A model generated the notes under the pieces. That model was not told the origin of the DNA and ran no database searches. It saw only the letters and a program-made list of their open reading frames with translations. From Anaerolineaceae bacterium (lineage in GTDB: Bacteria; Chloroflexota; Anaerolineae; Anaerolineales; Villigracilaceae), in assembly GCA_009772985.1 (NCBI GenBank), contig WOUS01000001.1:1-64000 (forward strand): a stretch of 64,000 nucleotides of DNA. The letters are read 5' to 3'. How positions within the stretch are numbered: position 1 is the stretch's first letter; each line of letters opens with the position of its first letter. This document shows positions 1-64,000 of this stretch, piece after piece. The position numbers and the translations under genes are program-made.

Positions 1-96
1 TCGGCAGCTCCAAGGATTCGGTTTCGTGGTGGAAACCTAATTTACTCGGTTTTGCTCGCCGATCAACACCTTTTTACGAAACTGTCAGGTGGCTAG
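1..96 (+). CDS. 3' end of an unidentified gene cut by the window edge
   Basis: The frame is open from base 1 to a TAG at 94-96 and would encode about 31 residues ending NLIYSVLLADQHLFTKLSGG. No start is visible because the gene would begin outside the window. Codon use is AT-rich, like the next two genes and unlike the rest of the window. I do not recognise the product. The open frame is short enough to be chance. Confidence 0.25.
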   Translation, partial: SAAPRIRFRGGNLIYSVLLADQHLFTKLSGG

Positions 97-250
97 ATTC
101 AACATAGAAAATACCTTCAAAGCAAAAGGAATTTTCACTGAATTTCTTTTGGCTTTTGTTCTTTTTTCAATTGTAGGAATTGCTGTATTAAAACCCTATT
201 TACATAAAAGATCAACCAAAAAGCCCAAGGACAATCTTACAAAAAAATAA
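89..250 (+). CDS. possible small membrane protein, 53 aa, GTG start
   Basis: A GTG at 89 opens a 53-residue frame that overlaps the stop of the preceding open frame by 8 nt, a spacing compatible with translational coupling. It encodes one hydrophobic segment (FLLAFVLFSIVGIAVL) followed by a lysine-rich tail ending LTKK, the usual look of a single-span membrane peptide with a cytoplasmic positive end. There is no clear ribosome binding site. The reading frame is also open upstream to base 41, so the true start is uncertain. No family recognised. Confidence 0.3.
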   Translation: MARFNIENTFKAKGIFTEFLLAFVLFSIVGIAVLKPYLHKRSTKKPKDNLTKK

Positions 251-287
251 AAACATGCCCCATCCTTAATCAGGACGGGACATGTTT
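240..287 (-). terminator. terminator of the AT-rich minus-strand gene pair
   Basis: A 16-bp stem (251-266 with 272-287, two mismatched positions) and a 5-nt loop are followed on the minus strand by a T-rich run (250-240). It lies 40 nt past the stop of the minus-strand membrane protein. Plus-strand reading gives only a weak T stretch, so it mainly serves the minus strand. Confidence 0.75.
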
Positions 288-326
288 GAATGTTATTAAT
301 TTGGAACTTCACGATTGTGGAACAGA

Positions 327-1289
327 CTAAATCCAATGGAATATTTTGCCAATCACATAAGGTATAGCAATAATGGGGGTTAAGAGAGCCCAAAGTGTCA
401 CATCAATGACAACATAAACGAATCTCCACAGGAGATCGAAAAGAAATGTCAGGGCTGGCAAAATACTAACGAGGAGCCCAATCAGCAGGTAAATTAGCAC
501 TAACATGCCCAAAGCTGCTGGCTGATAGGTAATGGCAGCTGCAAAAGAACTGTTAATTGCAAGAAGGCCATATAAAACGAACGATAATATTAAATCAGTC
601 GTTGGGCTGGCAGCCAACATACCAAGGGAGATTAATCTTTGAACTGCAAGAGCGATCATTACTACAACCGCAAACAATGTCACCAGTACCGATAGCCCTT
701 TAAACATCTTCTTTTGTGCGTCAGTCAATTCTTCAGTCTCAATTAATTCACCTTTACCAGACATTTCAATGAGTATCCACACTCCCACTACCGCCGCCAA
801 TAATGCGCCGCCTAGAATCGCAAGATCCAATCTTTGTAGGAGGGAAGGTAAATCAGGCGAAACCAAGCCCATAAGTACTAATGTATTCGCGATGGTGACT
901 GCATCTGCAAACAAGAAGAAGATAAAAAAGGCTAAAGCTAGAATATAGCCTAAAGCTCTTAGGGGAGATCCTTCTTTGAAAATACGGTCTCCTACCTCTG
1001 TAAACCATTTTTTCAATCTCAATACTATTGGCGAGTCCGTCGTTGGCTCTGGAGCGGCTCTTGTTATAACATTTCGCTGAGCCAAATTTTCAAGAAGTTC
1101 TCTTGGGTATAGTTTCGGATTTTTGGGGTCATCATCTTTCTTAAAGACCCAAGGCTTGGTAATCAATTTGTTGATACGGGACAGAAGATCTCTCCATCTG
1201 CCAATCCAGACGAGATCAACGACCAACCAAATTATTGCAAAGATCCCGAAGTACTGCCAATTAGCAAGATCGTATAGAAATTGCAACAT
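327..1289 (-). CDS. multi-pass membrane protein of unknown function
   Basis: 320 aa. Residues about 8-28 form one transmembrane segment, followed by a charged soluble stretch (about 30-105) and then six or seven further hydrophobic segments to the C-terminus. The start is ATG at 1289, preceded by GGGAGG. It starts 2 nt after the stop of the upstream lipoprotein gene, so the two are almost certainly co-transcribed and may act together at the cell surface. Base composition is much lower in GC than genes further right. I recognise no family. Confidence 0.7.
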   Translation of the reverse strand: MLQFLYDLANWQYFGIFAIIWLVVDLVWIGRWRDLLSRINKLITKPWVFKKDDDPKNPKLYPRELLENLAQRNVITRAAPEPTTDSPIVLRLKKWFTEVGDRIFKEGSPLRALGYILALAFFIFFLFADAVTIANTLVLMGLVSPDLPSLLQRLDLAILGGALLAAVVGVWILIEMSGKGELIETEELTDAQKKMFKGLSVLVTLFAVVVMIALAVQRLISLGMLAASPTTDLILSFVLYGLLAINSSFAAAITYQPAALGMLVLIYLLIGLLVSILPALTFLFDLLWRFVYVVIDVTLWALLTPIIAIPYVIGKIFHWI

Positions 1290-1291
1290 GT

Positions 1292-2359
1292 CTACCTCCC
1301 GATCGCTTGAATTAGGTTAATTTCAACACGTTCTCCGTTCAAATAGACTCTCTCGTCCAAATTTACTCCAAGGCCTGGAAACTCAGAATCCCAATACGTT
1401 TGCAATTGTGCACAGTCTGGTTGATTAATGTCGCGACAATCGGGCATAATTACATAAACCTTACTCACATAATTTAAGTTAATATATAAATTGTCTGGGT
1501 TATGTTTGCCCCAAGTATGTAAATCGTCAATAATAATCAGTATACAATCAGCGTAATTCCCGCAATATGTTTCTAGGTCTTGTGTGGCAAAGGATAATCC
1601 CCAATATAGTCCCCCATTATACAACTCATCGGTTCTTCCTCTGCTCACCTCGGCATTCTTAATGTCGCCTGCGACTGCAGTCCCTATGCGATTGACCTCG
1701 TTGCTATCTATTTGTTCCCACGCTGTAGCTGTTGCTGCAATAATATTATTCCATAAATCTTTCTGGCAATTATAAATGGCATTGTTCGCCGTCTCGGTGG
1801 CAGGTTTTGCAGTATTATGTACTTGAATAGCTTTTTTGGTTGCAACACCTCCATAGCCAATTTCAGGGGTAGTTGTAGGAGGAAGAGGTGTTAATGTCGC
1901 AAAAGGCGATGGTACTGCATACAGTTCAGGAGGGGTGATATATGAATTAAGCCTCAAGACTCTCGCATCGTTAAATGAATCATAGCCAAGCTGAAAAACT
2001 GAAACGAGGTCACTTGACCCCATTAGATCAGGAATAATTCTACTTACAAATAGAGGAATGTCGGTGATCTTGTCCCCATTTTCCATTTCCAGCGATTGAT
2101 CACCAATTGACCAAGGATCATATAAAATCACGATCATTCTTGAAGTAGTTCTATATCCGTCTGGAGTGGAAAGTTGAATATTGGATGGACACGTCGCCGT
2201 TGCAGATGGACGTGGTGTCCAAGTCGCAACTCCGTTTATCGGGCCATTTCCTCCACAAGAGCCCAGCAAGAAAAGAAATAAAAACGAGCCTATAAATGGC
2301 ACAATAAGAGCAATTAATTTCCTAGGCGGTCTCCGATGTCTGCTCCCCAGTGATCTCAT
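1292..2359 (-). CDS. lipoprotein of unknown function
   Basis: 355 aa. The N-terminus is basic, followed by a hydrophobic stretch and a lipobox (LLGSC), so it is probably a lipid-anchored extracytoplasmic protein. A Thr/Ser/Pro-rich linker follows, then a soluble domain with hydrophobic strands ending in acidic residues (RMIVILYDPWSIG, CILIIIDDLHTWG, KVYVIMPDC). This pattern loosely recalls Rossmann-like or von Willebrand A-like folds but lacks a clear MIDAS motif. ATG at 2359 is chosen over GTG at 2368 because GGGAG sits about 10 nt upstream of the ATG. It heads a two-gene AT-rich unit with the membrane protein behind it. Confidence 0.7.
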   Translation of the reverse strand: MRSLGSRHRRPPRKLIALIVPFIGSFLFLFLLGSCGGNGPINGVATWTPRPSATATCPSNIQLSTPDGYRTTSRMIVILYDPWSIGDQSLEMENGDKITDIPLFVSRIIPDLMGSSDLVSVFQLGYDSFNDARVLRLNSYITPPELYAVPSPFATLTPLPPTTTPEIGYGGVATKKAIQVHNTAKPATETANNAIYNCQKDLWNNIIAATATAWEQIDSNEVNRIGTAVAGDIKNAEVSRGRTDELYNGGLYWGLSFATQDLETYCGNYADCILIIIDDLHTWGKHNPDNLYINLNYVSKVYVIMPDCRDINQPDCAQLQTYWDSEFPGLGVNLDERVYLNGERVEINLIQAIGR

Positions 2360-2462
2360 GATATCCACACTCCCAGATTAAATTTTCATAATAATAGCAC
2401 AAAACATACAAAAAGCAAGTGGTTGGCCGAGTCTGTTTTTGCGGGGCTGTACCACCACAAAC

Positions 2463-2498
2463 CAACAGCCGGACAGGATCTCTCCTGCCCGGCTGTTG
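2463..2498 (-). terminator. terminator of the DUF4173 gene
   Basis: 16-bp stem with one mismatch (2463-2478 with 2483-2498) and a 4-nt loop. It starts 18 nt past the stop of the minus-strand gene and is followed on that strand by TTGGTTTG, a rather weak T tract. Confidence 0.65.
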
Positions 2499-2515
2499 CT
2501 CAAATCAACTTCCTC

Positions 2516-4120
2516 TCAATCTGAATACGTCTGATAACACTCGTAGTAGATGCTCCCCGGCGTGAGCACCTTCGCCGGGTAGTCGCTGTCCGAAATCCGG
2601 TACCCCGACAGTTGGGAGTTCACATTCCGCCGCGCCTGTTGCAGCGCCTGCTCCGCCAGCCAGCCGGAGAGCGTGAACGCGCGCCAGTCCGTGTCGCCGT
2701 CGCCGGAATTGCGGTACTGCCAGCAGACCAGCGCCGCGCCGACGGCGTCGAGCGTATAGCCGGGCAGCGACTCGTCCGTGTAGGCCGCGGCCAGCGCCGG
2801 GACCGCGTCCGTGGAGAGCGAGGCCAGGTACGGCACATCCAGCCCTTCCCCATCCGCCGCCCGCGCAATGTTCTGCCGGACGATGAAGCCGTCCACGTTG
2901 AGCAGGGTCAAGGTCAAGGCGAAGCCGACCGAGGCCAGCATGGCCGCCAGCGCGAAGAAGCGTTCTTTGCGCAAAATGTCCAGCACGGCCACCGCCGCCA
3001 GCAGGATGCCGAGCCAGATCATGAAGACGTGCGGATACGTCCGCATCCGGGAAAATCCGTACGCCGCCTCGTAGAGCGACAGCCGCTGGAAAGCCGAGAA
3101 AAGCATCACGCCCACCAGCGCCACGAGCAGCACGCCCAGCCCCGAGAAAGTCCAGCGCTGCGCGGCGGTCTCGCGCTTCGTCACCGCGCTCAGGCTCAGG
3201 AACATCAGCAGGCTGAAGACCGCCACCATCACCAGTTCGCCGAAGCCGCGCCGGGCGTACTCCGAGAATGTGTACCCCTCCACGCTGATGTTCGCCTGCC
3301 CGCCGAAGAAATAGCGGAACTGGACGAACACGAAGGCCAGGAACAGCAGGTTCACCGCGCCCAGCACCACCGCCGCCTCGGTGAACCCGAGGAACGCTGG
3401 CGCGAGCGGCTTGTCCTCGCCAATCAGGCTCTCGTCCCGGCTCTTCTGCGCGGCGTGGAGGAACAGCCCCGCCAGCATGTACGCGCCAATCAGGATGTAG
3501 ATCAGGCGGAAGATGTACTCCGGCAATTTTTCCAGCCGGAACATTTTTATGAACTCATCCAGCCGCTCGGCAAAGATCAAATCGGCGGACGACAGCAACG
3601 CGGCGAATACGGCGACGATGGGCAGCGCGATCAGCAGTCCGCGCAGCACGGCCCACGTCCGCTTCCACCCGGACCGGGGCGCGGGCGCGGCCGGGTCGGG
3701 CGATTCACCTTCCTGCTTCTTCCGCTCCGTCAGGAAGATGATCGGACGCGCGATCAAACTTCCCATCATCTTGAAGAAATTGACGACGTAATCGGACAGG
3801 CTGTATTTCAGCCAGCGCCCGCCCAGGTACGTCTGGACGAGGATGCCCATCAGCGTCAGCGTGAAGGCGTAGGCCAGGAACAGGCTCATCGGCTCCCGCC
3901 GGACGAAGGTCATCGCCGCGAAGAACAGGATGGGCGCGAGCAGGAGCAGCGACTTCCACGCGGGCTTGATCCCATTCAATGCCAGCACGAGGAATCCGCC
4001 CCCCAGGCAGAGAACCGCGTAGACGGCGAAATTGATCCCCGGCGTGTGCTTCCAGAACAGGAAGTCGAACAGCCAGCCCAATACGAGCGCCGTGATCCAG
4101 AGCAAGTTCGTGCGTTTCAT
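2516..4120 (-). CDS. DUF4173/DUF4153-type membrane protein
   Basis: 534 aa, about 11-12 hydrophobic segments. Segments 1-6 lie before a basic loop (TERKKQEGESPDPA...) and the remainder after it. The sequence around YALSDYVVNF-like and the region after GFTEAAVVLGAVNLLF fit the DUF4173 family of bacterial integral membrane proteins, whose function is unknown. The C-terminal ~100 residues look soluble (WQYRNSGDGDTDWRAFTLSGW). ATG at 4120 is used because a strong GGAGGAGG lies 5 nt upstream; an in-frame ATG at 4180 has none. Monocistronic, with its own terminator. Confidence 0.8.
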   Translation of the reverse strand: MKRTNLLWITALVLGWLFDFLFWKHTPGINFAVYAVLCLGGGFLVLALNGIKPAWKSLLLLAPILFFAAMTFVRREPMSLFLAYAFTLTLMGILVQTYLGGRWLKYSLSDYVVNFFKMMGSLIARPIIFLTERKKQEGESPDPAAPAPRSGWKRTWAVLRGLLIALPIVAVFAALLSSADLIFAERLDEFIKMFRLEKLPEYIFRLIYILIGAYMLAGLFLHAAQKSRDESLIGEDKPLAPAFLGFTEAAVVLGAVNLLFLAFVFVQFRYFFGGQANISVEGYTFSEYARRGFGELVMVAVFSLLMFLSLSAVTKRETAAQRWTFSGLGVLLVALVGVMLFSAFQRLSLYEAAYGFSRMRTYPHVFMIWLGILLAAVAVLDILRKERFFALAAMLASVGFALTLTLLNVDGFIVRQNIARAADGEGLDVPYLASLSTDAVPALAAAYTDESLPGYTLDAVGAALVCWQYRNSGDGDTDWRAFTLSGWLAEQALQQARRNVNSQLSGYRISDSDYPAKVLTPGSIYYECYQTYSD

Positions 4121-4212
4121 GCGCACCTCCTCCAAAAGTTTTGCAAAGGATAACCCTGCGCCGCTTGCCGGAACTCTCAAAAAGTGTCAGAGAGTCTCTG
4201 GTTTTTTAGTTT

Positions 4213-4326
4213 GAACCGCGAAGTCGCGAAGATTTTTCATTACCCGCGAAGGAACTCTTCGCGACCCCAAGAATTCTTCGCGTGCGCCGGCCCCCGTTCT
4301 TTGGGGGTCGTACCTTCGCGGTGAAT
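4213..4326. repeat. CGCGAAG-rich palindromic intergenic repeat
   Basis: Outer arms GAACCGCGAAG and CTTCGCGGTGAAT enclose several internal CGCGAAG / CTTCGCG copies. A second member with the same outer arms is at 38889-39058. It fills most of the gap between the divergent DUF4173 and acyl-CoA synthetase genes. Confidence 0.7.
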
Positions 4327-4335
4327 CTTTTTTCA

Positions 4336-4364
4336 TTGCGGCTGCCAACCGCACATGCTATACT
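4336..4364 (+). promoter_or_regulatory. promoter of the acyl-CoA synthetase gene
   Basis: TTGCGG (4336-4341), a 17-nt spacer and TATACT (4359-4364). This implies a leader of about 90 nt that contains the palindrome at 4388-4443. Confidence 0.6.
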
Positions 4365-4387
4365 AACACAACTCGAACACTCCAAAC

Positions 4388-4443
4388 CCTTGCGAAGGTT
4401 CGAGCCTGAATGAGTTTACGCCCGAAAGACAACCTTCGCAAGG
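4388..4443. repeat. CCTTGCGAAGGTT palindromic repeat in the 5' leader
   Basis: Arms CCTTGCGAAGGTT (4388-4400) and AACCTTCGCAAGG (4431-4443) can form a 13-bp stem in the leader of the acyl-CoA synthetase mRNA. The same arms, without the long loop, sit inside the aconitase coding sequence at 56625-56653. Confidence 0.75.
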
Positions 4444-4461
4444 CTGACACAAGGAACATCC

Positions 4462-6597
4462 ATGCGACCCGACCCCCGCACCCTCGCCCCCTTCTTCCAG
4501 CCGAAAGGCGTAGCCGTCATCGGCGCGAGCAGCGACCCGTCCAAACTCGGATACGGCATCGTCGAAAATCTCGTCCATCCGCGCTACGGATTCCCCGGCC
4601 CGGTCTATCCCGTCAACCCGAAGGCCGAGGAAATTCTGGAAAGGAAATGCTACGCCAGCATCCTCGCCGTCCCCGACCCGGTGGACCTGGCCGCCATCCT
4701 CATCCCGGCCGCGGCCGTCCCTTCCACGCTCGAAGATTGCGGCAAACGCGGGATCAAGGCCGCGGTCATCCTCTCGGGCGGATTCCGCGAGATCGGGCCG
4801 GAGGGCGCGGAACGCGAACGCGTCAGCCTGGAGATCGCCCGCCGTTACGGGATGCGGCTCATCGGTCCGAACGGCATCGGCGTGATTGACATGCACACGC
4901 CGCTCAACACCACCTTCGTCCGCGAGATGACCGGGCGCGGCGACATTGATTTCGTCTCACAATCCGGCGCGCTGTGCGGCGGCATCATTGACTGGGCGCA
5001 GGCGCGCCGTCTCGACTTCAGCCGCTTCCTGAGCATCGGCAACAAAGTGGACGTGGACGAGACCGACCTGCTCCACTACCTCGCCGAGGACGACCGCAGC
5101 CGGGTCATCGCGCTGTATCTCGAAGACGTGCGCGACGGCGCGGCGTTCGTGGACGCGGCCCGTCACGCCTGCGCGCACAAGTTCGTGCTGGCGCTCAAGG
5201 CCGGGCGCACCCAAAGCGGACAGGCCGCCACCGCCTCGCACACCGGCGCGCTGGCCGGGGCGCACGCCGCCTTCCGCGCCGCCTGCAAACAGACCGGCAT
5301 CCTCGAACTCGACAGCATGAGCAGCCTGCTCAACGCCTCGCTGGCGCTGGCCTCCCAGCCCCTGCCGCGCGGCGGCCGCATCGCCATCCTGACCAACGCC
5401 GGCGGCCCCTCCGCCCTGGCTGCCGACGCCCTCAACCCCGCCGGTCTCACGCTGGCGCGCACCGGCCCCGAGACCCAGTCCGCGCTGCGCGGCCTGCTCC
5501 ACCCGGAAGCCTGCGTGAGCGCCCCGGTGGACATGCTCGGCGGCGCGAACGAGAGCCACTACCGCCGCGCCCTCGAAGCGCTGCTCGACGACCCCGCCAA
5601 CGACGGCGTCATCGTCATCCACGTGCCAACCCGCGTCCAGGACCCGGCGCTCGTGATCGCTTCCATCGCCGCGGCCCTGCGCGAGAAAAAGCCCGCCACA
5701 TCGTCCCCGAAGGGGAAACCCGTGCTGGCCTGCCTGTTCGGCCAGGCCAGCCTCGATGACGCCTTCGCCGCCGCCGACGCCGCCCGCCTGCCCGTTTATC
5801 GTTTCCCCGAGGAAGCCGTGGAAGCCCTGCGCGTGATGCGCCAGCGCGCCCGCTGGCTGGAAACGGAACACCCGCTCCCGGTCCGGCCTGCGGATGTGAA
5901 CCCGGCCCGGGCGCGGGACCTGTTGTCTGCCGCGCGTCGAACCGGCCTCTCCGCCCTCGACGCCGCCGCCGGCCGCGCATTGCTCGAAGCGTACGGCATC
6001 CAGACGCCAAAAGACATGCTGGCAACCTCCGCCGACGAAGCCGCAAAATTCGCCAAAACCATCGGCTTCCCGGTGGCGCTCAAACTCGCCTCCCCCGACA
6101 TTCTGCACAAGACGGACGTGGGCGGCGTGCTGCTGAATGTGCCGGACGAAGCCGCGGCGCGGCAGGGCTGGCAGGCCATCGTCACGCGCGCCCGCGCCGC
6201 ACATCCAAAAGCGGACATCCGCGGCGTGCAGGTCCAGCAGATGGTGGCGGGCGGACAGGAGGTCATCGTCGGCGTGAAGCGCGACCCGGCCTTCGGTCCG
6301 CTGGTCATGTTCGGGCTGGGCGGCGTGTACGTGGAGGCGCTGGCCGACGTCAGTTTCCGGCTCGCGCCGCTCTCGCGGCAGGACGCCGAGGAGATGATCG
6401 GCGAGGTGCGCTCGGCGAAACTGCTGGACGGTCTGCGCGGCGCTCCCCCCGCCGACCGGTCCGCGCTGGTGGAGACAATCGTCCGCATCGGGCAACTTGC
6501 CGCCGACTGCCCCGACATCGCCGAACTGGACGTGAATCCGCTGATGGTGCTGCCCGCCGGCGCGCTGGCCGCGGACGTGAGGATCATTCTCCAGTAG
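4462..6597 (+). CDS. acyl-CoA synthetase (NDP-forming), fused alpha and beta subunits
   Basis: 711 aa, the usual length of the fused ADP-forming acetyl/acyl-CoA synthetases, which convert acyl-CoA, ADP and phosphate to acid, ATP and CoA. Residues about 10-100 form the CoA-binding Rossmann domain (GVAVIGASSDPSKLGYGI). The succinyl-CoA-ligase-like domain follows (about 150-290, with SQSGALCGGIIDWA and ASHTGALAGAH; the latter contains the His expected to be phosphorylated). The C-terminal ATP-grasp domain is about 490-711 (GFPVALKLASPDILHKTDVGGV, GLGGVYVEALADVSFR, ELDVNPL). No GNAT domain is fused, so it is not the Pat-type acetyltransferase. ATG at 4462 is the first start after the promoter; no strong Shine-Dalgarno is seen. 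Monocistronic. Confidence 0.9.
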   Translation: MRPDPRTLAPFFQPKGVAVIGASSDPSKLGYGIVENLVHPRYGFPGPVYPVNPKAEEILERKCYASILAVPDPVDLAAILIPAAAVPSTLEDCGKRGIKAAVILSGGFREIGPEGAERERVSLEIARRYGMRLIGPNGIGVIDMHTPLNTTFVREMTGRGDIDFVSQSGALCGGIIDWAQARRLDFSRFLSIGNKVDVDETDLLHYLAEDDRSRVIALYLEDVRDGAAFVDAARHACAHKFVLALKAGRTQSGQAATASHTGALAGAHAAFRAACKQTGILELDSMSSLLNASLALASQPLPRGGRIAILTNAGGPSALAADALNPAGLTLARTGPETQSALRGLLHPEACVSAPVDMLGGANESHYRRALEALLDDPANDGVIVIHVPTRVQDPALVIASIAAALREKKPATSSPKGKPVLACLFGQASLDDAFAAADAARLPVYRFPEEAVEALRVMRQRARWLETEHPLPVRPADVNPARARDLLSAARRTGLSALDAAAGRALLEAYGIQTPKDMLATSADEAAKFAKTIGFPVALKLASPDILHKTDVGGVLLNVPDEAAARQGWQAIVTRARAAHPKADIRGVQVQQMVAGGQEVIVGVKRDPAFGPLVMFGLGGVYVEALADVSFRLAPLSRQDAEEMIGEVRSAKLLDGLRGAPPADRSALVETIVRIGQLAADCPDIAELDVNPLMVLPAGALAADVRIILQ

Positions 6598-6643
6598 GAC
6601 AAGTCTGTAGGACAAGTCTATAGACTTGTCCCACGACTTGTCA
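6595..6643. repeat. GTAGGACAAGTCT/AGACTTGTCCCAC palindromic repeat
   Basis: A GGACAAGTCT half copy is followed by a complete palindrome (GACAAGTCTATAGACTTGTC) in a GTAG...CCAC frame. Related units lie at 36551-36578 and 55800-55826. Confidence 0.7.
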
Positions 6644-6648
6644 CGCCA

Positions 6649-6677
6649 TTGACATCCGATTTAATTTGTGTGATACT
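6649..6677 (+). promoter_or_regulatory. strong promoter of the small RNA / 17-codon ORF unit
   Basis: Perfect TTGACA (6649-6654), a 17-nt spacer and GATACT (6672-6677). It predicts a transcript beginning near 6684 and ending at the terminator at 6825-6860. Confidence 0.65.
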
Positions 6678-6738
6678 CACTTTGCCAGGGGGCAACCGCC
6701 AACCCGCCATCCTTACAGAAGAGGAGGTGGTGCCCAAA

Positions 6739-6792
6739 ATGGATAGTAGTCTGAAACGCAGCGCTGTGGCATCCCTCCTCGCTCTGAAGTAA
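6739..6792 (+). CDS. 17-codon small ORF within the structured transcript
   Basis: ATG at 6739 encodes MDSSLKRSAVASLLALK and stops at TAA 6790-6792. GAGGAGGT (6721-6728) lies 10 nt upstream, one of the best ribosome binding sites in the window. From codon 8 onward the ORF runs through the left arm and into the loop of the 13-bp hairpin, so translation would open the structure. The peptide is amphipathic and basic. It could be a functional microprotein or a translation-sensing element. Confidence 0.45.
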   Translation: MDSSLKRSAVASLLALK

Positions 6793-6824
6793 GTTTCTCA
6801 GCGAAAGATGCCACAGCGCGAACA

Positions 6825-6860
6825 GGAAGACCGCCTGAACAAGGCGGCCTTCCGCTTTTA
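6825..6860 (+). terminator. terminator of the small transcript
   Basis: 11-bp stem with one mismatch (6825-6835 with 6843-6853), a 7-nt loop, then GCTTTTA. Confidence 0.75.
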
Positions 6861-6936
6861 ACCCCCACCCGGCCTCCGACCACCCTCCCCCATCCGAAGT
6901 TCAGGATGGGGGAGGGCCGGGGAGGGGGTTGGGGTT
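6860..6936. repeat. CCCTCCCCCATCC / GGATGGGGGAGGG palindromic repeat
   Basis: Long imperfect palindrome centred near 6898 with outer AACCCC / GGGGTT arms. It directly abuts the stop codon of the minus-strand phosphofructokinase gene and on that strand is followed by TTAAAAG, so it may also help terminate that transcript. A related element precedes aconitase (55945-55999). Confidence 0.65.
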
Positions 6937-8017
6937 ATTCATCCCCAAACGAAATCCCAATTCCTCGCGCCGTGCGGACGGCGTCGCCGTCCACGTCCAC
7001 GCGCTTGGGGACCGCCAGCGCCTCGCTCAACGGGATGTCAATCACCTGCGCGTTGCGGAGCGCGACCATGCGGCCAAATCCGCCTGCCGCCGCCGTGCGG
7101 ACCGCGGCCGCGCCGTAGCGCGTGGCCAGCCAGCGGTCGAAGGCCGTCGGGCTGCCGCCGCGCTGGATGTGTCCCAGCACGGTGACGCGCGACTCGAAAC
7201 CCTGTGAATCAACATACTGCGCCACATCCTGCCCGATGCCTCCCAGCCGCGCCACGTAAACCGCGTCCCCGCCGCGCGAGAAGACCTGCCGCCCGCCCGC
7301 CGGTTTGGCTCCCTCCGAGACGGCGATCAGACTAAAGTGGGAGCCGCGCTCCACCCGCTGGCGCACCTTTTGGATGACCGCCTCGAATTTGAAGGGAATC
7401 TCCGGGATCAGGATCACGTCCGCGCCGCCGGACACGCCGGAGTGCAGGGCAATGAAACCGGCGTCGCGGCCCATCAGTTCCAGCACCATGACGCGGTGAT
7501 GCGACTCAGCCGTGGTGTGCAGGCGGTCAAGCGCTTCGGTGGCGATCATCAGGGCAGTGTCGAAACCGAAGGTGATCTCCGTCCCGCCCACATCGTTGTC
7601 AATCGTCTTTGGCACGCCGACGACCGGCACGCCCCGCTCGCACAATTCCATGGACACGCGCAGGGTCCCGTCGCCGCCGATGACGACGACCGCGTCCAGT
7701 TTGAGTTTCTTGATGGCCGCCACGAGGTCGCCGGAAATGTCCAGCACGACTTCCTTCCCGCCGCGCATCACCTTCCGGGCGAACGGGTTGCCGCGGTTGG
7801 CGGTGCCCAGGATGGTTCCGCCGCGCGGCAGGATGCCGCGCACCGCCGCCAGGTCCAGGGGGAAGACGCCGCCCTGGGCGAGGAATCCGTCGTACCCGTC
7901 CCGGACCCCGAACACGTCACAGCCGAAATCGTTGACGGCCGTCTTGACGACCGCCCGGATGACCGCGTTCAGGCCGGGCGCGTCGCCGCCGCCGGTCAGG
8001 ACAGCAATCCGTTTCAT
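6935..8017 (-). CDS. pfkA: 6-phosphofructokinase
   Basis: 360 aa. Phosphorylates fructose 6-phosphate to fructose 1,6-bisphosphate, the committed step of glycolysis. Diagnostic motifs are GGGDAPGLNAVIR at the N-terminus, GGDGTLRVS, VPKTIDNDV and ELMGRDAGFIA. Glycine after GGD (GGDG) points to ATP as phosphoryl donor, since pyrophosphate-dependent enzymes carry GGDD there. The lysine in PKTIDND is the residue usual in the pyrophosphate group, a mixed pair also known in actinobacterial ATP enzymes. ATG at 8017 follows GGAGG (GAGGAGGTCCC); the frame is open far upstream but that extension overlaps repeat DNA and the next gene. Confidence 0.93.
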   Translation of the reverse strand: MKRIAVLTGGGDAPGLNAVIRAVVKTAVNDFGCDVFGVRDGYDGFLAQGGVFPLDLAAVRGILPRGGTILGTANRGNPFARKVMRGGKEVVLDISGDLVAAIKKLKLDAVVVIGGDGTLRVSMELCERGVPVVGVPKTIDNDVGGTEITFGFDTALMIATEALDRLHTTAESHHRVMVLELMGRDAGFIALHSGVSGGADVILIPEIPFKFEAVIQKVRQRVERGSHFSLIAVSEGAKPAGGRQVFSRGGDAVYVARLGGIGQDVAQYVDSQGFESRVTVLGHIQRGGSPTAFDRWLATRYGAAAVRTAAAGGFGRMVALRNAQVIDIPLSEALAVPKRVDVDGDAVRTARGIGISFGDE

Positions 8018-8069
8018 GGGACCTCCTCGAGAAAAATGAACTGCGAAGAATGCAAGAAACTCCGTTTGT

Positions 8070-8202
8070 GTGTCGCTGCGAGCGTTCTTCCCTGCACCGA
8101 ACGCAGGACGGTGTGCGAAGCAGTCTCCCGGATGGCGGGGGGTTGCTTCGTCGCGCAGGCCGCTCCTCCCCAAAGTACGGGGACGATGTCGCAACGACAC
8201 CC
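8070..8202. repeat. GTGTCGTTGCGAGCG-type palindromic intergenic repeat
   Basis: Outer arms GTGTCGCTGCGAGCG (start) and TCGCAACGACAC (end) enclose CGAAGCAGTCTCCC and GGTTGCTTCGTCGC, forming a long imperfect palindrome. A shorter relative is at 16192-16236 in the thiN leader. It fills the gap between the DUF3048 and pfkA genes. Confidence 0.7.
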
Positions 8203-8214
8203 AACCTGGATCTT

Positions 8215-9381
8215 TTACGGCATCTTGTGGGTGAACCGCCAGCCATCGGCGGTCTGCTCGACCACGGAGCGCAGGCCGACCACCTCGAACCAGGTCGCGC
8301 CGGGCTTGAACGGGAACGGTGTGCCGTCGGCCCAGGCCAGCGAGACGACTTCGTTGGGGCTGCGCCGCCACTGCACCTGGTAAATCTGCCCGTCACGGAA
8401 GGCGTAGCCCGCGCCGCTCCCGCTGAACTGGATGTCCATGACTTCCGGGCTGACGTTGTAATACTCGTTGAGCACGAACAGGACAACCACATTGTCGAAG
8501 GCCAGGGTCTTCCCGTTCAGGCGGTCGGTCTGCAGGGTGTACTGCTCGCTCTGGCCGCCGTTCTCGTCGTTGGCAATGTCGGCGTAACGCAGGTATTTCC
8601 CGCTGGCCGGATCGTAGTCCCAGCGGCAGTAGATCGCGCCGGAATAGCGGACGGTCACGCTCCCGCCCGGCTGGCTCCCCGCCGGCGCTTCGATGCGGAA
8701 GGTCATGCCGTCCAGGTTCTGGCGTCCGTTCTCCACGTTCTTAGTCGCCATATAGGCGCTCAAGGCCGCCGTGTCCACCACCAGGTAGTTGTAGCCGTTC
8801 GGGTCGTAACGGCGCAGCGGCGCATAGGGGCCTTCCATCACCAGCCGTTCGTAAAACTCCGCACGGAACAGGCGGTTCAGCACCTTCTCGTAAGCCGAGC
8901 CGAAGGCAAACACCGCCTTGTAGCCGCGCACCACGTGAGCGTCGAAGAAGCGCGCCGAGCGGATGGGTCCGACCGTGTCGGCATTGTTCCCGTAGAACAG
9001 GGCAATGAAACGCGTGGAGCCTTCCTCGGTGTAATACTCGAACACGATGTCGGCCAGCGACAGCCCCCACTGCGGGCGGACCGAGCGCGGCAGGTTGGAA
9101 ATCTTGACCGCCAGCGGACGCCGCTCCAGCAGCGACGGGTCGGCCGCCTCCAGCCCGGTCAGCGGGTTCACATCCATGGGGAAGTTGGAGGGGCCGCGCC
9201 CCTCCGGCGGGTAGGACGGGGTGGCCGTCGGCGCGGGGGTCGGCGTCTCGGTCGGGGGCGGGACCGGCGTCACGGTGGCGGTCGGGGTGGGGGTGGGAGT
9301 TGCAGCCGCCGGTCCGAAACCGGCGCAGGCAGTCAGAACAGCGATGAACAGCAAAGACAGAGCAACGAAGTTCTTTTTCAT
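8215..9381 (-). CDS. DUF3048-family lipoprotein
   Basis: 388 aa. Signal peptide with lipobox (LTACAG), then a Thr/Pro linker (TPTPTPTATVTPVPPPTETPT...) typical of surface lipoproteins in this group. The DUF3048 domain covers about 75-385, with PLTGLEAADPSLLERRPLAV, the VRPQWGLSLADIVFEYYTEEG block and VGPIRSARFFD. The Bacillus homologue is YerB; biochemical function is not established. ATG at 9381 is chosen because AAAGGATG lies upstream and the signal peptide then starts with MKKN. It is divergent from the DUF2085 gene and upstream of pfkA on the same strand, separated by a repeat. Confidence 0.85.
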   Translation of the reverse strand: MKKNFVALSLLFIAVLTACAGFGPAAATPTPTPTATVTPVPPPTETPTPAPTATPSYPPEGRGPSNFPMDVNPLTGLEAADPSLLERRPLAVKISNLPRSVRPQWGLSLADIVFEYYTEEGSTRFIALFYGNNADTVGPIRSARFFDAHVVRGYKAVFAFGSAYEKVLNRLFRAEFYERLVMEGPYAPLRRYDPNGYNYLVVDTAALSAYMATKNVENGRQNLDGMTFRIEAPAGSQPGGSVTVRYSGAIYCRWDYDPASGKYLRYADIANDENGGQSEQYTLQTDRLNGKTLAFDNVVVLFVLNEYYNVSPEVMDIQFSGSGAGYAFRDGQIYQVQWRRSPNEVVSLAWADGTPFPFKPGATWFEVVGLRSVVEQTADGWRFTHKMP

Positions 9382-9426
9382 TCGTATCATCCTTTGGATG
9401 CAATCATATCGCATTTTTCCATTTTC

Positions 9427-9454
9427 TTGCATTTCGCCCAAATACCCTTATAAT
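9427..9454 (+). promoter_or_regulatory. promoter placing transcription start at the DUF2085 ATG
   Basis: TTGCAT (9427-9432), a 16-nt spacer and perfect TATAAT (9449-9454). The ATG begins only 7 nt after the -10 box, so the mRNA is predicted to be leaderless. Confidence 0.6.
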
Positions 9455-9460
9455 TGCCCG

Positions 9461-10300
9461 ATGTCAACGTCCCCCCCGCGCACCAAATCCATCTTCAAAA
9501 TTTTCGTCATCCTGGCCGCCGTGCTGGTCATCACCGGCTGGCTGGTGGAAACGCCTCCCGGCCTGTTCGGCAAAGCGGACGCCATCGGCTACGCCGTCTG
9601 CCACCGCATTGACGAACGCTCGCTCCAAATCGGGACCCGCCAACTGCCCCTGTGCGCCCGCTGCACCGGCATGTACCTGGGCGCGGTGACCGGCATCGTC
9701 TTCCAGATGGTGATTGGACGAAAGCGGTGCAAACTCCCGCACTGGAGCGTGATCGCCGCCCTGGGAGCGCTGACCGTCGCGTTCGGCGTGGACGGCGCCA
9801 ACTCGTACCTGTACCTGATCAAAAGCGTCTCGCCAGGCGCGCTGGCGAACATCCCCAACATTTACGTTCCGAACAACCTCCTGCGTATCCTGACCGGCTC
9901 CGGGATGGGGCTGGCGATGGCGCTCATGCTCCTGCCGGCCTTCAACCAGACCGTCTGGGCGGACGCGGAGGACAAGACGAGTTTCCCCAGCCTGAAGCCG
10001 TTCGCCTTGCTGCTGGGCATCACGCTCGCCCTCGACCTGCTCACGCTGACGGAAAGCCCGATCGTGCTCTACCCGGCGGCGTTCATCAGCACGGTCGGCG
10101 TGCTGGCCCTGCTGACGATGGTGTACACGATGGTCTGGGTGATGCTCATGCGGCAGGATAACGCCTTCACTAGTTATTCCCAGATGTGGCTGCCGCTCCT
10201 GGCCGGCCTGACCATCGCCTTGATCCAGATCGCGGGCATCGACACGCTGCGCTTCTGGCTGACCGGCACATGGGGAGCCTTCCCCCTGGCCGGCAAGTAA
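9461..10300 (+). CDS. DUF2085 membrane protein
   Basis: 279 aa, about six transmembrane segments. The family signature is a conserved CH near the start of the domain (YAVCHRIDERS) followed by LCARCTGMYLG, two cysteines and a glycine just before a membrane span; the cysteines may bind metal or form a disulfide. Function of the family is unknown. ATG at 9461 is used: no ribosome binding site exists, but a TATAAT box sits 7 nt upstream, which fits a leaderless message. An open frame continues upstream but only as the antisense of the divergent lipoprotein gene. Confidence 0.85.
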   Translation: MSTSPPRTKSIFKIFVILAAVLVITGWLVETPPGLFGKADAIGYAVCHRIDERSLQIGTRQLPLCARCTGMYLGAVTGIVFQMVIGRKRCKLPHWSVIAALGALTVAFGVDGANSYLYLIKSVSPGALANIPNIYVPNNLLRILTGSGMGLAMALMLLPAFNQTVWADAEDKTSFPSLKPFALLLGITLALDLLTLTESPIVLYPAAFISTVGVLALLTMVYTMVWVMLMRQDNAFTSYSQMWLPLLAGLTIALIQIAGIDTLRFWLTGTWGAFPLAGK

Positions 10301-10306
10301 CATGAC

Positions 10307-10376
10307 AATCCGCAGATGAAGCAGATTGCGCAGATTGAGAATGAAAAAATCTGCGTAATCTGCGAAATCTGCGGAT
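10307..10376. repeat. AATCCGCAGAT / ATCTGCGGAT palindromic repeat
   Basis: Several inverted copies of CCGCAGAT, GCAGATTGCG and AATCTGCG fill the gap between the DUF2085 and DUF4126 genes. A shorter relative lies at 60397-60439. Confidence 0.7.
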
Positions 10377-10405
10377 GCAGAAGTTGTTAAATACAGGAGG
10401 TCCCA

Positions 10406-10981
10406 ATGGATGCTTTGTTCGGAATCATGACTGCCTTCGGGCTGTCGGCCAGCGCCGGGCTGAACGCCTACATCCCGCTGCTGGTGGTGGGCGTCATCGC
10501 CCACTACACCGACTGGATCAAACTCGACGCGCCCTACGACCTGCTCGCCAACCCGTGGATTCTCATCCTCCTCAGCATCCTGCTCATCATCGAGATGCTG
10601 GCGGATAAGATCCCGGCGGTGAACCACGTCAACGACATCATCCAGACCGTCATCCGGCCCGTGGCAGGCGCGATCGTGTTCGCCGCCGCCGCGCACGTCG
10701 TCACCGACATCAATCCGCTGCTGGCGCTGGCGTGCGGACTGGTCATCGGCGGGAGCGTGCATGTCGTCAAATCAGGGGCAGTGCGGCCGGCCATCACCGC
10801 CACCACCGGCGGGGCGGGCAACGTCCCGGTCAGCATTCTCGAAGACGTGGTTGCCACGCTGGTCTCGATCCTCTCCATCGTCCTGCCCATCCTGGTGGGC
10901 GTGTTCCTGGTTCTGTTCGCCGTACTGATCTTCCTGTGGCTGCGAAATCGCGCCAAAAAGAAGCGTTCGGCGTATAATTAG
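10406..10981 (+). CDS. DUF4126 membrane protein
   Basis: 191 aa, four to five transmembrane segments. The N-terminus (GLSASAGLNAYIPLL) and the block IEMLADKIPAVNHVNDIIQT are hallmarks of DUF4126. A glycine-rich central segment (KSGAVRPAITATTGGAGN) and a basic C-terminus (NRAKKKRS) follow. Function unknown. ATG at 10406 follows CAGGAGGTCCC, a strong ribosome binding site. Confidence 0.88.
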   Translation: MDALFGIMTAFGLSASAGLNAYIPLLVVGVIAHYTDWIKLDAPYDLLANPWILILLSILLIIEMLADKIPAVNHVNDIIQTVIRPVAGAIVFAAAAHVVTDINPLLALACGLVIGGSVHVVKSGAVRPAITATTGGAGNVPVSILEDVVATLVSILSIVLPILVGVFLVLFAVLIFLWLRNRAKKKRSAYN

Positions 10982-11008
10982 CAAATTCATATTCTAAAAG
11001 GAGAAGTT

Positions 11009-11320
11009 ATGTCTGACTATACCCCCACCCCCTACACGCCAGCCCCCGCCGGTCCCAAAACCAGCACGATGGCGATCATCAGCCTGGTCGGCGGCATCAC
11101 CGGCATCACCGTCCTGCCCCTGCTCGGCTCGCTGGCCGGGATCATCTTCGGCCACATCGCCAAGAGCGAGATCAAGAAGAGCGGCGGCATGCTCACCGGC
11201 GACGGCATGGCAACGGCTGGCCTCATCATGGGCTACGCGGAAATCGGCCTGGGTCTTTGCGTGATCTGCGCATATGTGCTCTTCATGATCTTCGCCGTCA
11301 CCAGCTACGGCTACTACTAA
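11009..11320 (+). CDS. DUF4190-type small membrane protein
   Basis: 103 aa. A Pro/Thr-rich N-terminal tail (about 1-18) precedes two transmembrane segments with a short charged loop (GHIAKSEIKKSGG) and the GMATAGLIMGY motif. This is the DUF4190 pattern seen in many bacteria, function unknown. AAAAGGAG precedes ATG 11009. A TATAAT lies within the end of the DUF4126 gene (10974-10979), so it may have its own promoter as well as read-through. Confidence 0.85.
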   Translation: MSDYTPTPYTPAPAGPKTSTMAIISLVGGITGITVLPLLGSLAGIIFGHIAKSEIKKSGGMLTGDGMATAGLIMGYAEIGLGLCVICAYVLFMIFAVTSYGYY

Positions 11321-11323
11321 ACC

Positions 11324-11485
11324 GTGACCGAAGCAGCGGGGGCGCCCGTATCGTCACCGCAGCCGACCAACCCTTGGGTGGTCGCCATCGTCATCATCAT
11401 GATGGTGTGCTGCTCCTGCTTTGGGGCCGTGGGCCTGCTGCTCGCCTTTATCGGACCCATCCTGAATGAACTGGGAATGATCTAG
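11324..11485 (+). CDS. 53-aa membrane peptide with GTG start
   Basis: A GTG three nt past the DUF4190 stop opens a 53-residue frame. The product has a short polar N-terminus (TEAAGAPVSSPQPTNPW), a cysteine-bearing hydrophobic span (IIMMVCCSCFGAVGLLLAF) and an acidic end, ending just before a strong terminator. Tight spacing, a single transmembrane span and the terminator support a real gene that completes this operon. It resembles a truncated cousin of the preceding protein (Pro/Ser/Thr tail plus membrane span). No family recognised. Confidence 0.65.
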   Translation: MTEAAGAPVSSPQPTNPWVVAIVIIMMVCCSCFGAVGLLLAFIGPILNELGMI

Positions 11486-11499
11486 GCCTGGTTGAGCCG

Positions 11500-11536
11500 C
11501 CCCCGGCGTCTTGAAGACGCCGGGGGTTTTATTTTT
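11500..11536. terminator. bidirectional terminator between convergent units
   Basis: 13-bp perfect stem CCCCCGGCGTCTT with its complement (11500-11526) followed by TTTTATTTTT on the plus strand. It ends the DUF4126-DUF4190 unit and sits 13 nt past the stop of the convergent ABC ATPase gene. Confidence 0.9.
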
Positions 11537-11548
11537 GCGCAAACCGCC

Positions 11549-12565
11549 TCAGGCCAGGCACTCCACCGCAGAGACCGGCACGCGCAGCCGGATGCGCGCA
11601 CCAACCTGCGGCGCTTCGGGGAGATGGAAAACCAGTCCGTTCTCCAGCGTGACGCGATAATACGATTTTTGGAACAGGACATCCGCCACGCGCCCGCGCA
11701 GATTCCCATCCGCTGCGATGCTGACCCCGGATGGGCGCAGCAGTAAATTGACTTTCTCCCCAACCTGATGCGCATGCCCGCAATCCAGCCCGAAAACGCC
11801 GGCCTGGATTTTAACGTTCAACCTTCCAACGTTCAACGTGACAACGCCCTCAACGATATTCCCCAGCCCGAGGAAGCGCGCCGCCCACGCCGAACCGGGC
11901 GCGCGCCAGACCTCGGCGGGAGTCCCGTCGCGGACGATGCGCCCGGTGTGCAGGAGCAGGAGCCGGTCCGCGACGGCGGAGGCCTCCTCCTGGTCGTGCG
12001 TGACGTAAATGGCTGGGACGCCGGCCGCGTGCAGGATGCGGCGCAGTTCGTCGAGCAGTTCCTCTTTCAGGGTGCGGTCGAGGGCGCCGAGCGGTTCGTC
12101 GAACATCAGCAGGCGCGGACCGGGGGCCAGCGCCCGCGCCAGCGCCACGCGCTGCTGTTCGCCGCCTGAAAGGTCGGTGACGCGGCGGGAGGCAAAGGAG
12201 GCAAGGTTCACCTGCTCCAGCGAGTCAGCGACACGCGCGTTGATTTCGGCCTGCGGGAGATTCTGCATCTTCAGGCCAAAGGCCACGTTCCCGGCCACGG
12301 TCAGGTGCGGGAAGAGGGCGTAATCCTGGAAGACCAGGCCGAAGTTGCGGCGGTGCACCGGGAGCGAGGCCAAATCTTCGCCATCCCAGCAGACCTGTCC
12401 CTGCTCGGGCATCTCCAGCCCGGCAATGATGCGCAGCAGGGTGGACTTGCCGCTGCCCGACGCGCCGAGCAGGCAGACGGTCTCGCCCGCCGCGACGGTG
12501 AAGGAAATGCCGGTGAGGAGCGGCTGGCCTTCGTAGGATTTGTGAATATCAAGCAGTTCGAGCAT
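11549..12565 (-). CDS. thiQ: ABC transporter ATPase, thiamine uptake
   Basis: 338 aa. The nucleotide-binding domain has Walker A GASGSGKST, signature LSGGEQQRV, Walker B RLLMFDEPLGALD and H-loop YVTHDQEE, followed by a TOBE-like C-terminal domain (about 245-338), as in the ferric/molybdate/putrescine-type importer subgroup. ThiQ itself is usually shorter and lacks the TOBE part, so assignment to thiamine rests on the operon: riboswitch, thiN, substrate-binding protein and permease lie directly upstream. The enzyme would energise the permease at the inner face of the membrane. ATG 12565 lacks a strong ribosome binding site. Confidence 0.82.
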   Translation of the reverse strand: MLELLDIHKSYEGQPLLTGISFTVAAGETVCLLGASGSGKSTLLRIIAGLEMPEQGQVCWDGEDLASLPVHRRNFGLVFQDYALFPHLTVAGNVAFGLKMQNLPQAEINARVADSLEQVNLASFASRRVTDLSGGEQQRVALARALAPGPRLLMFDEPLGALDRTLKEELLDELRRILHAAGVPAIYVTHDQEEASAVADRLLLLHTGRIVRDGTPAEVWRAPGSAWAARFLGLGNIVEGVVTLNVGRLNVKIQAGVFGLDCGHAHQVGEKVNLLLRPSGVSIAADGNLRGRVADVLFQKSYYRVTLENGLVFHLPEAPQVGARIRLRVPVSAVECLA

Positions 12566-12580
12566 TGCAATCCTTCCGGG

Positions 12581-12631
12581 AAAAACGTAAAGCGTAAAGA
12601 ATGCTCATTACGTTTTACGTTTTACGTTTTA
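12581..12631. repeat. AAACGTAAA / TTTACGTTT repeat
   Basis: AAAAACGTAAAGCGTAAAG is followed by an inverted TTACGTTTTACGTTTTACGT run, overlapping the stop codon of the permease gene. Closely related sequence also occurs within the permease coding region at about 13386-13423 and 14126-14152. Confidence 0.7.
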
Positions 12632-14386
12632 GAACTCTCCCGCGCCGGGGAAACGCAGTTTCTCGATGAGCAGAATCCCCGCGCCGCAGACGAGCATCAG
12701 GACGGTCGCCATCGCCATCGCCTGGCCGTAGTTCAGTCCGCCGGGCTGGGAGAGGAAGCGGTAGATCGCCACCGGCAGGGTCGGGTACTCCGGCCGCGAG
12801 ACGAGCGCGGTGGCGCCGAACTCGCCCAGCGAGACAGTGAAGGCGAACACCGCCGCGGCCAGCGTGGCGCGCCGGACGATGGGCCAATCCACGGCGAACC
12901 AGGCGCGGACGGGCGAGGCGCCGAGCGAACCGGCGGCCTGCCGCAGCCGGTCGGGGATGGAGGCCAGGGCAGGCTGCAGGCTGCGGATGACGAACGGCAG
13001 GGCGATGAGCGTGTGCGCCAGCGGGACCATCCACGGGGAGGCCAGCATCCGGCCGAACGAGACGATGAATCCCAGGCCGAGGGTCACGGCCGAGGCACCA
13101 AGCGGCAGCATCAGGAACGGGTCGAGGATGCGTTCGAGGCGGCGCGGACGGGCGAGGGCCGCGGCGGCGGGAAAGCCGAGCGCCAGCGACAGGATCACGG
13201 TCAACGCGGCGTAGCCGAGCGAGTTCCCCAAGGCGCGAACCGGCGGAACATAGAACAGCGACCCGGTCCGGTTGACGAACAGTTCGGTGTAGTAGTTCGC
13301 CGTCAGCCCATAATGAATCTGGCCGCGCTGGCCGAGGTCGGCTTCGAGGCGGGCGACGGAGCGAAAGGGTAGGGAGGCGAGCGGCAAAAAGTAAAACGCA
13401 AAAAGTAAAACGCAAAAAGAGGAGACGAAGAGGCGCTGACTCCAGGCGCGGGCGCGGCGCAGGTTGGAGACGGCGGGGCGCGGCGCGGACGCGGCGGCGC
13501 GGGGCACGAGGCGGCTGTACAGGATGGAGAACACCAGCGTGCACAGGAGTTGGATGAGCGAGAGCCAGGCCGCCAGCGGCAGGTTGAAGAACCGGACGGC
13601 CTGCAGGTAGGTTTCCACTTCGAGGGTGGCGAAGCGTGAGCCGCCGAGCAGGAGCACAACGCCGAAACTGGTGAAGTCGAACAGGAAGACCAGCAGCGCC
13701 GCCGCCAGCAGGGACGGGCGCAGCAGCGGCAGGGTCACGCGCCAGAAGAGGCGGGGCGGGTCCGCGCCGAGGGAACGGGCGGCCTGGTCGAGGCGCGGGT
13801 CGAGGTGGGCGAGGGCGTTGCCGGCCATGCGGACGACGATGGTGGTGTTGTAAAAAACGTGGGCGAGCAGGATGGCGCCGAGCGTCCCGACAAAGATGAC
13901 CGGCGGCGACTCGAGGCCGAAGAGGCGCATCAGGGCCAGGTTGAGCCAGCCGCGCGGTCCCAGCCAGGCGTTGAACCCGGCGGCCACGACCACGGTCGGG
14001 AGCATGAACGGGATGGCCGTCAGCGTGCGCAGGAAGGCTTTGCCGCGGAAGTCGAAGCGGGCGAAGAGGAAGGCGGCGGGCAGGCCGAGAGCAAGGGTGA
14101 GCAGGGTGGAGAGAAAGGCCTGGTAAAAAGTAAAGCGTAAAACGGAAAACGTAAGGGCGAAGTTATCGGCGGTGAGGGCGGAGAGGTCGAGGCTGAGGGC
14201 AAGGATACGCGCGATGGGGTAGAAAAAGAAGACGCCGAGGAAGGCGGAGACTCCCAGCCAGGGGGCAAGGCGAATCAGCGAATCAACGATTCGACGATTC
14301 GGCGAATCAGCGGAACTGCGATTCGGCGGATTACCGGGTCGCTGATTCGCTGACTCGCTGACTCGTTCATTCGCTGACTCGTTCAC
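12629..14386 (-). CDS. thiP: thiamine ABC transporter permease (two fused halves)
   Basis: 585 aa, about 12 transmembrane segments in two homologous halves. Each half has the EAA loop that docks the ATPase: LDQAARSLGADPPRLF in the first and LRQAAGSLGASPVRAW in the second. ThiP proteins are usually about 530 aa. The excess here is largely an N-terminal ~40 residues (NESANERVSESANQ...) translated from 8-bp tandem repeats, and segments around CVLLFAFYFL and VLRFTFY that derive from AAACGTAAA-type repeats. No ribosome binding site precedes ATG 14386, so the true start may lie inside the repeat or just before SLIRLAPWLG. Confidence 0.82.
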   Translation of the reverse strand: MNESANERVSESANQRPGNPPNRSSADSPNRRIVDSLIRLAPWLGVSAFLGVFFFYPIARILALSLDLSALTADNFALTFSVLRFTFYQAFLSTLLTLALGLPAAFLFARFDFRGKAFLRTLTAIPFMLPTVVVAAGFNAWLGPRGWLNLALMRLFGLESPPVIFVGTLGAILLAHVFYNTTIVVRMAGNALAHLDPRLDQAARSLGADPPRLFWRVTLPLLRPSLLAAALLVFLFDFTSFGVVLLLGGSRFATLEVETYLQAVRFFNLPLAAWLSLIQLLCTLVFSILYSRLVPRAAASAPRPAVSNLRRARAWSQRLFVSSFCVLLFAFYFLPLASLPFRSVARLEADLGQRGQIHYGLTANYYTELFVNRTGSLFYVPPVRALGNSLGYAALTVILSLALGFPAAAALARPRRLERILDPFLMLPLGASAVTLGLGFIVSFGRMLASPWMVPLAHTLIALPFVIRSLQPALASIPDRLRQAAGSLGASPVRAWFAVDWPIVRRATLAAAVFAFTVSLGEFGATALVSRPEYPTLPVAIYRFLSQPGGLNYGQAMAMATVLMLVCGAGILLIEKLRFPGAGEF

Positions 14387-14430
14387 TCGCTGACTCGCCG
14401 ATTCGCTGATTCGCTGACTCGCTTCGTCAC
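14280..14430. repeat. 8-bp tandem repeat (GCGARTCA on the minus strand)
   Basis: About a dozen imperfect units of GCGAGTCA / GCGAATCA run across the junction between the substrate-binding protein gene and the permease gene and into the permease N-terminal coding region. Confidence 0.8.
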
Positions 14431-15464
14431 CTCAGCACCGCGTCCGTCCAATCGGCGATCCAGCGGTCGCGGTTGGCGGCGATGATTGCCGAGTCGAGCG
14501 CGGCGGGCTGGTCCGCCAGCGGCGCCCACTGGACGAAAACGTCCGGCAGTTGCGCGTCCGGGTTGACCGGGTACATGAACATTTGCAGCGGAATATCCTG
14601 CTGGAATTGCACGCCGAGCATGAAGTCCACGAACTTCTCGGCCAGGGCGCGGTTCGGCGTCCCTTTCAGGATGCCGACGAACTCGATCTGGCGGAAGCAA
14701 GCGCCGGGTCCGAGGACGGCGGCGGTGGGAGCGGCGTCCACGGGCGGGTCGGCGTAGAACACTTCCGCGGCCGGGCTGGAGGCGTAGGAAAGCACCAGCG
14801 GCTGCGGTCCGCGCCCCGACGAGCCGGAGAAGTTGACGTAGTAGGCCGCGTTCCAGTCGTCTGCCACGACCAGGCCGTTGGCGCGCAGGGACCGCCAGTA
14901 GTCGAGGTAGCCGGGATCGCCGAATTTGGCAACCGTCGCCAGCAGGAATGCCAGGCCGGGCGAGGAGGTGGCTGGATTCTCGACGACCAGCAGGCCGTTG
15001 TATTCGGGCTTGAGCAAATCTTCGAGCGTCCCCGGGACCGGGAGGCTGTGCGCCGCGAACCAGGCCTTGTCGTAGTTCAGGCAGACGTCGCCGTAGTCCA
15101 CCGGCAGGAGCTGATGGGTGGCGTCGAGTTGGAACTCATCCGGGACGTTCGCCAGCAGGGGCGAGTCGTACGGCTCGAAAATCCCGGCCTCGAGAGCGCG
15201 GGAGAGGAAGGTGTTGTCCACGCCGTAGAAAACGTCGGCCAGCGGCGCGTTTTGGGCGAGGATGGCTTTGTTGAGCGCTTCGCCCGCATCGCCGGATTTC
15301 AGGAAGACCACCTTGACGCTGTTGGCTTGCTCGAAGGCGGCGACTACGTCCGCGCTGACGGCGAAGGAGTCGTGGGTCATGACGGTCAGGGTGACGGGCC
15401 TGGGGAAGCAGGCAGTAAGCAGTGAGGCGGTAAGCAGAAGAGCGATAAGCAGAAAACGTTTCAT
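14427..15464 (-). CDS. thiB: thiamine ABC transporter substrate-binding lipoprotein
   Basis: 345 aa. Signal peptide with lipobox LLTACF, then a type 2 periplasmic binding fold beginning LTVMTHDSFAVSADVV, a start typical of ThiB/TbpA (the THDSF block), and continuing VFLKSGDAGEALNKAI and DVFYGVDNTFLSRA. It captures thiamine or its phosphates outside the cell and delivers them to the ThiP permease. It lies between thiN and the permease in an operon behind a TPP riboswitch, which supports thiamine as ligand. The stop is 40 nt before the permease ATG. Confidence 0.9.
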   Translation of the reverse strand: MKRFLLIALLLTASLLTACFPRPVTLTVMTHDSFAVSADVVAAFEQANSVKVVFLKSGDAGEALNKAILAQNAPLADVFYGVDNTFLSRALEAGIFEPYDSPLLANVPDEFQLDATHQLLPVDYGDVCLNYDKAWFAAHSLPVPGTLEDLLKPEYNGLLVVENPATSSPGLAFLLATVAKFGDPGYLDYWRSLRANGLVVADDWNAAYYVNFSGSSGRGPQPLVLSYASSPAAEVFYADPPVDAAPTAAVLGPGACFRQIEFVGILKGTPNRALAEKFVDFMLGVQFQQDIPLQMFMYPVNPDAQLPDVFVQWAPLADQPAALDSAIIAANRDRWIADWTDAVLR

Positions 15465-15497
15465 GGGAACCTCCGTTCAGTATTCAGTATTCAGTGT

Positions 15498-16175
15498 TCA
15501 GTGTTCAGTGTTCAGTCGGCGGTGGACGACGAGGAGCAGGCCTGACTCGATGGACACGGACGCGGAGCCGCCGAGCATTTCGTTGCTGATGCCGCGCGTC
15601 TTTTCAGGGGTGAGCGTTTCGCCGCGCAGGGGCCAGCGCAGGCCGTCGGTGACGATGCCGGTGACCGGTCTGCCCCAGGGGAGCAGGGAAACGATGTCGC
15701 CTGGTGAGCCTTCGACCCGAGTCCGGCCGCGCACGAACCAGGCCGCCTCCACTCCATCATCAAGCCGGACGTCAAGCGCGGCGAGCCGGGGATCGGTCAG
15801 CAGGGCGAGGTTGGCGAGGGTCTGGTCGAGGCGTCCGCCCAGCGCGCCGGCGATGACGATCTCGTCCGCCCCCTGTTCGACGGCGTACGCCAGGGCCAGT
15901 TCGAGGTCGGTCTCGTTTTTGTCGGGCGGATACGCGACGAGCCGGACCTGGCGCTCGTCTGCCCAGCGCCGGTCGTCCGCGGTCAGCGAGTCGAGGTCGC
16001 CGATAATTGCGGAGGGGACGAGGCCGAGGGCGCGCAGGCGGCGCGTCCCGCCGTCGGCGGCGAGCAGCAGGTCGCCGGGCTGGATCAAACGGCGGACAGG
16101 TTCAAGGCCTGCCCCGAGCGCAGTCGAGGGGTCCGGGAGCGAACCGTTGGCGAAGATGATGGCGCGGGATGGCAT
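15498..16175 (-). CDS. thiN: thiamine pyrophosphokinase
   Basis: 225 aa. Transfers pyrophosphate from ATP to thiamine to give thiamine diphosphate. Motifs: DLLLAADGG, IIGDLDSL, YPPDKNETDLELAL and GALGGRLDQTLANL, all typical of the catalytic domain; the C-terminal ~80 residues form the thiamine-binding beta domain. Start ATG 16175 matches the family N-terminus (SRAIIFANGSLP); the longer open frame upstream is translated riboswitch RNA. Residues about 14-22 (DPSTALGAG) are encoded by a palindromic intergenic repeat inserted in frame. First gene of the riboswitch-controlled operon. Confidence 0.92.
   Translation of the reverse strand: MPSRAIIFANGSLPDPSTALGAGLEPVRRLIQPGDLLLAADGGTRRLRALGLVPSAIIGDLDSLTADDRRWADERQVRLVAYPPDKNETDLELALAYAVEQGADEIVIAGALGGRLDQTLANLALLTDPRLAALDVRLDDGVEAAWFVRGRTRVEGSPGDIVSLLPWGRPVTGIVTDGLRWPLRGETLTPEKTRGISNEMLGGSASVSIESGLLLVVHRRLNTEH
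16108..16134. repeat. palindromic repeat inside thiN coding sequence
   Basis: GACCCCTCGACTGCGCTCGG followed by GGCAGG on the minus strand, of the CCCTTCGACTTCGCTCAGGGCA repeat type. It encodes DPSTALGAG. The same repeat type in the same frame encodes DPSASLGAS in the flavoprotein gene at 63061-63084. Confidence 0.7.
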
Positions 16176-16191
16176 AAGGAGTTTCCTGTGC

Positions 16192-16236
16192 GCGGGGGTT
16201 GCTTCGCCTGGAAGAGCGCCAGGCTCGCAACGACAC
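16192..16236. repeat. short TTGCGAGC / GAAGCAA palindromic repeat in thiN leader
   Basis: GGTTGCTTCGCCTGG and CCAGGCTCGCAACGACAC arms flank GAAGAGCG. It is a relative of the larger repeat at 8070-8202 and lies between the attenuator and the thiN start. Confidence 0.6.
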
Positions 16237-16243
16237 GCCTGAA

Positions 16244-16269
16244 ACAAAAATCCTCCGCCTGGGGAGGAT
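16244..16269 (-). terminator. riboswitch attenuator
   Basis: On the minus strand ATCCTCC (16269-16263), a 6-nt loop and GGAGGAT (16256-16250) are followed by TTTTTGTTT. It lies just downstream of the TPP aptamer and upstream of thiN, the position expected for a ligand-dependent terminator. This suggests control by premature termination rather than only by translation. Confidence 0.75.
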
Positions 16270-16283
16270 GGTTGGATGAAAAC

Positions 16284-16370
16284 TATGGTCCCTCCGCCGG
16301 TATGATCCGGATCAGGTTCTGCGGGTCGAGCGTTTACGCTCCTCTCAGCCTGTCTTACAGGCTCCCCGTT
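16284..16370 (-). promoter_or_regulatory. TPP riboswitch (THI box)
   Basis: Read on the minus strand: GGGGAGCC, CTGAGAGGA, ACCCGCAGAACCTGATC, then CCGGATCATACCGGCGGAGG. These match the conserved pyrimidine-sensor helix (CUGAGA) and pyrophosphate-sensor helix (ACCUGAUC...GGAUCAUACCGGCGGAGGGA) of TPP riboswitches. High TPP should favour the terminator downstream and shut off the thiN-thiBPQ operon. Confidence 0.95.
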
Positions 16371-16384
16371 CAATTGTCGCCGCC

Positions 16385-16413
16385 AGTATACGGCTGGGCG
16401 GGCGGGATGTCAA
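16385..16413 (-). promoter_or_regulatory. consensus promoter of the thiamine operon
   Basis: TTGACA (16413-16408), a 17-nt spacer and TATACT (16390-16385). The predicted transcription start (~16378) is 8 nt before the riboswitch aptamer. Confidence 0.85.
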
Positions 16414-16422
16414 GGCAAAATC

Positions 16423-17247
16423 TCAGCGCACGCGGCGCTTCCACTCTTCCTTCAAGCGCAATTCTTCCGGGTCGGCGCCCGATTCGAGCGCCAGGAAGTC
16501 GGCCATCAGGCGGTTGAACGGCTGGCTTTCGTCGAGCATCGGGAAGTGGCCGGACTGTTCGAGGGGCACCAGGTGCATCCGTTCCGGCTTGGTCTCGATC
16601 CATTGCTCGGACGGGGCGCTGACAGCCGGGTCGTTCATCCCATGCACCATCAGGCAGGGGATCTGGAGCTGGCTCATAATGGCGGTGAAATCGAAATTGG
16701 TCAAACCGTTCATGGAAACGGTGATCGCCTGCGGGTCGGTCTTGGGAGTGTCGGTGCGGACGGCTTCGGCGAGCGGGTCGCGGCCGGCCAGCCAGTCGGC
16801 CAGGTCGGCGGGCGAGGCGGGGGAGCGCAGGCGGGCAGCGACATCTGTGATGGCCAGCGGGACGCTGACGACCATCATGCGGTCCACCTGGGCGGGGAAC
16901 TTGCGGGCGAACAGGATGGAGGTCAACGCGCCGAGGCCGTGGGCAACGATGGCGATCTTGCCGGTGCGCGCGCCGGCGGCTTCATCCTTGATGATCAGGC
17001 CCATCTTGAGCAGGAAATTGTCGAGCATGACAGCCTGCTTGTCGAGGGCATAGTAAAGCGGGTCGTGAGCGGTATCGCCGAAGCCCCACAGGTCGAGCGC
17101 ATAGCAGCGGTAGGACACGGCCGCGGTCTGCATGGCCGGGACCCAGTACCGCCACGTTCCGACCCAGCCGTGCAGGAAGATGACCGGACGTCCGCGTCCG
17201 AGCACTTCGTAATGCACGATGCCTTCTTCGAGGATGACTGCGCTCAT
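16423..17247 (-). CDS. alpha/beta hydrolase fold protein lacking the nucleophile serine
   Basis: 274 aa with an alpha/beta hydrolase core: oxyanion-hole motif FLHGWVGTWRYW, LDLWGFGDT, and a late histidine in LEQSGHFPMLDES. The nucleophile elbow reads VAHGLGALTS where active enzymes have GHSMGG, so the serine is replaced by glycine. The paralogue at 29010-29807 in the same operon keeps GHSMGG and has a near-identical N-terminus (EGIVHYEVLGRGRP versus QGIVHYEVYGRGRP). A binding or regulatory role, not hydrolysis, is inferred. Last gene of the ten-gene unit, starting 11 nt after the preceding stop. Confidence 0.82.
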   Translation of the reverse strand: MSAVILEEGIVHYEVLGRGRPVIFLHGWVGTWRYWVPAMQTAAVSYRCYALDLWGFGDTAHDPLYYALDKQAVMLDNFLLKMGLIIKDEAAGARTGKIAIVAHGLGALTSILFARKFPAQVDRMMVVSVPLAITDVAARLRSPASPADLADWLAGRDPLAEAVRTDTPKTDPQAITVSMNGLTNFDFTAIMSQLQIPCLMVHGMNDPAVSAPSEQWIETKPERMHLVPLEQSGHFPMLDESQPFNRLMADFLALESGADPEELRLKEEWKRRVR

Positions 17248-17258
17248 ACCGTTCCGGT

Positions 17259-17633
17259 TTAATGTCTGTGCTGCGTCAAAATCGCCTGGATGCGGGTGGT
17301 CAACTGGTCGGGAGCAAAAGGTTTCAAAAGGTATTCGACCGCGCCGGCGCTCAGGCCGGCCTGGATTTCATTATCCTGTCCTTTCGCCGAGAGGAACATA
17401 ATTGGAATGTCCTTCGTTTTCTTGTTTTCTTTTATTTTGGCGCAGGCTTCGTAGCCGGTCATGCGCGGCATGCGCACGTCGAGCAGGATCAGGTCGGGGA
17501 TTTCCTGCAAGGCCAGGGTCACGGCTTCCTCGCCATTACTGGCCGCGACTACTTCGTACCCGGCAAAACGGAGGGTGAAGGTGATTAGATCCCGGATGTC
17601 GCGTTCGTCTTCTGCAATCAGTATTTTCGCCAT
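17259..17633 (-). CDS. single-domain response regulator (CheY-like)
   Basis: 124 aa, only a receiver domain. The acidic pocket is ILIAEDERD, the phosphoacceptor Asp lies in LILLDVRMP, and the conserved lysine in LLKPFAPD. No output domain, so it works by protein contact or as a phosphate relay. It starts 3 nt after the giant kinase stop, which makes it the obvious phosphotransfer partner of that kinase. The downstream neighbour is the serine-less hydrolase homologue. Confidence 0.93.
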   Translation of the reverse strand: MAKILIAEDERDIRDLITFTLRFAGYEVVAASNGEEAVTLALQEIPDLILLDVRMPRMTGYEACAKIKENKKTKDIPIMFLSAKGQDNEIQAGLSAGAVEYLLKPFAPDQLTTRIQAILTQHRH

Positions 17634-17636
17634 AAA

Positions 17637-20600
17637 TCACTCCTCAACCTCATAGTTGGGCAGGGTGAACGAGAACGTGCTTCCCTCGCCCGGCATACCC
17701 ATGCTTTCCATCCATATCTTGCCCTTGTGCATGTTGACCAACTGGCGGACGATGGCCAGCCCCAGACCGGTTCCCGGGGTCGCCAGCACGAGCGGATCCT
17801 CGCCCCGGTAGAACCGCTCGAAGATGCGGTCCTGGTCGGCCAGCGGGATGCCGATGCCGGTATCCTTCACGTCCACCTGCACGGCGCTGTCCACGGGCTG
17901 GATGTGGATGGTGATCTGCCCGTTGGCCGGGGTGTAGTGATAGGCATTGTCCACCAGGTTGGTCAGCACCTGGCGGACGCGTTCCAGGTCGCCGTTCACG
18001 CGCGGCAGATCGGGCGGGGCGTCGAGGGTCAGGCCGATCGGCTTGTTCTCTTCCTGCGAACGGCGCAGCAGGTCGGTGATCACGTCGTCGGCGATCTCGC
18101 GCAGATCGAGCGCCTGCAGGGAGAGCGAGACGCGCCCGGCCTCGATGCGGGAAATGTCGAGCAGGTCGTTCACCAGGATGCTCAACCGATCGGTGTTGGC
18201 GCGGACGATGTCCAGGAAGTGGTTCTGGTTCTCGTTCAGCGCGCCGGCTGCGCCCATCAGCAGGATATCCACGTAGCCTTTGATGGAAGTCATCGGCGTG
18301 CGCAATTCGTGGCTGACCGTGGCCACGAATTCAGACTTGAGCCGGTCCACTTCGACCTCATGCGTGATGTCGCGGAAGATGGAGACCGTGCCCAGGAACT
18401 CGTCCTTCCAGATGACCGGCGACAGGTGGACCAGCACCACCTTGCCGGTTTCGAGGGTAAGTTGTTCGGCGTAGGTGTCGCCGGGCTGGTGGCTGGCCGG
18501 GTTGTTCGACCAGGAGCGGATGGTCAGCATCCAGGTCTGAGCCGCCTTGCCGAACAGGCCGACGAAACTGTCCAGCGTCTGGCCGAGGACCTGTCCCGAT
18601 TTCAGGCCGAGGATGCGTTCGGCCGACAGGTTCAGGAAGTTGATCACGTTGCCGGAATCGGTGACCAGCACGCCGTCGGCCACGGCTTCGAGGATGGCCT
18701 GCTGGCGGCTGGCCTCCACCTGCTGGCTGCGCAGCATCGAACCGAGACGTTCGGCCTGGTCGCGGATCAACTCGTACAACTGGGCGTTGTTGATGGCCAC
18801 GGCCACCTGGCTGCCGATGGCCTGCACCAGGTTCATCTGTTCCGGCGTGAAGTAGTCGGTCTGGCGGTGGAAGACCATGATGGCGCCGATGACTTCCTCG
18901 CCGACCATCAGCGGGGCGGCCACCACGCTGCGATGCAGGGGCGAACTGAGCGGCAGTTTGACCCAGCGCTTGTCCTTGCGGACGTCCGGGATGCGCACCG
19001 CCTGGCGGTTCTTGATCACCCAGCCGGCCAGTCCTTCGCCGACCTTGAGCGGGGTGGGTTTCGTGCTCTCCGTCATGACCGGGGTGACGTAGCCGTAGCC
19101 GGCGCGGTAGTGGATCGTGCCGTCCTGCTGGTTCAGCATGAGGATGCTGCCCTGCTCGGCGCCGATGGCGTCGTTCAGCAGCGCCAGGGTGCGGTTGAGG
19201 GCGCGGTCGAGGTCGAGGCTGGCCGAGACCTCGGTCAGGATGCGCAGGAGAGTTTCGGTGCTGCGCTGTTCCCGCTGGAGTTCGGCGGTGCGCTCGACCA
19301 CGCGCTGTTCCAGTTCCTCGTTCAGGCGGCTGGTCTCGGCGAAGAGCCGTCCGTTCTGGATGGCGACCGCGGCCTGGTTCGCCAGGGTGCCGAGGATCTG
19401 CTGCTCTTCCGTGCCGTACATGTTCGGCTGGTAACTCTGCGCCGAGAGCATGCCGATGATCTTGCCAGCCATGGTGATGGGAACGGCCACGATGGAGCGC
19501 GGCTGGCCCTCGCCAAACGTCTGCCCGCCGAGGGCCTCCACCTGCTCCATATCGGAGATGAGCAGCGGCTCGCCGCTGGCAATGACGCGTCCGCTCAGCC
19601 CCTCGCCGAGCGGGATGTGGACGTTCGGGGAGCGCCCGCCCGGGTCCATTAGGTAAGCGCCTTCGATGTCGCCCTGCTGTTCGTCGAGCAGGGCGATGAC
19701 GAACGATTCGGCCGGCATCAACTGGCTGGCGGCGCGGTGGATGGCGGCGTAGATCTCCTCCGGGTCGAGGCTGAGGCCGATCTCGTAGGAGGCGCGGTTG
19801 ATGATGGTCAGTTGCTCAGCGCGCGAGACCGTGGCCTGGTAGAGGCGGGCATTTTCGAGGGCAATGGCCGCCTGGTTGGCGATGGTGCGCGCCAGTTCGA
19901 TCTCGGTGGCGGAGAAGCGGACTTCCTCCGCCGTGTGGACGAACATCAGGGCGCGCAGGTTGGCGCCGCCCACGAGCGGCAGGACCAGCAGGGAGGCCGT
20001 CCCCTCGAGAAAACCGGCGAGCGGCTGGAGGTCCGGTTCGGTGGCGACGTTGGCGGCGCTGAAGACACCCAGCGACTCGCGCAGCCGGTCGAAGAGCGGG
20101 ACGGCGGGCATCGGCCGGGGCTGGGTCTCGCCGCCGGCGGCGGGGACGGTCATCCGCTCCACGGCCGCGCCGAACCGGTCGAAGGTCACGACCGAGACGC
20201 GCGCCGCTACCAGGGCCGAGCGCAATTCCTCGGCGGTCAGGTGCAGGATCTGCTCTTCGTTCAGCGAACCGCTCAGGCTGGCAGAAAGACGGTTGAGCAG
20301 CGCCAGCCTTTGCGAACGCTGGTCGAGTTCGGCGGCGCGGCGGACGCTCTCTTCGTACAAGCGGGCGTTGTCGAGCGAGACGGCGGACTGGCTGGCGAAG
20401 GTGGTGATGAGCTGCGAGTGCTCGACGGTGTAGAAGTGCGCCTCGGCTTTTTCGAGGGCGATTACGCCGGTCACTTCGCCCTTGGAGACGAGCGGGATGC
20501 CCATCCAGGCCAGGCGGTCAGGCTCCACCAGCGCGGGGAAGCGCGGGTCGGTGCGCACGTCGCCGACGATGATGGCCTGCATGGAGCCGATCATTTCCTT

Positions 20601-23600
20601 GAGCAGCGCCGAGTCTTCCACGGCCACCGTCAGGCCGATGCGCTCCTCGTCGTCGCCAAAGCCGCGCGCCGCCGCCGCCGAGAGGCGGTCTTCCTGGCGC
20701 AGCCACAGAATAGCGGTGTCATATGGCAGGATGGAGCGCAGCTGGTCGAGCAGGCCGGCGATCAACTGTCCCGATTGCAGGCTGGCGGTCATGGTGGTGG
20801 CGACGTTGGTGATGGCCTGCAACTGGGAGGCGCGTTCCTGCGAGGCCTGCACCAGGCGGACGTTCTCGAGGGCCAGCGCCACCTGCTGGGTCAGCGAAAG
20901 CAGGAGCGCCTCGTCTTCGGCAGAGAAGGCCGCGGCGGTGTTGAAGTTGTCCAGCACCAGCACGCCCAGCGCCTGTTCGGCGGTCTGGATGGGGATGAGC
21001 AGGCTGGAGACGGGCAGGCGCCCGGCGGTGGCTTCGCGGTAGCGGAGCAGATGCTCGGCGGGCAGGTTGTAGTCGCGGGCGAAGTTGACCTCGTCCACGC
21101 GGCGGGGCTGGCGGGACTCGAAGACCCGTCCGGGCAGGGCCTCGCCGGGGCGGTAGAGGATATCCTTCAGGCTTTCGACATTGGCATAATTGGCCGCCAC
21201 TTTCAGGACCAGGGCGGCCTGCTGCTCGTCCCAGGCCAGCACCGCGCCGGCGTGGGCGGCGGTCACCACGCGCAGGGCGCTGTCGAGCAGGGCTTTGATG
21301 ACGTTATCCGGGTCGAGACCGCTCAACTGGCGGCTGAAGTCGAGCAGCAGGTTGACCTCACGCAGGCGCCGGCGGGTCTCGGTGAGCAGGCTGATGTTCT
21401 GGAGGATGATGGAGACCTGGCGGGAGATCTGGAAGTAAACCTGCCGGTCTTCGTCGGTCAACGCCGGCATCGGCTCAGGGCTGAGCGCCAGGACGCCGGC
21501 CACCGGTTTGCCCTCCACCAGGATGGGGAGGCAAATGAAGCCCTTGGCGTGCAGGCTGGCAAGCAGCGGCGTGTCGCGCCAGGCGTCGTCCTGTTCGAGG
21601 TTCATCACCAGCAGCGTCTCGCCGGTCTGCAGGCTGGCGCGGAGCGGGTTGCGCTGGCCGAAGAGGGCCTCGGGACTGGTACCGCGCGGCACGTTCCCCA
21701 GCACGTGCAGCAGGTGCGGACCTTCGGGCGTGTTCTCGGCCACGATGGAAACGCTCATCTCCAGGCGGGTGAGCATCTCGCGGCCGAGCGCCAGCAGCGC
21801 CGACGGGCTGTCCACCTGGCGGTTGATGATCTCGGTCAGTTCGAGGCCGGCGCGGATGCGGCGGGCGCGGCGCTCGAGGTTGCGGATGGCGATCATCTGC
21901 TCCAGGTCCTTGTGGAGCAGGACGGGCAGGTGGCTCTGGCTGACCGACAGCAGTTGTTCCTGCCGTTCCAGGCTGGTCTTGAGCGTCTCCGACTGGCTGC
22001 GGAAGGCGGTCAGGAGGCGGCTGGACTGGATGACGAGCGCCGCCTGGGCGGCAAACACTTCCACCGTTTCCAGCGCGACCCGGTCCGGGCGCAGGCCGTC
22101 GCGCGGCGCGTCCAGGCTGATGAGGCCGACAGGATTCCCCTCGGAGTCGTGCAGCGGGTAGAGCAGCGTGTCCTCCGGATGCCAGGCATCCGGCGCCTGG
22201 CTGGAGGTATCTGGCAGCAGGGTGACCAGTTCGACTTCCGAGGAAACCACCGGCGTCTTGTCGAACGGAATGAAATACCCCTGGCCGACCTTGAACTCGT
22301 CGCGCAGCAACTGGCCGAGACCCGACCAGGGCTGCTGGCGAGCTTTGAGCATGTTGAGCGTTTCGATGGGCATGCCCACGCCCGCCACCCGGCGCTGGAT
22401 CTGGGTCTCGGATTCCACGATGCTGACCAGCACCACCTGGAAAGGTGTGGCTTCCTGGATTCCGTACGCCAGCGTCTCGAGCGACTCCTCCAGCGGTTTT
22501 TCGATCCCCAGCACGCTGGAAGTCTCGAACAGTTTGGTCATGGCGTCTGAGCGGCGGCGCAGCAGTTCGTTGCGCTGGGTCTGCTCGCGGTAGCGTTGGT
22601 AGTTGCCGAGCGCGATGGCCGCCTGCACCGCCAGGGACTGCGTGATCTCGATGGCAGTCCCGTCGAAACAGCCGGGTTCGGCGGCGTGCAAGTGGATCAA
22701 CCCCGAGGTTTTTTCCTGGTAGGAGATCGGCGCCACCAGTTCGGAAAGCACTCCCTCGTGGGCGGGCTGGTACCCTTGCGGGTCGGGATGGTTTACTATC
22801 CGCGGTTTGCCATCCTGCAAGACCGCCTGCTCGACCGGGGAAAGGCCGCCGGTGGGCGCGTCGCCGGTGAAAGCGATGATCGCCGGCTCGCCTTCGGGCT
22901 GCGTCTCGAAGAACAGGATCGCGCCGCAGGAGGCGCGCGTCGTCTGCAGGGCCTCGTTGTGAACCACCTGGAGCAGGCGGTTCAGGTCGAGGGTGCTGCT
23001 CAATTCCCGGCTGATGCGGGTCAGGGAGGAGAGGTGCTCGATGCGGCGGCGCAGGGTCTCGTCAGTCTGGCCGCTGAGCAGGCTGCTCTCCACCGCCGAG
23101 GCCAGCTGCCCGGCGGCGGTGGCCATTACCTGCAAGTCATAACTGTCAAAGAAGTCCTTTTTCCGGCTGCCGATCATCATCTCGCCGAGGCCGCGCTCAT
23201 GCACCACCAGCGGCACCAGGATGGATGATTCCATCCTGAGCGTCTCAACCATGGGGCGGTACACCGGCAGGATACGTTGATCCTCCGAGAGGTGGGTCGA
23301 GAGGAACGAACGGCGGCTCCCGGTGACTGTGGATGGGAACTGGGCGTTGTCCACGAACAGGCGGGAGAGCGGAGCGGTCTCTTCGGCAGAGACCCCCCAG
23401 AGCGAGGCAGTGTGCAGGCTGAGCGCGCCCTGCACCTCGTCGAGCAGGAAGACGGCGGCCGCGTCGGCCTGCATCAGGCGTCCCAGTTCCTGGAGGGCGT
23501 AACGAAGGATCTCGTCCAGCGTGGCGGAGGAACCCGCCAGGCTGGAGATCCGCCGCAGGGACTCCGAGCGCTGGGCGCGCCGGCGGCTCTCGCGGACAAG

Positions 23601-25076
23601 CGTGAAATTGTCAATGATCGGGGCAGACTGGTTGGCGATAATGCTCAACAGGCGCAGCTCGTCGGGGGTGAAGCCTGCCCCGGCCTGGCGGTGGTTGCAG
23701 GCCTGCAAATACCCCAGCGGGCGTCCCGCCGAGACGAGCGGCATAAGCACACCGTCACGCAGGCTGGCCGCCTGGGCATAATCGTGGAAGCCAAGCACAC
23801 CCCAGGATTCATCCTCGGCGGCATCTTCGGTGATGAGCGGCTCCTGCCGCAGGAACATCTCCTCCGCCGGGCTGCCCGGTGGGAGCGCCAGCGTGTACAA
23901 CTCCACGAACTGGGAGGGCAGGCCGATGAACGGGACCTGCGCTTCCAAGGAATGACGGTTTTCGTTGAAGAGGAAGAAACCGATGATGCCGACATCAAAC
24001 AACGGGGCAACGGCCTGGATGAGCCGGGCAAACAGTTCCTGCGGTTCGTTCGTCAGGCCGATGGCCTGGGTCAGTTTCGCCAGGCCGCTCAGTTCCGCCG
24101 TCTGCCGCTGCTGCGCTTCGAGCATGAACGCGTTGCGCAGGGCCACAGCCGCCTGCCCGGCCAGCAGCTGCAAAATGTCGAGATCCTCCGGCGCAAAGGC
24201 ATCCGCCGTCTTCAGGCCGACCTCCAGCGTGCCGACCAGGTCCTCGCCCGCCAAGAGCGGGACGCCCATGTACGAGCGCATCGGCGTCGTTTCGCCTCCG
24301 GCGGAGGCCGGCAGGCCGGTATAGGTCTGGGTATCGGGGATCAGCAGGGGGCGGCGTTGCTCGATGATGGCTTTGGCATATCCCGCCGGGGGACGCGGCA
24401 TCCCCTTCTCGACGCGGCGCTCGGACCCGGGTCCGGCGCCGAAGCGGAAGGAGGTCAGCAGTTCCTCCACCGCGTTCCACATCTGGATCTCCAGCATGTC
24501 CGCCGGCAGGATGCGTTCCACGTTCTCCAGGATGGCCTGCGCGGCCGCCCTGACCCCCTGGTTGACCGAAACCGTCTGGCTGAAATCGGTCAAGATGCGG
24601 AGCGCCGGGCCGGCCACATCCCCCCGCCCCTCCGCCGCCAGCCCAGCCGGCAACTCGGGGCGCTGCAGCGATACCAGCAGGCCGGGGAAAGCGCCCGGGA
24701 TCTGGTACGAAACTCCCTCCAGCGGGCGGCCGTTCAAGGAAAAGCGCGCCTGCCCCTCGGCGGCGCACAGTTTCAGGAAATCTTCGCCGGGACGGATGCG
24801 GCGCGCCAGCAGTTCGATGTTCGGCTGTTCCCCTTCGCGCAGTTCGAACCAATCGCGCACGGTGGCGTTGGCGTAATCAATCCGCCCGCCGGATTGTACG
24901 ACCAGCACGGCATGGTGGTGGGTCGAAAGGCCGGCGGCCTGCGGGGGATTCGAGACAGGGATGGACGCCGGCCGCTGGCGTGGGACGATAAAGCGCAGCA
25001 CAATCCAGGCCAGCGCGCCGAAAACGACCGCGACCAGGACCAAAACGAGACCGATAGACACCAATTGCGCTGGCAT
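17637..25076 (-). CDS. giant sensor histidine kinase with eleven tandem GAF domains
   Basis: 2479 aa. One N-terminal transmembrane segment (about 8-30) and a PAS-like segment (about 45-135) are followed by eleven GAF domains across roughly 160-2100. Each GAF ends in a recognisable helix, for example GQAAVALRNAFML, NQAAIALENARLY, NQAAVAIQNGRLF. A PAS domain follows (about 2120-2235, VADGVLVTDSGNVINFLN). HisKA comes next, with the phosphoacceptor in ATVSHELRTPMTS (His about 2255), then HATPase (about 2360-2475) with DTGIGIP and GTGLGLAIVRQLV. The kinase half is therefore complete. GAF domains bind small ligands or chromophores; what eleven of them sense is unknown. It is preceded by one response regulator and followed by another. 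Confidence 0.93.
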   Translation of the reverse strand: MPAQLVSIGLVLVLVAVVFGALAWIVLRFIVPRQRPASIPVSNPPQAAGLSTHHHAVLVVQSGGRIDYANATVRDWFELREGEQPNIELLARRIRPGEDFLKLCAAEGQARFSLNGRPLEGVSYQIPGAFPGLLVSLQRPELPAGLAAEGRGDVAGPALRILTDFSQTVSVNQGVRAAAQAILENVERILPADMLEIQMWNAVEELLTSFRFGAGPGSERRVEKGMPRPPAGYAKAIIEQRRPLLIPDTQTYTGLPASAGGETTPMRSYMGVPLLAGEDLVGTLEVGLKTADAFAPEDLDILQLLAGQAAVALRNAFMLEAQQRQTAELSGLAKLTQAIGLTNEPQELFARLIQAVAPLFDVGIIGFFLFNENRHSLEAQVPFIGLPSQFVELYTLALPPGSPAEEMFLRQEPLITEDAAEDESWGVLGFHDYAQAASLRDGVLMPLVSAGRPLGYLQACNHRQAGAGFTPDELRLLSIIANQSAPIIDNFTLVRESRRRAQRSESLRRISSLAGSSATLDEILRYALQELGRLMQADAAAVFLLDEVQGALSLHTASLWGVSAEETAPLSRLFVDNAQFPSTVTGSRRSFLSTHLSEDQRILPVYRPMVETLRMESSILVPLVVHERGLGEMMIGSRKKDFFDSYDLQVMATAAGQLASAVESSLLSGQTDETLRRRIEHLSSLTRISRELSSTLDLNRLLQVVHNEALQTTRASCGAILFFETQPEGEPAIIAFTGDAPTGGLSPVEQAVLQDGKPRIVNHPDPQGYQPAHEGVLSELVAPISYQEKTSGLIHLHAAEPGCFDGTAIEITQSLAVQAAIALGNYQRYREQTQRNELLRRRSDAMTKLFETSSVLGIEKPLEESLETLAYGIQEATPFQVVLVSIVESETQIQRRVAGVGMPIETLNMLKARQQPWSGLGQLLRDEFKVGQGYFIPFDKTPVVSSEVELVTLLPDTSSQAPDAWHPEDTLLYPLHDSEGNPVGLISLDAPRDGLRPDRVALETVEVFAAQAALVIQSSRLLTAFRSQSETLKTSLERQEQLLSVSQSHLPVLLHKDLEQMIAIRNLERRARRIRAGLELTEIINRQVDSPSALLALGREMLTRLEMSVSIVAENTPEGPHLLHVLGNVPRGTSPEALFGQRNPLRASLQTGETLLVMNLEQDDAWRDTPLLASLHAKGFICLPILVEGKPVAGVLALSPEPMPALTDEDRQVYFQISRQVSIILQNISLLTETRRRLREVNLLLDFSRQLSGLDPDNVIKALLDSALRVVTAAHAGAVLAWDEQQAALVLKVAANYANVESLKDILYRPGEALPGRVFESRQPRRVDEVNFARDYNLPAEHLLRYREATAGRLPVSSLLIPIQTAEQALGVLVLDNFNTAAAFSAEDEALLLSLTQQVALALENVRLVQASQERASQLQAITNVATTMTASLQSGQLIAGLLDQLRSILPYDTAILWLRQEDRLSAAAARGFGDDEERIGLTVAVEDSALLKEMIGSMQAIIVGDVRTDPRFPALVEPDRLAWMGIPLVSKGEVTGVIALEKAEAHFYTVEHSQLITTFASQSAVSLDNARLYEESVRRAAELDQRSQRLALLNRLSASLSGSLNEEQILHLTAEELRSALVAARVSVVTFDRFGAAVERMTVPAAGGETQPRPMPAVPLFDRLRESLGVFSAANVATEPDLQPLAGFLEGTASLLVLPLVGGANLRALMFVHTAEEVRFSATEIELARTIANQAAIALENARLYQATVSRAEQLTIINRASYEIGLSLDPEEIYAAIHRAASQLMPAESFVIALLDEQQGDIEGAYLMDPGGRSPNVHIPLGEGLSGRVIASGEPLLISDMEQVEALGGQTFGEGQPRSIVAVPITMAGKIIGMLSAQSYQPNMYGTEEQQILGTLANQAAVAIQNGRLFAETSRLNEELEQRVVERTAELQREQRSTETLLRILTEVSASLDLDRALNRTLALLNDAIGAEQGSILMLNQQDGTIHYRAGYGYVTPVMTESTKPTPLKVGEGLAGWVIKNRQAVRIPDVRKDKRWVKLPLSSPLHRSVVAAPLMVGEEVIGAIMVFHRQTDYFTPEQMNLVQAIGSQVAVAINNAQLYELIRDQAERLGSMLRSQQVEASRQQAILEAVADGVLVTDSGNVINFLNLSAERILGLKSGQVLGQTLDSFVGLFGKAAQTWMLTIRSWSNNPASHQPGDTYAEQLTLETGKVVLVHLSPVIWKDEFLGTVSIFRDITHEVEVDRLKSEFVATVSHELRTPMTSIKGYVDILLMGAAGALNENQNHFLDIVRANTDRLSILVNDLLDISRIEAGRVSLSLQALDLREIADDVITDLLRRSQEENKPIGLTLDAPPDLPRVNGDLERVRQVLTNLVDNAYHYTPANGQITIHIQPVDSAVQVDVKDTGIGIPLADQDRIFERFYRGEDPLVLATPGTGLGLAIVRQLVNMHKGKIWMESMGMPGEGSTFSFTLPNYEVEE

Positions 25077-25088
25077 GACCGGGAACGG

Positions 25089-25994
25089 TTATCCTTTGAG
25101 CGCGGCTCCCGGAGCATCCTGCCTGCGGACTTCGGCAGCCATTTCGGTGATCTCGCGGATGTCGGAGAACGACTGCTGCCTGGGAGAAACCACGCCGACA
25201 GAGAGGGCCATCAACGGGGCTTTCTCCTGGCCTTCCGGCCGCGGAACCATGATGTAGCCCTGCTGCCGGTCCATGAAATTGTAGTGGCTCAGGATCTCCT
25301 CGGCAAAGCGTTCCTTCAACCGCTGGCGGATCTTCTCCGCCGCGCCTTCCGTGGTGATGACGACGAAGTTGGCGCCCCCGGCGTGACCGATGAAATCGTT
25401 GGGTGTGCCGATCTCGTCCACCACTTCGGTCAACAGCATGGCCGCGAAGCGCAGCGCGTCATCCCCGGCGACAAATCCGTACACATCGTTGAACTTGTCG
25501 AAGAAGTTGACGCGGATGTCCATGTATGCCCAGCCTTCCTGCCGGATGAACTGGCGCAGCTGCTCCTCGATCAGCCGCCCCGCGGGGAGACCGGAACGCG
25601 GGTCGGTGAGGGCTTCGCGCTCCGCCCGGCGGATGGCGCCCATGACGCGCAGTTTCAACTCTTCGATATCGAACGGCTTGGTGATGTAATCGTCCGCGCC
25701 CAGTTCCAGGCCTTGCAGTTTGTCGCTGCGTTCGTCCTTCTGGGTCAGGAAAATCACCGGGATGTGGCTGGTGCGCGTACTGGTGCGCAGCGTGCGGCAG
25801 ACCTCGTACCCGTCGATATCCGGGAGCATGATGTCCAGCACGATCAGGTGAGGCAGCGCATGGCGCGTCTTTTCCAACGCGTCCGAGCCGCGCGCGGCCA
25901 CATCCACATCGTAGCCCAGCCCGCTGAAATAGATCTTCAGCATGTTGGAGATGTCGTTATCGTCTTCAACCACCAAAAGGCGTGATTTTCCCAT
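25089..25994 (-). CDS. response regulator with degenerate GGDEF domain
   Basis: 301 aa. The receiver domain is about 1-125 (LLVVEDDND, phosphoacceptor Asp in [13 protein letters not shown], Lys in ITKPFD). The second half (about 135-290) has the diguanylate cyclase fold outline (LTDPRSGLPAGRLIEEQL, VNFFDKFNDVYGFVAGDDAL), but the catalytic GGDEF loop reads GGANF, so c-di-GMP synthesis is unlikely. It could bind GTP or act through protein contact. It starts 12 nt after the reductase-like gene's stop and precedes the giant kinase, its probable partner. Confidence 0.88.
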   Translation of the reverse strand: MGKSRLLVVEDDNDISNMLKIYFSGLGYDVDVAARGSDALEKTRHALPHLIVLDIMLPDIDGYEVCRTLRTSTRTSHIPVIFLTQKDERSDKLQGLELGADDYITKPFDIEELKLRVMGAIRRAEREALTDPRSGLPAGRLIEEQLRQFIRQEGWAYMDIRVNFFDKFNDVYGFVAGDDALRFAAMLLTEVVDEIGTPNDFIGHAGGANFVVITTEGAAEKIRQRLKERFAEEILSHYNFMDRQQGYIMVPRPEGQEKAPLMALSVGVVSPRQQSFSDIREITEMAAEVRRQDAPGAALKG

Positions 25995-26006
25995 AGGGCC
26001 TCCCGA

Positions 26007-27095
26007 TCAATTGCGTCTCCGCGCCTGTTGGGCGCGCTTGCGTATGGATTCGATTTGTGCGGCAGTCACCTCGCGCTCGAACGAGCGGAAACCGCTCAGC
26101 CGGAAACCGTGCTTTTCGGCGATGGCGGTGATTTCTTCCACGCGCTGGCGGGTGATGTGTTTGCCCAAAGTATAATCCTCGAAGCGGCCTTCCAGCGCCA
26201 GGGCCATCGTCTCAGCCATGCAGGCATAGGCGCTGCCAGGTGGAAAGCCAAAGTTAAAATGGAAATCAACGGGGCCGGGAACTTCGACCATGCCGCCGTC
26301 AATCACTAATATATCATCTCTAACTGCCGCCACCATTGCAGATACGTCGCGGGGGCGGGCCACGTCGCAAATTACGCTGCCCGGCCGGAGATGTTCGGGC
26401 CGGATGACATCGTGGACCGCGCTGGTGACGGTCAGGATCAGCTGGACATCGGACAACGCGTCCATGCTGGCGCTGGTGCGGAGTTCGGCGCGTGCCCGGA
26501 CCCCGATCCTGCCGCGCAATTCCTCGAGCGGCTCCTCCCGGCGGGCTATGAGGACCAGTTCGGCCACCTCGTCCGCCAGCAGTTCGGCGCAGACCTGGCC
26601 GATGGAGCCGGTTGCCCCGACCACCGCGGCGGAGGCCTCCCCAAGCGGGATATCCATCAGCCGCGCCGCCTCCCGGATGGCCTGCACCGCCATGGCGACC
26701 GTATACGAATCGCCCGTGGTGACCGGGATGTCGAGCGCCCGGGCGATGGTCACGCCCGCGTCCCCGACCACCGAAGTGAACGCGCCCAGGCCGAGCATCT
26801 GCGCGCCGAGTCTCTCGGCCAGGCGTCCTGTCTGGATAATCTTACGATAAACTGTCCGTTCTGGCAACTCCAACATGCGGCGCGGCGTGTACGGACAGGC
26901 AACAAACCAGCCCCGAACTTCCTTGCCCGTCGCCCGGGAGGTGACGCCGTTGATCTCGGAAATGTAGACGGGCGGGAAAAATGTGGAGAAGAAGTCAATC
27001 TGCCGTTCGGTGAGATGGCGGCCTAAGAACGGGTACTTCCGGCTGACATCCCGCTTGGGATCAATCGGGTGGATGATGAATGCAAAGGTGTCCAC
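26007..27095 (-). CDS. acyl-ACP-reductase-like dehydrogenase
   Basis: 362 aa. It resembles cyanobacterial acyl-ACP reductase (AAR), which reduces fatty acyl-ACP to aldehyde. Shared features: an N-terminal domain ending WFVACPYTPRRML, the segment LGLGAFTSVVGDAGVTIA, a TTGDSYTVAMAVQAI block, and a Rossmann NADPH site AAVVGATGSIGQVCAELLAD followed by VLIARREEPLEEL. No aldehyde decarbonylase gene is nearby, so hydrocarbon formation is not implied. Start GTG 27095 lies 4 nt after the previous stop and gives the natural N-terminus DTFAFIIHPIDPKRD; the upstream open frame overlaps the preceding gene. Substrate is inferred. Confidence 0.72.
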   Translation of the reverse strand: MDTFAFIIHPIDPKRDVSRKYPFLGRHLTERQIDFFSTFFPPVYISEINGVTSRATGKEVRGWFVACPYTPRRMLELPERTVYRKIIQTGRLAERLGAQMLGLGAFTSVVGDAGVTIARALDIPVTTGDSYTVAMAVQAIREAARLMDIPLGEASAAVVGATGSIGQVCAELLADEVAELVLIARREEPLEELRGRIGVRARAELRTSASMDALSDVQLILTVTSAVHDVIRPEHLRPGSVICDVARPRDVSAMVAAVRDDILVIDGGMVEVPGPVDFHFNFGFPPGSAYACMAETMALALEGRFEDYTLGKHITRQRVEEITAIAEKHGFRLSGFRSFEREVTAAQIESIRKRAQQARRRN

Positions 27096-27099
27096 GCGG

Positions 27100-28377
27100 T
27101 TACCATTTGAGGTCCGCCTCGCCGCGCTGGCGGGGATACAGACGCGGGTGCTTGGAGGCGTCCCGCAGCCGGTGGTGGTCGCTGTCTTCGTAGGCCACGT
27201 CGTGGTCAATGATGCGCCGGTCTTTGGAGGCGAAAATCACCACGTCCGATTCGATCATGCGCGCCGGGAAGATGATGATGCCCGATCCGAGACGGCAGTT
27301 GTGCCCCACACAACAGCCCAGCACGGGCCGGTTGGCGTTGGTCAGTTTGTTGTGGCCGTCGCGGGCGCGGATGGGTGCCGGGATGAGGTTGTAATCTGTG
27401 AAGGTGTTGCCGGCGCCGATGAACGTGTTGCGCCCGATGACGCACATTTGCAGGCAGGTATTTTGCGCCACCATGCCGTGCTCCATGATGGTGGTCATAA
27501 AGAGCGAGGCGCGGAACGGCAGGAAGGTGCCGTCGCCGACCACCGAGAGCATCAACTGGCAGTCCTGCGAGATGTTGACGTTGCTGCCGATGATGCAGTT
27601 CTCGATGATCGAACCGGCGTTGATGGTCACGTTGTCGCCGATGGTGGTCGGGCCGTGGATGACGGCAGTCGGGTCAATGACGCAATTTTTGCCAATCTTG
27701 ACCAGTTCCGAGCATTCCAGCAACTGCCGGCCCTCGTAGACCGCCTTCGCCAGCACGCGCAGTTTGAAGGCCAGGTCCCGGCCCAGGCGGTCTTCGAAGC
27801 GCGCCCCGCGCGCGAACAGGCCAAAGACGCCGTCGGCGATGAAGACATGCACCCACGAGTCGATGGCGATCATTGCCCGCAGCGGCACCTGGTAGAGCAG
27901 GTCGCCGCTCTCGGTGGCCATGTAGGTCGGGACGTGGTAATAGCCGATCTCGCGGGCTTGCATATCAATGACCAGGTCCTCCACTGCCGTGGTGGGGCCG
28001 TTGGGGTAATACCACAGGTCGGCGTAATACAGCCTCCCGGCGGGAGTGTAGGATGTGGAGAGCGGCAGGGCATGTTCGCGGAATGCCGCGTCTTCCAGGG
28101 AAAAGGCGGCGCGCACCGCGCGGTTGCGTTTGCGCGCGGCGGTGATGAATGCTTCGATGTAATGCCGGTCGAAGTACAGGTTGTCGCGGTAGACGATCAT
28201 CGGTTCGCGCGAGACCGGCAGCGGCGCGCCGGGCGCGAGTTCCAGTTCGCCGGTCACGTAAGGGGCCAGCAGGTCGCGCTGGTTCAGCCAGAGCGGTTTG
28301 TTCTGGATGCGCAGGTCGCGCGCCGGTTCGTTGAACGGCGGGATGAGACGGGGGGCAGGCAGGATGATCTTAAGCAT
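27100..28377 (-). CDS. left-handed beta-helix (hexapeptide repeat) protein
   Basis: 425 aa. The N-terminal half (about 1-220) is of unknown type. Residues about 225-380 carry imperfect hexapeptide repeats (IGKNCVIDPTAVIHGP, IGDNVTINAGSIIENCIIG, IGRNTFIGAGNTFTD, VGHNCRLGSGIIIFP), the left-handed beta-helix of acyl- and nucleotidyl-transferases. Such proteins are usually trimers. There is no sugar-nucleotide motif, so an acyltransferase or scaffold role are both possible. The neighbouring acyl-ACP-reductase-like gene makes acyl chemistry plausible. 4 nt separate the two genes. Confidence 0.75.
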   Translation of the reverse strand: MLKIILPAPRLIPPFNEPARDLRIQNKPLWLNQRDLLAPYVTGELELAPGAPLPVSREPMIVYRDNLYFDRHYIEAFITAARKRNRAVRAAFSLEDAAFREHALPLSTSYTPAGRLYYADLWYYPNGPTTAVEDLVIDMQAREIGYYHVPTYMATESGDLLYQVPLRAMIAIDSWVHVFIADGVFGLFARGARFEDRLGRDLAFKLRVLAKAVYEGRQLLECSELVKIGKNCVIDPTAVIHGPTTIGDNVTINAGSIIENCIIGSNVNISQDCQLMLSVVGDGTFLPFRASLFMTTIMEHGMVAQNTCLQMCVIGRNTFIGAGNTFTDYNLIPAPIRARDGHNKLTNANRPVLGCCVGHNCRLGSGIIIFPARMIESDVVIFASKDRRIIDHDVAYEDSDHHRLRDASKHPRLYPRQRGEADLKW

Positions 28378-28383
28378 AGGCGG

Positions 28384-29013
28384 TCAGTTGATGGGCGTCT
28401 GTTCTATCACTATTGTACACGCAGAATCGCCGCACGCAATACAACTGGTCTCTTCCACCAGGAAATACTTCCCTCCGCTGATCCAGTACAGGGCTTCCTG
28501 CAGCAGGCCGACGGCAAGGTGGCAGCAGGGCGAATCCGTTTTCCGTTCCCAGCAGAGCGGACAGCGCGCGATGTGCCAGTGAATGAATTTCTCGTCCGTT
28601 TCGAGGCGGACACGCTGGTCGGTGCCGAGGTTGAACAGGCCGGCAAAAGCCTCACTCCCGACCTTCAACTTGGCCGGCAGGGGGAGCAGGCGGAACGCCA
28701 GGTCGGTCAGTCCCAGGCCGGGGCCGAACTCCCGCAGGCCGTACTTGAAGCAGGCGCGGCCCGTCTGCAGGGCCAGGCCGCGGCCGCCGCGCGGTCCGTA
28801 GGCGTCTTCGAGGGCGCCCTGCATCCGGCTGATGTGCTCAAAGGGGAGACTCAGATCCTGGTTATGAGGAGGGTAGTGACCGATGTAATCCGGCAGGGAG
28901 GCCAGGTTCAGGACCGCGTTCACCCCATTGCGGCCCAGCACTTCTTCCAGCGCCAAAAGGATGATCCGTCCCATGCGGTTCGGGTAGAAATAGGTCGGGG
29001 CGGGCGCTTTCAT
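28384..29013 (-). CDS. V4R domain protein
   Basis: 209 aa. The C-terminal ~110 residues match the V4R (4-vinyl reductase) domain: HWHIARCPLCWER, a conserved CCHLAVGLLQEAL block and the closing cysteine motif ETSCIACGDSACTIVI. V4R domains bind small hydrophobic ligands or metals and act as sensors (for example in XylR/DmpR-type regulators and BchJ). The N-terminal ~95 residues are helical. It overlaps the upstream hydrolase gene by 4 nt, so expression is coupled. Role in the operon: probable ligand sensor or carrier. Confidence 0.85.
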   Translation of the reverse strand: MKAPAPTYFYPNRMGRIILLALEEVLGRNGVNAVLNLASLPDYIGHYPPHNQDLSLPFEHISRMQGALEDAYGPRGGRGLALQTGRACFKYGLREFGPGLGLTDLAFRLLPLPAKLKVGSEAFAGLFNLGTDQRVRLETDEKFIHWHIARCPLCWERKTDSPCCHLAVGLLQEALYWISGGKYFLVEETSCIACGDSACTIVIEQTPIN

Positions 29014-29807
29014 CCGTTGTTCGTCTCTTCATCGAGGAATGTCTTGAGTTTCCGGGCGAACGGCTCCGGCTCGTCCAGCATGATGAAGTGACCGGCTTTC
29101 GGGAAGCGCTCGATGCGGGCAAGCGGGATGCCCTCCTTCATCGGCTGCCATTGCCTGGGATGGACGACGTTATCGCGGTCGCCGAACATGCCCATCGCGG
29201 GGGCTTTGACCTTCGAGAGGAAAGGCCGCAGGTCGGTGCGGCGCAGGGAGGCAATACTGAGCAGGAAGGATTCCACCGTTGTCCGGGAGAGGTCTTTATC
29301 CATCATTGCCGGGAAACGCGCATCCCGGCAAATGAAAGGCGAGGCGGCCCGCATCCCCAGCCGGAAGGCCCACATCATGTTGAACAGGATGACGGCGATC
29401 GGTTTGCGTCCGGCCATCTTCAACGGCCAGGCCAGCGAGGAGCCGACGATTGGGGAACCGACCACGACCACTTTGCTGACGCGCTGGGGATATTGAATGG
29501 CGACCGACAGGCTGACGGTCCCGCCCATGCTATGGCCCACCAGCGGGGCGCGCTCGATGCCGAGGCGGTCCATGAACTGGTCCACCAGGCCGACAAAATC
29601 CTGTATGGCGTAACTTTCGCGTTTCTTGCCTGATTCGCCAAACCCCCAGAAATCCAGCGCGTAGGTCCGGTAATAGCGGCCCAGGTAGGCCATGGTCTCC
29701 TGCCACAAGCCCCAGGAGCCCAGCCAGCCATGCAACAGAATGGCCGGGCGTCCGCGCCCATAGACCTCGTAATGCACGATTCCCTGGTCAGTTGTAATGG
29801 AGGACAC
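29010..29807 (-). CDS. alpha/beta hydrolase
   Basis: 265 aa. Complete catalytic features: HGWLGSWGLW near the oxyanion hole, LDFWGFGESGKK, nucleophile elbow VGHSMGGTVS (Ser about 102), an acid in FGDRDNVVHP and the histidine in FPKAGHFIMLDEP. Esterase, lipase or C-C hydrolase substrates cannot be told apart from sequence. Its N-terminus closely matches the serine-less homologue at 16423-17247, so the two are paralogues at opposite ends of one operon. Confidence 0.9.
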   Translation of the reverse strand: MSSITTDQGIVHYEVYGRGRPAILLHGWLGSWGLWQETMAYLGRYYRTYALDFWGFGESGKKRESYAIQDFVGLVDQFMDRLGIERAPLVGHSMGGTVSLSVAIQYPQRVSKVVVVGSPIVGSSLAWPLKMAGRKPIAVILFNMMWAFRLGMRAASPFICRDARFPAMMDKDLSRTTVESFLLSIASLRRTDLRPFLSKVKAPAMGMFGDRDNVVHPRQWQPMKEGIPLARIERFPKAGHFIMLDEPEPFARKLKTFLDEETNNG

Positions 29808-29828
29808 AGCGGCAGTTCTGTGGAGAGA

Positions 29829-30380
29829 CTATTTCTCTCCATTCTCCATTTCAGCGAGGATACTGTAGAGCAGTTCCAGCAGGACGGCCTTGACGGTATC
29901 CCGGTCGGTGGCGGTGCAGGGCAGGAATTTGACCTTCGGGTCGAGGCGCAGGGCATGGCGCATGTCGTCAATCTCCCAGGCATCCTTCCTGTCCTGCTTG
30001 TTGGCGGCGACCACGTAGGGGGTGGGGGCGTAGGCGCGGAACGTTTCGAGGATGGAGCGCGCTTCGCGGAAGGTTTCGGGGCGGGTGCTGTCCACAATGA
30101 CGATGAAGCCCAGCATCCCCTCCGACAGGATCTCCCACATGAAGTCAAAGCGCTTCTGCCCGGGAGTGCCAAACAGGTACAGGACCAGGTCCTCGTCCAC
30201 GGTGATGCGGCCAAAATCCATGGCGACCGTGGTGGCTTCCTTGACCGTCTTCTCCGCGCTCGTGGAAATCTTCCGCTCGGTGGAGACAACGTCAATTTCG
30301 CTGACGGACTTGATGAATTCCGTCTTGCCTGCATTGAAAGGACCGGTGACAACCATTTTAACCGTTTGCATGATGGCCAT
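29829..30380 (-). CDS. Ras-like GTPase of the conservon (CvnD) type
   Basis: 183 aa. G1 P-loop GPFNAGKTEFI, switch I with TTVAMDFGRI, G3 LFGTPGQKRFDFMW, G4 NKQD, weak G5 CTATD. The strings TTVAMDFG and YLFGTPGQ..F.FMW are characteristic of the GTPases found in actinobacterial conservons (CvnD) next to sensor kinases and roadblock proteins, and of related MglA-like proteins. Here the nearest neighbours are a DUF4388 protein (upstream, 11 nt gap) and a hydrolase (downstream). It is probably a cytoplasmic molecular switch read by the other operon products. Confidence 0.9.
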   Translation of the reverse strand: MAIMQTVKMVVTGPFNAGKTEFIKSVSEIDVVSTERKISTSAEKTVKEATTVAMDFGRITVDEDLVLYLFGTPGQKRFDFMWEILSEGMLGFIVIVDSTRPETFREARSILETFRAYAPTPYVVAANKQDRKDAWEIDDMRHALRLDPKVKFLPCTATDRDTVKAVLLELLYSILAEMENGEK

Positions 30381-30391
30381 CCTCGAAAAAA

Positions 30392-31210
30392 TTATAGCGA
30401 ACGAATCCGATTAATCAGCCGGTTAACCAGCGATTTTTGTTCTTCTTTATCTTCCGTCGGGAAGATACGCACTGAAGAAGTGGGAGGCGTGAAACCCTCC
30501 GGGCGGCAGATCTCCACCAGCCCGGCCTGGAGCAGCCCGTAGACGATGCGGCGGATCTCCAGTTCGTTCATTTTCGTGGCGCTGGAGATCTGGCGGATGG
30601 TGTTGCGCGGGTTGATGTAAGAGACGACCCGCCATTCCTCCACGCTTAAGTTGATGTTGCGCAGGTCCGCGCCGGGGCGGGCGGTGAATTTGAGCGCCAT
30701 GTCCAGGCTGGGGATCTCGTCCTGCAGCTGCTCCCACTCGCGCATCTGCCGCGAACCTTCGATGATCAGGTTCTCGAGGTCCAGGCGGATGTTGATGCGG
30801 TCGTCGGGGGGCAGCATTTCGTTCTCGAACCGGAAGACTCCCTCCACCCAGGTGAACAGGCGGTGGACCACGTCGGTGAAATACTGCTGGAGGTTGACCA
30901 GGATGTCTTCCTGCGAGACATACCCGGCGTTGATGAGCAGCAGGCCGAGTTCCTTGTCTGAGATCTGGCCGTCGCGCTGCTGGATGGCCTTGAACTGGCC
31001 GGTGTTGATCTTGCGGGATTTATACAGGATGGAGGCCAGCCCGCTGTCCTCCTGGCCGATGCGCGCGTAAGCCAGTTTGCCTTCACGGAAAGCAATCTGT
31101 GCATTTTCACCGGGACCTTCAACGACAAGCGTCCCGGTCTTGCGGGCCAGGTTGATGAGGTTCAGGATTTGGGTGATCGTAAAATCGCGCAGGTTGCCCC
31201 GGAGAGCCAT
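30392..31210 (-). CDS. DUF4388 (PATAN-like) protein
   Basis: 272 aa. The N-terminal domain MALRGNLRDFTITQILNLI through RKTGTLVVEG, IAFREGKLAYARIG and the following 100 residues are typical of DUF4388. This domain is common in delta-proteobacterial and Chloroflexi signalling proteins and is often paired with small GTPases. The C-terminal ~80 residues (VVSYINPRNTIRQISSATKMNELEIRRIVYGLLQAGLVEI) resemble a winged helix. ATG 31210 is chosen from the domain boundary and a nearby GAGG; open frame upstream overlaps the promoter. First gene of the ten-gene unit. Confidence 0.85.
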   Translation of the reverse strand: MALRGNLRDFTITQILNLINLARKTGTLVVEGPGENAQIAFREGKLAYARIGQEDSGLASILYKSRKINTGQFKAIQQRDGQISDKELGLLLINAGYVSQEDILVNLQQYFTDVVHRLFTWVEGVFRFENEMLPPDDRINIRLDLENLIIEGSRQMREWEQLQDEIPSLDMALKFTARPGADLRNINLSVEEWRVVSYINPRNTIRQISSATKMNELEIRRIVYGLLQAGLVEICRPEGFTPPTSSVRIFPTEDKEEQKSLVNRLINRIRSL

Positions 31211-31256
31211 GTCGGTCCTCGTACCTATTTCTTTCGGGGATGTAAAACGTAAAATG

Positions 31257-31285
31257 ATTATACATGGATGGACGCCATGCGTCAA
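31257..31285 (-). promoter_or_regulatory. consensus promoter of the ten-gene signalling operon
   Basis: TTGACG (31285-31280), a 17-nt spacer and perfect TATAAT (31262-31257), on the minus strand. Predicted start ~31250, giving a 40-nt leader to the DUF4388 ATG. No other comparable promoter was seen in the short gaps of the unit. Confidence 0.85.
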
Positions 31286-31380
31286 AGGGCAGTCGCCATC
31301 AAATCCGCAGGTAACATCCATCAACACATCGTGGGAAAAGTGGAACTTTAACTCCAGCGCTTTCGCCTGCGGTGTATGCT

Positions 31381-31409
31381 AACAAAACGCTCCCCGAGGC
31401 CGGGGAGCG
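31381..31409 (-). terminator. terminator of the pst-phoU unit
   Basis: 9-bp perfect stem CGCTCCCCG with its complement (31388-31409), 4-nt loop, then TTTTGTT on the minus strand. It lies about 110 nt past the phoU stop. The rest of the 31211-31517 gap holds the operon promoter at 31257-31285 and no gene that I can support. Confidence 0.85.
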
Positions 31410-31517
31410 TCGCATTGGATAACGCGTCCGCTTAAGGCAAACCTGCCCGGCGCGAGGGCCGGTCTGGCCGGGATATGCTCATCAGCGGAACGAATTTCAT
31501 GCGGGAATGATCCTTTC

Positions 31518-32192
31518 CTACTTGCTGTTTTCGTCGTCGGTGGCCCTGATCTCTTTCATCTCGCCGGTGGCGATGAACACCGTCCGCTCGCAGATGTTGG
31601 TGACGCGGTCGGCGACGCGTTCGAGGTTGTGGGCCACCCACAGGAGCCAGTTGGCGCGCTCGATGGTCTTGGCGTCCTGGATGACGAACATCATCAACTC
31701 GTGATAGACCTGGGTGTAGAGGTTGTCCACCTCGTCGTCTTCGAGCGGGATGGCCCGGGCGGCGTCCGCGTCTTCGTTGATGAAGGCGGTCAGGGCGCGG
31801 TGGAGCATATCGGCGCCCTTCTGCGCCATGCGCGGGATGTCAATCAGCGGCTTGAGCAGGGGCTGTTCGCCCATGCGGATGTTGATGGTGGCGATGCCTT
31901 TGGCGTAGTCGCCCATGCGCTCCAGTTCCCCCGAGACCTCGAGGATGGACGCCAGCAGGCGCAGGTCGTGCGCCATCGGCTGCTGGGTGGCAATGGCGAC
32001 CATGACCTGCTCCTCGATGGCGTAGCGCCTGGCATTGACCTGGAGGTCAATCTCATAGATGCGGCGGGAGGCGTCAATATCGCGCTTCTTGAGCGCCTCC
32101 ACCGAACCGACAATCTGCTGTTCGACCATGCTGCCCAGAACGAGCAGTTCATCTTTCAATTGCTGGATTTCTGTTTCGAAGGTTTTGCGCAT
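31518..32192 (-). CDS. phoU: phosphate signalling/transport regulator PhoU
   Basis: 224 aa, the usual PhoU length, all helical with two PhoU repeats. Motifs: ELLVLGSMVEQQIVGSVEAL, RRIYEIDLQVNARRYAIEEQ, the ELERMGDYAKGIA block in repeat 1 and HNLERVADRVTNICE in repeat 2. PhoU connects the Pst transporter with PhoR so that the kinase is silenced when phosphate is plentiful. ATG 32192 (start MRKTFETEIQQ) is chosen over an ATG at 32234 that lies upstream of the -10 box. Last gene of phoBR-pstSCAB-phoU; it also appears to have its own promoter. Confidence 0.93.
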   Translation of the reverse strand: MRKTFETEIQQLKDELLVLGSMVEQQIVGSVEALKKRDIDASRRIYEIDLQVNARRYAIEEQVMVAIATQQPMAHDLRLLASILEVSGELERMGDYAKGIATINIRMGEQPLLKPLIDIPRMAQKGADMLHRALTAFINEDADAARAIPLEDDEVDNLYTQVYHELMMFVIQDAKTIERANWLLWVAHNLERVADRVTNICERTVFIATGEMKEIRATDDENSK

Positions 32193-32223
32193 CGGGGGCC
32201 TCGCTTCTTTCGAGTGTCTGTTA

Positions 32224-32229
32224 ATTATA
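32224..32229 (-). promoter_or_regulatory. -10 box for phoU
   Basis: TATAAT on the minus strand in the 57-nt gap between pstB and phoU, ending 31 nt before the phoU ATG. The same box with the same spacing precedes the chimeric remnant at 38665-38781. No good -35 was found. Confidence 0.5.
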
Positions 32230-32249
32230 ACCATTTTCCGCCTCCCGAA

Positions 32250-33026
32250 CTACCCGAACCGCCCGGTGACGTAATCTTCGGTGCGCTTGTCGGAGGGGCG
32301 GGTGAAGATCTTGTTGGTGGCTTCGAACTCGATGACCGTGCCGGCGCGTGTCTCGCCGGTGAGCATCATCATGGCTGTATAGTCCGAGACGCGCGCTGCC
32401 TGCTGCATGTTGTGCGTCACAATGACGATGGTGTATTTCTGTTTGAGTTCCTGCATGAGTTCTTCAATTTTGAGCGTGGCAATCGGGTCGAGCGCCGAGG
32501 CGGGTTCATCCATCAGGATCACTTCCGGCTTGACGGCAATCGCACGCGCGATGCACAAGCGCTGCTGCTGTCCGCCGGAGAGCGACAGGCCGGACTGTTT
32601 GAGGATGTCCTTGACCTCGTCCCACAGCGCGGCCTGGCGCAGGGACGACTCGACCAGTTCGTCCATATCCCCTTTGAAGCCGTGGATGCGGGCTGCCCAG
32701 GCAACGTTCTCGTAGATGGATTTCGGGAACGGGTTGGCCTTCTGGAAGACCATCCCGATGCGGTAGCGGACCTCAACCGGGTCGACGTTTTTCTCGTAGA
32801 GGTTCTGTCCCTCGAACAACACTTCGCCGTGGATGTGCGTGTCAGGGACGAGTTCGTTCATGCGGTTGAACGCCCGCAGGAGCGTGGATTTTCCGCACCC
32901 CGAGGGGCCGATGATGGCAGTGATCTTGTGGCGCGGGATGTTGATATTGACGTCCGTCACGGCCATGAAGTTGCCGTAGAAGATGCTTAGGCTGCGGGTT
33001 TCGAAAACGGAATTAGTTTCTGTCAT
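32250..33026 (-). CDS. pstB: phosphate ABC transporter ATPase
   Basis: 258 aa. Hydrolyses ATP to drive phosphate uptake through PstCA. Walker [11 protein letters not shown]-loop [17 protein letters not shown] (a PstB hallmark), signature LSGGQQQRL, Walker [15 protein letters not shown]-loop [11 protein letters not shown], and the C-terminal [12 protein letters not shown]. The stop lies 57 nt before phoU. An 84-nt gap with a small palindrome (CCGACGTCTGGAGACATCGG) separates it from pstA. Confidence 0.96.
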
Positions 33027-33110
33027 GATTACTCCAATATGTTCGGACTCCGAAATCTCCAGATTTCTGAATTTTTATATCCGACGTCTGGAGACATCGG
33101 ACTCCTAAAA

Positions 33111-34370
33111 TTAATACTTGCGTGCAAAACGGTTGCGCAATACGATGGCGGCTGCGTTCAGGCTGAGGAGCATGGCGAGCAGGACGACGATGGCCGATGC
33201 CGCCAGGTGACGCCACTCAGCCTGCGGACGGGCTGTCCACTGGTAAATCTGGATGGGCAGGGTGGTGAACTTCGAGAACGGCCCGGAGGGGTCGATGCTG
33301 ATGGCTGTGGAGGCGCCGATCACCACCAGCGGCGCGGTCTCACCGATGGCGCGGCTGACGGCCAGGATGGTGCCGGTCAGAATGCCGGGGATGGCGTTTG
33401 GCAAAACGTGGAACCAGACCGTCTGCCACTTCGTTGCGCCCAGTCCGTAACTGGCCTTGCGCAGGGATTGCGGGACGGAGCGGATGGCCTCCTGGGAGTT
33501 GATGATGATGACCGGGAGCACGAGCAGGCCCAGGGTCAGGCCCGCCGAAAGGATGGTGCGTCCGTTGGCGGTGGTCGGGTCAACCAGTCCGAAGAGCGCG
33601 CCGCTGGTCATTTTTTCCATCAGGCGGACGAAGATCGCCAGCCCAAGGATGCCGTAAATGATGGACGGCACGCCCGCCAGGTTGTTGATGTTGGTGCGGA
33701 TGAGACGGTTGAGCCAGTTATCGGCGGCGTATTCTTCGAGGTAGATGGCCGCCCCCACGCCCATCGGGAAGGCGAACAGGATGGTGATGAAGATCGTCCA
33801 CAGGGAGCCAAAGATGGCCGTGCGGATGCCCGCCGTAACCGCCTCGCTGGACTGCGGACGGGAAACAAAGTCAGTCGTCAGCCAGGAGATGAAAATCAGT
33901 TTATCGCCGGGATATTGTCCGGCGGCGTAGGTGCGGATCTCGCCGCTGCGTGTGACCGATTGCCACAGCGACCAGGTTTCCTGAACATCGTACTTGACGA
34001 GGCGTTCGATGACGATCCCGTACACTTCGGCCCGCGAACGGTCGGCGAACGGTTTCTCGTTTTCGAGTTTGTTGTAGGCCCCGCGCGAGAGTTCGTTCTG
34101 AAGCAGGGACACCAGCTGGCCTTTGGTCTGGTCTTCGAGCGCGACACCGTCCACGGCAAAGGTAGCGGGATCGGTCTTGGCATGCAGGACAACGAACCCG
34201 AACGAACTGTCGAGGATGTTGAGCAGGAGCGCCGTCAACGCCAGGATGCCGATCACGGTCGAGGAAAGGAAGACCAGTTGCCAGGTCCGCCCGGCGCGGT
34301 TGCGGGATGGGAGATTGGAGAGCAGAGAACTGCTCTCTGTTCTCTTTTTTCTGTTCTCTGTGTTTTTCAT
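33111..34370 (-). CDS. pstA: phosphate ABC transporter permease, PstA type, with extra external domain
   Basis: 419 aa, well above the ~280-300 aa of typical PstA. The core has six membrane spans with [31 protein letters not shown], the ABC-docking loop [15 protein letters not shown] and [13 protein letters not shown]. The extra ~110 residues (about 60-170) lie between span 1 and span 2, presumably outside the cell. The first ~20 residues ([14 protein letters not shown]) are translated from a palindromic repeat (GAGAGCAG/CTGCTCTC), so the true N-terminus may be shorter. Overlaps pstC by 4 nt. Confidence 0.93.
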
Positions 34371-35335
34371 TCGTACACCTCGCGGAAACGGCGTACAAAT
34401 CGTTGGCTGATGATGTTCAGGGTCAGGGTCATGAAGAACAGCATGAGACCGATGGCGAAGATGCTGTTGTAGTCAATCGAGTCGTAACTCAGGTCGCCGC
34501 CCGAAATGCGGACGATGTGCCCCGTCATGGTCTCGGCGGCCTTGAACGGGTTGAGGGTGAAGTTGGGACCAGCGCCTGCCGCCACGGCCACGATCATCGT
34601 CTCGCCGATGGCGCGGCTGATGCCCAGGATGACCGCCGCGGCGATGCCCGAAAGCGCCGCCGGGAGCACGATCTTGATTGCCACTTCGAGTTTGGTGGCG
34701 CCCAGTCCGTAGGCGGCTTCCCGCAGGGAGCGCGGCACGGCGTTCAGGGCGTCTTCGCTGATGGAAGCGATCAGCGGCAGGATCAGGATGCCCATCACCA
34801 GCCCGGCGGAACCGGTGTTGTAGATGTCCACGATCCCGCTGCCGAAAATGGTGCGCAGCAGCGGCGTGACGAAGGTCAGCGCAAAATACCCGTAAACGAT
34901 GGTCGGGATGCCTGCCAGGATTTCGAGCGCCGGTTTGAGCGTGTTGCGCGTTTTCTTGCTGGCGTACTCGGAAAGATAAATTGCTGCCGCCAGCCCGAGC
35001 GGGATGGCGATCAGCATGGCGATGGCGGTCGTGACCAGCGTGGCGCTGACCAACGGCAGGATGCCAAACTCGTTGATGTGCGGCTGCCATTGCGTTCCGG
35101 TCAGGAACTTCCAGATATTCACTTCCGGCAGGCGGAAGAACAACCAGGCTTCCTTGCCCAGTTCGTAGACAATTCCCAGCGTGGTAAAGATCGAGAAAAA
35201 ACCGGCAAAAAACAATAAGGACTGGATAACATTCTCGCCCGGCCGCTTCCGCCGTTTCAGATTCATGGCGGGGCGTTCGGGACCTGGAGCCTGGTTCAAA
35301 CCATTGACGTTTTTCTTTGCCATAGCAATACTCAT
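34367..35335 (-). CDS. pstC: phosphate ABC transporter permease, PstC type
   Basis: 322 aa, six membrane spans after a basic cytoplasmic tail. Key blocks: [49 protein letters not shown], the coupling loop [16 protein letters not shown] and [17 protein letters not shown]. Forms the phosphate channel with PstA. The start ATG 35335 has no clear ribosome binding site; ATG 35323 (MAKKNVNG) is an alternative. A strong stem-loop lies just upstream, between it and pstS. Confidence 0.95.
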
Positions 35336-35346
35336 TCAAGCGTGTG

Positions 35347-35375
35347 CCTTCCCCCCTCTTGAGGAGGGGGGAAGG
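35347..35375. repeat. perfect stem-loop between pstS and pstC
   Basis: 12-bp perfect stem CCTTCCCCCCTC with its complement around a 5-nt loop, with no T run. It lies in the pst mRNA 36 nt after the pstS stop, where it could protect the abundant pstS message from 3' decay or reduce read-through into pstC. Confidence 0.75.
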
Positions 35376-35410
35376 TCATGAGAGGTAGGAAGCTCGAACT
35401 TCCTTTTGTA

Positions 35411-36454
35411 TTACTTGCCGACGGCGGTGCGCCAGATGTTGAGGGCTTCGTCGAGGGCAGCCTGGCTGGCGGGGAAATAACCGACATCCAGGATCTCGTT
35501 GTTGACATTGGTCAGGTAGAAGTAGATGAATGCGGCTACCTGGGGTTTCTCCTGCATGATCTGGGCCGTCGAGTAGATGTACAACGGGCGGGAGATCGGG
35601 TAGGAGTTGTCTTCGGCGGTCTGGGCATTCGGAGCAACGCTTTCCACGGAGAGCACGGTCAGTTTGTCGGCATTTTCCTGGTAGTAAGCGAAGCCGAAGA
35701 AACCGATGGCATACGGGCTGCCTTCCACACCCTGCACCAGAACGTTGTCGTCTTCGGACATCTGCAGGTTTTTGGCGGCCAGGATGGCGGCCTCGCCCAG
35801 GGCAATGTCGGCTTTCCCGTCAGCATTCTTGTTGGCCGGCGCCATGATGGCTTCCACGAAGTAGTCGAAGGTGCCGGAGTCGGTGCCGGGGATGAAGCGC
35901 TGGATGGGTTCGGCGGGCCACTCGGGGCGCACGTCCGACCACTTCTCGGCGGTGGAGAAAATCAGGGCCAGTTCGACTTTGGTCACATCGGTGACGAAAG
36001 TATTGTCCTTGCTGACGACGATGGCCAGGGCGTCGGTGCCAACGCGGAATTGCAGGGGTTCGCGGCCAATGGCCTGGCAGGCCTCGACTTCACTGGTCTT
36101 GATGGCACGCGAAGCATTGGCGATGTCGGTCTCACCGTTGACACAGAAGCGCTCGAAACCGGCGCCGGAGCCGATGCTGTCGATGGTGATGGAACCGGTG
36201 TAGCCTTCTTCGCTGAAGCGCTGCGACATGCGCTCGGAGAGCGGGAAGACGGTGGAGGAACCGGCGGAGACAATGTCACCCGTCACGTTCTCGGGCAGGT
36301 ACATCGCCATCGGGTCCACAGTGGGGATGATGGTGGGAGCGGTGGTCGGATCGAGGACCGGTTCGGCGACCGGAGTGGAAGCGGGGCCGCAGGCGCTCAA
36401 CACGAGCACGGCAGCCATCAGGACGAACAGGGAAACACTTAAATTTTTACGCAT
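35411..36454 (-). CDS. pstS: phosphate-binding lipoprotein PstS
   Basis: 347 aa. Signal peptide with lipobox LVLSAC, a short Pro/Thr linker, then the periplasmic-binding fold: VSAGSSTVFPLSERM (phosphate-contacting loop), IGSGAGFERFCVNGETDIANASR and FIPGTDSGTFDYFVEA, all typical of PstS. Captures inorganic phosphate outside the membrane. ATG 36454 is preceded by AAAAGGAG. The upstream region holds a Pho-box-like array, so induction by phosphate starvation is expected. It follows phoR on the same strand after a 241-nt gap. Confidence 0.96.
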   Translation of the reverse strand: MRKNLSVSLFVLMAAVLVLSACGPASTPVAEPVLDPTTAPTIIPTVDPMAMYLPENVTGDIVSAGSSTVFPLSERMSQRFSEEGYTGSITIDSIGSGAGFERFCVNGETDIANASRAIKTSEVEACQAIGREPLQFRVGTDALAIVVSKDNTFVTDVTKVELALIFSTAEKWSDVRPEWPAEPIQRFIPGTDSGTFDYFVEAIMAPANKNADGKADIALGEAAILAAKNLQMSEDDNVLVQGVEGSPYAIGFFGFAYYQENADKLTVLSVESVAPNAQTAEDNSYPISRPLYIYSTAQIMQEKPQVAAFIYFYLTNVNNEILDVGYFPASQAALDEALNIWRTAVGK

Positions 36455-36502
36455 TTTTTCTTTTCTCCTTTTGATTTTTTCTACGCTGCCAGTTTATCAG
36501 GC

Positions 36503-36546
36503 CGTGTTTAATGCCCGGAGAACAATTGTTTAACGTTTGGTTAAAG
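36503..36546 (-). promoter_or_regulatory. tandem 11-bp Pho-box-like array upstream of pstS
   Basis: On the minus strand four consecutive 11-mers: CTTTAACCAAA, CGTTAAACAAT, TGTTCTCCGGG and CATTAAACACG. Units 1, 2 and 4 share the TTAAAC/TTTAAC core. An 11-bp period is the spacing of PhoB/PhoP recognition units. A -10-like GATAAA follows. PhoB is encoded just upstream, so it is the likely binder. Confidence 0.55.
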
Positions 36547-36550
36547 TTGC

Positions 36551-36680
36551 CCCGGACAAGTCTACAGACTTGTCCCACTTAAACATTTTCGGCCAGGGAG
36601 CGATCCCTAGCCGAAATTCGTAAGTCGGATTGAAAATCCGACAGCCGGACTGCCGACCGGCCGGATTGCCAATCCGACCT
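36551..36680. repeat. cluster of short palindromic repeats
   Basis: GGACAAGTCTACAGACTTGTCCC at 36554 onward, then CGGATTG/AATCCG and CCGGATTGCCAATCCG units to about 36678. Same construction (arms around GCC or CTATAG-like centres) as repeats at 6595, 55800 and the array at 63576. Confidence 0.65.
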
Positions 36681-36695
36681 GCCTCCATCCTTCTG

Positions 36696-37919
36696 TCAGA
36701 ACAACGGGATCGTGAAGAAAAACGCGCTCCCCCGCCCCTCCACGCTCTCCACCCAAATTTTGCCGCCGTGCGCCTCGACGATGTGGCGGGCAATCGAAAG
36801 CCCCAGCCCGGTCCCGCCGCCGGAGCGCGCCCGGTCCGACTTGTAGAAACGCTCGAAGACGCGCTCCAGGTCATCCTCCGGAATGCCCGCGCCGGTATCC
36901 TTCACCGCGAACCGGACGAACTCGCCATCATTTTCCGCGGACAAAATAACCGCCCCGCCCGGACCCGTGAACTTGACCGCGTTGTGGATGAGGTTGACCA
37001 GCACCTGTTCCAGCCGCGCCGTATCCCCCCGGACCGTGGACAGGCCCGCGGCGGCCTCCACCGTCAGTTCTAGCCCGGCGCGCTCGGCCTGCATCCGCAT
37101 CCGCTCGGCCGCCGAGTGGAGCAGCCTGGCCGGGTCCACCGCGGCCAGTTCGAGCGGCACCTGCCCCGACTCAATGCGGGTCAGTTCGAGCAGTTCCTGC
37201 GCCATCTGGGTCAGGGCGTCCACCTCGATTTCGATGCGCCCCAGGAAGCGCGGCGCGGCTTGCGGGTCGTCCAGCGCGCCGTCGCGCAGGGTCTCGGTCA
37301 GCGCCTTGAGGGAGGCCAGCGGGGTGCGCAGTTCGTGGGAAATGTTCGAGATGAAATCGCGGCGCACGGTCTCGAGGCGGCGGACGCGGGTCAGGTCTTG
37401 CACGAGCAGGAGCGAGCCGCCGGTTTGGCGGTCGGGCAGGGCAAAGAGTTGCAGGAACTGGCGGCGGGCAGGCAGTTCCACCGTCTCGCTCTGCGCTTCG
37501 CCGGTTTCGCAGCAGCGCTGCCAGGCTTCCACCAACTGGTACTGGCGCAGCACTTCGGCCACCCTCCGCCCGGCTTGCGCGCCAAAGATGCGCCCGGCGG
37601 CCGGGTTCATGAATGTGACCTGGCCGTCGGCGTCGGCGATCAGCACGCCGTCGGTCATCTGTTCGAGCACGGAGGCCAGTTTGGCGCGCTCGGCCTCCAC
37701 CGACGATAGTTGGGTATTGAACGCGGCCGACAGCCCGTTGACGGCATTGGAGAATTCTTCGAGTCCGGGGACATCCGCCGGCAGGTCCGTCCCCTCGGCG
37801 GCGCGGCGGATGGTGACGGCGTAAGCGTCCAGCCGGCGGTGCAGGCGGAGATAACGCCAGGCCACCCAGCCAAGCGCCAGCAAAGCAACGATCAAGCCAG
37901 CCAAAAGGAGGTAGTTCAT
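36696..37919 (-). CDS. phoR: phosphate-responsive sensor histidine kinase
   Basis: 407 aa. One N-terminal transmembrane helix (about 3-24) with no external domain, a linker (about 25-70), a PAS domain (about 75-170, [23 protein letters not shown]), HisKA with [14 protein letters not shown] (His about 193) and HATPase ([31 protein letters not shown]). Position next to phoB and pstS, with phoU downstream, identifies it as PhoR, which senses phosphate through PstSCAB-PhoU rather than directly. ATG 37919 overlaps the phoB stop (ATGA). Confidence 0.93.
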
Positions 37920-38632
37920 CCTTCGAACCGGTAGCCCCCGCCGCGCACGGTGACGATGCGCTCCGGGCTGGCGGCGTCCTTCTCGATCTTCTGCCGCAGC
38001 CAGCGCACATGGACATCCACCGTGCGGCTGTCGCCGATGTAGTCCCAACCCCAGACACGCTCGAGGATGAATTCGCGCGAGAGCATCTGGCCCTTGTGTT
38101 CGGCGAAGAAGACCAGCAGGTTGTACTCCTGCGGTTTGAGCGGGACGACCTGCCCCTCCTGCGTGACCTCGCGCCGGGTCTGGTCAATGGACAGAGTTCC
38201 GAAAGTTAGGACTTTATGCAGTTCTTCGGTCTCCGTTGTTTTGATCTTTCCCATTTCTTCACGGATGATCTGCGCGCGGCGCAACTGCGCCTTGACGCGC
38301 GCCAGTAGTTCGCGCATGGAGAACGGCTTGGTCAGGTAATCGTCCGCGCCGACCTCCAGCCCGACGACGCGGTCGATCTCGTCGTCGCGGGCGGTCAGCA
38401 TCAGGATGGGGACGGTCATTTCCTTGCGCAGGATCTTGCAGACCTCGAACCCGTCCAGACCGGGGAGCATGATGTCGAGCACGATCAGGTCGGGAGTCCG
38501 GGCACGCGCCGCTTCGAGGGCAAGACGCCCGTCGCCGACGGCTTGCACGTCATAGCCCTGTTTCTCCAGGTTGTAGACCAGCGTCTCCTGGAGGGATGGT
38601 TCGTCTTCAACGACGAGGATTTTTTCTGGCAT
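37916..38632 (-). CDS. phoB: phosphate regulon response regulator (OmpR/PhoB family)
   Basis: 238 aa. Receiver (about 1-120) with VVEDEPS, phosphoacceptor Asp in [13 protein letters not shown] and Lys in LTKPFS, then a winged-helix DNA-binding domain (about 140-238) with the [12 protein letters not shown] and [25 protein letters not shown] signatures. Activates pst genes when phosphorylated by PhoR. The stop overlaps the phoR start. A 38-residue PhoU-PstB chimeric ORF ends 32 nt upstream and its promoter probably also serves phoB. Confidence 0.95.
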
Positions 38633-38664
38633 ATCAATCTCAACCGGGCGGACGCTATCTGCCC

Positions 38665-38781
38665 CTACCCGAACCGTCCCTCCACATAATCCTCGGTACG
38701 CTTTACTTTCGGATGCGTGAAGAGTTCCTTACCGATGTTGCACTCCACCAGTTCGCCTTGCAATTCGAAGGTTTTGCGCAT
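38665..38781 (-). pseudogene. in-frame PhoU N-terminus / PstB C-terminus chimera (deletion scar)
   Basis: A 39-codon ORF starts with MRKTFE, identical to the first six residues of PhoU in this window. It then continues in frame as LQGELVE...[20 protein letters not shown], the C-terminus of a PstB close to the second-locus PstB (45955-46713). The leader is also copied from phoU: the -10 box and 31-nt spacing match, as does AAGCGAGG.CCCCG before the ATG. The simplest reading is a deletion or recombination inside a former phoU/pstB arrangement, leaving the promoter in place in front of phoB. Whether the peptide is made is unknown. Confidence 0.85.
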
Positions 38782-38812
38782 CGGGGACCTCGCTTTTTTC
38801 GATTGTGCGTTG

Positions 38813-38818
38813 ATTATA
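38813..38818 (-). promoter_or_regulatory. -10 box before the chimera, probably driving phoBR
   Basis: TATAAT on the minus strand, 31 nt before the chimera ATG, in a context homologous to the phoU leader (32192-32229). It is the nearest promoter-like signal upstream of phoB. Confidence 0.5.
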
Positions 38819-38888
38819 ATCTTTTTTCTACCGTGCATTTACGGGTAGTCTCCCCGGGGAGTGCGTTTTTCGAAATCATCCGTAAAAT

Positions 38889-39058
38889 TGAACCGCGAAG
38901 CGACGACCCCCAATCCCCCAAAATGCGGGGGACAGGCGAACGGGGGCAGGCGATCGCGAAGAAACCTTTATGGGCGCGAAGGAATCCTCTTCGCAATTTT
39001 CGGAAAACTTCGCGGCCGCCTGTCCCCGCACTTCGGGGACCGCTTCCTCGCGGTGAGA
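38889..39058. repeat. CGCGAAG-rich palindromic intergenic repeat
   Basis: Arms TGAACCGCGAAG and CTCGCGGTGAGAA enclose internal GATCGCGAAG, GCGCGAAGG, CTTCGC and CCCCCAAAATGCGGGGG-like palindromes. Second copy of the element at 4213-4326. It occupies most of the 38782-39132 gap, in which no gene is seen. Confidence 0.7.
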
Positions 39059-39132
39059 AATCGAACTGCACTCAATAGGGAGACCATCCATTTACGCGCG
39101 AGGCTCAAAATAGAATGCCGCTAACGACGCGC

Positions 39133-42100
39133 TCATCGAGCCGGGCGCGGGAATTTATCCGCCATTTGCAGGAACACTTCCACAACACCCGGATCGAAGT
39201 GGCTGCCGGCGCCGGCCCGGATATGCTCGATGGCCTTCTCCTCCGGCCAGGCCTGGCGGTAGGGACGGTCGGAGGTCAGCGCGTCGTACACGTCCACCAC
39301 GGCGAAGATGCGCGCCGCCAGCGGGATCTGCTCGCCTTTCAGGCCGCGCGGGTAGCCGGAGCCGTCCCATTTTTCGTGATGGCCGTAGGGGATATCCAGC
39401 GCCGGGCGCAGGTAGGCTACCGGCGAAAGCATATCGAAAGCGAACTGCGGATGCTGGCGCATGATGACCCACTCGTCATCAGTCAGCGCGCCAGGCTCGA
39501 GCAGGATGGCGTCCGGGATGCCCATCTTGCCCATATCGTGCAGCAGGGCGCCGCGCCGGACATGCACCATTTGTTCATCGCCGATGCCCATCGCCTGCGC
39601 CATTTGCATGGTGATCGCGGTGACGCGCTGGGTGTGGCTTTCGGTCTCTTTATCGCGCAAATCCATCGCCCGCGACCAGCCCTCGATGGTGGCGTCGTAA
39701 GCCATGACCAGTTCGACATTGGAGTGTTGCAAGTTGGAGAACAGGTTGGCGTTATCCACGGCAATGGCGACCTGCCCGGCCAGGGTTTCGAGGAAGTTCA
39801 GCCATTCATCGTCCGATGCGCGGTGGGTACGCAGGAACACTTCCAGCACGCCCTTGACCTGCCCCTTGGTGACGAGCGGCGTGCCGTGGTAGCAATCGAA
39901 ATCCTCCCCGGCCAGCAGATCGGCGCGTACGAAATCCTTGAAATTTGATTGCAGTTCATGCGCGCTGACCGTGCACTGTTCCAGCGCGGCGCGGCCGGCA
40001 TGGCCTTCGCCCAGGCGCAGGCGGGATTTTTCGATCCCTTTTCCGTGAAAGCCCAGGCCGGCAGAATATTCCAGCGTCTGGGTATACGGGTTGAGCAGCA
40101 GGACACAGGCGGCATCCACGTTCAGTTGGTTCACAATTTGTTCGAGCGCCACGCTCAATGTCAGGCGCAGATCGAGACTGCCGCTGATGGTCTGGTCAAT
40201 GGCGCGCAGGGACTGGATGTTCCGCAGACGGCGTTCGGTCTCCGCAAGCAGCCGGGCGTTGATGATCGCCTGGGCGGCCTGGGCAGCCAGCCCTTTGAGC
40301 AGGGCCAATTCGTCTGCGCTGAACTGGCGCTCCTGACCCAGGGTGTTGATATTCAACAGGCCGATGAGTTGATGATCCCGGAACATGGTTGCGGCTATAT
40401 GCGCGCGCACGCCCAATTCGGCGTACAGATCAGCGCCGGGCAGGTTGGGAATGGCCTGCACGTCTGGAATGATGAGCAGCGACTCGGCTGTACTGGCGAA
40501 CGACTCATACAGGGCGCGCGGGATGACCGGCAGGCGTTCGGCGGCGGCTTCCGGCAGGCCGGCCGTGCGCGCCGGGTGGAGCGTGGCGGCCTGTTCGTCG
40601 TGCAGGTAAACGGAGACAACGGGAACGTCCAGGGCACGGCGGGTTTCCTCGCAAACCGCGTCCAGTACGGCGTCGAGATCGAGCCGGGCGTTGAGGCGGG
40701 CGGCGGTGCGCGCCAGGGCTTCGGCGCGGGCGGCATTCCGGTGGATTTGCTCTTCGGCCCACTTGCGCTCGGTGATGTCGCGGGCATTGACGACGATCCC
40801 GTTCACCGCCGGGTTATCCAGCAGGTTGGCGCCGATCACTTCCATCGTGCGAAACGAACCATCCTTGTGCCGGACGCGAAATTCCGATGCCCGCTCCGCC
40901 AAGCCGGGGGTTTGCACGCGAATGGCAATCGCTTCCAGCGCGGCGGGCAGGTCATCGGGGTGGACGAAGTCGGTGATGCCCGTACCAGCGATTTCATCCG
41001 GCTTGAAGCCCAGGATGCGCCCGATCGAAGGGCTGACATAATTGGCGCTGCTATCCGGGTTCAGCACGATGATCAGGTCGTTGGCGTTCTCGATCAGGGC
41101 GCGGAAACGCTCCTCGCTATTTTGCAGCGCCGCCTTCGTCTGCAGGCGCTCGATGGTCACCGATAACTGCCTGGCGATCGCGCCAAATCTTTCCAATTCC
41201 GATTCCGCAAATGGGACGCTGCGCGATGTCTCCAACAGGCCAATGGTCTCTCCCTTTAGGACCAGGGGAACAGCCAACACTGAACGGCTGCCCAGCAGCG
41301 AGTAGATTGCGGGGACGAAGGATTGCAGCGCCTTGCTTTCGGTGAACTCGGCCATCAACTGCTGAATGGCGGCCGGATCGTTGATGACCTGCGGCGCGCC
41401 CGCCTGCAGCATCTTTCGATACAGACTCCCATGCTTCAGGGAGATTCTAGCGAGCGGCAGGTCTCTGCCAATCAATTTCTCGATTTTGCTGACCAGGGCC
41501 GGGGGCAGATTGACGCTCTGCAATTCCAAATATTTTCCATCAGCGCTGAGAAGATAGATCGCCGCCCCGCGGCAGTTCAAGACGCGACCGCTTTCCTGCG
41601 CCATTAGCTGAACGATACTCTGGAATGGGTCACCCCGAATGACGGCTTCGTTCAGGGCATTGATCAATGCCATATCATCCACGTGTTCGCGTAACTCCGC
41701 GGTGCGCTCGCGAACTTTATCCTCCAGGATCACATTTTGATTTTGCAGTTGCAGGTGCAGGGAACGGGTGTTTAAAAGATTCCCGATGCGCAGGATCACT
41801 TCAGCGGCATCAAAAGGTTTGGTGAGAAAGTCCATTGCCCCGCTGGAGAGGGCGCGCCTTTTGGCTTCGGGAGCAATGTCGGCAGTCAGCACCAGGATGG
41901 GGAAGTATCCGCCCTCGGGGATGAGCGGTTTGAGCGCCTGCATGACGGCAAAGCCGTCCATGTGCGGCATCATCAGGTCGAGCAGGAGCAGGTCGGGCTG
42001 CCATTTCTGGAAGGTCGGGATGACCAGGCGCGGGTCGGTGAGGCTCTTGAATTGTCCATAGCCCTGCTTTTTCAACAATTTTTCCAGCACGGCGAGGTTT

Positions 42101-42156
42101 GATTCCTGATCGTCAACGATAAGGATTTTGGCATTCTTGAGTTGTTCCTCAGACAT
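39133..42156 (-). CDS. response regulator with GAF/PAS domains and HD-GYP c-di-GMP phosphodiesterase
   Basis: 1007 aa. Receiver (about 10-130; IVDDQESNL, Asp in LLLLDLMMPHMDG, Lys in LTKPFD), coiled linker, GAF (about 165-325), PAS (about 340-460, RALIENANDLIIVLNPDSSA), two GAF domains (about 475-635 and 645-800) and HD-GYP (about 815-1000). The HD-GYP domain is intact: SHTQRVTAITMQMA, GALLHDMGKMGIPD, and HHEKWDGSGYPRGLKGE. It should hydrolyse c-di-GMP when the receiver is phosphorylated. It begins 35 nt after the hybrid kinase stop, so the kinase is its likely phosphate donor. Confidence 0.93.
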   Translation of the reverse strand: MSEEQLKNAKILIVDDQESNLAVLEKLLKKQGYGQFKSLTDPRLVIPTFQKWQPDLLLLDLMMPHMDGFAVMQALKPLIPEGGYFPILVLTADIAPEAKRRALSSGAMDFLTKPFDAAEVILRIGNLLNTRSLHLQLQNQNVILEDKVRERTAELREHVDDMALINALNEAVIRGDPFQSIVQLMAQESGRVLNCRGAAIYLLSADGKYLELQSVNLPPALVSKIEKLIGRDLPLARISLKHGSLYRKMLQAGAPQVINDPAAIQQLMAEFTESKALQSFVPAIYSLLGSRSVLAVPLVLKGETIGLLETSRSVPFAESELERFGAIARQLSVTIERLQTKAALQNSEERFRALIENANDLIIVLNPDSSANYVSPSIGRILGFKPDEIAGTGITDFVHPDDLPAALEAIAIRVQTPGLAERASEFRVRHKDGSFRTMEVIGANLLDNPAVNGIVVNARDITERKWAEEQIHRNAARAEALARTAARLNARLDLDAVLDAVCEETRRALDVPVVSVYLHDEQAATLHPARTAGLPEAAAERLPVIPRALYESFASTAESLLIIPDVQAIPNLPGADLYAELGVRAHIAATMFRDHQLIGLLNINTLGQERQFSADELALLKGLAAQAAQAIINARLLAETERRLRNIQSLRAIDQTISGSLDLRLTLSVALEQIVNQLNVDAACVLLLNPYTQTLEYSAGLGFHGKGIEKSRLRLGEGHAGRAALEQCTVSAHELQSNFKDFVRADLLAGEDFDCYHGTPLVTKGQVKGVLEVFLRTHRASDDEWLNFLETLAGQVAIAVDNANLFSNLQHSNVELVMAYDATIEGWSRAMDLRDKETESHTQRVTAITMQMAQAMGIGDEQMVHVRRGALLHDMGKMGIPDAILLEPGALTDDEWVIMRQHPQFAFDMLSPVAYLRPALDIPYGHHEKWDGSGYPRGLKGEQIPLAARIFAVVDVYDALTSDRPYRQAWPEEKAIEHIRAGAGSHFDPGVVEVFLQMADKFPRPAR

Positions 42157-42191
42157 AATCGTTTACTCCTTGATCGGTTGCAAAAACACGA

Positions 42192-45100
42192 TCAGATATC
42201 TTTGCTGCCCAGTATCTCGCCAATCATTTTGAGAAATTCCTTCACGTCAATCGGTTTGGTCAGATAAGCATTGGCCCCGGCGGCGAGCATTTTTTCGATC
42301 TGTCTCTGCGTGGCATCCGCGCTCATGACAACGACCGGAATATCCTTCGTCTCCGGTTCAGCGCGCAGCCACTGCAGCACATCGCTGCCGTGAATATCGG
42401 GCAGGTGCAGGTCGAGCAGGATCAAGGCGGGCTTGTGCTGGCGAGCAAGGGTCATGGCCAGCCGCCCCTGCATGGCGCTGATCAGTTCCACGTCCGCCGA
42501 CAGATGCGCCAGGATTTTTTCGATCAACTGGATGTTGGAGAGGTTGTCCTCCACATACAACACCAGCCCCTTCTTTAAACCGGAGTTGGAATTAAGATAA
42601 TCGTCCACTTCAGCCATGACAATCGCCTCCTTCTGATTTGAGGTCAGTTGCAGGTCGAGCCAGAAGGTGCTGCCTTCGCCGACCACGCTCTGCGCGCCGA
42701 TGCGTCCGCCCATGGCTTCGACCAATCCCTTGCTGAGCGCCAGCCCGAGACCGGTGCCTTCCACCAAGCCTGGGTCGAGTTCGAGGCGGTCGAATGCCAC
42801 GAAGAGCCGTTCCATTTTTTCGGGCGGGATGCCGTTGCCTGTATCTTTGACTGCCAGATGCAGATACCCGTCTACCAGCAGGCTGGCGGTGACATGGATC
42901 TGTCCGCCCTCGCAGTTGTATTTGACCGCGTTGGAGAGCAGGTTGAGCAGGACCTGTTTGAGACGCTGGCGGTCGGCGGTGATGAAGACATCCCGCGAGG
43001 AGGGCACTTTGATCTGGATCGAAATGCCGCGTTTCTCGGCCAGCGGACGGATCAGGTCGGCGGCGCTTTCGATGGCTTCGTCCAATTGGACCGGCTCCGG
43101 CGAGATTTGGATATGCCCGGCTTCGATGCGGGCGATATCCAGCACTTCGTTGATCAGGTCGAGCAGGTGGCGGCCCGATTTGAGGATTTGCCCAAGACTG
43201 TCGGTCTGGTCGGGGGTCAGTTCGTCCATCTCCAGCAGTTGGGCAAAGCCGAGAATGGCGTTGAGCGGTGTGCGCAGTTCGTGCGACATGCGCGAGAGGA
43301 ATTCGGATTTTGCCTGATTGGCGCGCTCGGCGGTCTCGCGCGCGAGGCGTTCTTCTTCCATCTTCATGCGTTCGGTGATGTCACGGATGTTGCACTGGAT
43401 GACCTTCTTATCGTCAATTTGATATACGTGACTGACGAACTCGACATTGATCAGATTTCCTGCGGCAGTCTCCAGCGGTAAATTTTCGTACTGGATAAAT
43501 TCCTTCTGTTGCAGTTCCGTGAAATTCGATTTGTTCGCGGCAATATCTTTGAAGAACCCAATCTCCCAAATTCTTTTTCCAAGAAATTGTTCGCGCGAAT
43601 AACCCAGCATCTCAATCAGGAACGGATTCACATCCACAACCATCCCGGTTTCATGGTCAAGAATTAAAATGCCGTCTCGCGCCGCCTCAAAGAGCCGACG
43701 AAAGCGGGATTCCGAAGCGCTCAGTACTGCTTCCGCGCGCTTGCGCTCGGTGACGTCCATCGAAATGCCGATGACGCCCATGACCTCGCCCGTCTCGTTA
43801 ATGAACGGAATCTTGGATGTGTTTATCCATCGGGCTCCAGTCTCGGTATTCCAAGGTTCGTCAATGTTTAACTTCGACTGGCGACTCCGTATCACTTGCA
43901 GATCGTCTTCAAAATAGGCTTGCGCCTCTTCCCTGGAGTGCAGGTCAAAAAGGTTGGCGCCTTCCAACTGCTTTTTCGACATATTGTAGGCGTCACTCAT
44001 ATACTTGTTTACCCGAATAAAATGATTGTTGGTGTCCTTATAGAAGACCAAACCGGGAATACTGTCTATGATGATCTCCAGCTCGGTTGATAGTAACAGG
44101 AGTTGTTCAGATTTCTTGCGGACATCTATCTCCGCTTGTTTGCGCTCGGTGATGTCCATCAGGTTGCCGATCATTTGATCGGAATGGAGCGCCGCGCTCA
44201 TCAGGATGTTGCGCGGCTGGCCGTCGCGGGTCAGCAACACGGTCTCGAAGGTTTCCACTTTGCCGTCGCGTTGCATTCTTTCGAGGAAGGTTTGGCGGTC
44301 TTGCGGGTCTCGGTAACGCGCCAGCGCGCCTCCGCGCATCAACTCCTCGGGCGAATCAAAACCCAATACGCGTGCCAGCGTCTCGTTGACATACAGGATT
44401 TCGCCTTTCAGCGTGGTGCGATAAACCCCAAACAGGGCAGAGTCAGCCAGGTCGCGGAAGTTGCGCTCGGAGGCGGTCAGTTCTGCGGTGCGCTTGATCA
44501 CGCGCTTTTCCAAATCTGCGTTTGCCTGTTGGAGCGCGGCGTCCGTTTTGTTGAGCAGGCGCGCCGTGGACAAAATCATGATGACGAAAATAGCCGTGTT
44601 CGCAATAACCATTAACGAAGTGCCAAACGGGGTATCGTACAGCCCGGCCTGTTCGCCCAAGAGCCGCATCCAGCCGAGCGCTGCAGGAACAATGAAGGCA
44701 ATGAGCAGAAGGCGGCGCGCCAAAAGACCACCCATGCCAGGGCTGCTAATGTTCGCCATCAGCCCGTTAGTGGGACGGGCAAAAAGAATGGACAGGCACA
44801 GGATGGTAAACGCCGCCGCCGTATTGACCGCCATGGGTGTGTAGTTGAAGAAGCCGTACAGCACCCTCACTCCGTAGGCGTAGCCCAGCAATCCCAGCAT
44901 GGCGATGACGCCGGCTGGAATAATGAAGACTTGGGCAGGGTAATGACCTGCGCGCGTTTCCCAATCCAGAAACAGCAAGCCGAAGCCGATCAGAAGAAAA
45001 TTCAAGGCGGTATTCGGCGCCATGCGTCCGGGGTGCGAGGTGCCGACAGCCCCCGCCGACTCCTTGAACAACAATTGGTCAATGCCGAGATTCCAGCCGA

Positions 45101-45407
45101 AGAGATATTCGCTGAGCGTGAGCAGACCGATCAAAGCCACGATGACGGCGCAAGCCTGTTTCAGGCGTTGGATACGCCGGTCAGTCGTGTTGCTCAACGC
45201 CAGCCACAACGATGCGCCCGCCAGCAGAAAACAAACCGCGGTGTTGGCTTTCATCGTGACCGCGCCCGGCAGGAGGCTCTTCAGTACGGTAATATCGAAG
45301 ATCCAGCCCATGAGCGCCAGACAGCCGACGAGAATGACCGCCGCGCTTCCAACTCGCGCGAAGAACCTGAAGCGAGCATTAGGATGAGCGATGGATGGGA
45401 TGCGCAT
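42192..45407 (-). CDS. membrane hybrid histidine kinase (8 TM, 3 PAS, HisKA, HATPase, receiver)
   Basis: 1071 aa. About eight transmembrane spans (1-290) form a membrane sensor of MASE-like outline. Three PAS domains follow (about 310-425, 440-555, 565-685; each ends in a DITERK/DVTERK-type motif). HisKA has [15 protein letters not shown] (His about 709), HATPase has DTGNGIPPEKM and GTGLGLALSKGLV, and a C-terminal receiver (about 950-1065) has Asp in LILLDLHLPD and Lys in LTKPID. A complete relay to the downstream HD-GYP regulator is likely. ATG 45407 is preceded by AAAGGAGG, located inside the end of the upstream small gene. Confidence 0.93.
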   Translation of the reverse strand: MRIPSIAHPNARFRFFARVGSAAVILVGCLALMGWIFDITVLKSLLPGAVTMKANTAVCFLLAGASLWLALSNTTDRRIQRLKQACAVIVALIGLLTLSEYLFGWNLGIDQLLFKESAGAVGTSHPGRMAPNTALNFLLIGFGLLFLDWETRAGHYPAQVFIIPAGVIAMLGLLGYAYGVRVLYGFFNYTPMAVNTAAAFTILCLSILFARPTNGLMANISSPGMGGLLARRLLLIAFIVPAALGWMRLLGEQAGLYDTPFGTSLMVIANTAIFVIMILSTARLLNKTDAALQQANADLEKRVIKRTAELTASERNFRDLADSALFGVYRTTLKGEILYVNETLARVLGFDSPEELMRGGALARYRDPQDRQTFLERMQRDGKVETFETVLLTRDGQPRNILMSAALHSDQMIGNLMDITERKQAEIDVRKKSEQLLLLSTELEIIIDSIPGLVFYKDTNNHFIRVNKYMSDAYNMSKKQLEGANLFDLHSREEAQAYFEDDLQVIRSRQSKLNIDEPWNTETGARWINTSKIPFINETGEVMGVIGISMDVTERKRAEAVLSASESRFRRLFEAARDGILILDHETGMVVDVNPFLIEMLGYSREQFLGKRIWEIGFFKDIAANKSNFTELQQKEFIQYENLPLETAAGNLINVEFVSHVYQIDDKKVIQCNIRDITERMKMEEERLARETAERANQAKSEFLSRMSHELRTPLNAILGFAQLLEMDELTPDQTDSLGQILKSGRHLLDLINEVLDIARIEAGHIQISPEPVQLDEAIESAADLIRPLAEKRGISIQIKVPSSRDVFITADRQRLKQVLLNLLSNAVKYNCEGGQIHVTASLLVDGYLHLAVKDTGNGIPPEKMERLFVAFDRLELDPGLVEGTGLGLALSKGLVEAMGGRIGAQSVVGEGSTFWLDLQLTSNQKEAIVMAEVDDYLNSNSGLKKGLVLYVEDNLSNIQLIEKILAHLSADVELISAMQGRLAMTLARQHKPALILLDLHLPDIHGSDVLQWLRAEPETKDIPVVVMSADATQRQIEKMLAAGANAYLTKPIDVKEFLKMIGEILGSKDI

Positions 45408-45410
45408 TGC

Positions 45411-45560
45411 TTAATCCTCCTTTGGCGCTTTCGTGCTGATCGAGCGCTGGGCTGATTCCGCGCCGGTTAGCAAGGCGAGGGGATCGTCCAGTTTGCCCGC
45501 AATGAGCAGGATCAGGATGGCAAAGCCTACAGCCATTTGTTTTTCGAGGGAGCGTTTCAT
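45411..45560 (-). CDS. 49-aa single-span membrane protein upstream of the hybrid kinase
   Basis: ATG 45560 follows GAAAGGGG. The product has a charged N-terminus (MKRSLEKQ), one hydrophobic span (AVGFAILILLIAG) and a polar tail ending STKAPKED. Its last codons contain the ribosome binding site of the kinase, and its stop is 3 nt before the kinase ATG, so translation of the two is probably coupled. It could be an accessory or modulator of the membrane sensor. No family recognised. Confidence 0.65.
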   Translation of the reverse strand: MKRSLEKQMAVGFAILILLIAGKLDDPLALLTGAESAQRSISTKAPKED

Positions 45561-45954
45561 GGAATACATTCCCCTTTCTGTCAGCCGTTTACGGAATCAA
45601 CCGGTTGAAACCTTCACTGCGCAATGTTCGTCCGGCCCTGTCAGGGCGGCAATATTTTCGCGGTGAAATTTCGCGCCCCTGTTTACCCCACACATTTCGG
45701 GGGAGAGAGAAAAAACAGACCAAAGAACTCCCATTGTTGCTTCTCCCTGATAAACCTGCTTGACTATACAATTTTATACGCCGGAAAGTAAAATTTCAAT
45801 GGTTCTTAAGGTTTATGAAATTTTCGCCGCTTTCAATCATAGAGTTATAATGCCTCCCTTCCCATTTCAACGTCATTACATATCTTGTGCGCTTGATCAA
45901 ACCCGCCATCCTCTGCCCCCACTTTCAAAAATGTCTCCATCTGCCGGGCGCTGG
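45561..45954. other. 394-nt non-coding region between the hybrid-kinase unit and pstB2
   Basis: Relatively AT-rich. On the minus strand a TATAAA (45772-45777, in GCGTATAAAATTG) could be the -10 of the kinase operon, leaving a leader of about 200 nt. On the plus strand TATAAT occurs at 45845 without a gene behind it. I looked for a c-di-GMP (GEMM) riboswitch in the leader because of the HD-GYP gene and did not find its conserved blocks. No supported ORF. Confidence 0.4.
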
Positions 45955-46713
45955 TTATCCAAACCGCCCTTCGACATAATCCTCGGTACGCTTCTGCTTC
46001 GGGTGAGTGAATAATTCCTTGCCTTCGGCAGCCTCCACCAGTTCGCCTTGCAGGAAGAAAGCGGCAAAGTCTGCGGTGCGCGCCGCCTGCTGGACCGAGT
46101 GCGGGACGAGCAGGATGGTGTAATCCTTCTTGAGTTCCTGCAACGCGGCTTCCACCTTGCCGGTCGAGATGGGGTCGAGGCCGGAGGTGGGTTCATCCAT
46201 CAAAATAACTTCGGGCTGGTTGGCGAGGACGCGCGCCAGGCACAGCCGCTGCTGCTGTCCGCCGGAGAGGGCGATGGCCGGATCGTCGAGGCGGTCGCGC
46301 ACCTCGTCCCACAGGGCGGCCAGTTTCAGACCGCGCTCGGCCGCCTCGTCCAGCCGCGACTTGCGCTTCTCGCCCGCCAGCTCCAGGCCGTAGGTCAGGT
46401 TGCCGCGGATGGTCAGCGGCAGGACGACGGGACGGGCGAACACCATCCCGACCTTGCGGCGCAGGGCAATGACGTCCGTCTGCGGGTCGAGGATGTCCTC
46501 GCCGTCGAGCAGGATCCTGCCCGCAACAGTCTGGACCTCGGTCAGGTCGTTCAACCGGTTCAGGCAGCGCAGCAGGGACGACTTGCCGCCGCCCGCCGGT
46601 CCGAACAGCACCGAGATGGCGTTGGCGGGGATGTTCAGGGAAATATCGCGCAGGGATTCGGTCCCGTCCGCATATTGCAAGTTCAAATTTTCAATGACGA
46701 TTTTGTCTACCAT
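45955..46713 (-). CDS. pstB: second phosphate ABC transporter ATPase
   Basis: 252 aa. Walker A GPAGGGKSS, Q-loop MVFARPVVLPLTIRGNL (differs from the PFPxSIYENV form of the first PstB), signature LSGGQQQRL, Walker B VILMDEPTSGLDP, H-loop LLVPHSVQQAAR (VPH replaces the common VTH), and C-terminal [12 protein letters not shown]. The Q-loop and H-loop differences suggest a divergent Pst paralogue, or a transporter for another oxyanion. ATG 46713 overlaps pstA by 7 nt; the longer open frame is a shadow of pstA. No phoU follows. Confidence 0.88.
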   Translation of the reverse strand: MVDKIVIENLNLQYADGTESLRDISLNIPANAISVLFGPAGGGKSSLLRCLNRLNDLTEVQTVAGRILLDGEDILDPQTDVIALRRKVGMVFARPVVLPLTIRGNLTYGLELAGEKRKSRLDEAAERGLKLAALWDEVRDRLDDPAIALSGGQQQRLCLARVLANQPEVILMDEPTSGLDPISTGKVEAALQELKKDYTILLVPHSVQQAARTADFAAFFLQGELVEAAEGKELFTHPKQKRTEDYVEGRFG

Positions 46714-47570
46714 TGCCGTTTCGCCCTCGCCCGCGAGCGGATAACCGTTGCAATAATGTTCATCCCCAGCACGAACGCGATCAGCACCAGCGCCGTGCCG
46801 TATTGGATCTGGAACGGCATTTCGGGCACCTGCGTGGAAATGACGAACAGGTGATAGGGCAGCGCCATGGTCGCGTCGAGCGGCGTGCCGGGCAGGCGCG
46901 GCAGGAAGAAGGCCGCCCCGGTGAACAAGATCGGCGCGGTCTCCCCGGCGGCGCGCTCCAGGCCGAGGATGACGCCGGTCAGGATGCCGGGCAGCGCCTG
47001 CGGCAGGACGATCTTGCGGATGGTCTGCCAGCGCGTCCCGCCCAGCGAAATGCTCACGGTGCGGAACGCCTGCGGGACGGCGCGCAGCGCCTCCTCCGAG
47101 GCGCTGATGATGACCGGCAGGGTCATAATCGAGAGCGTCAGCGAGGCGGCCAGGATGCTGGTGCCAAATTCGAGGAAGAGAACGAACAGGCCGAGGCCGA
47201 ACAGTCCGTACACCACCGAGGGGATGCCGGCCAGGTTGATGATGGCAATGCGGATGAGGCGCGTCAGCCAGTTGTCGCGGGCGTACTCCGAGAGGTAGAT
47301 GGCGGCGGCGATGCCGAGCGGGACCGAGAAGACGGCGGTGCCCAGCGTGAGATAGAACGTGCCGACGATGGCCGGCAAGATGCCGCCGGCGCGCATCCCG
47401 TCGCGCGGCATGGCCGTGAGGAACTCCCACGAGATGGCCGGCGCGCCCTCCTTGACAACATAGGCGATTACCACCAGGATGGGGACAACGGTCACGAGCG
47501 CCACCAGGGTCAGGAGCGAGAAGCCGAGGCGCTGGACGAGGTCACGGTTGGAGAAAGATGCCCGTTTCAT
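46707..47570 (-). CDS. pstA: second phosphate permease, PstA type
   Basis: 287 aa, the normal PstA length, unlike the 419-aa copy in the first locus. Six spans, with [33 protein letters not shown], coupling loop TVSISLGGTRWQTI and LERAAGETAPILFTGA. Overlaps pstC by 4 nt upstream and pstB by 7 nt downstream, a fully coupled set. Confidence 0.93.
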   Translation of the reverse strand: MKRASFSNRDLVQRLGFSLLTLVALVTVVPILVVIAYVVKEGAPAISWEFLTAMPRDGMRAGGILPAIVGTFYLTLGTAVFSVPLGIAAAIYLSEYARDNWLTRLIRIAIINLAGIPSVVYGLFGLGLFVLFLEFGTSILAASLTLSIMTLPVIISASEEALRAVPQAFRTVSISLGGTRWQTIRKIVLPQALPGILTGVILGLERAAGETAPILFTGAAFFLPRLPGTPLDATMALPYHLFVISTQVPEMPFQIQYGTALVLIAFVLGMNIIATVIRSRARAKRQW

Positions 47571-48466
47571 GACAACACCCTCTCCGCCCGCTTCTTCGAC
47601 TTGAACACCACCGACGAAGCGGTAACGTTGACAACCAGCGAGATGAGGAACAGCACCAGCCCGATAAAGAACAGCACGTGGTAATGGACGCTTCCGTTCG
47701 CCACCTCGCCCATCTCGGCGGCGATGGTGGCCGTCATCGTGCGGACGGGATGGAAGAGCGAGGTCAGCGCGATGGCGAGAACGGGCGCGTTGCCGGTGAC
47801 CATCATCACGGCCATCGTCTCGCCGATGGTGCGCCCGACGCCGAGCATGATCGCCGTCAGCACGCCGGAACGGGCGGCGGGCAGGGTCACGCGCCAGATG
47901 GTCTGCCAGCGCGTGGCGCCCATGGCCCAGGCGCCTTCGCGGTAACTGTACGGCACCGCGTCCAGCGCGTCTTCGGCAATCGAGACGATGGTCGGGACGG
48001 CGATCCCGCCCAGGAGCAGCGCGCCGGCCAAAGCGGTCAGACCCGTTGGCAGGTCCAGGAAGACGCGCAGGTACGGCGAGAGGACGAGGATGCCGAGGAA
48101 ACCCAGCACCACCGAGGGCAATCCGCCCAGCAGTTCCACCAGCGGCTTGAGGATTTCGCGCAGCCAGCGCGGGGCGATCTCCGACATGAAGACGGCCGTC
48201 CCGATGCCGAAGGGAATGGCGATAAGCATCGCGCCGAGGGTGACGATGAGCGAGCCGGTAATGAGCGGCAGGATGCCAAAATGGGACTCGATCGGATACC
48301 AGCGGACGGCGAACAGGTCGCCGAGTTTGACCTCGGTCAGCGCGGGCAAGCCTTCACGCAGGAGGAAAAAGAAGATGAGCGCAACAAACAGGATGGCCGA
48401 ATAGCCGGAGGCCTTGATGAGCCGCGGGATGAAGAATTCCTGCCAGTTGAGTTTCTTTTGCGCCAT
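47567..48466 (-). CDS. pstC: second phosphate permease, PstC type
   Basis: 299 aa, six spans. HFGILPLITGSLIVTLGAML, GTAVFMSEIAPRWLRE, VELLGGLPSVVLGFLGIL, coupling loop SYREGAWAMGATRWQ and GVGRTIGETMAVMMVTG identify PstC. It starts 6 nt after the pstS stop, unlike the first locus where a stem-loop separates the two. Confidence 0.94.
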   Translation of the reverse strand: MAQKKLNWQEFFIPRLIKASGYSAILFVALIFFFLLREGLPALTEVKLGDLFAVRWYPIESHFGILPLITGSLIVTLGAMLIAIPFGIGTAVFMSEIAPRWLREILKPLVELLGGLPSVVLGFLGILVLSPYLRVFLDLPTGLTALAGALLLGGIAVPTIVSIAEDALDAVPYSYREGAWAMGATRWQTIWRVTLPAARSGVLTAIMLGVGRTIGETMAVMMVTGNAPVLAIALTSLFHPVRTMTATIAAEMGEVANGSVHYHVLFFIGLVLFLISLVVNVTASSVVFKSKKRAERVLS

Positions 48467-48472
48467 AAAAAC

Positions 48473-49372
48473 CTATGGGGCGTCCGCCAGGATTGGCACG
48501 AAGCCGAGTTCGGCCACGATTGCCTGGGCTTCGGAAGACAGGATCCAATCGAGGTAGTCTTTCACCGCGCCGGCGGGCTGCCCGGCGGTATACATGTAGA
48601 GGTCACGCGCCACCGGATAACTCTTGTCGTTGACGGTGCTGATGCCCGGCAGCACGTACGGGCCGCCCTCCGCTTCAGCGACGGCGATGATCTTCAAGTC
48701 GTCCGGCACGTAGCCCAGCCCGTCGTAGCCGATGGCGTTCGGGTTCTGGCGCACCTCGTTGATGATGCCCTCCGACGACGGCAGGAGCAGCGTATCCATC
48801 GAGAAGAGCGTGGTATTGGTCTTGTCGCCCAGCCGGATGACCGTCTCCAGGAAATAGACGTGCGTGCCGGAATTGGTCTCGCGCGACAGGCGCACGATGG
48901 GACGGTCCTCGCCGCCGACTTCGGTCCAGTTGTTGATCTTGCCGCTGTAAATATCGGACAGTTGCCGGAGCGTCAACCGGCTGACCGGGTTATCGGGATG
49001 GACGATGACGGCGATGGCGTCACGGGCCACGATGAACTCGACCGGTTCGACGCCGTTGGCGCGCGCCTGGTCGAGTTCCTCCTGCTTTATTTGACGGGAG
49101 GCGTTGGCGATATCCACCGTCCCGTTGATGAGCGCGGCAAGCCCGGTGCCGGACCCGCCGCCTGTCACCGAAATGCGGACATCCGGGCGCGCCCCCTGGT
49201 ACGTCTCGGCCCAGGCCAGCGCCAGGTTGACAATGGTGTCGGAGCCTTTATTCTCGATGTATGCCGTTGTCTGGGGTTGGGAAGAGGACTGACCGGAGCC
49301 GCCCCCTGCGGGGACTGCGCATGCGGTCAGCAGGATGACCAGCAGGGAAATGATGATTCGCGCGTATCGCAT
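48473..49372 (-). CDS. pstS: second phosphate-binding lipoprotein
   Basis: 299 aa. Lipobox LLTACA, Gly/Ser linker, then the binding fold: IENKGSDTIVNLALAWAETY, VTGGGSGTGLAALINGTVDIANASR, LSRETNSGTHVYFLETV and NAIGYDGLGYV. It belongs to the PstS group that starts with KGSDT rather than the AGSST of the first copy, so affinity or anion may differ. ATG 49372 is chosen: it gives the signal peptide directly, and a TATAAT box lies 7 nt upstream, so the mRNA is predicted leaderless. An in-frame ATG at 49399 would sit upstream of the -10. Confidence 0.92.
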   Translation of the reverse strand: MRYARIIISLLVILLTACAVPAGGGSGQSSSQPQTTAYIENKGSDTIVNLALAWAETYQGARPDVRISVTGGGSGTGLAALINGTVDIANASRQIKQEELDQARANGVEPVEFIVARDAIAVIVHPDNPVSRLTLRQLSDIYSGKINNWTEVGGEDRPIVRLSRETNSGTHVYFLETVIRLGDKTNTTLFSMDTLLLPSSEGIINEVRQNPNAIGYDGLGYVPDDLKIIAVAEAEGGPYVLPGISTVNDKSYPVARDLYMYTAGQPAGAVKDYLDWILSSEAQAIVAELGFVPILADAP

Positions 49373-49379
49373 CGGATGA

Positions 49380-49385
49380 ATTATA
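49380..49385 (-). promoter_or_regulatory. -10 box giving a leaderless pstS2 mRNA
   Basis: TATAAT on the minus strand with only 7 nt before the ATG. No -35 hexamer at the usual distance, which fits activator dependence, though no Pho-box-like 11-mers were seen here. Confidence 0.5.
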
Positions 49386-49455
49386 GCCGATAGTGTCATC
49401 GCGAGGAGGCCTGAAAAGCCGAGGGAGGGCTAATTTTGTGGGCTTGCTCAAAGAT

Positions 49456-49549
49456 TTACCACAGAGCGCGCAGTCCCCTTCGGGGATGATAAGAACACGG
49501 AGAAAAAACTTTAAAATCTCTGTGGACTCTGCGATCTCTGTGGTGAAGA
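49456..49549. repeat. CACAGAG / CTCTGTG palindromic intergenic repeat
   Basis: TTACCACAGAG at the left and CTCTGTGGTGAA at the right bound an imperfect palindrome with an inserted TCCCCTTCGGGGA. It lies between the divergent pstS2 and AbiEii-type units. Confidence 0.65.
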
Positions 49550-49574
49550 ATTTTTAGCCCATCGTTTTAGCCAC

Positions 49575-49631
49575 TCCCCGGAGGAGTTGCTGGAGCAGTT
49601 GCGGAAGAGGGGATTCGAGATTGGCAAATAA
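49575..49631 (+). pseudogene. 3' remnant of an unknown gene, left copy
   Basis: Encodes SPEELLEQLRKRGFEIGK and a stop, with no start upstream other than repeat DNA. The first 38 nt match the remnant at 50661-50698 in 35 positions. The two remnants flank the AbiEii-like gene pair. Confidence 0.55.
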
Positions 49632-49656
49632 GCCGCGCTTGCGTGATTGCCCGGAG

Positions 49657-49662
49657 TATAAT
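49657..49662 (+). promoter_or_regulatory. -10 box of the AbiEii-like pair
   Basis: TATAAT ending 8 nt before ATG 49671, so the message would have almost no leader. No convincing -35. Confidence 0.45.
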
Positions 49663-49670
49663 CGTCAGGT

Positions 49671-49964
49671 ATGGATGCCACTGCCCGCTCCCCGTATGTC
49701 TGGGACTATAACGTCAGCGAAGCCCAGTTCCTCGAAATCCTGGCAGGCCGCCGCACGCTGGGAAGGCTCGACCAGGATTGGGCGGCGCGCCGCCTGATCG
49801 AGTACGCGCCCTACGAGGAGATCGTCCGGCTGATCGGTTTCCCGCGGCTGGTCAGGGAGTGGCCGCGCTGGCGCGGCGGCATCCGCTCGAAGAGTCGCAA
49901 GCGCGGGCTGGATTTCCTGGTCAGGTGGTTGCCGGAGAAGCACCCGGAGGTTTGCCGTGAATAA
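49671..49964 (+). CDS. putative antitoxin of an AbiE-like pair (DUF6922-like)
   Basis: 97 aa, basic in its C-terminal half. Contains WDYNVSEAQFLEILAGRRT and WAARRLIEYAPYEEIVRLIGF, a short helical protein of the kind often encoded just upstream of AbiEii nucleotidyltransferases. Its stop overlaps the next gene's GTG by 8 nt, a coupled arrangement typical of toxin-antitoxin pairs. The family name is from memory of similar proteins and needs a profile search. Confidence 0.65.
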   Translation: MDATARSPYVWDYNVSEAQFLEILAGRRTLGRLDQDWAARRLIEYAPYEEIVRLIGFPRLVREWPRWRGGIRSKSRKRGLDFLVRWLPEKHPEVCRE

Positions 49965-50616
49965 CGATTTCTATTTCGACAAATTCTATCCCTTCCAGGA
50001 TCGCGCGCTCGCGGTGATCCACTCGGTCGGGACCGGATTCTACCTGACCGGCGGGACCGCCGCTTCGCGCGGCTACCTGCATCATCGCTTCTCGGATGAC
50101 CTGGATTTCTTCGTCAACGATGACGAACATTTCGGGCTGTGGGCGGAACGCATCATCAAAGCCGTGACCGAGGGACAGGACTGGCGCTGCAAAGTATTCA
50201 TGAAAGAAGAACGCTTTGTTCGCTTCACGCTGGACCAGGAGGAGATTTCGCTGAAACTGGAGTTTGTTAACGATGTGCCTGCCCGCGTGGGAGAGGTCAC
50301 GATCCATCCCGTGCTTGGCAGGCTGGATACCGCCGCGAACATCCTGGCGAACAAAGTGACCGCCGCAATTGACCGCGCCGCTCCCAAAGACCTGGCGGAC
50401 ATCTGGGGCTTTTGCTGCAAGATGGATCTCTCCCTGCAGGATGCCATCACCGGCGCGCAGGGCAAGGCCATCGGCATCTTCCCCGCCGACTTGGCGCGCG
50501 TGCTATGCTCTGCCTCCCGCGCGGACTGGGAAGCCGTCCGCTGGATGGACGCCCCGCCTCCGGATGTGTTCCTCTCGCAATTGAATGAACTGGGCGAGAA
50601 GTTACTTTTGCTTTAG
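49957..50616 (+). CDS. AbiEii/AbiGii-family nucleotidyltransferase toxin
   Basis: 219 aa. The N-terminal motif YLTGGTAASRGYLHHRFSDD followed by LDFF is the nucleotidyltransferase core of AbiEii toxins (GGT...R...SDDLDFF); KDLADIWGF later in the protein fits the family, which often has KDxxDI-type residues. AbiE systems act as type IV toxin-antitoxin and phage-defence modules. Start GTG 49957 overlaps the preceding stop. The pair is flanked by short direct remnants, a sign that it moved or was inserted here. Confidence 0.85.
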   Translation: MNNDFYFDKFYPFQDRALAVIHSVGTGFYLTGGTAASRGYLHHRFSDDLDFFVNDDEHFGLWAERIIKAVTEGQDWRCKVFMKEERFVRFTLDQEEISLKLEFVNDVPARVGEVTIHPVLGRLDTAANILANKVTAAIDRAAPKDLADIWGFCCKMDLSLQDAITGAQGKAIGIFPADLARVLCSASRADWEAVRWMDAPPPDVFLSQLNELGEKLLLL

Positions 50617-50618
50617 GT

Positions 50619-50720
50619 TGTGCCAAGCACATCTCGCGCGAGTGGGGCCAGTGGTACGAGTCGCCGGAGGAATTGCTGGAGCAGTTGAGGAAGAGGGGGA
50701 TCAAAATCAAAGGAGAATGA
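50619..50720 (+). pseudogene. 3' remnant of an unknown gene, right copy
   Basis: Open for 33 codons without a start, reading AKHISREWGQWYESPEEL then LEQLRKRGIKIKGE and TGA. The stretch SPEELLEQLRKRG is shared with the left copy (49575-49631). The parental family was not recognised. Confidence 0.55.
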
Positions 50721-50779
50721 CCCCAATCGGCCACGCTGAGGCGCGGCCGATTTCTTACCCACCTCTAACAACCCCATGC

Positions 50780-50785
50780 TATAAT
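50780..50785 (+). promoter_or_regulatory. -10 box of secA
   Basis: TATAAT 22 nt before the secA ATG, with CGAAAGG as ribosome binding site between. No good -35. Confidence 0.5.
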
Positions 50786-50807
50786 CCCTCTCCGAAAGGT
50801 TCAAACC

Positions 50808-54718
<3,911 letters not shown>

Positions 54719-54724
54719 CCTGTT

Positions 54725-55765
54725 ATGAATCATATGGTGACTATTCTTAGCGATCAATTCCACGCATTGCCCAAGGTCGAACTCCACCGCCACCTGGAAG
54801 GGTCGCTGCGGCTGGCGACGATGCTGGATATTGCGCGCGCCCACCAGATCACCGTCCCCATCAACATCACCCGCCTGAGCCAGCTGGTGCAGGTGCAGAA
54901 CGGGGAGCCGTTCACCTACCAGAATTTCCTGGCGAAGTTCGCCACCCTGCGCATGTTCTACCGCTCGCCGGAGGTCATCCACCGCGTGACGCGTGAGGCG
55001 GTGGAGGACGCCGCCCGCGACAACGTCCGCTACCTGGAGATGCGTTTCACGCCGGTGGCCTTGAGCCGCGCCGAGCGCTTCCCGATGGACGAGGTGATCG
55101 AGTGGGTTTGTGAAAGTTCCCAGGCCGCGGCGAAGGAGTTCGGCATCATGGTGCGGCTGATCGCTTCGGTCAACCGCCACGAGGACCCGGCCCTGGCCGA
55201 GCAGGTGGCCTGGCTGGCGGCAAGCCGCGTCCGGCACTGCATCGTGGGGATGGACCTGGCCGGGAACGAGGCCGAGTTCAACGGCCAGCCGTTCATCGGC
55301 ATCTTCCGCGAGGCCCAGCAGTCCGGCCTGCGGCTGACGGTCCATGCCGGGGAATGGGCCGGGGCGGAGAGCGTGCGCGAGGCGCTGGTGGACCTGAATG
55401 CGGAGCGCATCGGCCACGGCGTGCGCGTCCTTGAGGATGATATGGTGGTCGCCATCGCCCGCGAGCGCAGGACGGCCTTCGAGGTGTGCGTGACCAGCAA
55501 CTACCAGACCGGGGTCGTGTCTTCGCTCCCGGCCCACCCGCTGATGAAGATGGTGGAGAAGGGGTTGAACGTGACGCTCGATACCGATGACCCGAGCATC
55601 TCGCAGATCACCCTGAGCGACGAATACCGGCAGGCCTGCAACGGCCTGGGCATGAGCCTGTCCACCCTCAAGCAGTGCATCCTGGCTTCGGCGCAGGCAT
55701 CCTTCCTGCCGGATCAGGAACGCGAGAAACTGGTTTCTCAAATCAAAAACGAATTGAAAGTTTAG
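54725..55765 (+). CDS. add: adenosine deaminase
   Basis: 346 aa. Converts adenosine to inosine (purine salvage). Zinc and catalytic residues: [11 protein letters not shown] (HxH), [10 protein letters not shown] (His and Glu), [18 protein letters not shown] and LDTDDPSIS. All expected active-site positions are present, so it should be active. It starts 6 nt after the secA stop without a clear ribosome binding site; ATG 54734 is an alternative start. Probably transcribed with secA. Confidence 0.95.
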
Positions 55766-55799
55766 GGTCTCTGGGAATCGCCGTGATAGACCAGCACAT

Positions 55800-55826
55800 G
55801 TAGGACAAATTGCCAATTTGTCCCAC
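55800..55826. repeat. GTAGGACAAATTGCCAATTTGTCCCAC repeat unit
   Basis: A single palindromic unit combining the GTAGGACAA...TTGTCCCAC frame of the repeats at 6595 and 36551 with the AAATTGCCAATTT centre of the tandem array at 63576-63733. Confidence 0.7.
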
Positions 55827-55944
55827 AGCAGACCACCAAATATAGTGGCGCGTCACGGCAACTTAATTCCACCACGCAGACCCAACCCCAAAGGGCAGGG
55901 CAAGAGAGCAGCCAGGGCGCTCCCTGGCGCCTTTTGTGTTTCTT

Positions 55945-55999
55945 GCCCTCACCCCTGCGCCCCTCTCCCAAAATTGGGAGAGGGGATGGGGGTGAGGGC
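55945..55999. repeat. palindromic repeat upstream of aconitase
   Basis: GCCCTCACCCC and GGGGTGAGGGC-type arms with inner CCCCTCTCCC/GGGAGAGGGG around AAAATT. The stem ends 8 nt before the aconitase ribosome binding site and could hinder or protect it. Confidence 0.75.
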
Positions 56000-56021
56000 A
56001 AAATCGCCAAAGGAGTTCGTC

Positions 56022-58778
<2,757 letters not shown>

Positions 58779-58840
58779 TGGGCGGAATTCGGCGGCAGGC
58801 ATCGAGGGGGCTTTCGGCCACGGAATGAACGAAAGGGCAG

Positions 58841-58846
58841 TATAAT
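58841..58846 (+). promoter_or_regulatory. -10 box giving a leaderless MNT mRNA
   Basis: TATAAT ending 6 nt before ATG 58853, with no ribosome binding site, so the message is predicted to start at the ATG. Confidence 0.55.
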
Positions 58847-58852
58847 TTACCC

Positions 58853-59197
58853 ATGTCCGCGACGCAAATGCCCGTCTCGCCGAAAAAAGTCGCTGCTTTC
58901 TGCAAACGCTGGAAGGTGGCTGAGTTCGCGTTGTTCGGTTCTGCGGTCAGGGATGATTTCTCTTCAAAAAGCGACATTGACGCTCTTGTTTCTTTCGCGC
59001 CTCAAAGCAATTGGAGCCTGTTCGATCATATCCGCATGAAACAGGAATTGAAGGAAATCTTTGGCCGCGAGGTGGATCTGATTACCCGCCGGGCGCTGGA
59101 ACAAAGCCACAATGCCCTGTTGCGCTCGGAGATTTTGAATACGGCGAGAGTGTTGTATTCGGAACGCGAGGCGGCGAATGTCGAAGCATCGGGATGA
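58853..59197 (+). CDS. MNT-domain nucleotidyltransferase (antitoxin of a MNT/HEPN pair)
   Basis: 114 aa. The minimal nucleotidyltransferase motif FALFGSAVRDDFSSKSDIDA (GS...SDID) and a downstream acidic strand (REVDLITRRALE) are present. In MntA/HepT systems this protein adds AMP to the HEPN toxin and neutralises it. It overlaps the HEPN gene by 20 nt. A TATAAT box 6 nt before the ATG predicts a leaderless mRNA. Confidence 0.88.
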   Translation: MSATQMPVSPKKVAAFCKRWKVAEFALFGSAVRDDFSSKSDIDALVSFAPQSNWSLFDHIRMKQELKEIFGREVDLITRRALEQSHNALLRSEILNTARVLYSEREAANVEASG

Positions 59198-59513
59198 TAT
59201 CGTCCTGAAAGATGTCGTCAACGCTGCGCAACTCATCACGTCATTTGTCGCCGGCTTCGAACGGGACGCGTTCATTGACGATTGGAAAACCCGCTCGGCG
59301 GTTTTATACCAACTGACCGTGATCGGCGAGGCAGTCAAACGATTATCGGACGAATTCCGCTCACAACATTCACATATCCCCTGGGCGCTCATGGCGGGAA
59401 TGCGCGACCATCTCGTGCATGCGTATGATCTTGTGGATTGGGATGAGGTCTGGAAAACAGCGACAAAGGATATTCCTGACCTGTTGGAAAAAATCGAGCA
59501 ACCGCCAGGATAG
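59178..59513 (+). CDS. HEPN (DUF86) toxin-type ribonuclease
   Basis: 111 aa, helical. The catalytic HEPN motif R-x4-H is present in MRDHLVHAYDLVDWDEVW, preceded by the typical LYQLTVIGEAVKRLS helix. It should act as an RNase, held in check by the MNT partner encoded upstream. Genes overlap by 20 nt. A terminator follows at 59564-59595. No sign of truncation. Confidence 0.9.
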   Translation: MSKHRDDIVLKDVVNAAQLITSFVAGFERDAFIDDWKTRSAVLYQLTVIGEAVKRLSDEFRSQHSHIPWALMAGMRDHLVHAYDLVDWDEVWKTATKDIPDLLEKIEQPPG

Positions 59514-59563
59514 GTCAGGCGGGAGATCGAATGATCACGCCGCATAGGATTGAATCCCCATCA

Positions 59564-59595
59564 ACGAGGCCGGTCTTGCGCCGGTCTCGTTTTTT
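59564..59595 (+). terminator. terminator of the MNT/HEPN unit
   Basis: 10-bp stem with one mismatch (59564-59573 with 59581-59590), a 7-nt loop and a T6 run. Confidence 0.85.
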
Positions 59596-59723
59596 AATTC
59601 CAAAAGAGGTGACGAACCGGTTGCCTTCTGTTAGGGGATTGATAGGCAGAAAGCCCGTAAAAAATGTATCTTCTCACCAGTTGTGTGTTCTAACCAGCGC
59701 ACATAAAGGAGATAACTTTTATC

Positions 59724-60380
59724 ATGTTTTCCAGAATTCTTTACCTGGTTGGCCGCATCGTGATCACCGCCTACGTGCGCCTGATGCTCAAGATGGACGT
59801 TCGCTGGCACGAGAAAATGCCGGACGGCCCGGTGCTCTACGCCGCCAACCATCCCAGCACCACGGACCCGATCTTCATCCACACCCTCACGCGCAAGCCG
59901 ATGAGCATCATGATTCACAATCGGGTGTTCACCATCCCATTTCTTGGCGCTTACATGAAAAAGATGGGACACGTCCGCGTCATCCCCGGACAGGGCGAAC
60001 AGGTGCTGGAAGAGGCGCGCCGCACCCTGGCATCGGGCCGCTCGGTGGTCATCTTTCCCGAAGGCCTGATCAGCCCGGTGGACGGGTTCCACGAACCTCG
60101 CAGCGGCGTGGCCCGGCTGGCGCTCCAGTGCAAGGTCCCGGTCGTCCCGTTGGGAATCTATCTCCCGGAAAAGAACTGCAAGCGCGTCTCCGCCACGTTC
60201 GAGGGCGAACCGGACCTCATCACCTGGTACCTGCACGGCCCGTATGCCATCACCGTCGGGAAAGCCCTGCGCTTTTTCGGCGATGCGAACGACAAGCCGC
60301 TGGTCAAGACCATCGCCGAAAACGTCATGGGGCACATCCGCGCCCTGGTCTCCGAAAGCCGCCAGCGCGTGATCGCATAA
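59724..60380 (+). CDS. plsC: 1-acyl-sn-glycerol-3-phosphate acyltransferase (PlsC family)
   Basis: 218 aa. Acylates lysophosphatidic acid to phosphatidic acid at the membrane. The catalytic HX4D motif is NHPSTTDP, and FPEG appears in VVIFPEGLIS; the N-terminus is hydrophobic (LVGRIVITAYVRLML). ATG 59724 follows AAAGGAGAT. The neighbouring alkyl-DHAP-synthase-like and GlpD genes 2-4 kb downstream also concern glycerol-lipid precursors. Monocistronic, with a strong terminator at 60456. Confidence 0.9.
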   Translation: MFSRILYLVGRIVITAYVRLMLKMDVRWHEKMPDGPVLYAANHPSTTDPIFIHTLTRKPMSIMIHNRVFTIPFLGAYMKKMGHVRVIPGQGEQVLEEARRTLASGRSVVIFPEGLISPVDGFHEPRSGVARLALQCKVPVVPLGIYLPEKNCKRVSATFEGEPDLITWYLHGPYAITVGKALRFFGDANDKPLVKTIAENVMGHIRALVSESRQRVIA

Positions 60381-60396
60381 CTACGCCGGGAAAAAC

Positions 60397-60439
60397 AATC
60401 CGCAGATTGCGCCGAAAGAAATCTGCGTAATCTGCGGAT
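60397..60439. repeat. AATCCGCAGATT / AATCTGCGGAT palindromic repeat
   Basis: Second copy of the element at 10307-10376, between the plsC stop and its terminator. Confidence 0.7.
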
Positions 60440-60455
60440 ACCCTCGCCAAAACAC

Positions 60456-60486
60456 GGAGCGGACTTACGTCCGCTCCTGTTTTTTT
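60456..60486 (+). terminator. terminator of plsC overlapping the end of the convergent methyltransferase gene
   Basis: 9-bp perfect stem GGAGCGGAC with its complement, loop TTAC, then TGTTTTTTT. The loop supplies the TAA stop of the minus-strand methyltransferase gene, so its last three codons lie in the stem. Confidence 0.88.
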
Positions 60487-61238
60487 GCCAGCACCGCCAG
60501 CCCCGCCAGTCTGCGGAACGCCTCCTTCGCCAGCGGCTTGAACAGCGGGACCCTTGCCAGCGGGACAAGGCTCCCCCGGCCCGAAGCCGCCAGCCGGAAG
60601 CAGATGATGTCATCCTCGATGAGTTCCGCTGAAAAATGCTTTCGGAAGGAACGCAAAATATCGGAACGCTTGCGGTAGAACGTGAACCGGTCCAGCCACG
60701 GCAGGAAGGTGTCCACGAACTTTTCCGGCGGTTTGTTCGCCTTGAACTTGCCCATCCCAAGCCGCCGCAGCGCCAGCATGTACGGACGCCGCAGCCGCGC
60801 GGTCTTCGGGAACCAGTGGATGAACGGGATGCCGCAGTGCCCCTCACGCATCACGTCGCGGGACGGGAACAGGTGCAGGGTCACGCCGCCCGGTTTGAGC
60901 ACCCGGTCAATTTCGTCCAGCACAGCCTCCAGGTCCGGGACGTGTTCGAGCACCTGGTTGCTGACCACCACGTCGAAAAAGTTGTCGGGGAAATCCAGCC
61001 GCCCGTCGTGAATTTCCCGGATGGCCGAGCCGAGCAGCCCGCTGGCCTGCGCGTCCGCCCGCCTGTCGCCGCCCTCGTAGAACGCCTCCGCCCCGAAGAT
61101 CTCCAGCCCGCGCGCCCGCCCGGCGATGACCGTCTCGCCCTTGCCGCAGCCGTAGTCCAGCACGGTGAATGATCCCTGCGCTCTGGTTTTTCTCTGCCGT
61201 TCGCAGAAATCGAGCAGGTACTGGTGGTTGACGTGCAT
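60465..61238 (-). CDS. class I SAM-dependent methyltransferase
   Basis: 257 aa. SAM-binding motif I VLDYGCGKGETVIAGRARG, acidic residue in IFGAEAF, then FDVVVSNQVLEHVPDLEAVL and RVLKPGGVTLHLFPS, the UbiE/COQ5-like layout (Methyltransf_11). A hydrophobic or basic C-terminal third may bind a lipid or glycan substrate. Substrate unknown. It starts 6 nt after the stop of a small membrane protein gene, with which it forms a two-gene unit. Confidence 0.88.
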   Translation of the reverse strand: MHVNHQYLLDFCERQRKTRAQGSFTVLDYGCGKGETVIAGRARGLEIFGAEAFYEGGDRRADAQASGLLGSAIREIHDGRLDFPDNFFDVVVSNQVLEHVPDLEAVLDEIDRVLKPGGVTLHLFPSRDVMREGHCGIPFIHWFPKTARLRRPYMLALRRLGMGKFKANKPPEKFVDTFLPWLDRFTFYRKRSDILRSFRKHFSAELIEDDIICFRLAASGRGSLVPLARVPLFKPLAKEAFRRLAGLAVLAKKQERT

Positions 61239-61244
61239 GGCGGC

Positions 61245-61589
61245 TTACTTGCGCGCCTTCCGCCGGTACACCAGCCAGAACAGGAGAAAGAGCGCGGCGA
61301 TCACGAACAGCGGCGCGGACAGCCACCCGAATTCGTTCCACCGCCAGGCAAACCAGCCGCCCAGCAGCAGGAACACGATCCCGCCGGCCAGTTCCGACCT
61401 CCCGGCGATCAGCAGCGCCAGGATGAACAGGATGGACGGGAGCAGGTGCATGAATAATCCCACTACGAGTTCCCAGCCGGTCAGCCCCATGCTGAAAATG
61501 TCCAGCGCGAACATGCTGATGAAAATGATGTACAGAATGGTCAGGATGCGCGCCGACCAGAGCAAAAGCGCTTTCGGAAGATTTTTCAT
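61245..61589 (-). CDS. four-span membrane protein of unknown function
   Basis: 114 aa with four hydrophobic segments and a basic end (YRRKARK). The second segment region ISMFALDIFSMGLTGWELVVG and GGWFAWRWNEFGWLS are typical of small uncharacterised membrane proteins in this group; I cannot name the family. GCGGAGG precedes ATG 61589. First gene of the unit with the methyltransferase. Confidence 0.8.
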   Translation of the reverse strand: MKNLPKALLLWSARILTILYIIFISMFALDIFSMGLTGWELVVGLFMHLLPSILFILALLIAGRSELAGGIVFLLLGGWFAWRWNEFGWLSAPLFVIAALFLLFWLVYRRKARK

Positions 61590-61606
61590 CGCAGCCTCCG
61601 CTCATA

Positions 61607-61612
61607 AGTATA
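61607..61612 (-). promoter_or_regulatory. -10 box of the membrane protein / methyltransferase unit
   Basis: TATACT on the minus strand, 17 nt before ATG 61589. It is divergent from the flavoprotein gene, whose candidate -10 TACAAT is at 61642-61647. Confidence 0.5.
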
Positions 61613-61678
61613 GCACGACTGTCAAGCCCGGGGACTTTGAAGTACAATCACGTGAATTCCTGCACGAACGGAGGAACC

Positions 61679-63307
61679 ATGCGACGCTGGAACGGCTGGG
61701 GCGACGAAGCCACAAATTACCCGCTGCCCGACTCCGCCGCCCGCTACCTGGCAGGCCTGGTCGGCGACGGCCCGCGGCTGGAGGACGCCTCGCTCGATGA
61801 AGTTCTCGGCTCCATCCGGACTCCTCGCCTGCCAGCCCACCCCGGCATCTCCACCGACGAAAAAGATCGCCTGCTCCACGCCCGCGGCCAGTCCCTGCCG
61901 GATTGGGTCGCGCTGCGCTCCGGGCGCATCGGCGCTTTCCCCGACGGGGTGGCCTACCCGGCTTCGGACGAGGATGTGCGCGCCCTGCTCGACTACGCCA
62001 AACGGGCCGGGGCAAAGGTCATCCCCTACGGCGGCGGGACGAGCGTGGTCGGCCACATCAATCCCCTCCCCGGCGACGCGCCTGTCCTGACGATGGACCT
62101 GTCGCGCATGAACCGCCTGCTGGCCTTCGACGAAGCCTCGCGCCTCGCCACGTTCGAGGCCGGCGCGGCCGGACCGGAGATCGAGAAACAACTCAATGCC
62201 CGCGGCTTCACCCTCGGGCATTTTCCCCAATCCTTCGAACTCTCCACCCTCGGCGGCTGGATCGTCACCCGCTCCAGCGGACAGCAATCCCTCCACTATG
62301 GGCGCATCGAGAACCTGTTCGCCGGGGGCCGCGTGGAGACGCCCGCCGGCGCGCTGGACCTGCCGCCGCACCCCGCCTCCGCGGCCGGCCCGGACCTGCG
62401 GCAGATCCTGCTCGGCTCGGAGGGACGCCTGGGCGTGGTGACCCGCGCAACGGTCCGGGTGCGGCCCGTGCCAGTGTACGAAAAATTCCTCGGCTTCTTT
62501 TTCCACGACTGGGAGGCGGGCGCCGAAGCCGTCCGCGCCATCGTCCAGGCGGGACTGCCGGTCTCGATGCTGCGCATGAGCAACGCCCTGGAGACGTCCA
62601 CCACGCTGGCGCTGGCCGGGAAAGCGGACTTGGTCAAACTGGCGGACCGCGGCCTGCGCCTGCTGCGTTACGGCGACGGGCGTTCCCTGCTGGTGATGGG
62701 CGTCACCGACGAGACCGGGAACCGGTCGCTCGTCTGGGACATCGAGGGCGAGGCCGGGCGGATCATCCGCGCGCACGGCGGCCTGCCAACCGGGACGTTC
62801 ATCGGCAAAATGTGGAGGAAGTCGCGCTTCCACGCACCCTACCTGCGCAACACGCTTTGGGAGCGCGGCTACGCCCTCGACACGCTGGAGACCGCCGTCC
62901 CGTGGTCGCAGGTGTCGGCGACTGCCGAGGAAACGCAGAAAGTGATTCGCGAGGGGTTGGCAAATATTGGCGAGCGCGTGCTGGTCTTTGCCCACCTCTC
63001 CCACGTCTACAACGATGGGGCCAGCATCTACGTCACCTATCTTTTCCGCCGGGCGGCAGACCCTTCGGCTTCGCTCGGGGCAAGTCCCGACGAGACCCTG
63101 CGCCGCTGGCATCTGCTGAAGGACGCCGCCAGCCGCGTCATCGTGGCGCACGGCGGGACCATTTCGCACCAGCACGGCGTGGGCTTCGACCACCTCCGTT
63201 ACCTGCCCGCGGAAAAAGGCGCGCTGGGAATAGATATGCTCAAGTCTGTCTGCCGCCAACTCGACCCGGACGGGATGATGAATCCCGGCAAACTGCTGGA
63301 AAAGTAG
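61679..63307 (+). CDS. alkyldihydroxyacetonephosphate-synthase-like flavoprotein
   Basis: 542 aa. FAD-binding type 4 domain (about 80-260: VIPYGGGTSVVGHINP, LSTLGGWIVTRSSGQQSLHYG) and a C-terminal domain ending ISHQHGVGFDHLRYL then MLKSVCRQLDPDGMMNP. The start RRWNGWGDE, the SGQQSLHYGRIENL block and the SHQHGVG histidine motif match AGPS, which exchanges the acyl of acyl-DHAP for an alkyl to make ether lipids; human AGPS has HHHGVG. Glycolate-oxidase-type flavoproteins are the alternative. ATG 61679 follows GGAGGAAC. DPSASLGAS (about residue 461) is encoded by a palindromic repeat. Confidence 0.82.
   Translation: MRRWNGWGDEATNYPLPDSAARYLAGLVGDGPRLEDASLDEVLGSIRTPRLPAHPGISTDEKDRLLHARGQSLPDWVALRSGRIGAFPDGVAYPASDEDVRALLDYAKRAGAKVIPYGGGTSVVGHINPLPGDAPVLTMDLSRMNRLLAFDEASRLATFEAGAAGPEIEKQLNARGFTLGHFPQSFELSTLGGWIVTRSSGQQSLHYGRIENLFAGGRVETPAGALDLPPHPASAAGPDLRQILLGSEGRLGVVTRATVRVRPVPVYEKFLGFFFHDWEAGAEAVRAIVQAGLPVSMLRMSNALETSTTLALAGKADLVKLADRGLRLLRYGDGRSLLVMGVTDETGNRSLVWDIEGEAGRIIRAHGGLPTGTFIGKMWRKSRFHAPYLRNTLWERGYALDTLETAVPWSQVSATAEETQKVIREGLANIGERVLVFAHLSHVYNDGASIYVTYLFRRAADPSASLGASPDETLRRWHLLKDAASRVIVAHGGTISHQHGVGFDHLRYLPAEKGALGIDMLKSVCRQLDPDGMMNPGKLLEK
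63061..63084. repeat. palindromic repeat inside the AGPS-like coding sequence
   Basis: CCCTTCGGCTTCGCTCGGGG then CAAG, same repeat type, orientation and reading frame as in thiN (16108-16134). Confidence 0.7.
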
Positions 63308-63318
63308 AGGCCCTCATC

Positions 63319-63579
63319 GTGCTAAACGTCAAGATACTCAGCATCCAATACCCCGAGCGCTACGTCGTCCGGCGGATGGTGGCGATGGCGTTCCAGGAAT
63401 TGCAGTCCGGGCACCCCGGCCTGGAGATGAACATCACCGAGATCGGCGATCCTGGGCAGATTTGCAAGTACGCGTTCGTCATCGTCCTGCCGACGCTGGT
63501 CATCAACGAGAAAGTGGTCTGCACCGGGCGCTTCCCGACGAAAGAGGAAGTTGCCGCCTGGCTGCGGGAGGCAGTGTAG
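63319..63579 (+). CDS. small thioredoxin-fold-like protein without CXXC
   Basis: 86 aa, GTG start with GAGG 9 nt upstream, 11 nt after the flavoprotein stop. The sequence has the layout of small thioredoxin-like proteins: an N-terminal strand VKILSIQY, a helix with VRRMVAMAFQEL, then LPTLVINEKVVCTGRFPTKE with the usual proline before the third strand. The CXXC pair that would follow strand 1 is absent (YPERY), so a redox role is doubtful. It may bind or stabilise its neighbours. No family named with confidence. Confidence 0.7.
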   Translation: MLNVKILSIQYPERYVVRRMVAMAFQELQSGHPGLEMNITEIGDPGQICKYAFVIVLPTLVINEKVVCTGRFPTKEEVAAWLREAV

Positions 63580-63733
63580 GGCAAATTGCCAATTTGCCCC
63601 GCGTAGAGCGAATTGCTAATTCGCCTGTGGAGCAAATTGCTAATTCGCCCGTGGAGCAAATTGCCGATTCGCCGCGCGTAGGGCAAATTTCCAATTTACC
63701 CCGCGTAGAGCAAATTGGCAATTTGCTCTACGC
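63576..63733. repeat. tandem array of six AAATTGCCAATTT-type palindromes
   Basis: Six units of about 24-27 bp. Each has a near-perfect palindrome (for example GGGCAAATTGCCAATTTGCC, GAGCGAATTGCTAATTCGCC, GAGCAAATTGGCAATTTGCT) and a linker CCGCGTA or TGTG/CGTG. It starts at the stop of the thioredoxin-like gene and ends at the ribosome binding site of the next gene. Linkers are near-identical, so this is not a CRISPR array. Confidence 0.85.
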
Positions 63734-63745
63734 ACGGAGGAAACC

Positions 63746-64000
63746 ATGTGGACTCAAGGCTGGCGTGACCGGGTCTGGTCGCAACTCGACGGGGAATTCG
63801 ACCTCATCGTCATCGGCGGGGGCATCACCGGCGCGGGCATTCTGCGCGAAGCCGCGCGCGCCGGGCTGAAGGCGGTCCTGTTCGAGCAGGGCGATTTCGC
63901 CTCCGGCACCTCCAGCCGCTCCTCCAAACTCGTCCACGGCGGGCTGCGCTACCTCAGGAACGCAAAGATTAAACTGACCTCCGAGTCCGTCCACGAGCGC
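63746..64000 (+). CDS. glpD: glycerol-3-phosphate dehydrogenase (GlpD family), 5' part
   Basis: The first 85 codons before the window ends. FAD-binding motif [21 protein letters not shown] and the family blocks [20 protein letters not shown] and GLRYL are present. GlpD oxidises glycerol 3-phosphate to DHAP at the membrane. GGAGG lies 5 nt before ATG 63746. Being downstream of the AGPS-like gene it could supply or recycle DHAP for that enzyme. The C-terminal part is outside the window. Confidence 0.92.

Follow-up and report, generated by a model that had tools for sequence, protein, structure and literature searches.

Several described systems resemble in part the ten genes that lie on the minus strand of the window, by which we mean the whole analysed stretch of 64,000 nucleotides of Anaerolineaceae bacterium DNA (assembly GCA_009772985.1, contig WOUS01000001.1, positions 1 to 64,000). 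The actinobacterial conservon (CvnA-D) likewise encodes a histidine kinase, a MglA-family GTPase and small accessory proteins in one operon, and its CvnD GTPases (MglA group 2) carry an NxFD motif at G4 and a DAR motif at G5 (PMC4316618). With the MglA/MglB/RomR module of Myxococcus the unit shares a MglA-family GTPase and receiver proteins, and in some Chloroflexota relatives also roadblock genes beside the GTPase, but the GTPase has GTPGQ where that of Myxococcus has TVPGQ, and the partners differ. PATAN-MglA neighbourhoods (Makarova 2006; Wuichet and Sogaard-Andersen 2014) also place a DUF4388/PATAN gene beside a GTPGQ small GTPase, PATAN genes being known near MglA groups 1 and 5 (PMC4316618), whereas here such a pair belongs to a unit of ten genes in fixed order, along with a giant GAF kinase and apparent pseudoenzymes. 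Co-encoding of a V4R protein, a relative of Bet3, with a small GTPase is shared with TRAPP/Rab and with the Asgard GTPase-roadblock-TRAPPC3 sets, and a roadblock gene is added in one relative; in the window's genome, however, roadblock genes lie outside the operon, and the likeness is one of gene content alone. Finally, g6 is homologous over its full length to cyanobacterial acyl-ACP reductase (AAR) and the N-terminal domain of PigE and keeps their catalytic Cys, but it is accompanied by neither ADO nor a fused aminotransferase and is an optional member of a signalling operon.

The ten open reading frames run from 31210 down to 16423 (Table 1), with distances of 11, 21, -4, 6, 4, 12, 12, 3 and 11 nt between consecutive genes from g1 to g10. 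The original prediction of ten co-directional genes with gaps of at most 21 nt was thereby confirmed, and its domain assignments agreed with the domain searches once the starts of g1 (ATG at 31210) and g6 (GTG at 27095) had been corrected. The unit contains no gene for a transcription factor, transporter or effector that would name the output.

Table 1. Promoter, genes and 3' boundary of the unit, with positions in the window and the basis of each assignment.
Feature	Position	Strand	Basis or remark
Promoter TTGACG-17-TATAAT	31257..31285	-	conserved in relatives
g1, DUF4388 (PATAN) with C-terminal winged helix	30392..31210	-	Pfam, AlphaFold
g2, small Ras-like GTPase of MglA group 2-5 type	29829..30380	-	Ras/ATP_bind_1 match and motifs
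g3, alpha/beta hydrolase, GHSMG intact	29010..29807	-	domain match and motif
g4, V4R-domain protein, Cys-rich	28384..29013	-	Pfam match near the cut-off and family matches
g5, sugar-nucleotidyltransferase-like fold with left-handed beta-helix (hexapeptide)	27100..28377	-	domain match, Foldseek
g6, acyl-thioester reductase, AAR/PigE-N family	26007..27095	-	family match and catalytic Cys
g7, receiver domain with degenerate GGDEF	25089..25994	-	domain match and motif
g8, histidine kinase, 2479 aa	17637..25076	-	11 GAF, PAS, HisKA, HATPase
g9, stand-alone CheY-like receiver	17259..17633	-	domain match
g10, alpha/beta-hydrolase-fold protein without nucleophile Ser (GHGLG)	16423..17247	-	domain match and motif
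TPP riboswitch of the next (thiamine) operon, 3' boundary	16271..16378	-	own promoter 16413-16385

The arrangement had at first been read as a conservon-like system with a CvnD-type GTPase. The G3 motif of g2 (LFGTPGQ or FGTPGQ in 100 of 101 sequences) is that of MglA groups 2-5, while at G4 the window protein and almost all of the 101 sequences have the canonical NKQD, which fits the [NT]KxD of MglA groups 4 and 5 and not NxFD. Among the ten proteins, neither the roadblock model Robl_LC7 (PF03259, CvnB) nor DUF742 (CvnC) found a match, and the C-terminal LPxR of CvnA is absent from the kinase g8, which ends in FTLPNYEVEE. Membership among the conservons was rejected on these four features, i.e., the G4/G5 motifs of CvnD, roadblock, DUF742 and LPxR, and the conservon label falls with them, although a kinase together with a Ras-like GTPase makes the unit resemble a conservon or the MglA-RomR module somewhat in its working; in addition, the unit holds receiver, V4R, nucleotidyltransferase-like and hydrolase-like proteins that the conservon does not. 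The proposal that DUF4388 and V4R take the places of roadblock and DUF742 became unnecessary, as true roadblock genes stand within a deep relative's operon and beside a V4R paralogue in the window's genome, which has two roadblock genes outside the ten-gene unit.

On the other hand, the linkage of a small GTPase to a two-component system in one co-directional unit was borne out and proved to be very deeply conserved. The GTPase was found in 40 of 41 sampled relatives, with best matches at 75-90% identity, and tblastn recovered all ten genes in the same order in 10 of 20 loci sampled from the same order. Other sampled loci are without g4, g6 or both, or are truncated where their contig ends; one breaks within g5 (L015) and one has only g1-g2 (L031). 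In one scan of 80 named loci, gene order was constant except for a single g3/g4 swap, and the loci with conserved order and strand include those of Bellilinea, Levilinea and Ornatilinea. The GTPase-to-kinase order, whose loss in relatives had been named beforehand as fatal to the idea, is kept, the two genes lying in one gene run in 52 of the 56 named loci where this could be judged. The unit stops after g5 in Anaerolinea and Thermanaerothrix, and in one genome of that set (G252) the kinase, the receiver and g10 are found in inverted orientation a few kilobases off. The order of the unit is conserved across many families of Anaerolineales, far beyond chance. Its most conserved gene is the GTPase, with a median identity of 86% to the window protein against 54-77% for the others, the lowest medians being those of g4 (60%) and g10 (54%).

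The same conservation extends to the predicted TTGACG-17-TATAAT promoter. Its site is the only exact TTGAC-N18-TATAAT match in the window, where 0.09 matches are expected by chance with one mismatch allowed, and of 90 loci compared, a few of them the same contig counted twice, 80 have a site scoring 11/12 in the 260 nt before g1; shuffled upstream regions reached this score in 3 of 1800 trials. The distance to the start codon is usually 28-55 nt. The conserved footprint reaches into the spacer, giving the extended consensus TTGACGC-N8-CNTNCANG-TATAAT, which has exactly one perfect match per whole genome, at the g1 operon, both in the window's genome and in a relative (G017). At the other end, the thiamine operon begins 10 nt past g10 with a separate promoter followed by the TPP riboswitch. 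Adjacency to the upstream neighbours PhoU/PstB is not conserved in relatives. Downstream, the riboswitch heads an operon of thiamine diphosphokinase and an ABC transporter.

In regard to the single proteins, the GTPase keeps GPFxAGKT, GTPGQ and NKQD in about 100 sequences, and by its motifs we assign it to the MglA group 2-5 type. Its partner g1 matches DUF4388 at 96 bits; we take DUF4388 to be the Pfam name of the PATAN domain. The AlphaFold model of g1 is confident (pLDDT 85), and its winged helix (residues about 164-239) superimposes on a chain of a GATOR1/SEAC subunit with Z 10.5 and an rmsd of 2.2 over 72 residues. This chain is presumably NPRL2/Npr2, and proteins of that type, built from a longin domain and a winged helix, regulate Rag GTPases. 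The match is a lead, not a claim of homology, because it covers the winged helix alone, which is a common arrangement; the structure model and VIA-align, with which DUF4388 was considered as a roadblock substitute, likewise covered mainly the winged helix (164-240) and barely the N-terminal domain, whose kinship to longin/roadblock folds would be conjectural. As PATAN genes were already known near MglA groups 1 and 5, the DUF4388-GTPase pairing is not new. The ten-gene unit, which had been put forward as lacking a description, is apparently undescribed in the literature searched as well: the sole text match for DUF4388 lists the unit's first genes beside nitrite reductase in Anaerolinea, and the search found no paper joining Anaerolineae, V4R, GTPase and histidine kinase.

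Two of the enzyme-like proteins appear to be catalytically intact. The GHSMG of g3 is kept in 94 of 98 relatives, and the catalytic Cys of g6, which aligns with Cys294 of AAR and Cys296 of PigE, is invariant; members of this family produce aldehydes from acyl thioesters by means of that Cys (PMC8341465). With the acyl-ACP reductase model TIGR04058 g6 scores 119.6 bits, below the curated cut-off of 449.7. The g6 gene is missing from whole genera that keep the remaining unit (Bellilinea, Levilinea and Ornatilinea-type loci) and survives at L020, a locus from the window's own genus, as a remnant of 39 residues, and it is thus best taken, from these comparisons, as an optional part that has been repeatedly lost. 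Chloroflexia AAR homologues were rejected as orthologues of g6, being fusion proteins of about 690 aa at other loci (L138-L140, L142 and L143), with an AAR-like second half that keeps the Cys and a different first-half domain. Acyl-lipid metabolism, which had been proposed as the output, is a weak candidate, given that the reductase is absent from several genera and from the homologous Chloroflexia unit and that g10 has no nucleophile.

The V4R protein g4 is a prokaryotic relative of TRAPP Bet3 and, apart from g10, the fastest evolving member. Its V4R (PF02830) score of 30.2 bits falls just short of the cut-off (31), but the model recognises 14 of the 15 members of its family; among solved structures only a marginal match to MopR (E 0.07) was found. 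In g5, the fold matches ST0452 (E 5.7e-6) and also GMPPA/B, with a model of modest confidence (pLDDT 62), in which the beta-helix part is of low confidence because the alignment is shallow; by eye, the alignment shows no GxGTR signature loop at the N-terminus. The receiver protein g7 has GGANF in the window and GGDNF in most relatives in place of the GG(D/E)EF of diguanylate cyclases. The kinase g8 carries one predicted N-terminal transmembrane helix, 11 GAF domains, PAS, HisKA and HATPase, with the phospho-acceptor box SHELRTP in 84 of 85 sequences; its length across families varies from about 1640 to 2900 aa. In g10, GHGLG replaces the GHSxG of serine hydrolases, and the nucleophile position holds Gly in 32 of 34 sequences including those of Chloroflexia (one with GHGMG), with Ala and Asp once each, while a basic tail, KEEWKRRVR, is conserved. 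In g7 and g10 it is the loss of the catalytic motif itself that is conserved. Three conserved proteins, g5, g7 and g10, thus have the look of pseudoenzymes, whose roles may lie in binding or scaffolding.

Outside Anaerolineales, the parts of the unit are distributed differently. Across the phylum, g5 occurs in 53 of 301 genomes, which belong to the window's class and to a second group of families that we take to be Chloroflexia, with Chloroflexus aurantiacus, Roseiflexus and Herpetosiphon probably among them. In this group, the genes that stay together are V4R, as found in genomes resembling Roseiflexus, Herpetosiphon and Kallotenue, then g5, g7, the gene of a 1700-2900 aa kinase and, on contig stretches that extend far enough, a g10-like hydrolase; the DUF4388-GTPase pair lies away from this run, yet is still paired. 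The deep relative G050 has the order DUF4388, GTPase, two roadblock genes, V4R, g5, hydrolase and a third roadblock gene, and the window's genome holds a second locus with roadblock, V4R and receiver/degenerate GGDEF in succession (L132:7768-9678, about 221.8-223.7 kb of G000:C9). Because of the split in Chloroflexia, the order in G050 and this second locus, the unit is best seen as two modules, module A with the DUF4388/winged-helix protein and the GTPase, and module B with V4R, g5, receiver/GGDEF, GAF kinase and g10, which are separate in Chloroflexia and joined in Anaerolineae, where g3, g6 and g9 are added. Since the kinase gene lies apart from that of the GTPase in Chloroflexia, it may be only in Anaerolineae that the modules are directly linked.

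Several smaller observations touch on these loci. The roadblock-V4R-receiver/GGDEF locus is a partial paralogue of the ten-gene unit. In three families of Chloroflexia (L130:7867-10216, L131 and L137), a DUF1385 gene precedes the DUF4388-GTPase pair, with a mnmA-like gene close by, and in a Roseiflexus-like genome V4R, the leading gene of module B, is closely preceded by a match to the extended promoter with 3 mismatches (L116:7854-7882).

The reading that we prefer, with a probability of about 0.5, is that of a signalling hub, passed on vertically within Chloroflexota, that wires a two-component system and a MglA-like small GTPase together. According to this proposal, the membrane-anchored GAF kinase g8 would integrate small-molecule cues and phosphorylate both receiver proteins, g7 and g9, which would in turn act by way of the DUF4388 protein g1 to set the nucleotide state of the GTPase or its partners. 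The V4R protein g4 would report a hydrophobic (acyl) ligand, while the dead nucleotidyltransferase g5, the GGDEF protein g7 and the hydrolase homologue g10 would serve as ligand-binding scaffolds or sensors, not as enzymes. Binding of hydrophobic ligands is presumed for V4R domains (PMC2253512), and it is therefore plausible that an acyl ligand is made or removed by the active hydrolase g3 and the optional reductase g6 in lineages where these occur. The roadblock proteins whose genes lie elsewhere in this genome are, from a few loci, probably co-regulators of the GTPase. The GTPase, with g1 and possibly V4R and roadblock proteins, would be the switch that carries the output and could act on the cell envelope or on polarity.

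The same genes could be arranged around other outputs. Known autoinducer systems co-encode a synthase and a sensor, and the unit could accordingly be a quorum-type circuit in which reductase and hydrolase make an acyl-derived signal that the V4R and GAF proteins sense. The aldehyde-forming chemistry of the g6 family (PMC8341465), the conserved Cys and GHSMG motifs and the ligands presumed for V4R (PMC2253512) all point this way, but sensors stay in the Bellilinea, Levilinea and Ornatilinea-type loci and in the Chloroflexia unit where the reductase is absent, and the unit contains no exporter gene, so that we consider a lipid signal unlikely. A place for g5 at the centre is also conceivable, since it is a constant member of the unit in both Anaerolineae and Chloroflexia and its fold matches ST0452 and GMPPA/B: it could be an effector that senses a sugar nucleotide as GMPPA does, with the remaining proteins adjusting it and thereby envelope sugar-nucleotide/acyl metabolism. 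The low confidence of the g5 model, its missing nucleotidyltransferase signature and the lack of any glycosyltransferase or cell-wall gene in the unit make this rather improbable.

Control of polarity or surface motility, as by MglA-RomR-Frz or by PATAN-PilB of type IV pili, would agree with the combination of a MglA-type GTPase, receiver proteins and a PATAN-type protein, and Chloroflexus and Herpetosiphon glide. PATAN also occurs near MglA groups 1 and 5 (PMC4316618). However, the PilT family is present in 1 of 53 g5 carriers against 49 of 248 genomes without g5, and no PilT-family motor was found in the window's genome. Control of type IV pili was hence judged unlikely, with PilT not found in 52 of the 53 carriers, which leaves room for gliding without pili; overall, we regard a motility controller as doubtful. 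In composition, the set could further be the bacterial equivalent of eukaryotic regulators of the TRAPP/Rab and GATOR types, in which V4R, roadblock and PATAN-winged-helix proteins would jointly fix the state of a Ras-like GTPase, with a histidine kinase and a membrane acyl ligand in control and dedicated pseudoenzymes as sensors. V4R, roadblock and small-GTPase genes stand together in G050; to the scheme as a whole we give little credence; if true, coupling of V4R to GTPases would not be confined to eukaryotes and archaea but would also occur in Chloroflexota.

Returning to the signalling hub, a promoter and gene order frozen across an order, with a core recognisable in another class, point to an important process. 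The unit joins two-component kinases, small GTPases and V4R proteins, which are usually studied apart. As cultured strains carry the system (Levilinea, Bellilinea, Anaerolinea and probably Chloroflexus), V4R-GTPase coupling and the roles of the pseudoenzymes are open to experiment.

A separate observation concerns Levilinea saccharolytica. On its contig NZ_LGCM01000042.1 two copies of the whole operon (L095, 42437-63711; L096, 58062-79336) face opposite ways and share at least 17.3 kb at 100% identity, the result either of a recent inverted duplication or of faulty assembly.

Follow-up and report, generated by a model that had tools for sequence, protein, structure and literature searches.

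A giant histidine kinase gene lies on the minus strand at positions 17637-25076 of the window (the whole stretch of DNA that was analysed, 64,000 nucleotides) and encodes 2479 amino acids from an ATG start. GC content in this frame is 0.88 at the third codon position compared with 0.43 at the second. Three long plus-strand frames (641, 937 and 902 amino acids; 17727-25985) are antisense to the kinase region and are probably by-products of high third-position GC. That the kinase itself might be an artefact is ruled out by the presence of full-length relatives in 16 loci and three named records.

The kinase gene belongs to a tight run of ten minus-strand genes reaching from 31327 down to 16423, with gaps of at most 21 bp when the GTG at 27095 is taken as a start, and this run is an apparent operon. 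It begins with a DUF4388 gene (30392-31327), followed by genes for a small Ras/Arf-like GTPase (29829-30380), an alpha/beta hydrolase (29010-29807), a V4R-domain protein (28384-29013; 30.2 bits, just below the Pfam cut-off of 31), a hexapeptide-repeat transferase-like protein (27100-28377) and an acyl-reductase-like protein of the AAR or PigE N-terminal type (26007-27095, with the GTG as its likely start). The latter is closest to the N-terminal half of PigE and to cyanobacterial AAR, and scores below both NCBIfam cut-offs. Next are response regulator RR1 (25089-25994; 301 amino acids), in which a REC domain is joined to a degenerate GGDEF domain (AGGANF), the kinase, response regulator RR2 (17259-17633; 124 amino acids), which is a lone REC domain, and a second alpha/beta hydrolase as the last gene (16423-17247). 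Apart from the V4R and acyl-reductase-like genes, these neighbours were assigned by Pfam. Both response regulators that the first-pass annotation had placed on either side of the kinase are present.

The small GTPase gene adjoins the DUF4388 gene at the operon head (29829-31327), which recalls the actinobacterial conservons (AGPS), where a histidine kinase and a small Ras-like GTPase also share one operon (PMC13343842, accessible portion). However, the operon in the window has receiver proteins as well as acyl-reductase-like and hydrolase genes, and none of its ten genes has a roadblock (CvnB) or CvnC-type match (Pfam, E<=0.01 or E<=0.001), so that identity as a conservon was rejected. Elsewhere in the window, genes for thiamin pyrophosphokinase, a solute-binding protein and, by eye, a permease and an ABC ATPase stand in a row at 11549-16373, and look like thiamin salvage or uptake. 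At 31518-38632, PhoU, an ABC ATPase, a PAS histidine kinase (36696-38048) and an OmpR-type regulator (37916-38632) form a cluster like those of phosphate regulation, and at 39133-45407 a REC-PAS-GAF-HD protein (1007 amino acids) adjoins a multi-PAS hybrid kinase (1071 amino acids).

The domain order of the giant kinase is one membrane helix, a PAS-like domain, eleven GAF domains, PAS, HisKA and HATPase. A Pfam scan of the whole protein yields 11 GAF (PF01590) stretches, then PAS, HisKA and HATPase_c. When GAF1 through GAF9 were cut out singly, each scored above a Pfam GAF gathering score, the lowest being GAF5 (26.3 bits against 22.4), and in the whole-protein scan GAF10 and GAF11 are the top-scoring stretches of PF13185 and PF01590. 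GAF profiles made from the window kinase and its relatives also give 11. Thus the eleven GAF domains of the first-pass annotation hold up in a profile search that could have returned far fewer, and its N-terminal helix and PAS/HisKA/HATPase module are likewise found.

GAF1 (amino acids 160-332; 24081-24599), GAF2 (333-508; 23553-24080) and GAF3 (509-685; 23022-23552) are each supported by the Pfam score of the isolated piece, by alignment and by a structure model, and GAF3 also by a structure match. GAF4 (686-846; 22539-23021), with a predicted cofactor site at C717, D739, H773 and H797, is supported by its Pfam piece and residue conservation, and GAF5 (847-1024; 22005-22538), a distinct GAF type, by its Pfam piece, a profile and a model. 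A long linker (1025-1079; 21840-22004) leads to GAF6 (1080-1244; 21345-21839), GAF7 (1245-1422; 20811-21344) and GAF8 (1423-1594; 20295-20810), which again have Pfam pieces, alignment and a model, and to GAF9 (1595-1759; 19800-20294), with a Pfam piece and alignment. GAF10 (1760-1915; 19332-19799), which appears to be a position of exchange, is supported by Pfam and trees. Beyond another long linker (1916-1947; 19236-19331), presumably helical, are GAF11 (1948-2107; 18756-19235; Pfam and alignment) and PAS (2118-2240; 18357-18725; Pfam). HisKA (2241-2316; 18129-18356) and HATPase_c (2317-2479; 17640-18128) are supported by Pfam and by box residues. The H-box with phospho-acceptor His2256 and the N, G1 and G2 boxes of HATPase_c are intact, as in an orthodox HisKA histidine kinase.

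The N-terminus consists of a single hydrophobic helix (amino acids 3-30, in both sequence and model) followed by a basic stretch (24954-25076 together), and its sequence suggests a location at the membrane. Residues 42-150 (24627-24953), between this helix and GAF1, may adopt a PAS-like fold that the first-pass annotation did not include. This segment has no Pfam match; the evidence for the fold is a profile comparison, in which it weakly resembles the C-terminal PAS (hhalign probability 41, E 2.8e-4), and the strand/helix order in the model.

AlphaFold models were available for residues 1-690 and 847-1594 (excluding GAF4 and GAF9 to GAF11), as single chains with no dimer; their pTM is low (0.51 and 0.39) and they do not give relative domain placement. 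A GAF-kind pattern of strands and helices recurs along both models, whose Foldseek neighbours are GAF, phytochrome and PDE structures, including PDE2/5/6 GAFs. In the first model, GAF1 and GAF3 have single-domain structure matches at Z 19-20 and GAF2-GAF3 has a two-domain match; the match search scarcely reached the N-terminal PAS-like part. Single helices of 42-46 residues join GAF1-2, GAF2-3, GAF6-7 and GAF7-8, and one 87-residue helix (amino acids 999-1085), with confidence below 50 in places, spans GAF5 to GAF6 and contains the long linker. Between GAF3 and GAF4 the helix is broken at 669-671. Indels affect 0/347 residues of the linking helices in the modelled segments versus 19/931 elsewhere, where 'elsewhere' pools all residues outside these helices, other secondary structure included.

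Linker lengths between consecutive GAF domains were measured from a fixed column in helix 5 of one GAF to helix 1 of the next. This yielded 662 junctions in 105 ORFs, from which 15 with an excess of at least 70 were dropped to leave 647. The default length, 2, is found in 335 junctions. After subtraction of this default, the remainder modulo 7 is 0 in 477 junctions, 4 in 149 and another value in 21, so that the offset from the default is 7k or 7k+4 at 626/647 junctions. Among non-default junctions alone, 291/312 are in these two classes, for which the chance expectation is 2/7. Many of the 21 exceptions are in other GAF proteins of the genome, near what by eye seems to be an extra loop residue. 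In contrast, 783 intradomain distances occupy all seven classes.

The linker proteins are mutually related and some were counted more than once. When each combination of cluster (50% identity) and length is counted once, 49/56 non-default entries obey the rule. Looser clustering, with default entries included, reduces the entries to a small number and weakens the excess, with 9/15 (30%), 13/19 (35%) and 24/30 (40%) in the two classes, and single-linkage clustering at 30-35% merges nearly all linkers, so that full independence is unattainable. A held-out set of six proteins from other classes, with one junction of excess at least 70 dropped, obeys the rule at 78/78 junctions, including 26/26 non-default ones, and its 85 intradomain distances are spread across all classes; as these proteins are mutually related, p values for this set overstate the case. 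The window kinase has linkers of 2, 2, 6, 9, 44, 2, 2, 9, 2 and 20, all ten of which conform. The third is 6, or 2 with other anchors, the GAF5-GAF6 linker equals the default plus 42, and the last equals the default plus 18.

Adding seven residues is known to keep a coiled coil in register, and an addition of four (a stutter) is accommodated (PMC6798134 and PMC9587094, accessible portions); such signatures recur between consecutive sensor modules (PMC6798134, same portion). PadC phytochrome-activated diguanylate cyclases and LOV histidine kinases have linkers whose lengths are separated by multiples of 7 or, among PadCs, by 4 (PMC9587094 and PMC6798134, text as available), but each was studied at one sensor-effector linker, whereas the window kinase has ten in series. 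The principle is therefore already known, and the series is an extension of it. Linker lengths that follow the heptad/stutter rule support a mechanical relay, and they bear out, if indirectly, the earlier suggestion of a long mechanical lever. Since those inter-GAF coiled coils that had been described from prokaryotes by 2006 run antiparallel (PMC1592074, accessible portion), a parallel rod is something we can only infer.

The closest named records of the kinase are from Anaerolineales and Chloroflexi MAGs. Matches at E<=1e-100 are present in 33/41 near genomes, comprising the genome itself, 5/10 congeners, 13/14 other family members and 14/16 others of the order; the remaining 5/10 congeneric genomes have no match at this threshold. 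The corresponding numbers are 44/121 at the class level and 27/121 at the phylum level (own genome included in each), and most matches beyond the order span only the C-terminal part, from approximately GAF9-GAF11 to the kinase. All 20 full-length sequences, the window kinase among them, have exactly eleven GAF positions in the same order. Mean pairwise identity in these 20 ranges from 0.42 (GAF1) to 0.67 (GAF6 and GAF11). GAF11 and GAF6 are the best conserved GAFs, and of all sensor parts GAF11 and PAS rank near the top in conservation. Invariant residues number 38 in GAF6, 35 in GAF7 and 41 in GAF8, but only 5 in GAF1 and 6 in GAF9.

The first-pass annotation had asked whether the eleven domains arose by internal duplication. 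Identity between positions is only 15-33%, and the domains mostly form separate old clades, such that recent internal duplication was rejected. Six orthologues, from six families and including the window kinase, and five further multi-GAF proteins encoded by its genome supplied 92 GAFs for a quick tree. In it, positions 1-9 and 11 each occupy one side of a branch, with support of only 87 for GAF1 and 94 for GAF4; position labels were set by profile rather than by the tree. GAF10 does not, and it alone looks exchanged. The GAF10 domains of 18/20 sequences group together (support 88), in a clade nested with GAFs from other proteins of the genome (98), and in L036 and L037 (locus handles) it is of another kind. 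The alignments and these quick trees indicate that the array is old and colinear, with position 10 as one exchange site.

Eleven is not a record number of GAF domains, as relatives reach 17, and the claim that such kinases are rare fails within the phylum, where homologues with 5-17 GAFs mostly stand beside the same response regulators. Twelve order loci (L069-L080) have 5-12 GAFs by the first profile, with two profile sets disagreeing on L076 (11 versus 7). The main kinase has 5-14 GAFs at 20 class loci, some of them cut by contig ends (for example L132), and 12-17 at six loci in other classes. L146 and L147, from another class, encode kinases of 3487 and 3677 amino acids with 17 GAFs each and RR1 adjoining. 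Most class homologues have a recognisable GAF5 type at its own place; L073 does not have it, and in L072, L078 and L079 it is weak. Among the other multi-GAF proteins listed for the window's genome, the largest arrays have 8 GAFs: L089 is a 2499-amino-acid frame with an N-terminal REC and 8 GAFs, and L091 a 2036-amino-acid frame with 8 GAFs, a histidine kinase and a REC pair. The window kinase, with an array ending in GAF-PAS-HisKA-HATPase and RR1 adjoining, belongs to a variable-length kinase family, by inference one of the Chloroflexota.

Eight neighbours were scored across loci (GTPase, hydrolase, V4R, hexapeptide, acyl-reductase-like, RR1, RR2 and second hydrolase), and the complete set is present at 16/28 order loci and 2/20 class loci. 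RR1 is beside the kinase at 27/28 order loci, 19/20 class loci and 6/6 loci of other classes, and RR2 at 27/28 and 18/20 order and class loci; these labels are best hits, so that every REC protein is assigned to RR1 or RR2, and several loci are incomplete. At 16/20 class loci (L125-L144) the kinase ends in a REC-REC fusion, which in L142 and, by eye, in L141 and L143 is accompanied by the N-terminal PAS-like domain. Because kinases of the class carry this fusion, phosphotransfer to RR1 and RR2 is supported, short of proof. RR1 is probably not a diguanylate cyclase, since its GGDEF motif is degenerate in the window and altered in the relatives listed (mostly GGDNF or GGDDF), in place of GG(D/E)EF.

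Pocket-column residues differ between GAF positions, and only GAF4 shows a clear cofactor-like set. Cys717, His773 and His797 are invariant in 20/20 sequences although GAF4 is otherwise among the least conserved GAFs; at residue 739, 9 of the sequences have D, 10 have C and 1 has H. Across 34 order-level rows that include these 20, all three residues are present in 31 and all are absent from three (L069, L075 and L080), with no mixed case; residue 739 in the 31 is D13, C13, E3, H1 and Q1. The set is also present in two further distinct sequences (L035 and L057), and in L076, where GAF4 scores too low for alignment, it is absent by eye. It occurs in 0/20 rows outside the order, which means that the site cannot account for what the family as a whole does. 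Because the residues are conserved and lost together, as expected of a bound cofactor, Cys717, His773, His797 and residue 739 are predicted to form a metal or heme site.

Sequence evidence establishes the domain order and shows that the kinase boxes are intact, that the array is ancient and colinear, that linker lengths are quantised and that neighbouring genes are conserved. We consider it probable, with room for doubt, that the protein is a membrane-tethered, cytoplasmic, homodimeric kinase rod that passes a GAF signal, likeliest cofactor-borne at GAF4, to the kinase and to RR1 and RR2. The eleven GAFs and their connecting helices would form one coiled-coil-coupled dimeric rod. Binding of a ligand or a redox change in a single GAF or a small number of them, the likeliest site being a GAF4-bound metal or heme, would twist or shift this rod, and the movement would pass through GAF11-PAS to the kinase core and alter phosphorylation of RR1 and RR2. 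Poorly conserved GAFs (1 and 9) would be mainly spacers and allosteric links, and GAF6, 7, 8 and 11 would serve as conserved modules for sensing or coupling. The response would involve the proteins encoded in this apparent operon, namely the small GTPase, DUF4388 and V4R proteins, the acyl-reductase-like enzyme and the hydrolases.

The kinase might instead sum inputs from many ligands, with most of its eleven GAFs binding different small molecules. Pocket residues do differ between positions and are kept within several (C/H/H in GAF4, A/G/D in GAF7, V/A/D in GAF5, and, in GAF8, T in the first column with E in the third), and the seven-GAF cyanobacteriochrome PtxD has bilin in at least six of its GAFs (PMC5812497, accessible portion). 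Nevertheless, so few residues are invariant in GAF1 and GAF9, and GAF number varies so widely while the flanking response regulators stay, that we regard this as unlikely. An even less likely arrangement is a mostly passive rod, whose GAF spacers hold the kinase and its partners away from the membrane while input enters only through the N-terminal part or GAF11-PAS. The C-terminal end is indeed kept as GAF count varies, and GAF11 and PAS are well conserved, but the many invariant residues of GAF6, 7 and 8 and the cofactor-like set in GAF4 argue otherwise. Phytochromes and cyanobacteriochromes are marked by a bilin-binding Cys, usually Cys-His, in a GAF domain, and cyclic-nucleotide-binding GAFs of the PDE/CyaB kind by an NKXnFX3DE motif. 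An array of photoreceptor or cyclic-nucleotide receptor domains, to which the Foldseek neighbours might point, is very improbable: a motif search of all 2479 residues finds no CH pair, a regular expression (n 10-40) finds no NKXnFX3DE, the kinase has only five Cys in total, and a common fold shows no function. Both identities were rejected.

The nature of the GAF4 cofactor bears on the probable rod model, which would otherwise be the same if GAF4 held heme of the DosS/DevS type rather than a non-heme metal. GAF4 matches DevS GAF-A structures by profile (E 2.5e-5), and the DevS proximal His may correspond to His773. However, the best PDB matches are cyanobacteriochrome GAFs, one axial ligand would suffice for heme and yet four ligand-type positions are kept, and residue 739 swaps among D, C, E and H; we accordingly doubt the heme version. 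NorR, whose GAF senses NO with a mononuclear non-heme iron held by the protein with Cys and Asp among its ligands, is a precedent for protein-ligated iron in a GAF domain, although it is a sigma-54 activator with Arg/Asp/Asp/Cys/Asp ligands rather than the Cys/Asp/His/His predicted for GAF4 (PMC4601167, accessible portion). A bolder proposal, which we offer tentatively as possible, is that GAF4 represents a new kind of sensory GAF with a mononuclear Cys-(Asp/Cys/Glu/His)-His-His metal site for gas or redox sensing. It would drive the kinase through seven of the ten in-phase linkers, over ~1,400 residues, to control the conserved GTPase/acyl-reductase operon, and across the phylum the lever would be tuned by gain and loss of GAFs in coiled-coil phase, within a range of 5 to 17.

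Giant multi-GAF kinases are not the subject of any report found in open-access PMC (listings and starts of abstracts); the wording 'seven GAF domains' is present there in two papers, and the corresponding wordings from 'eight' to 'twelve' are absent. PtxD (NpF2164), a phototaxis receptor, is also a long multi-GAF protein (PMC5812497, same portion), but it binds bilins and has fewer GAFs, and the window kinase is without a CH motif. DosS and DosT (DevS) are GAF-containing histidine kinases like the window kinase (PMC4601167, same portion), with two GAFs instead of eleven and with heme where only a predicted cofactor can be named here. The most interesting new item is the predicted GAF4 cofactor site, whose residue set provides a concrete guess for one input, and the conserved neighbourhood ties such kinases to a Ras-like GTPase and lipid-type enzymes. 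With its natural series of 5 to 17 GAFs, quantised linkers and a fixed kinase end, the family makes relay length, the distance over which a conformational signal can pass along sensor domains joined by coiled coils, directly testable.
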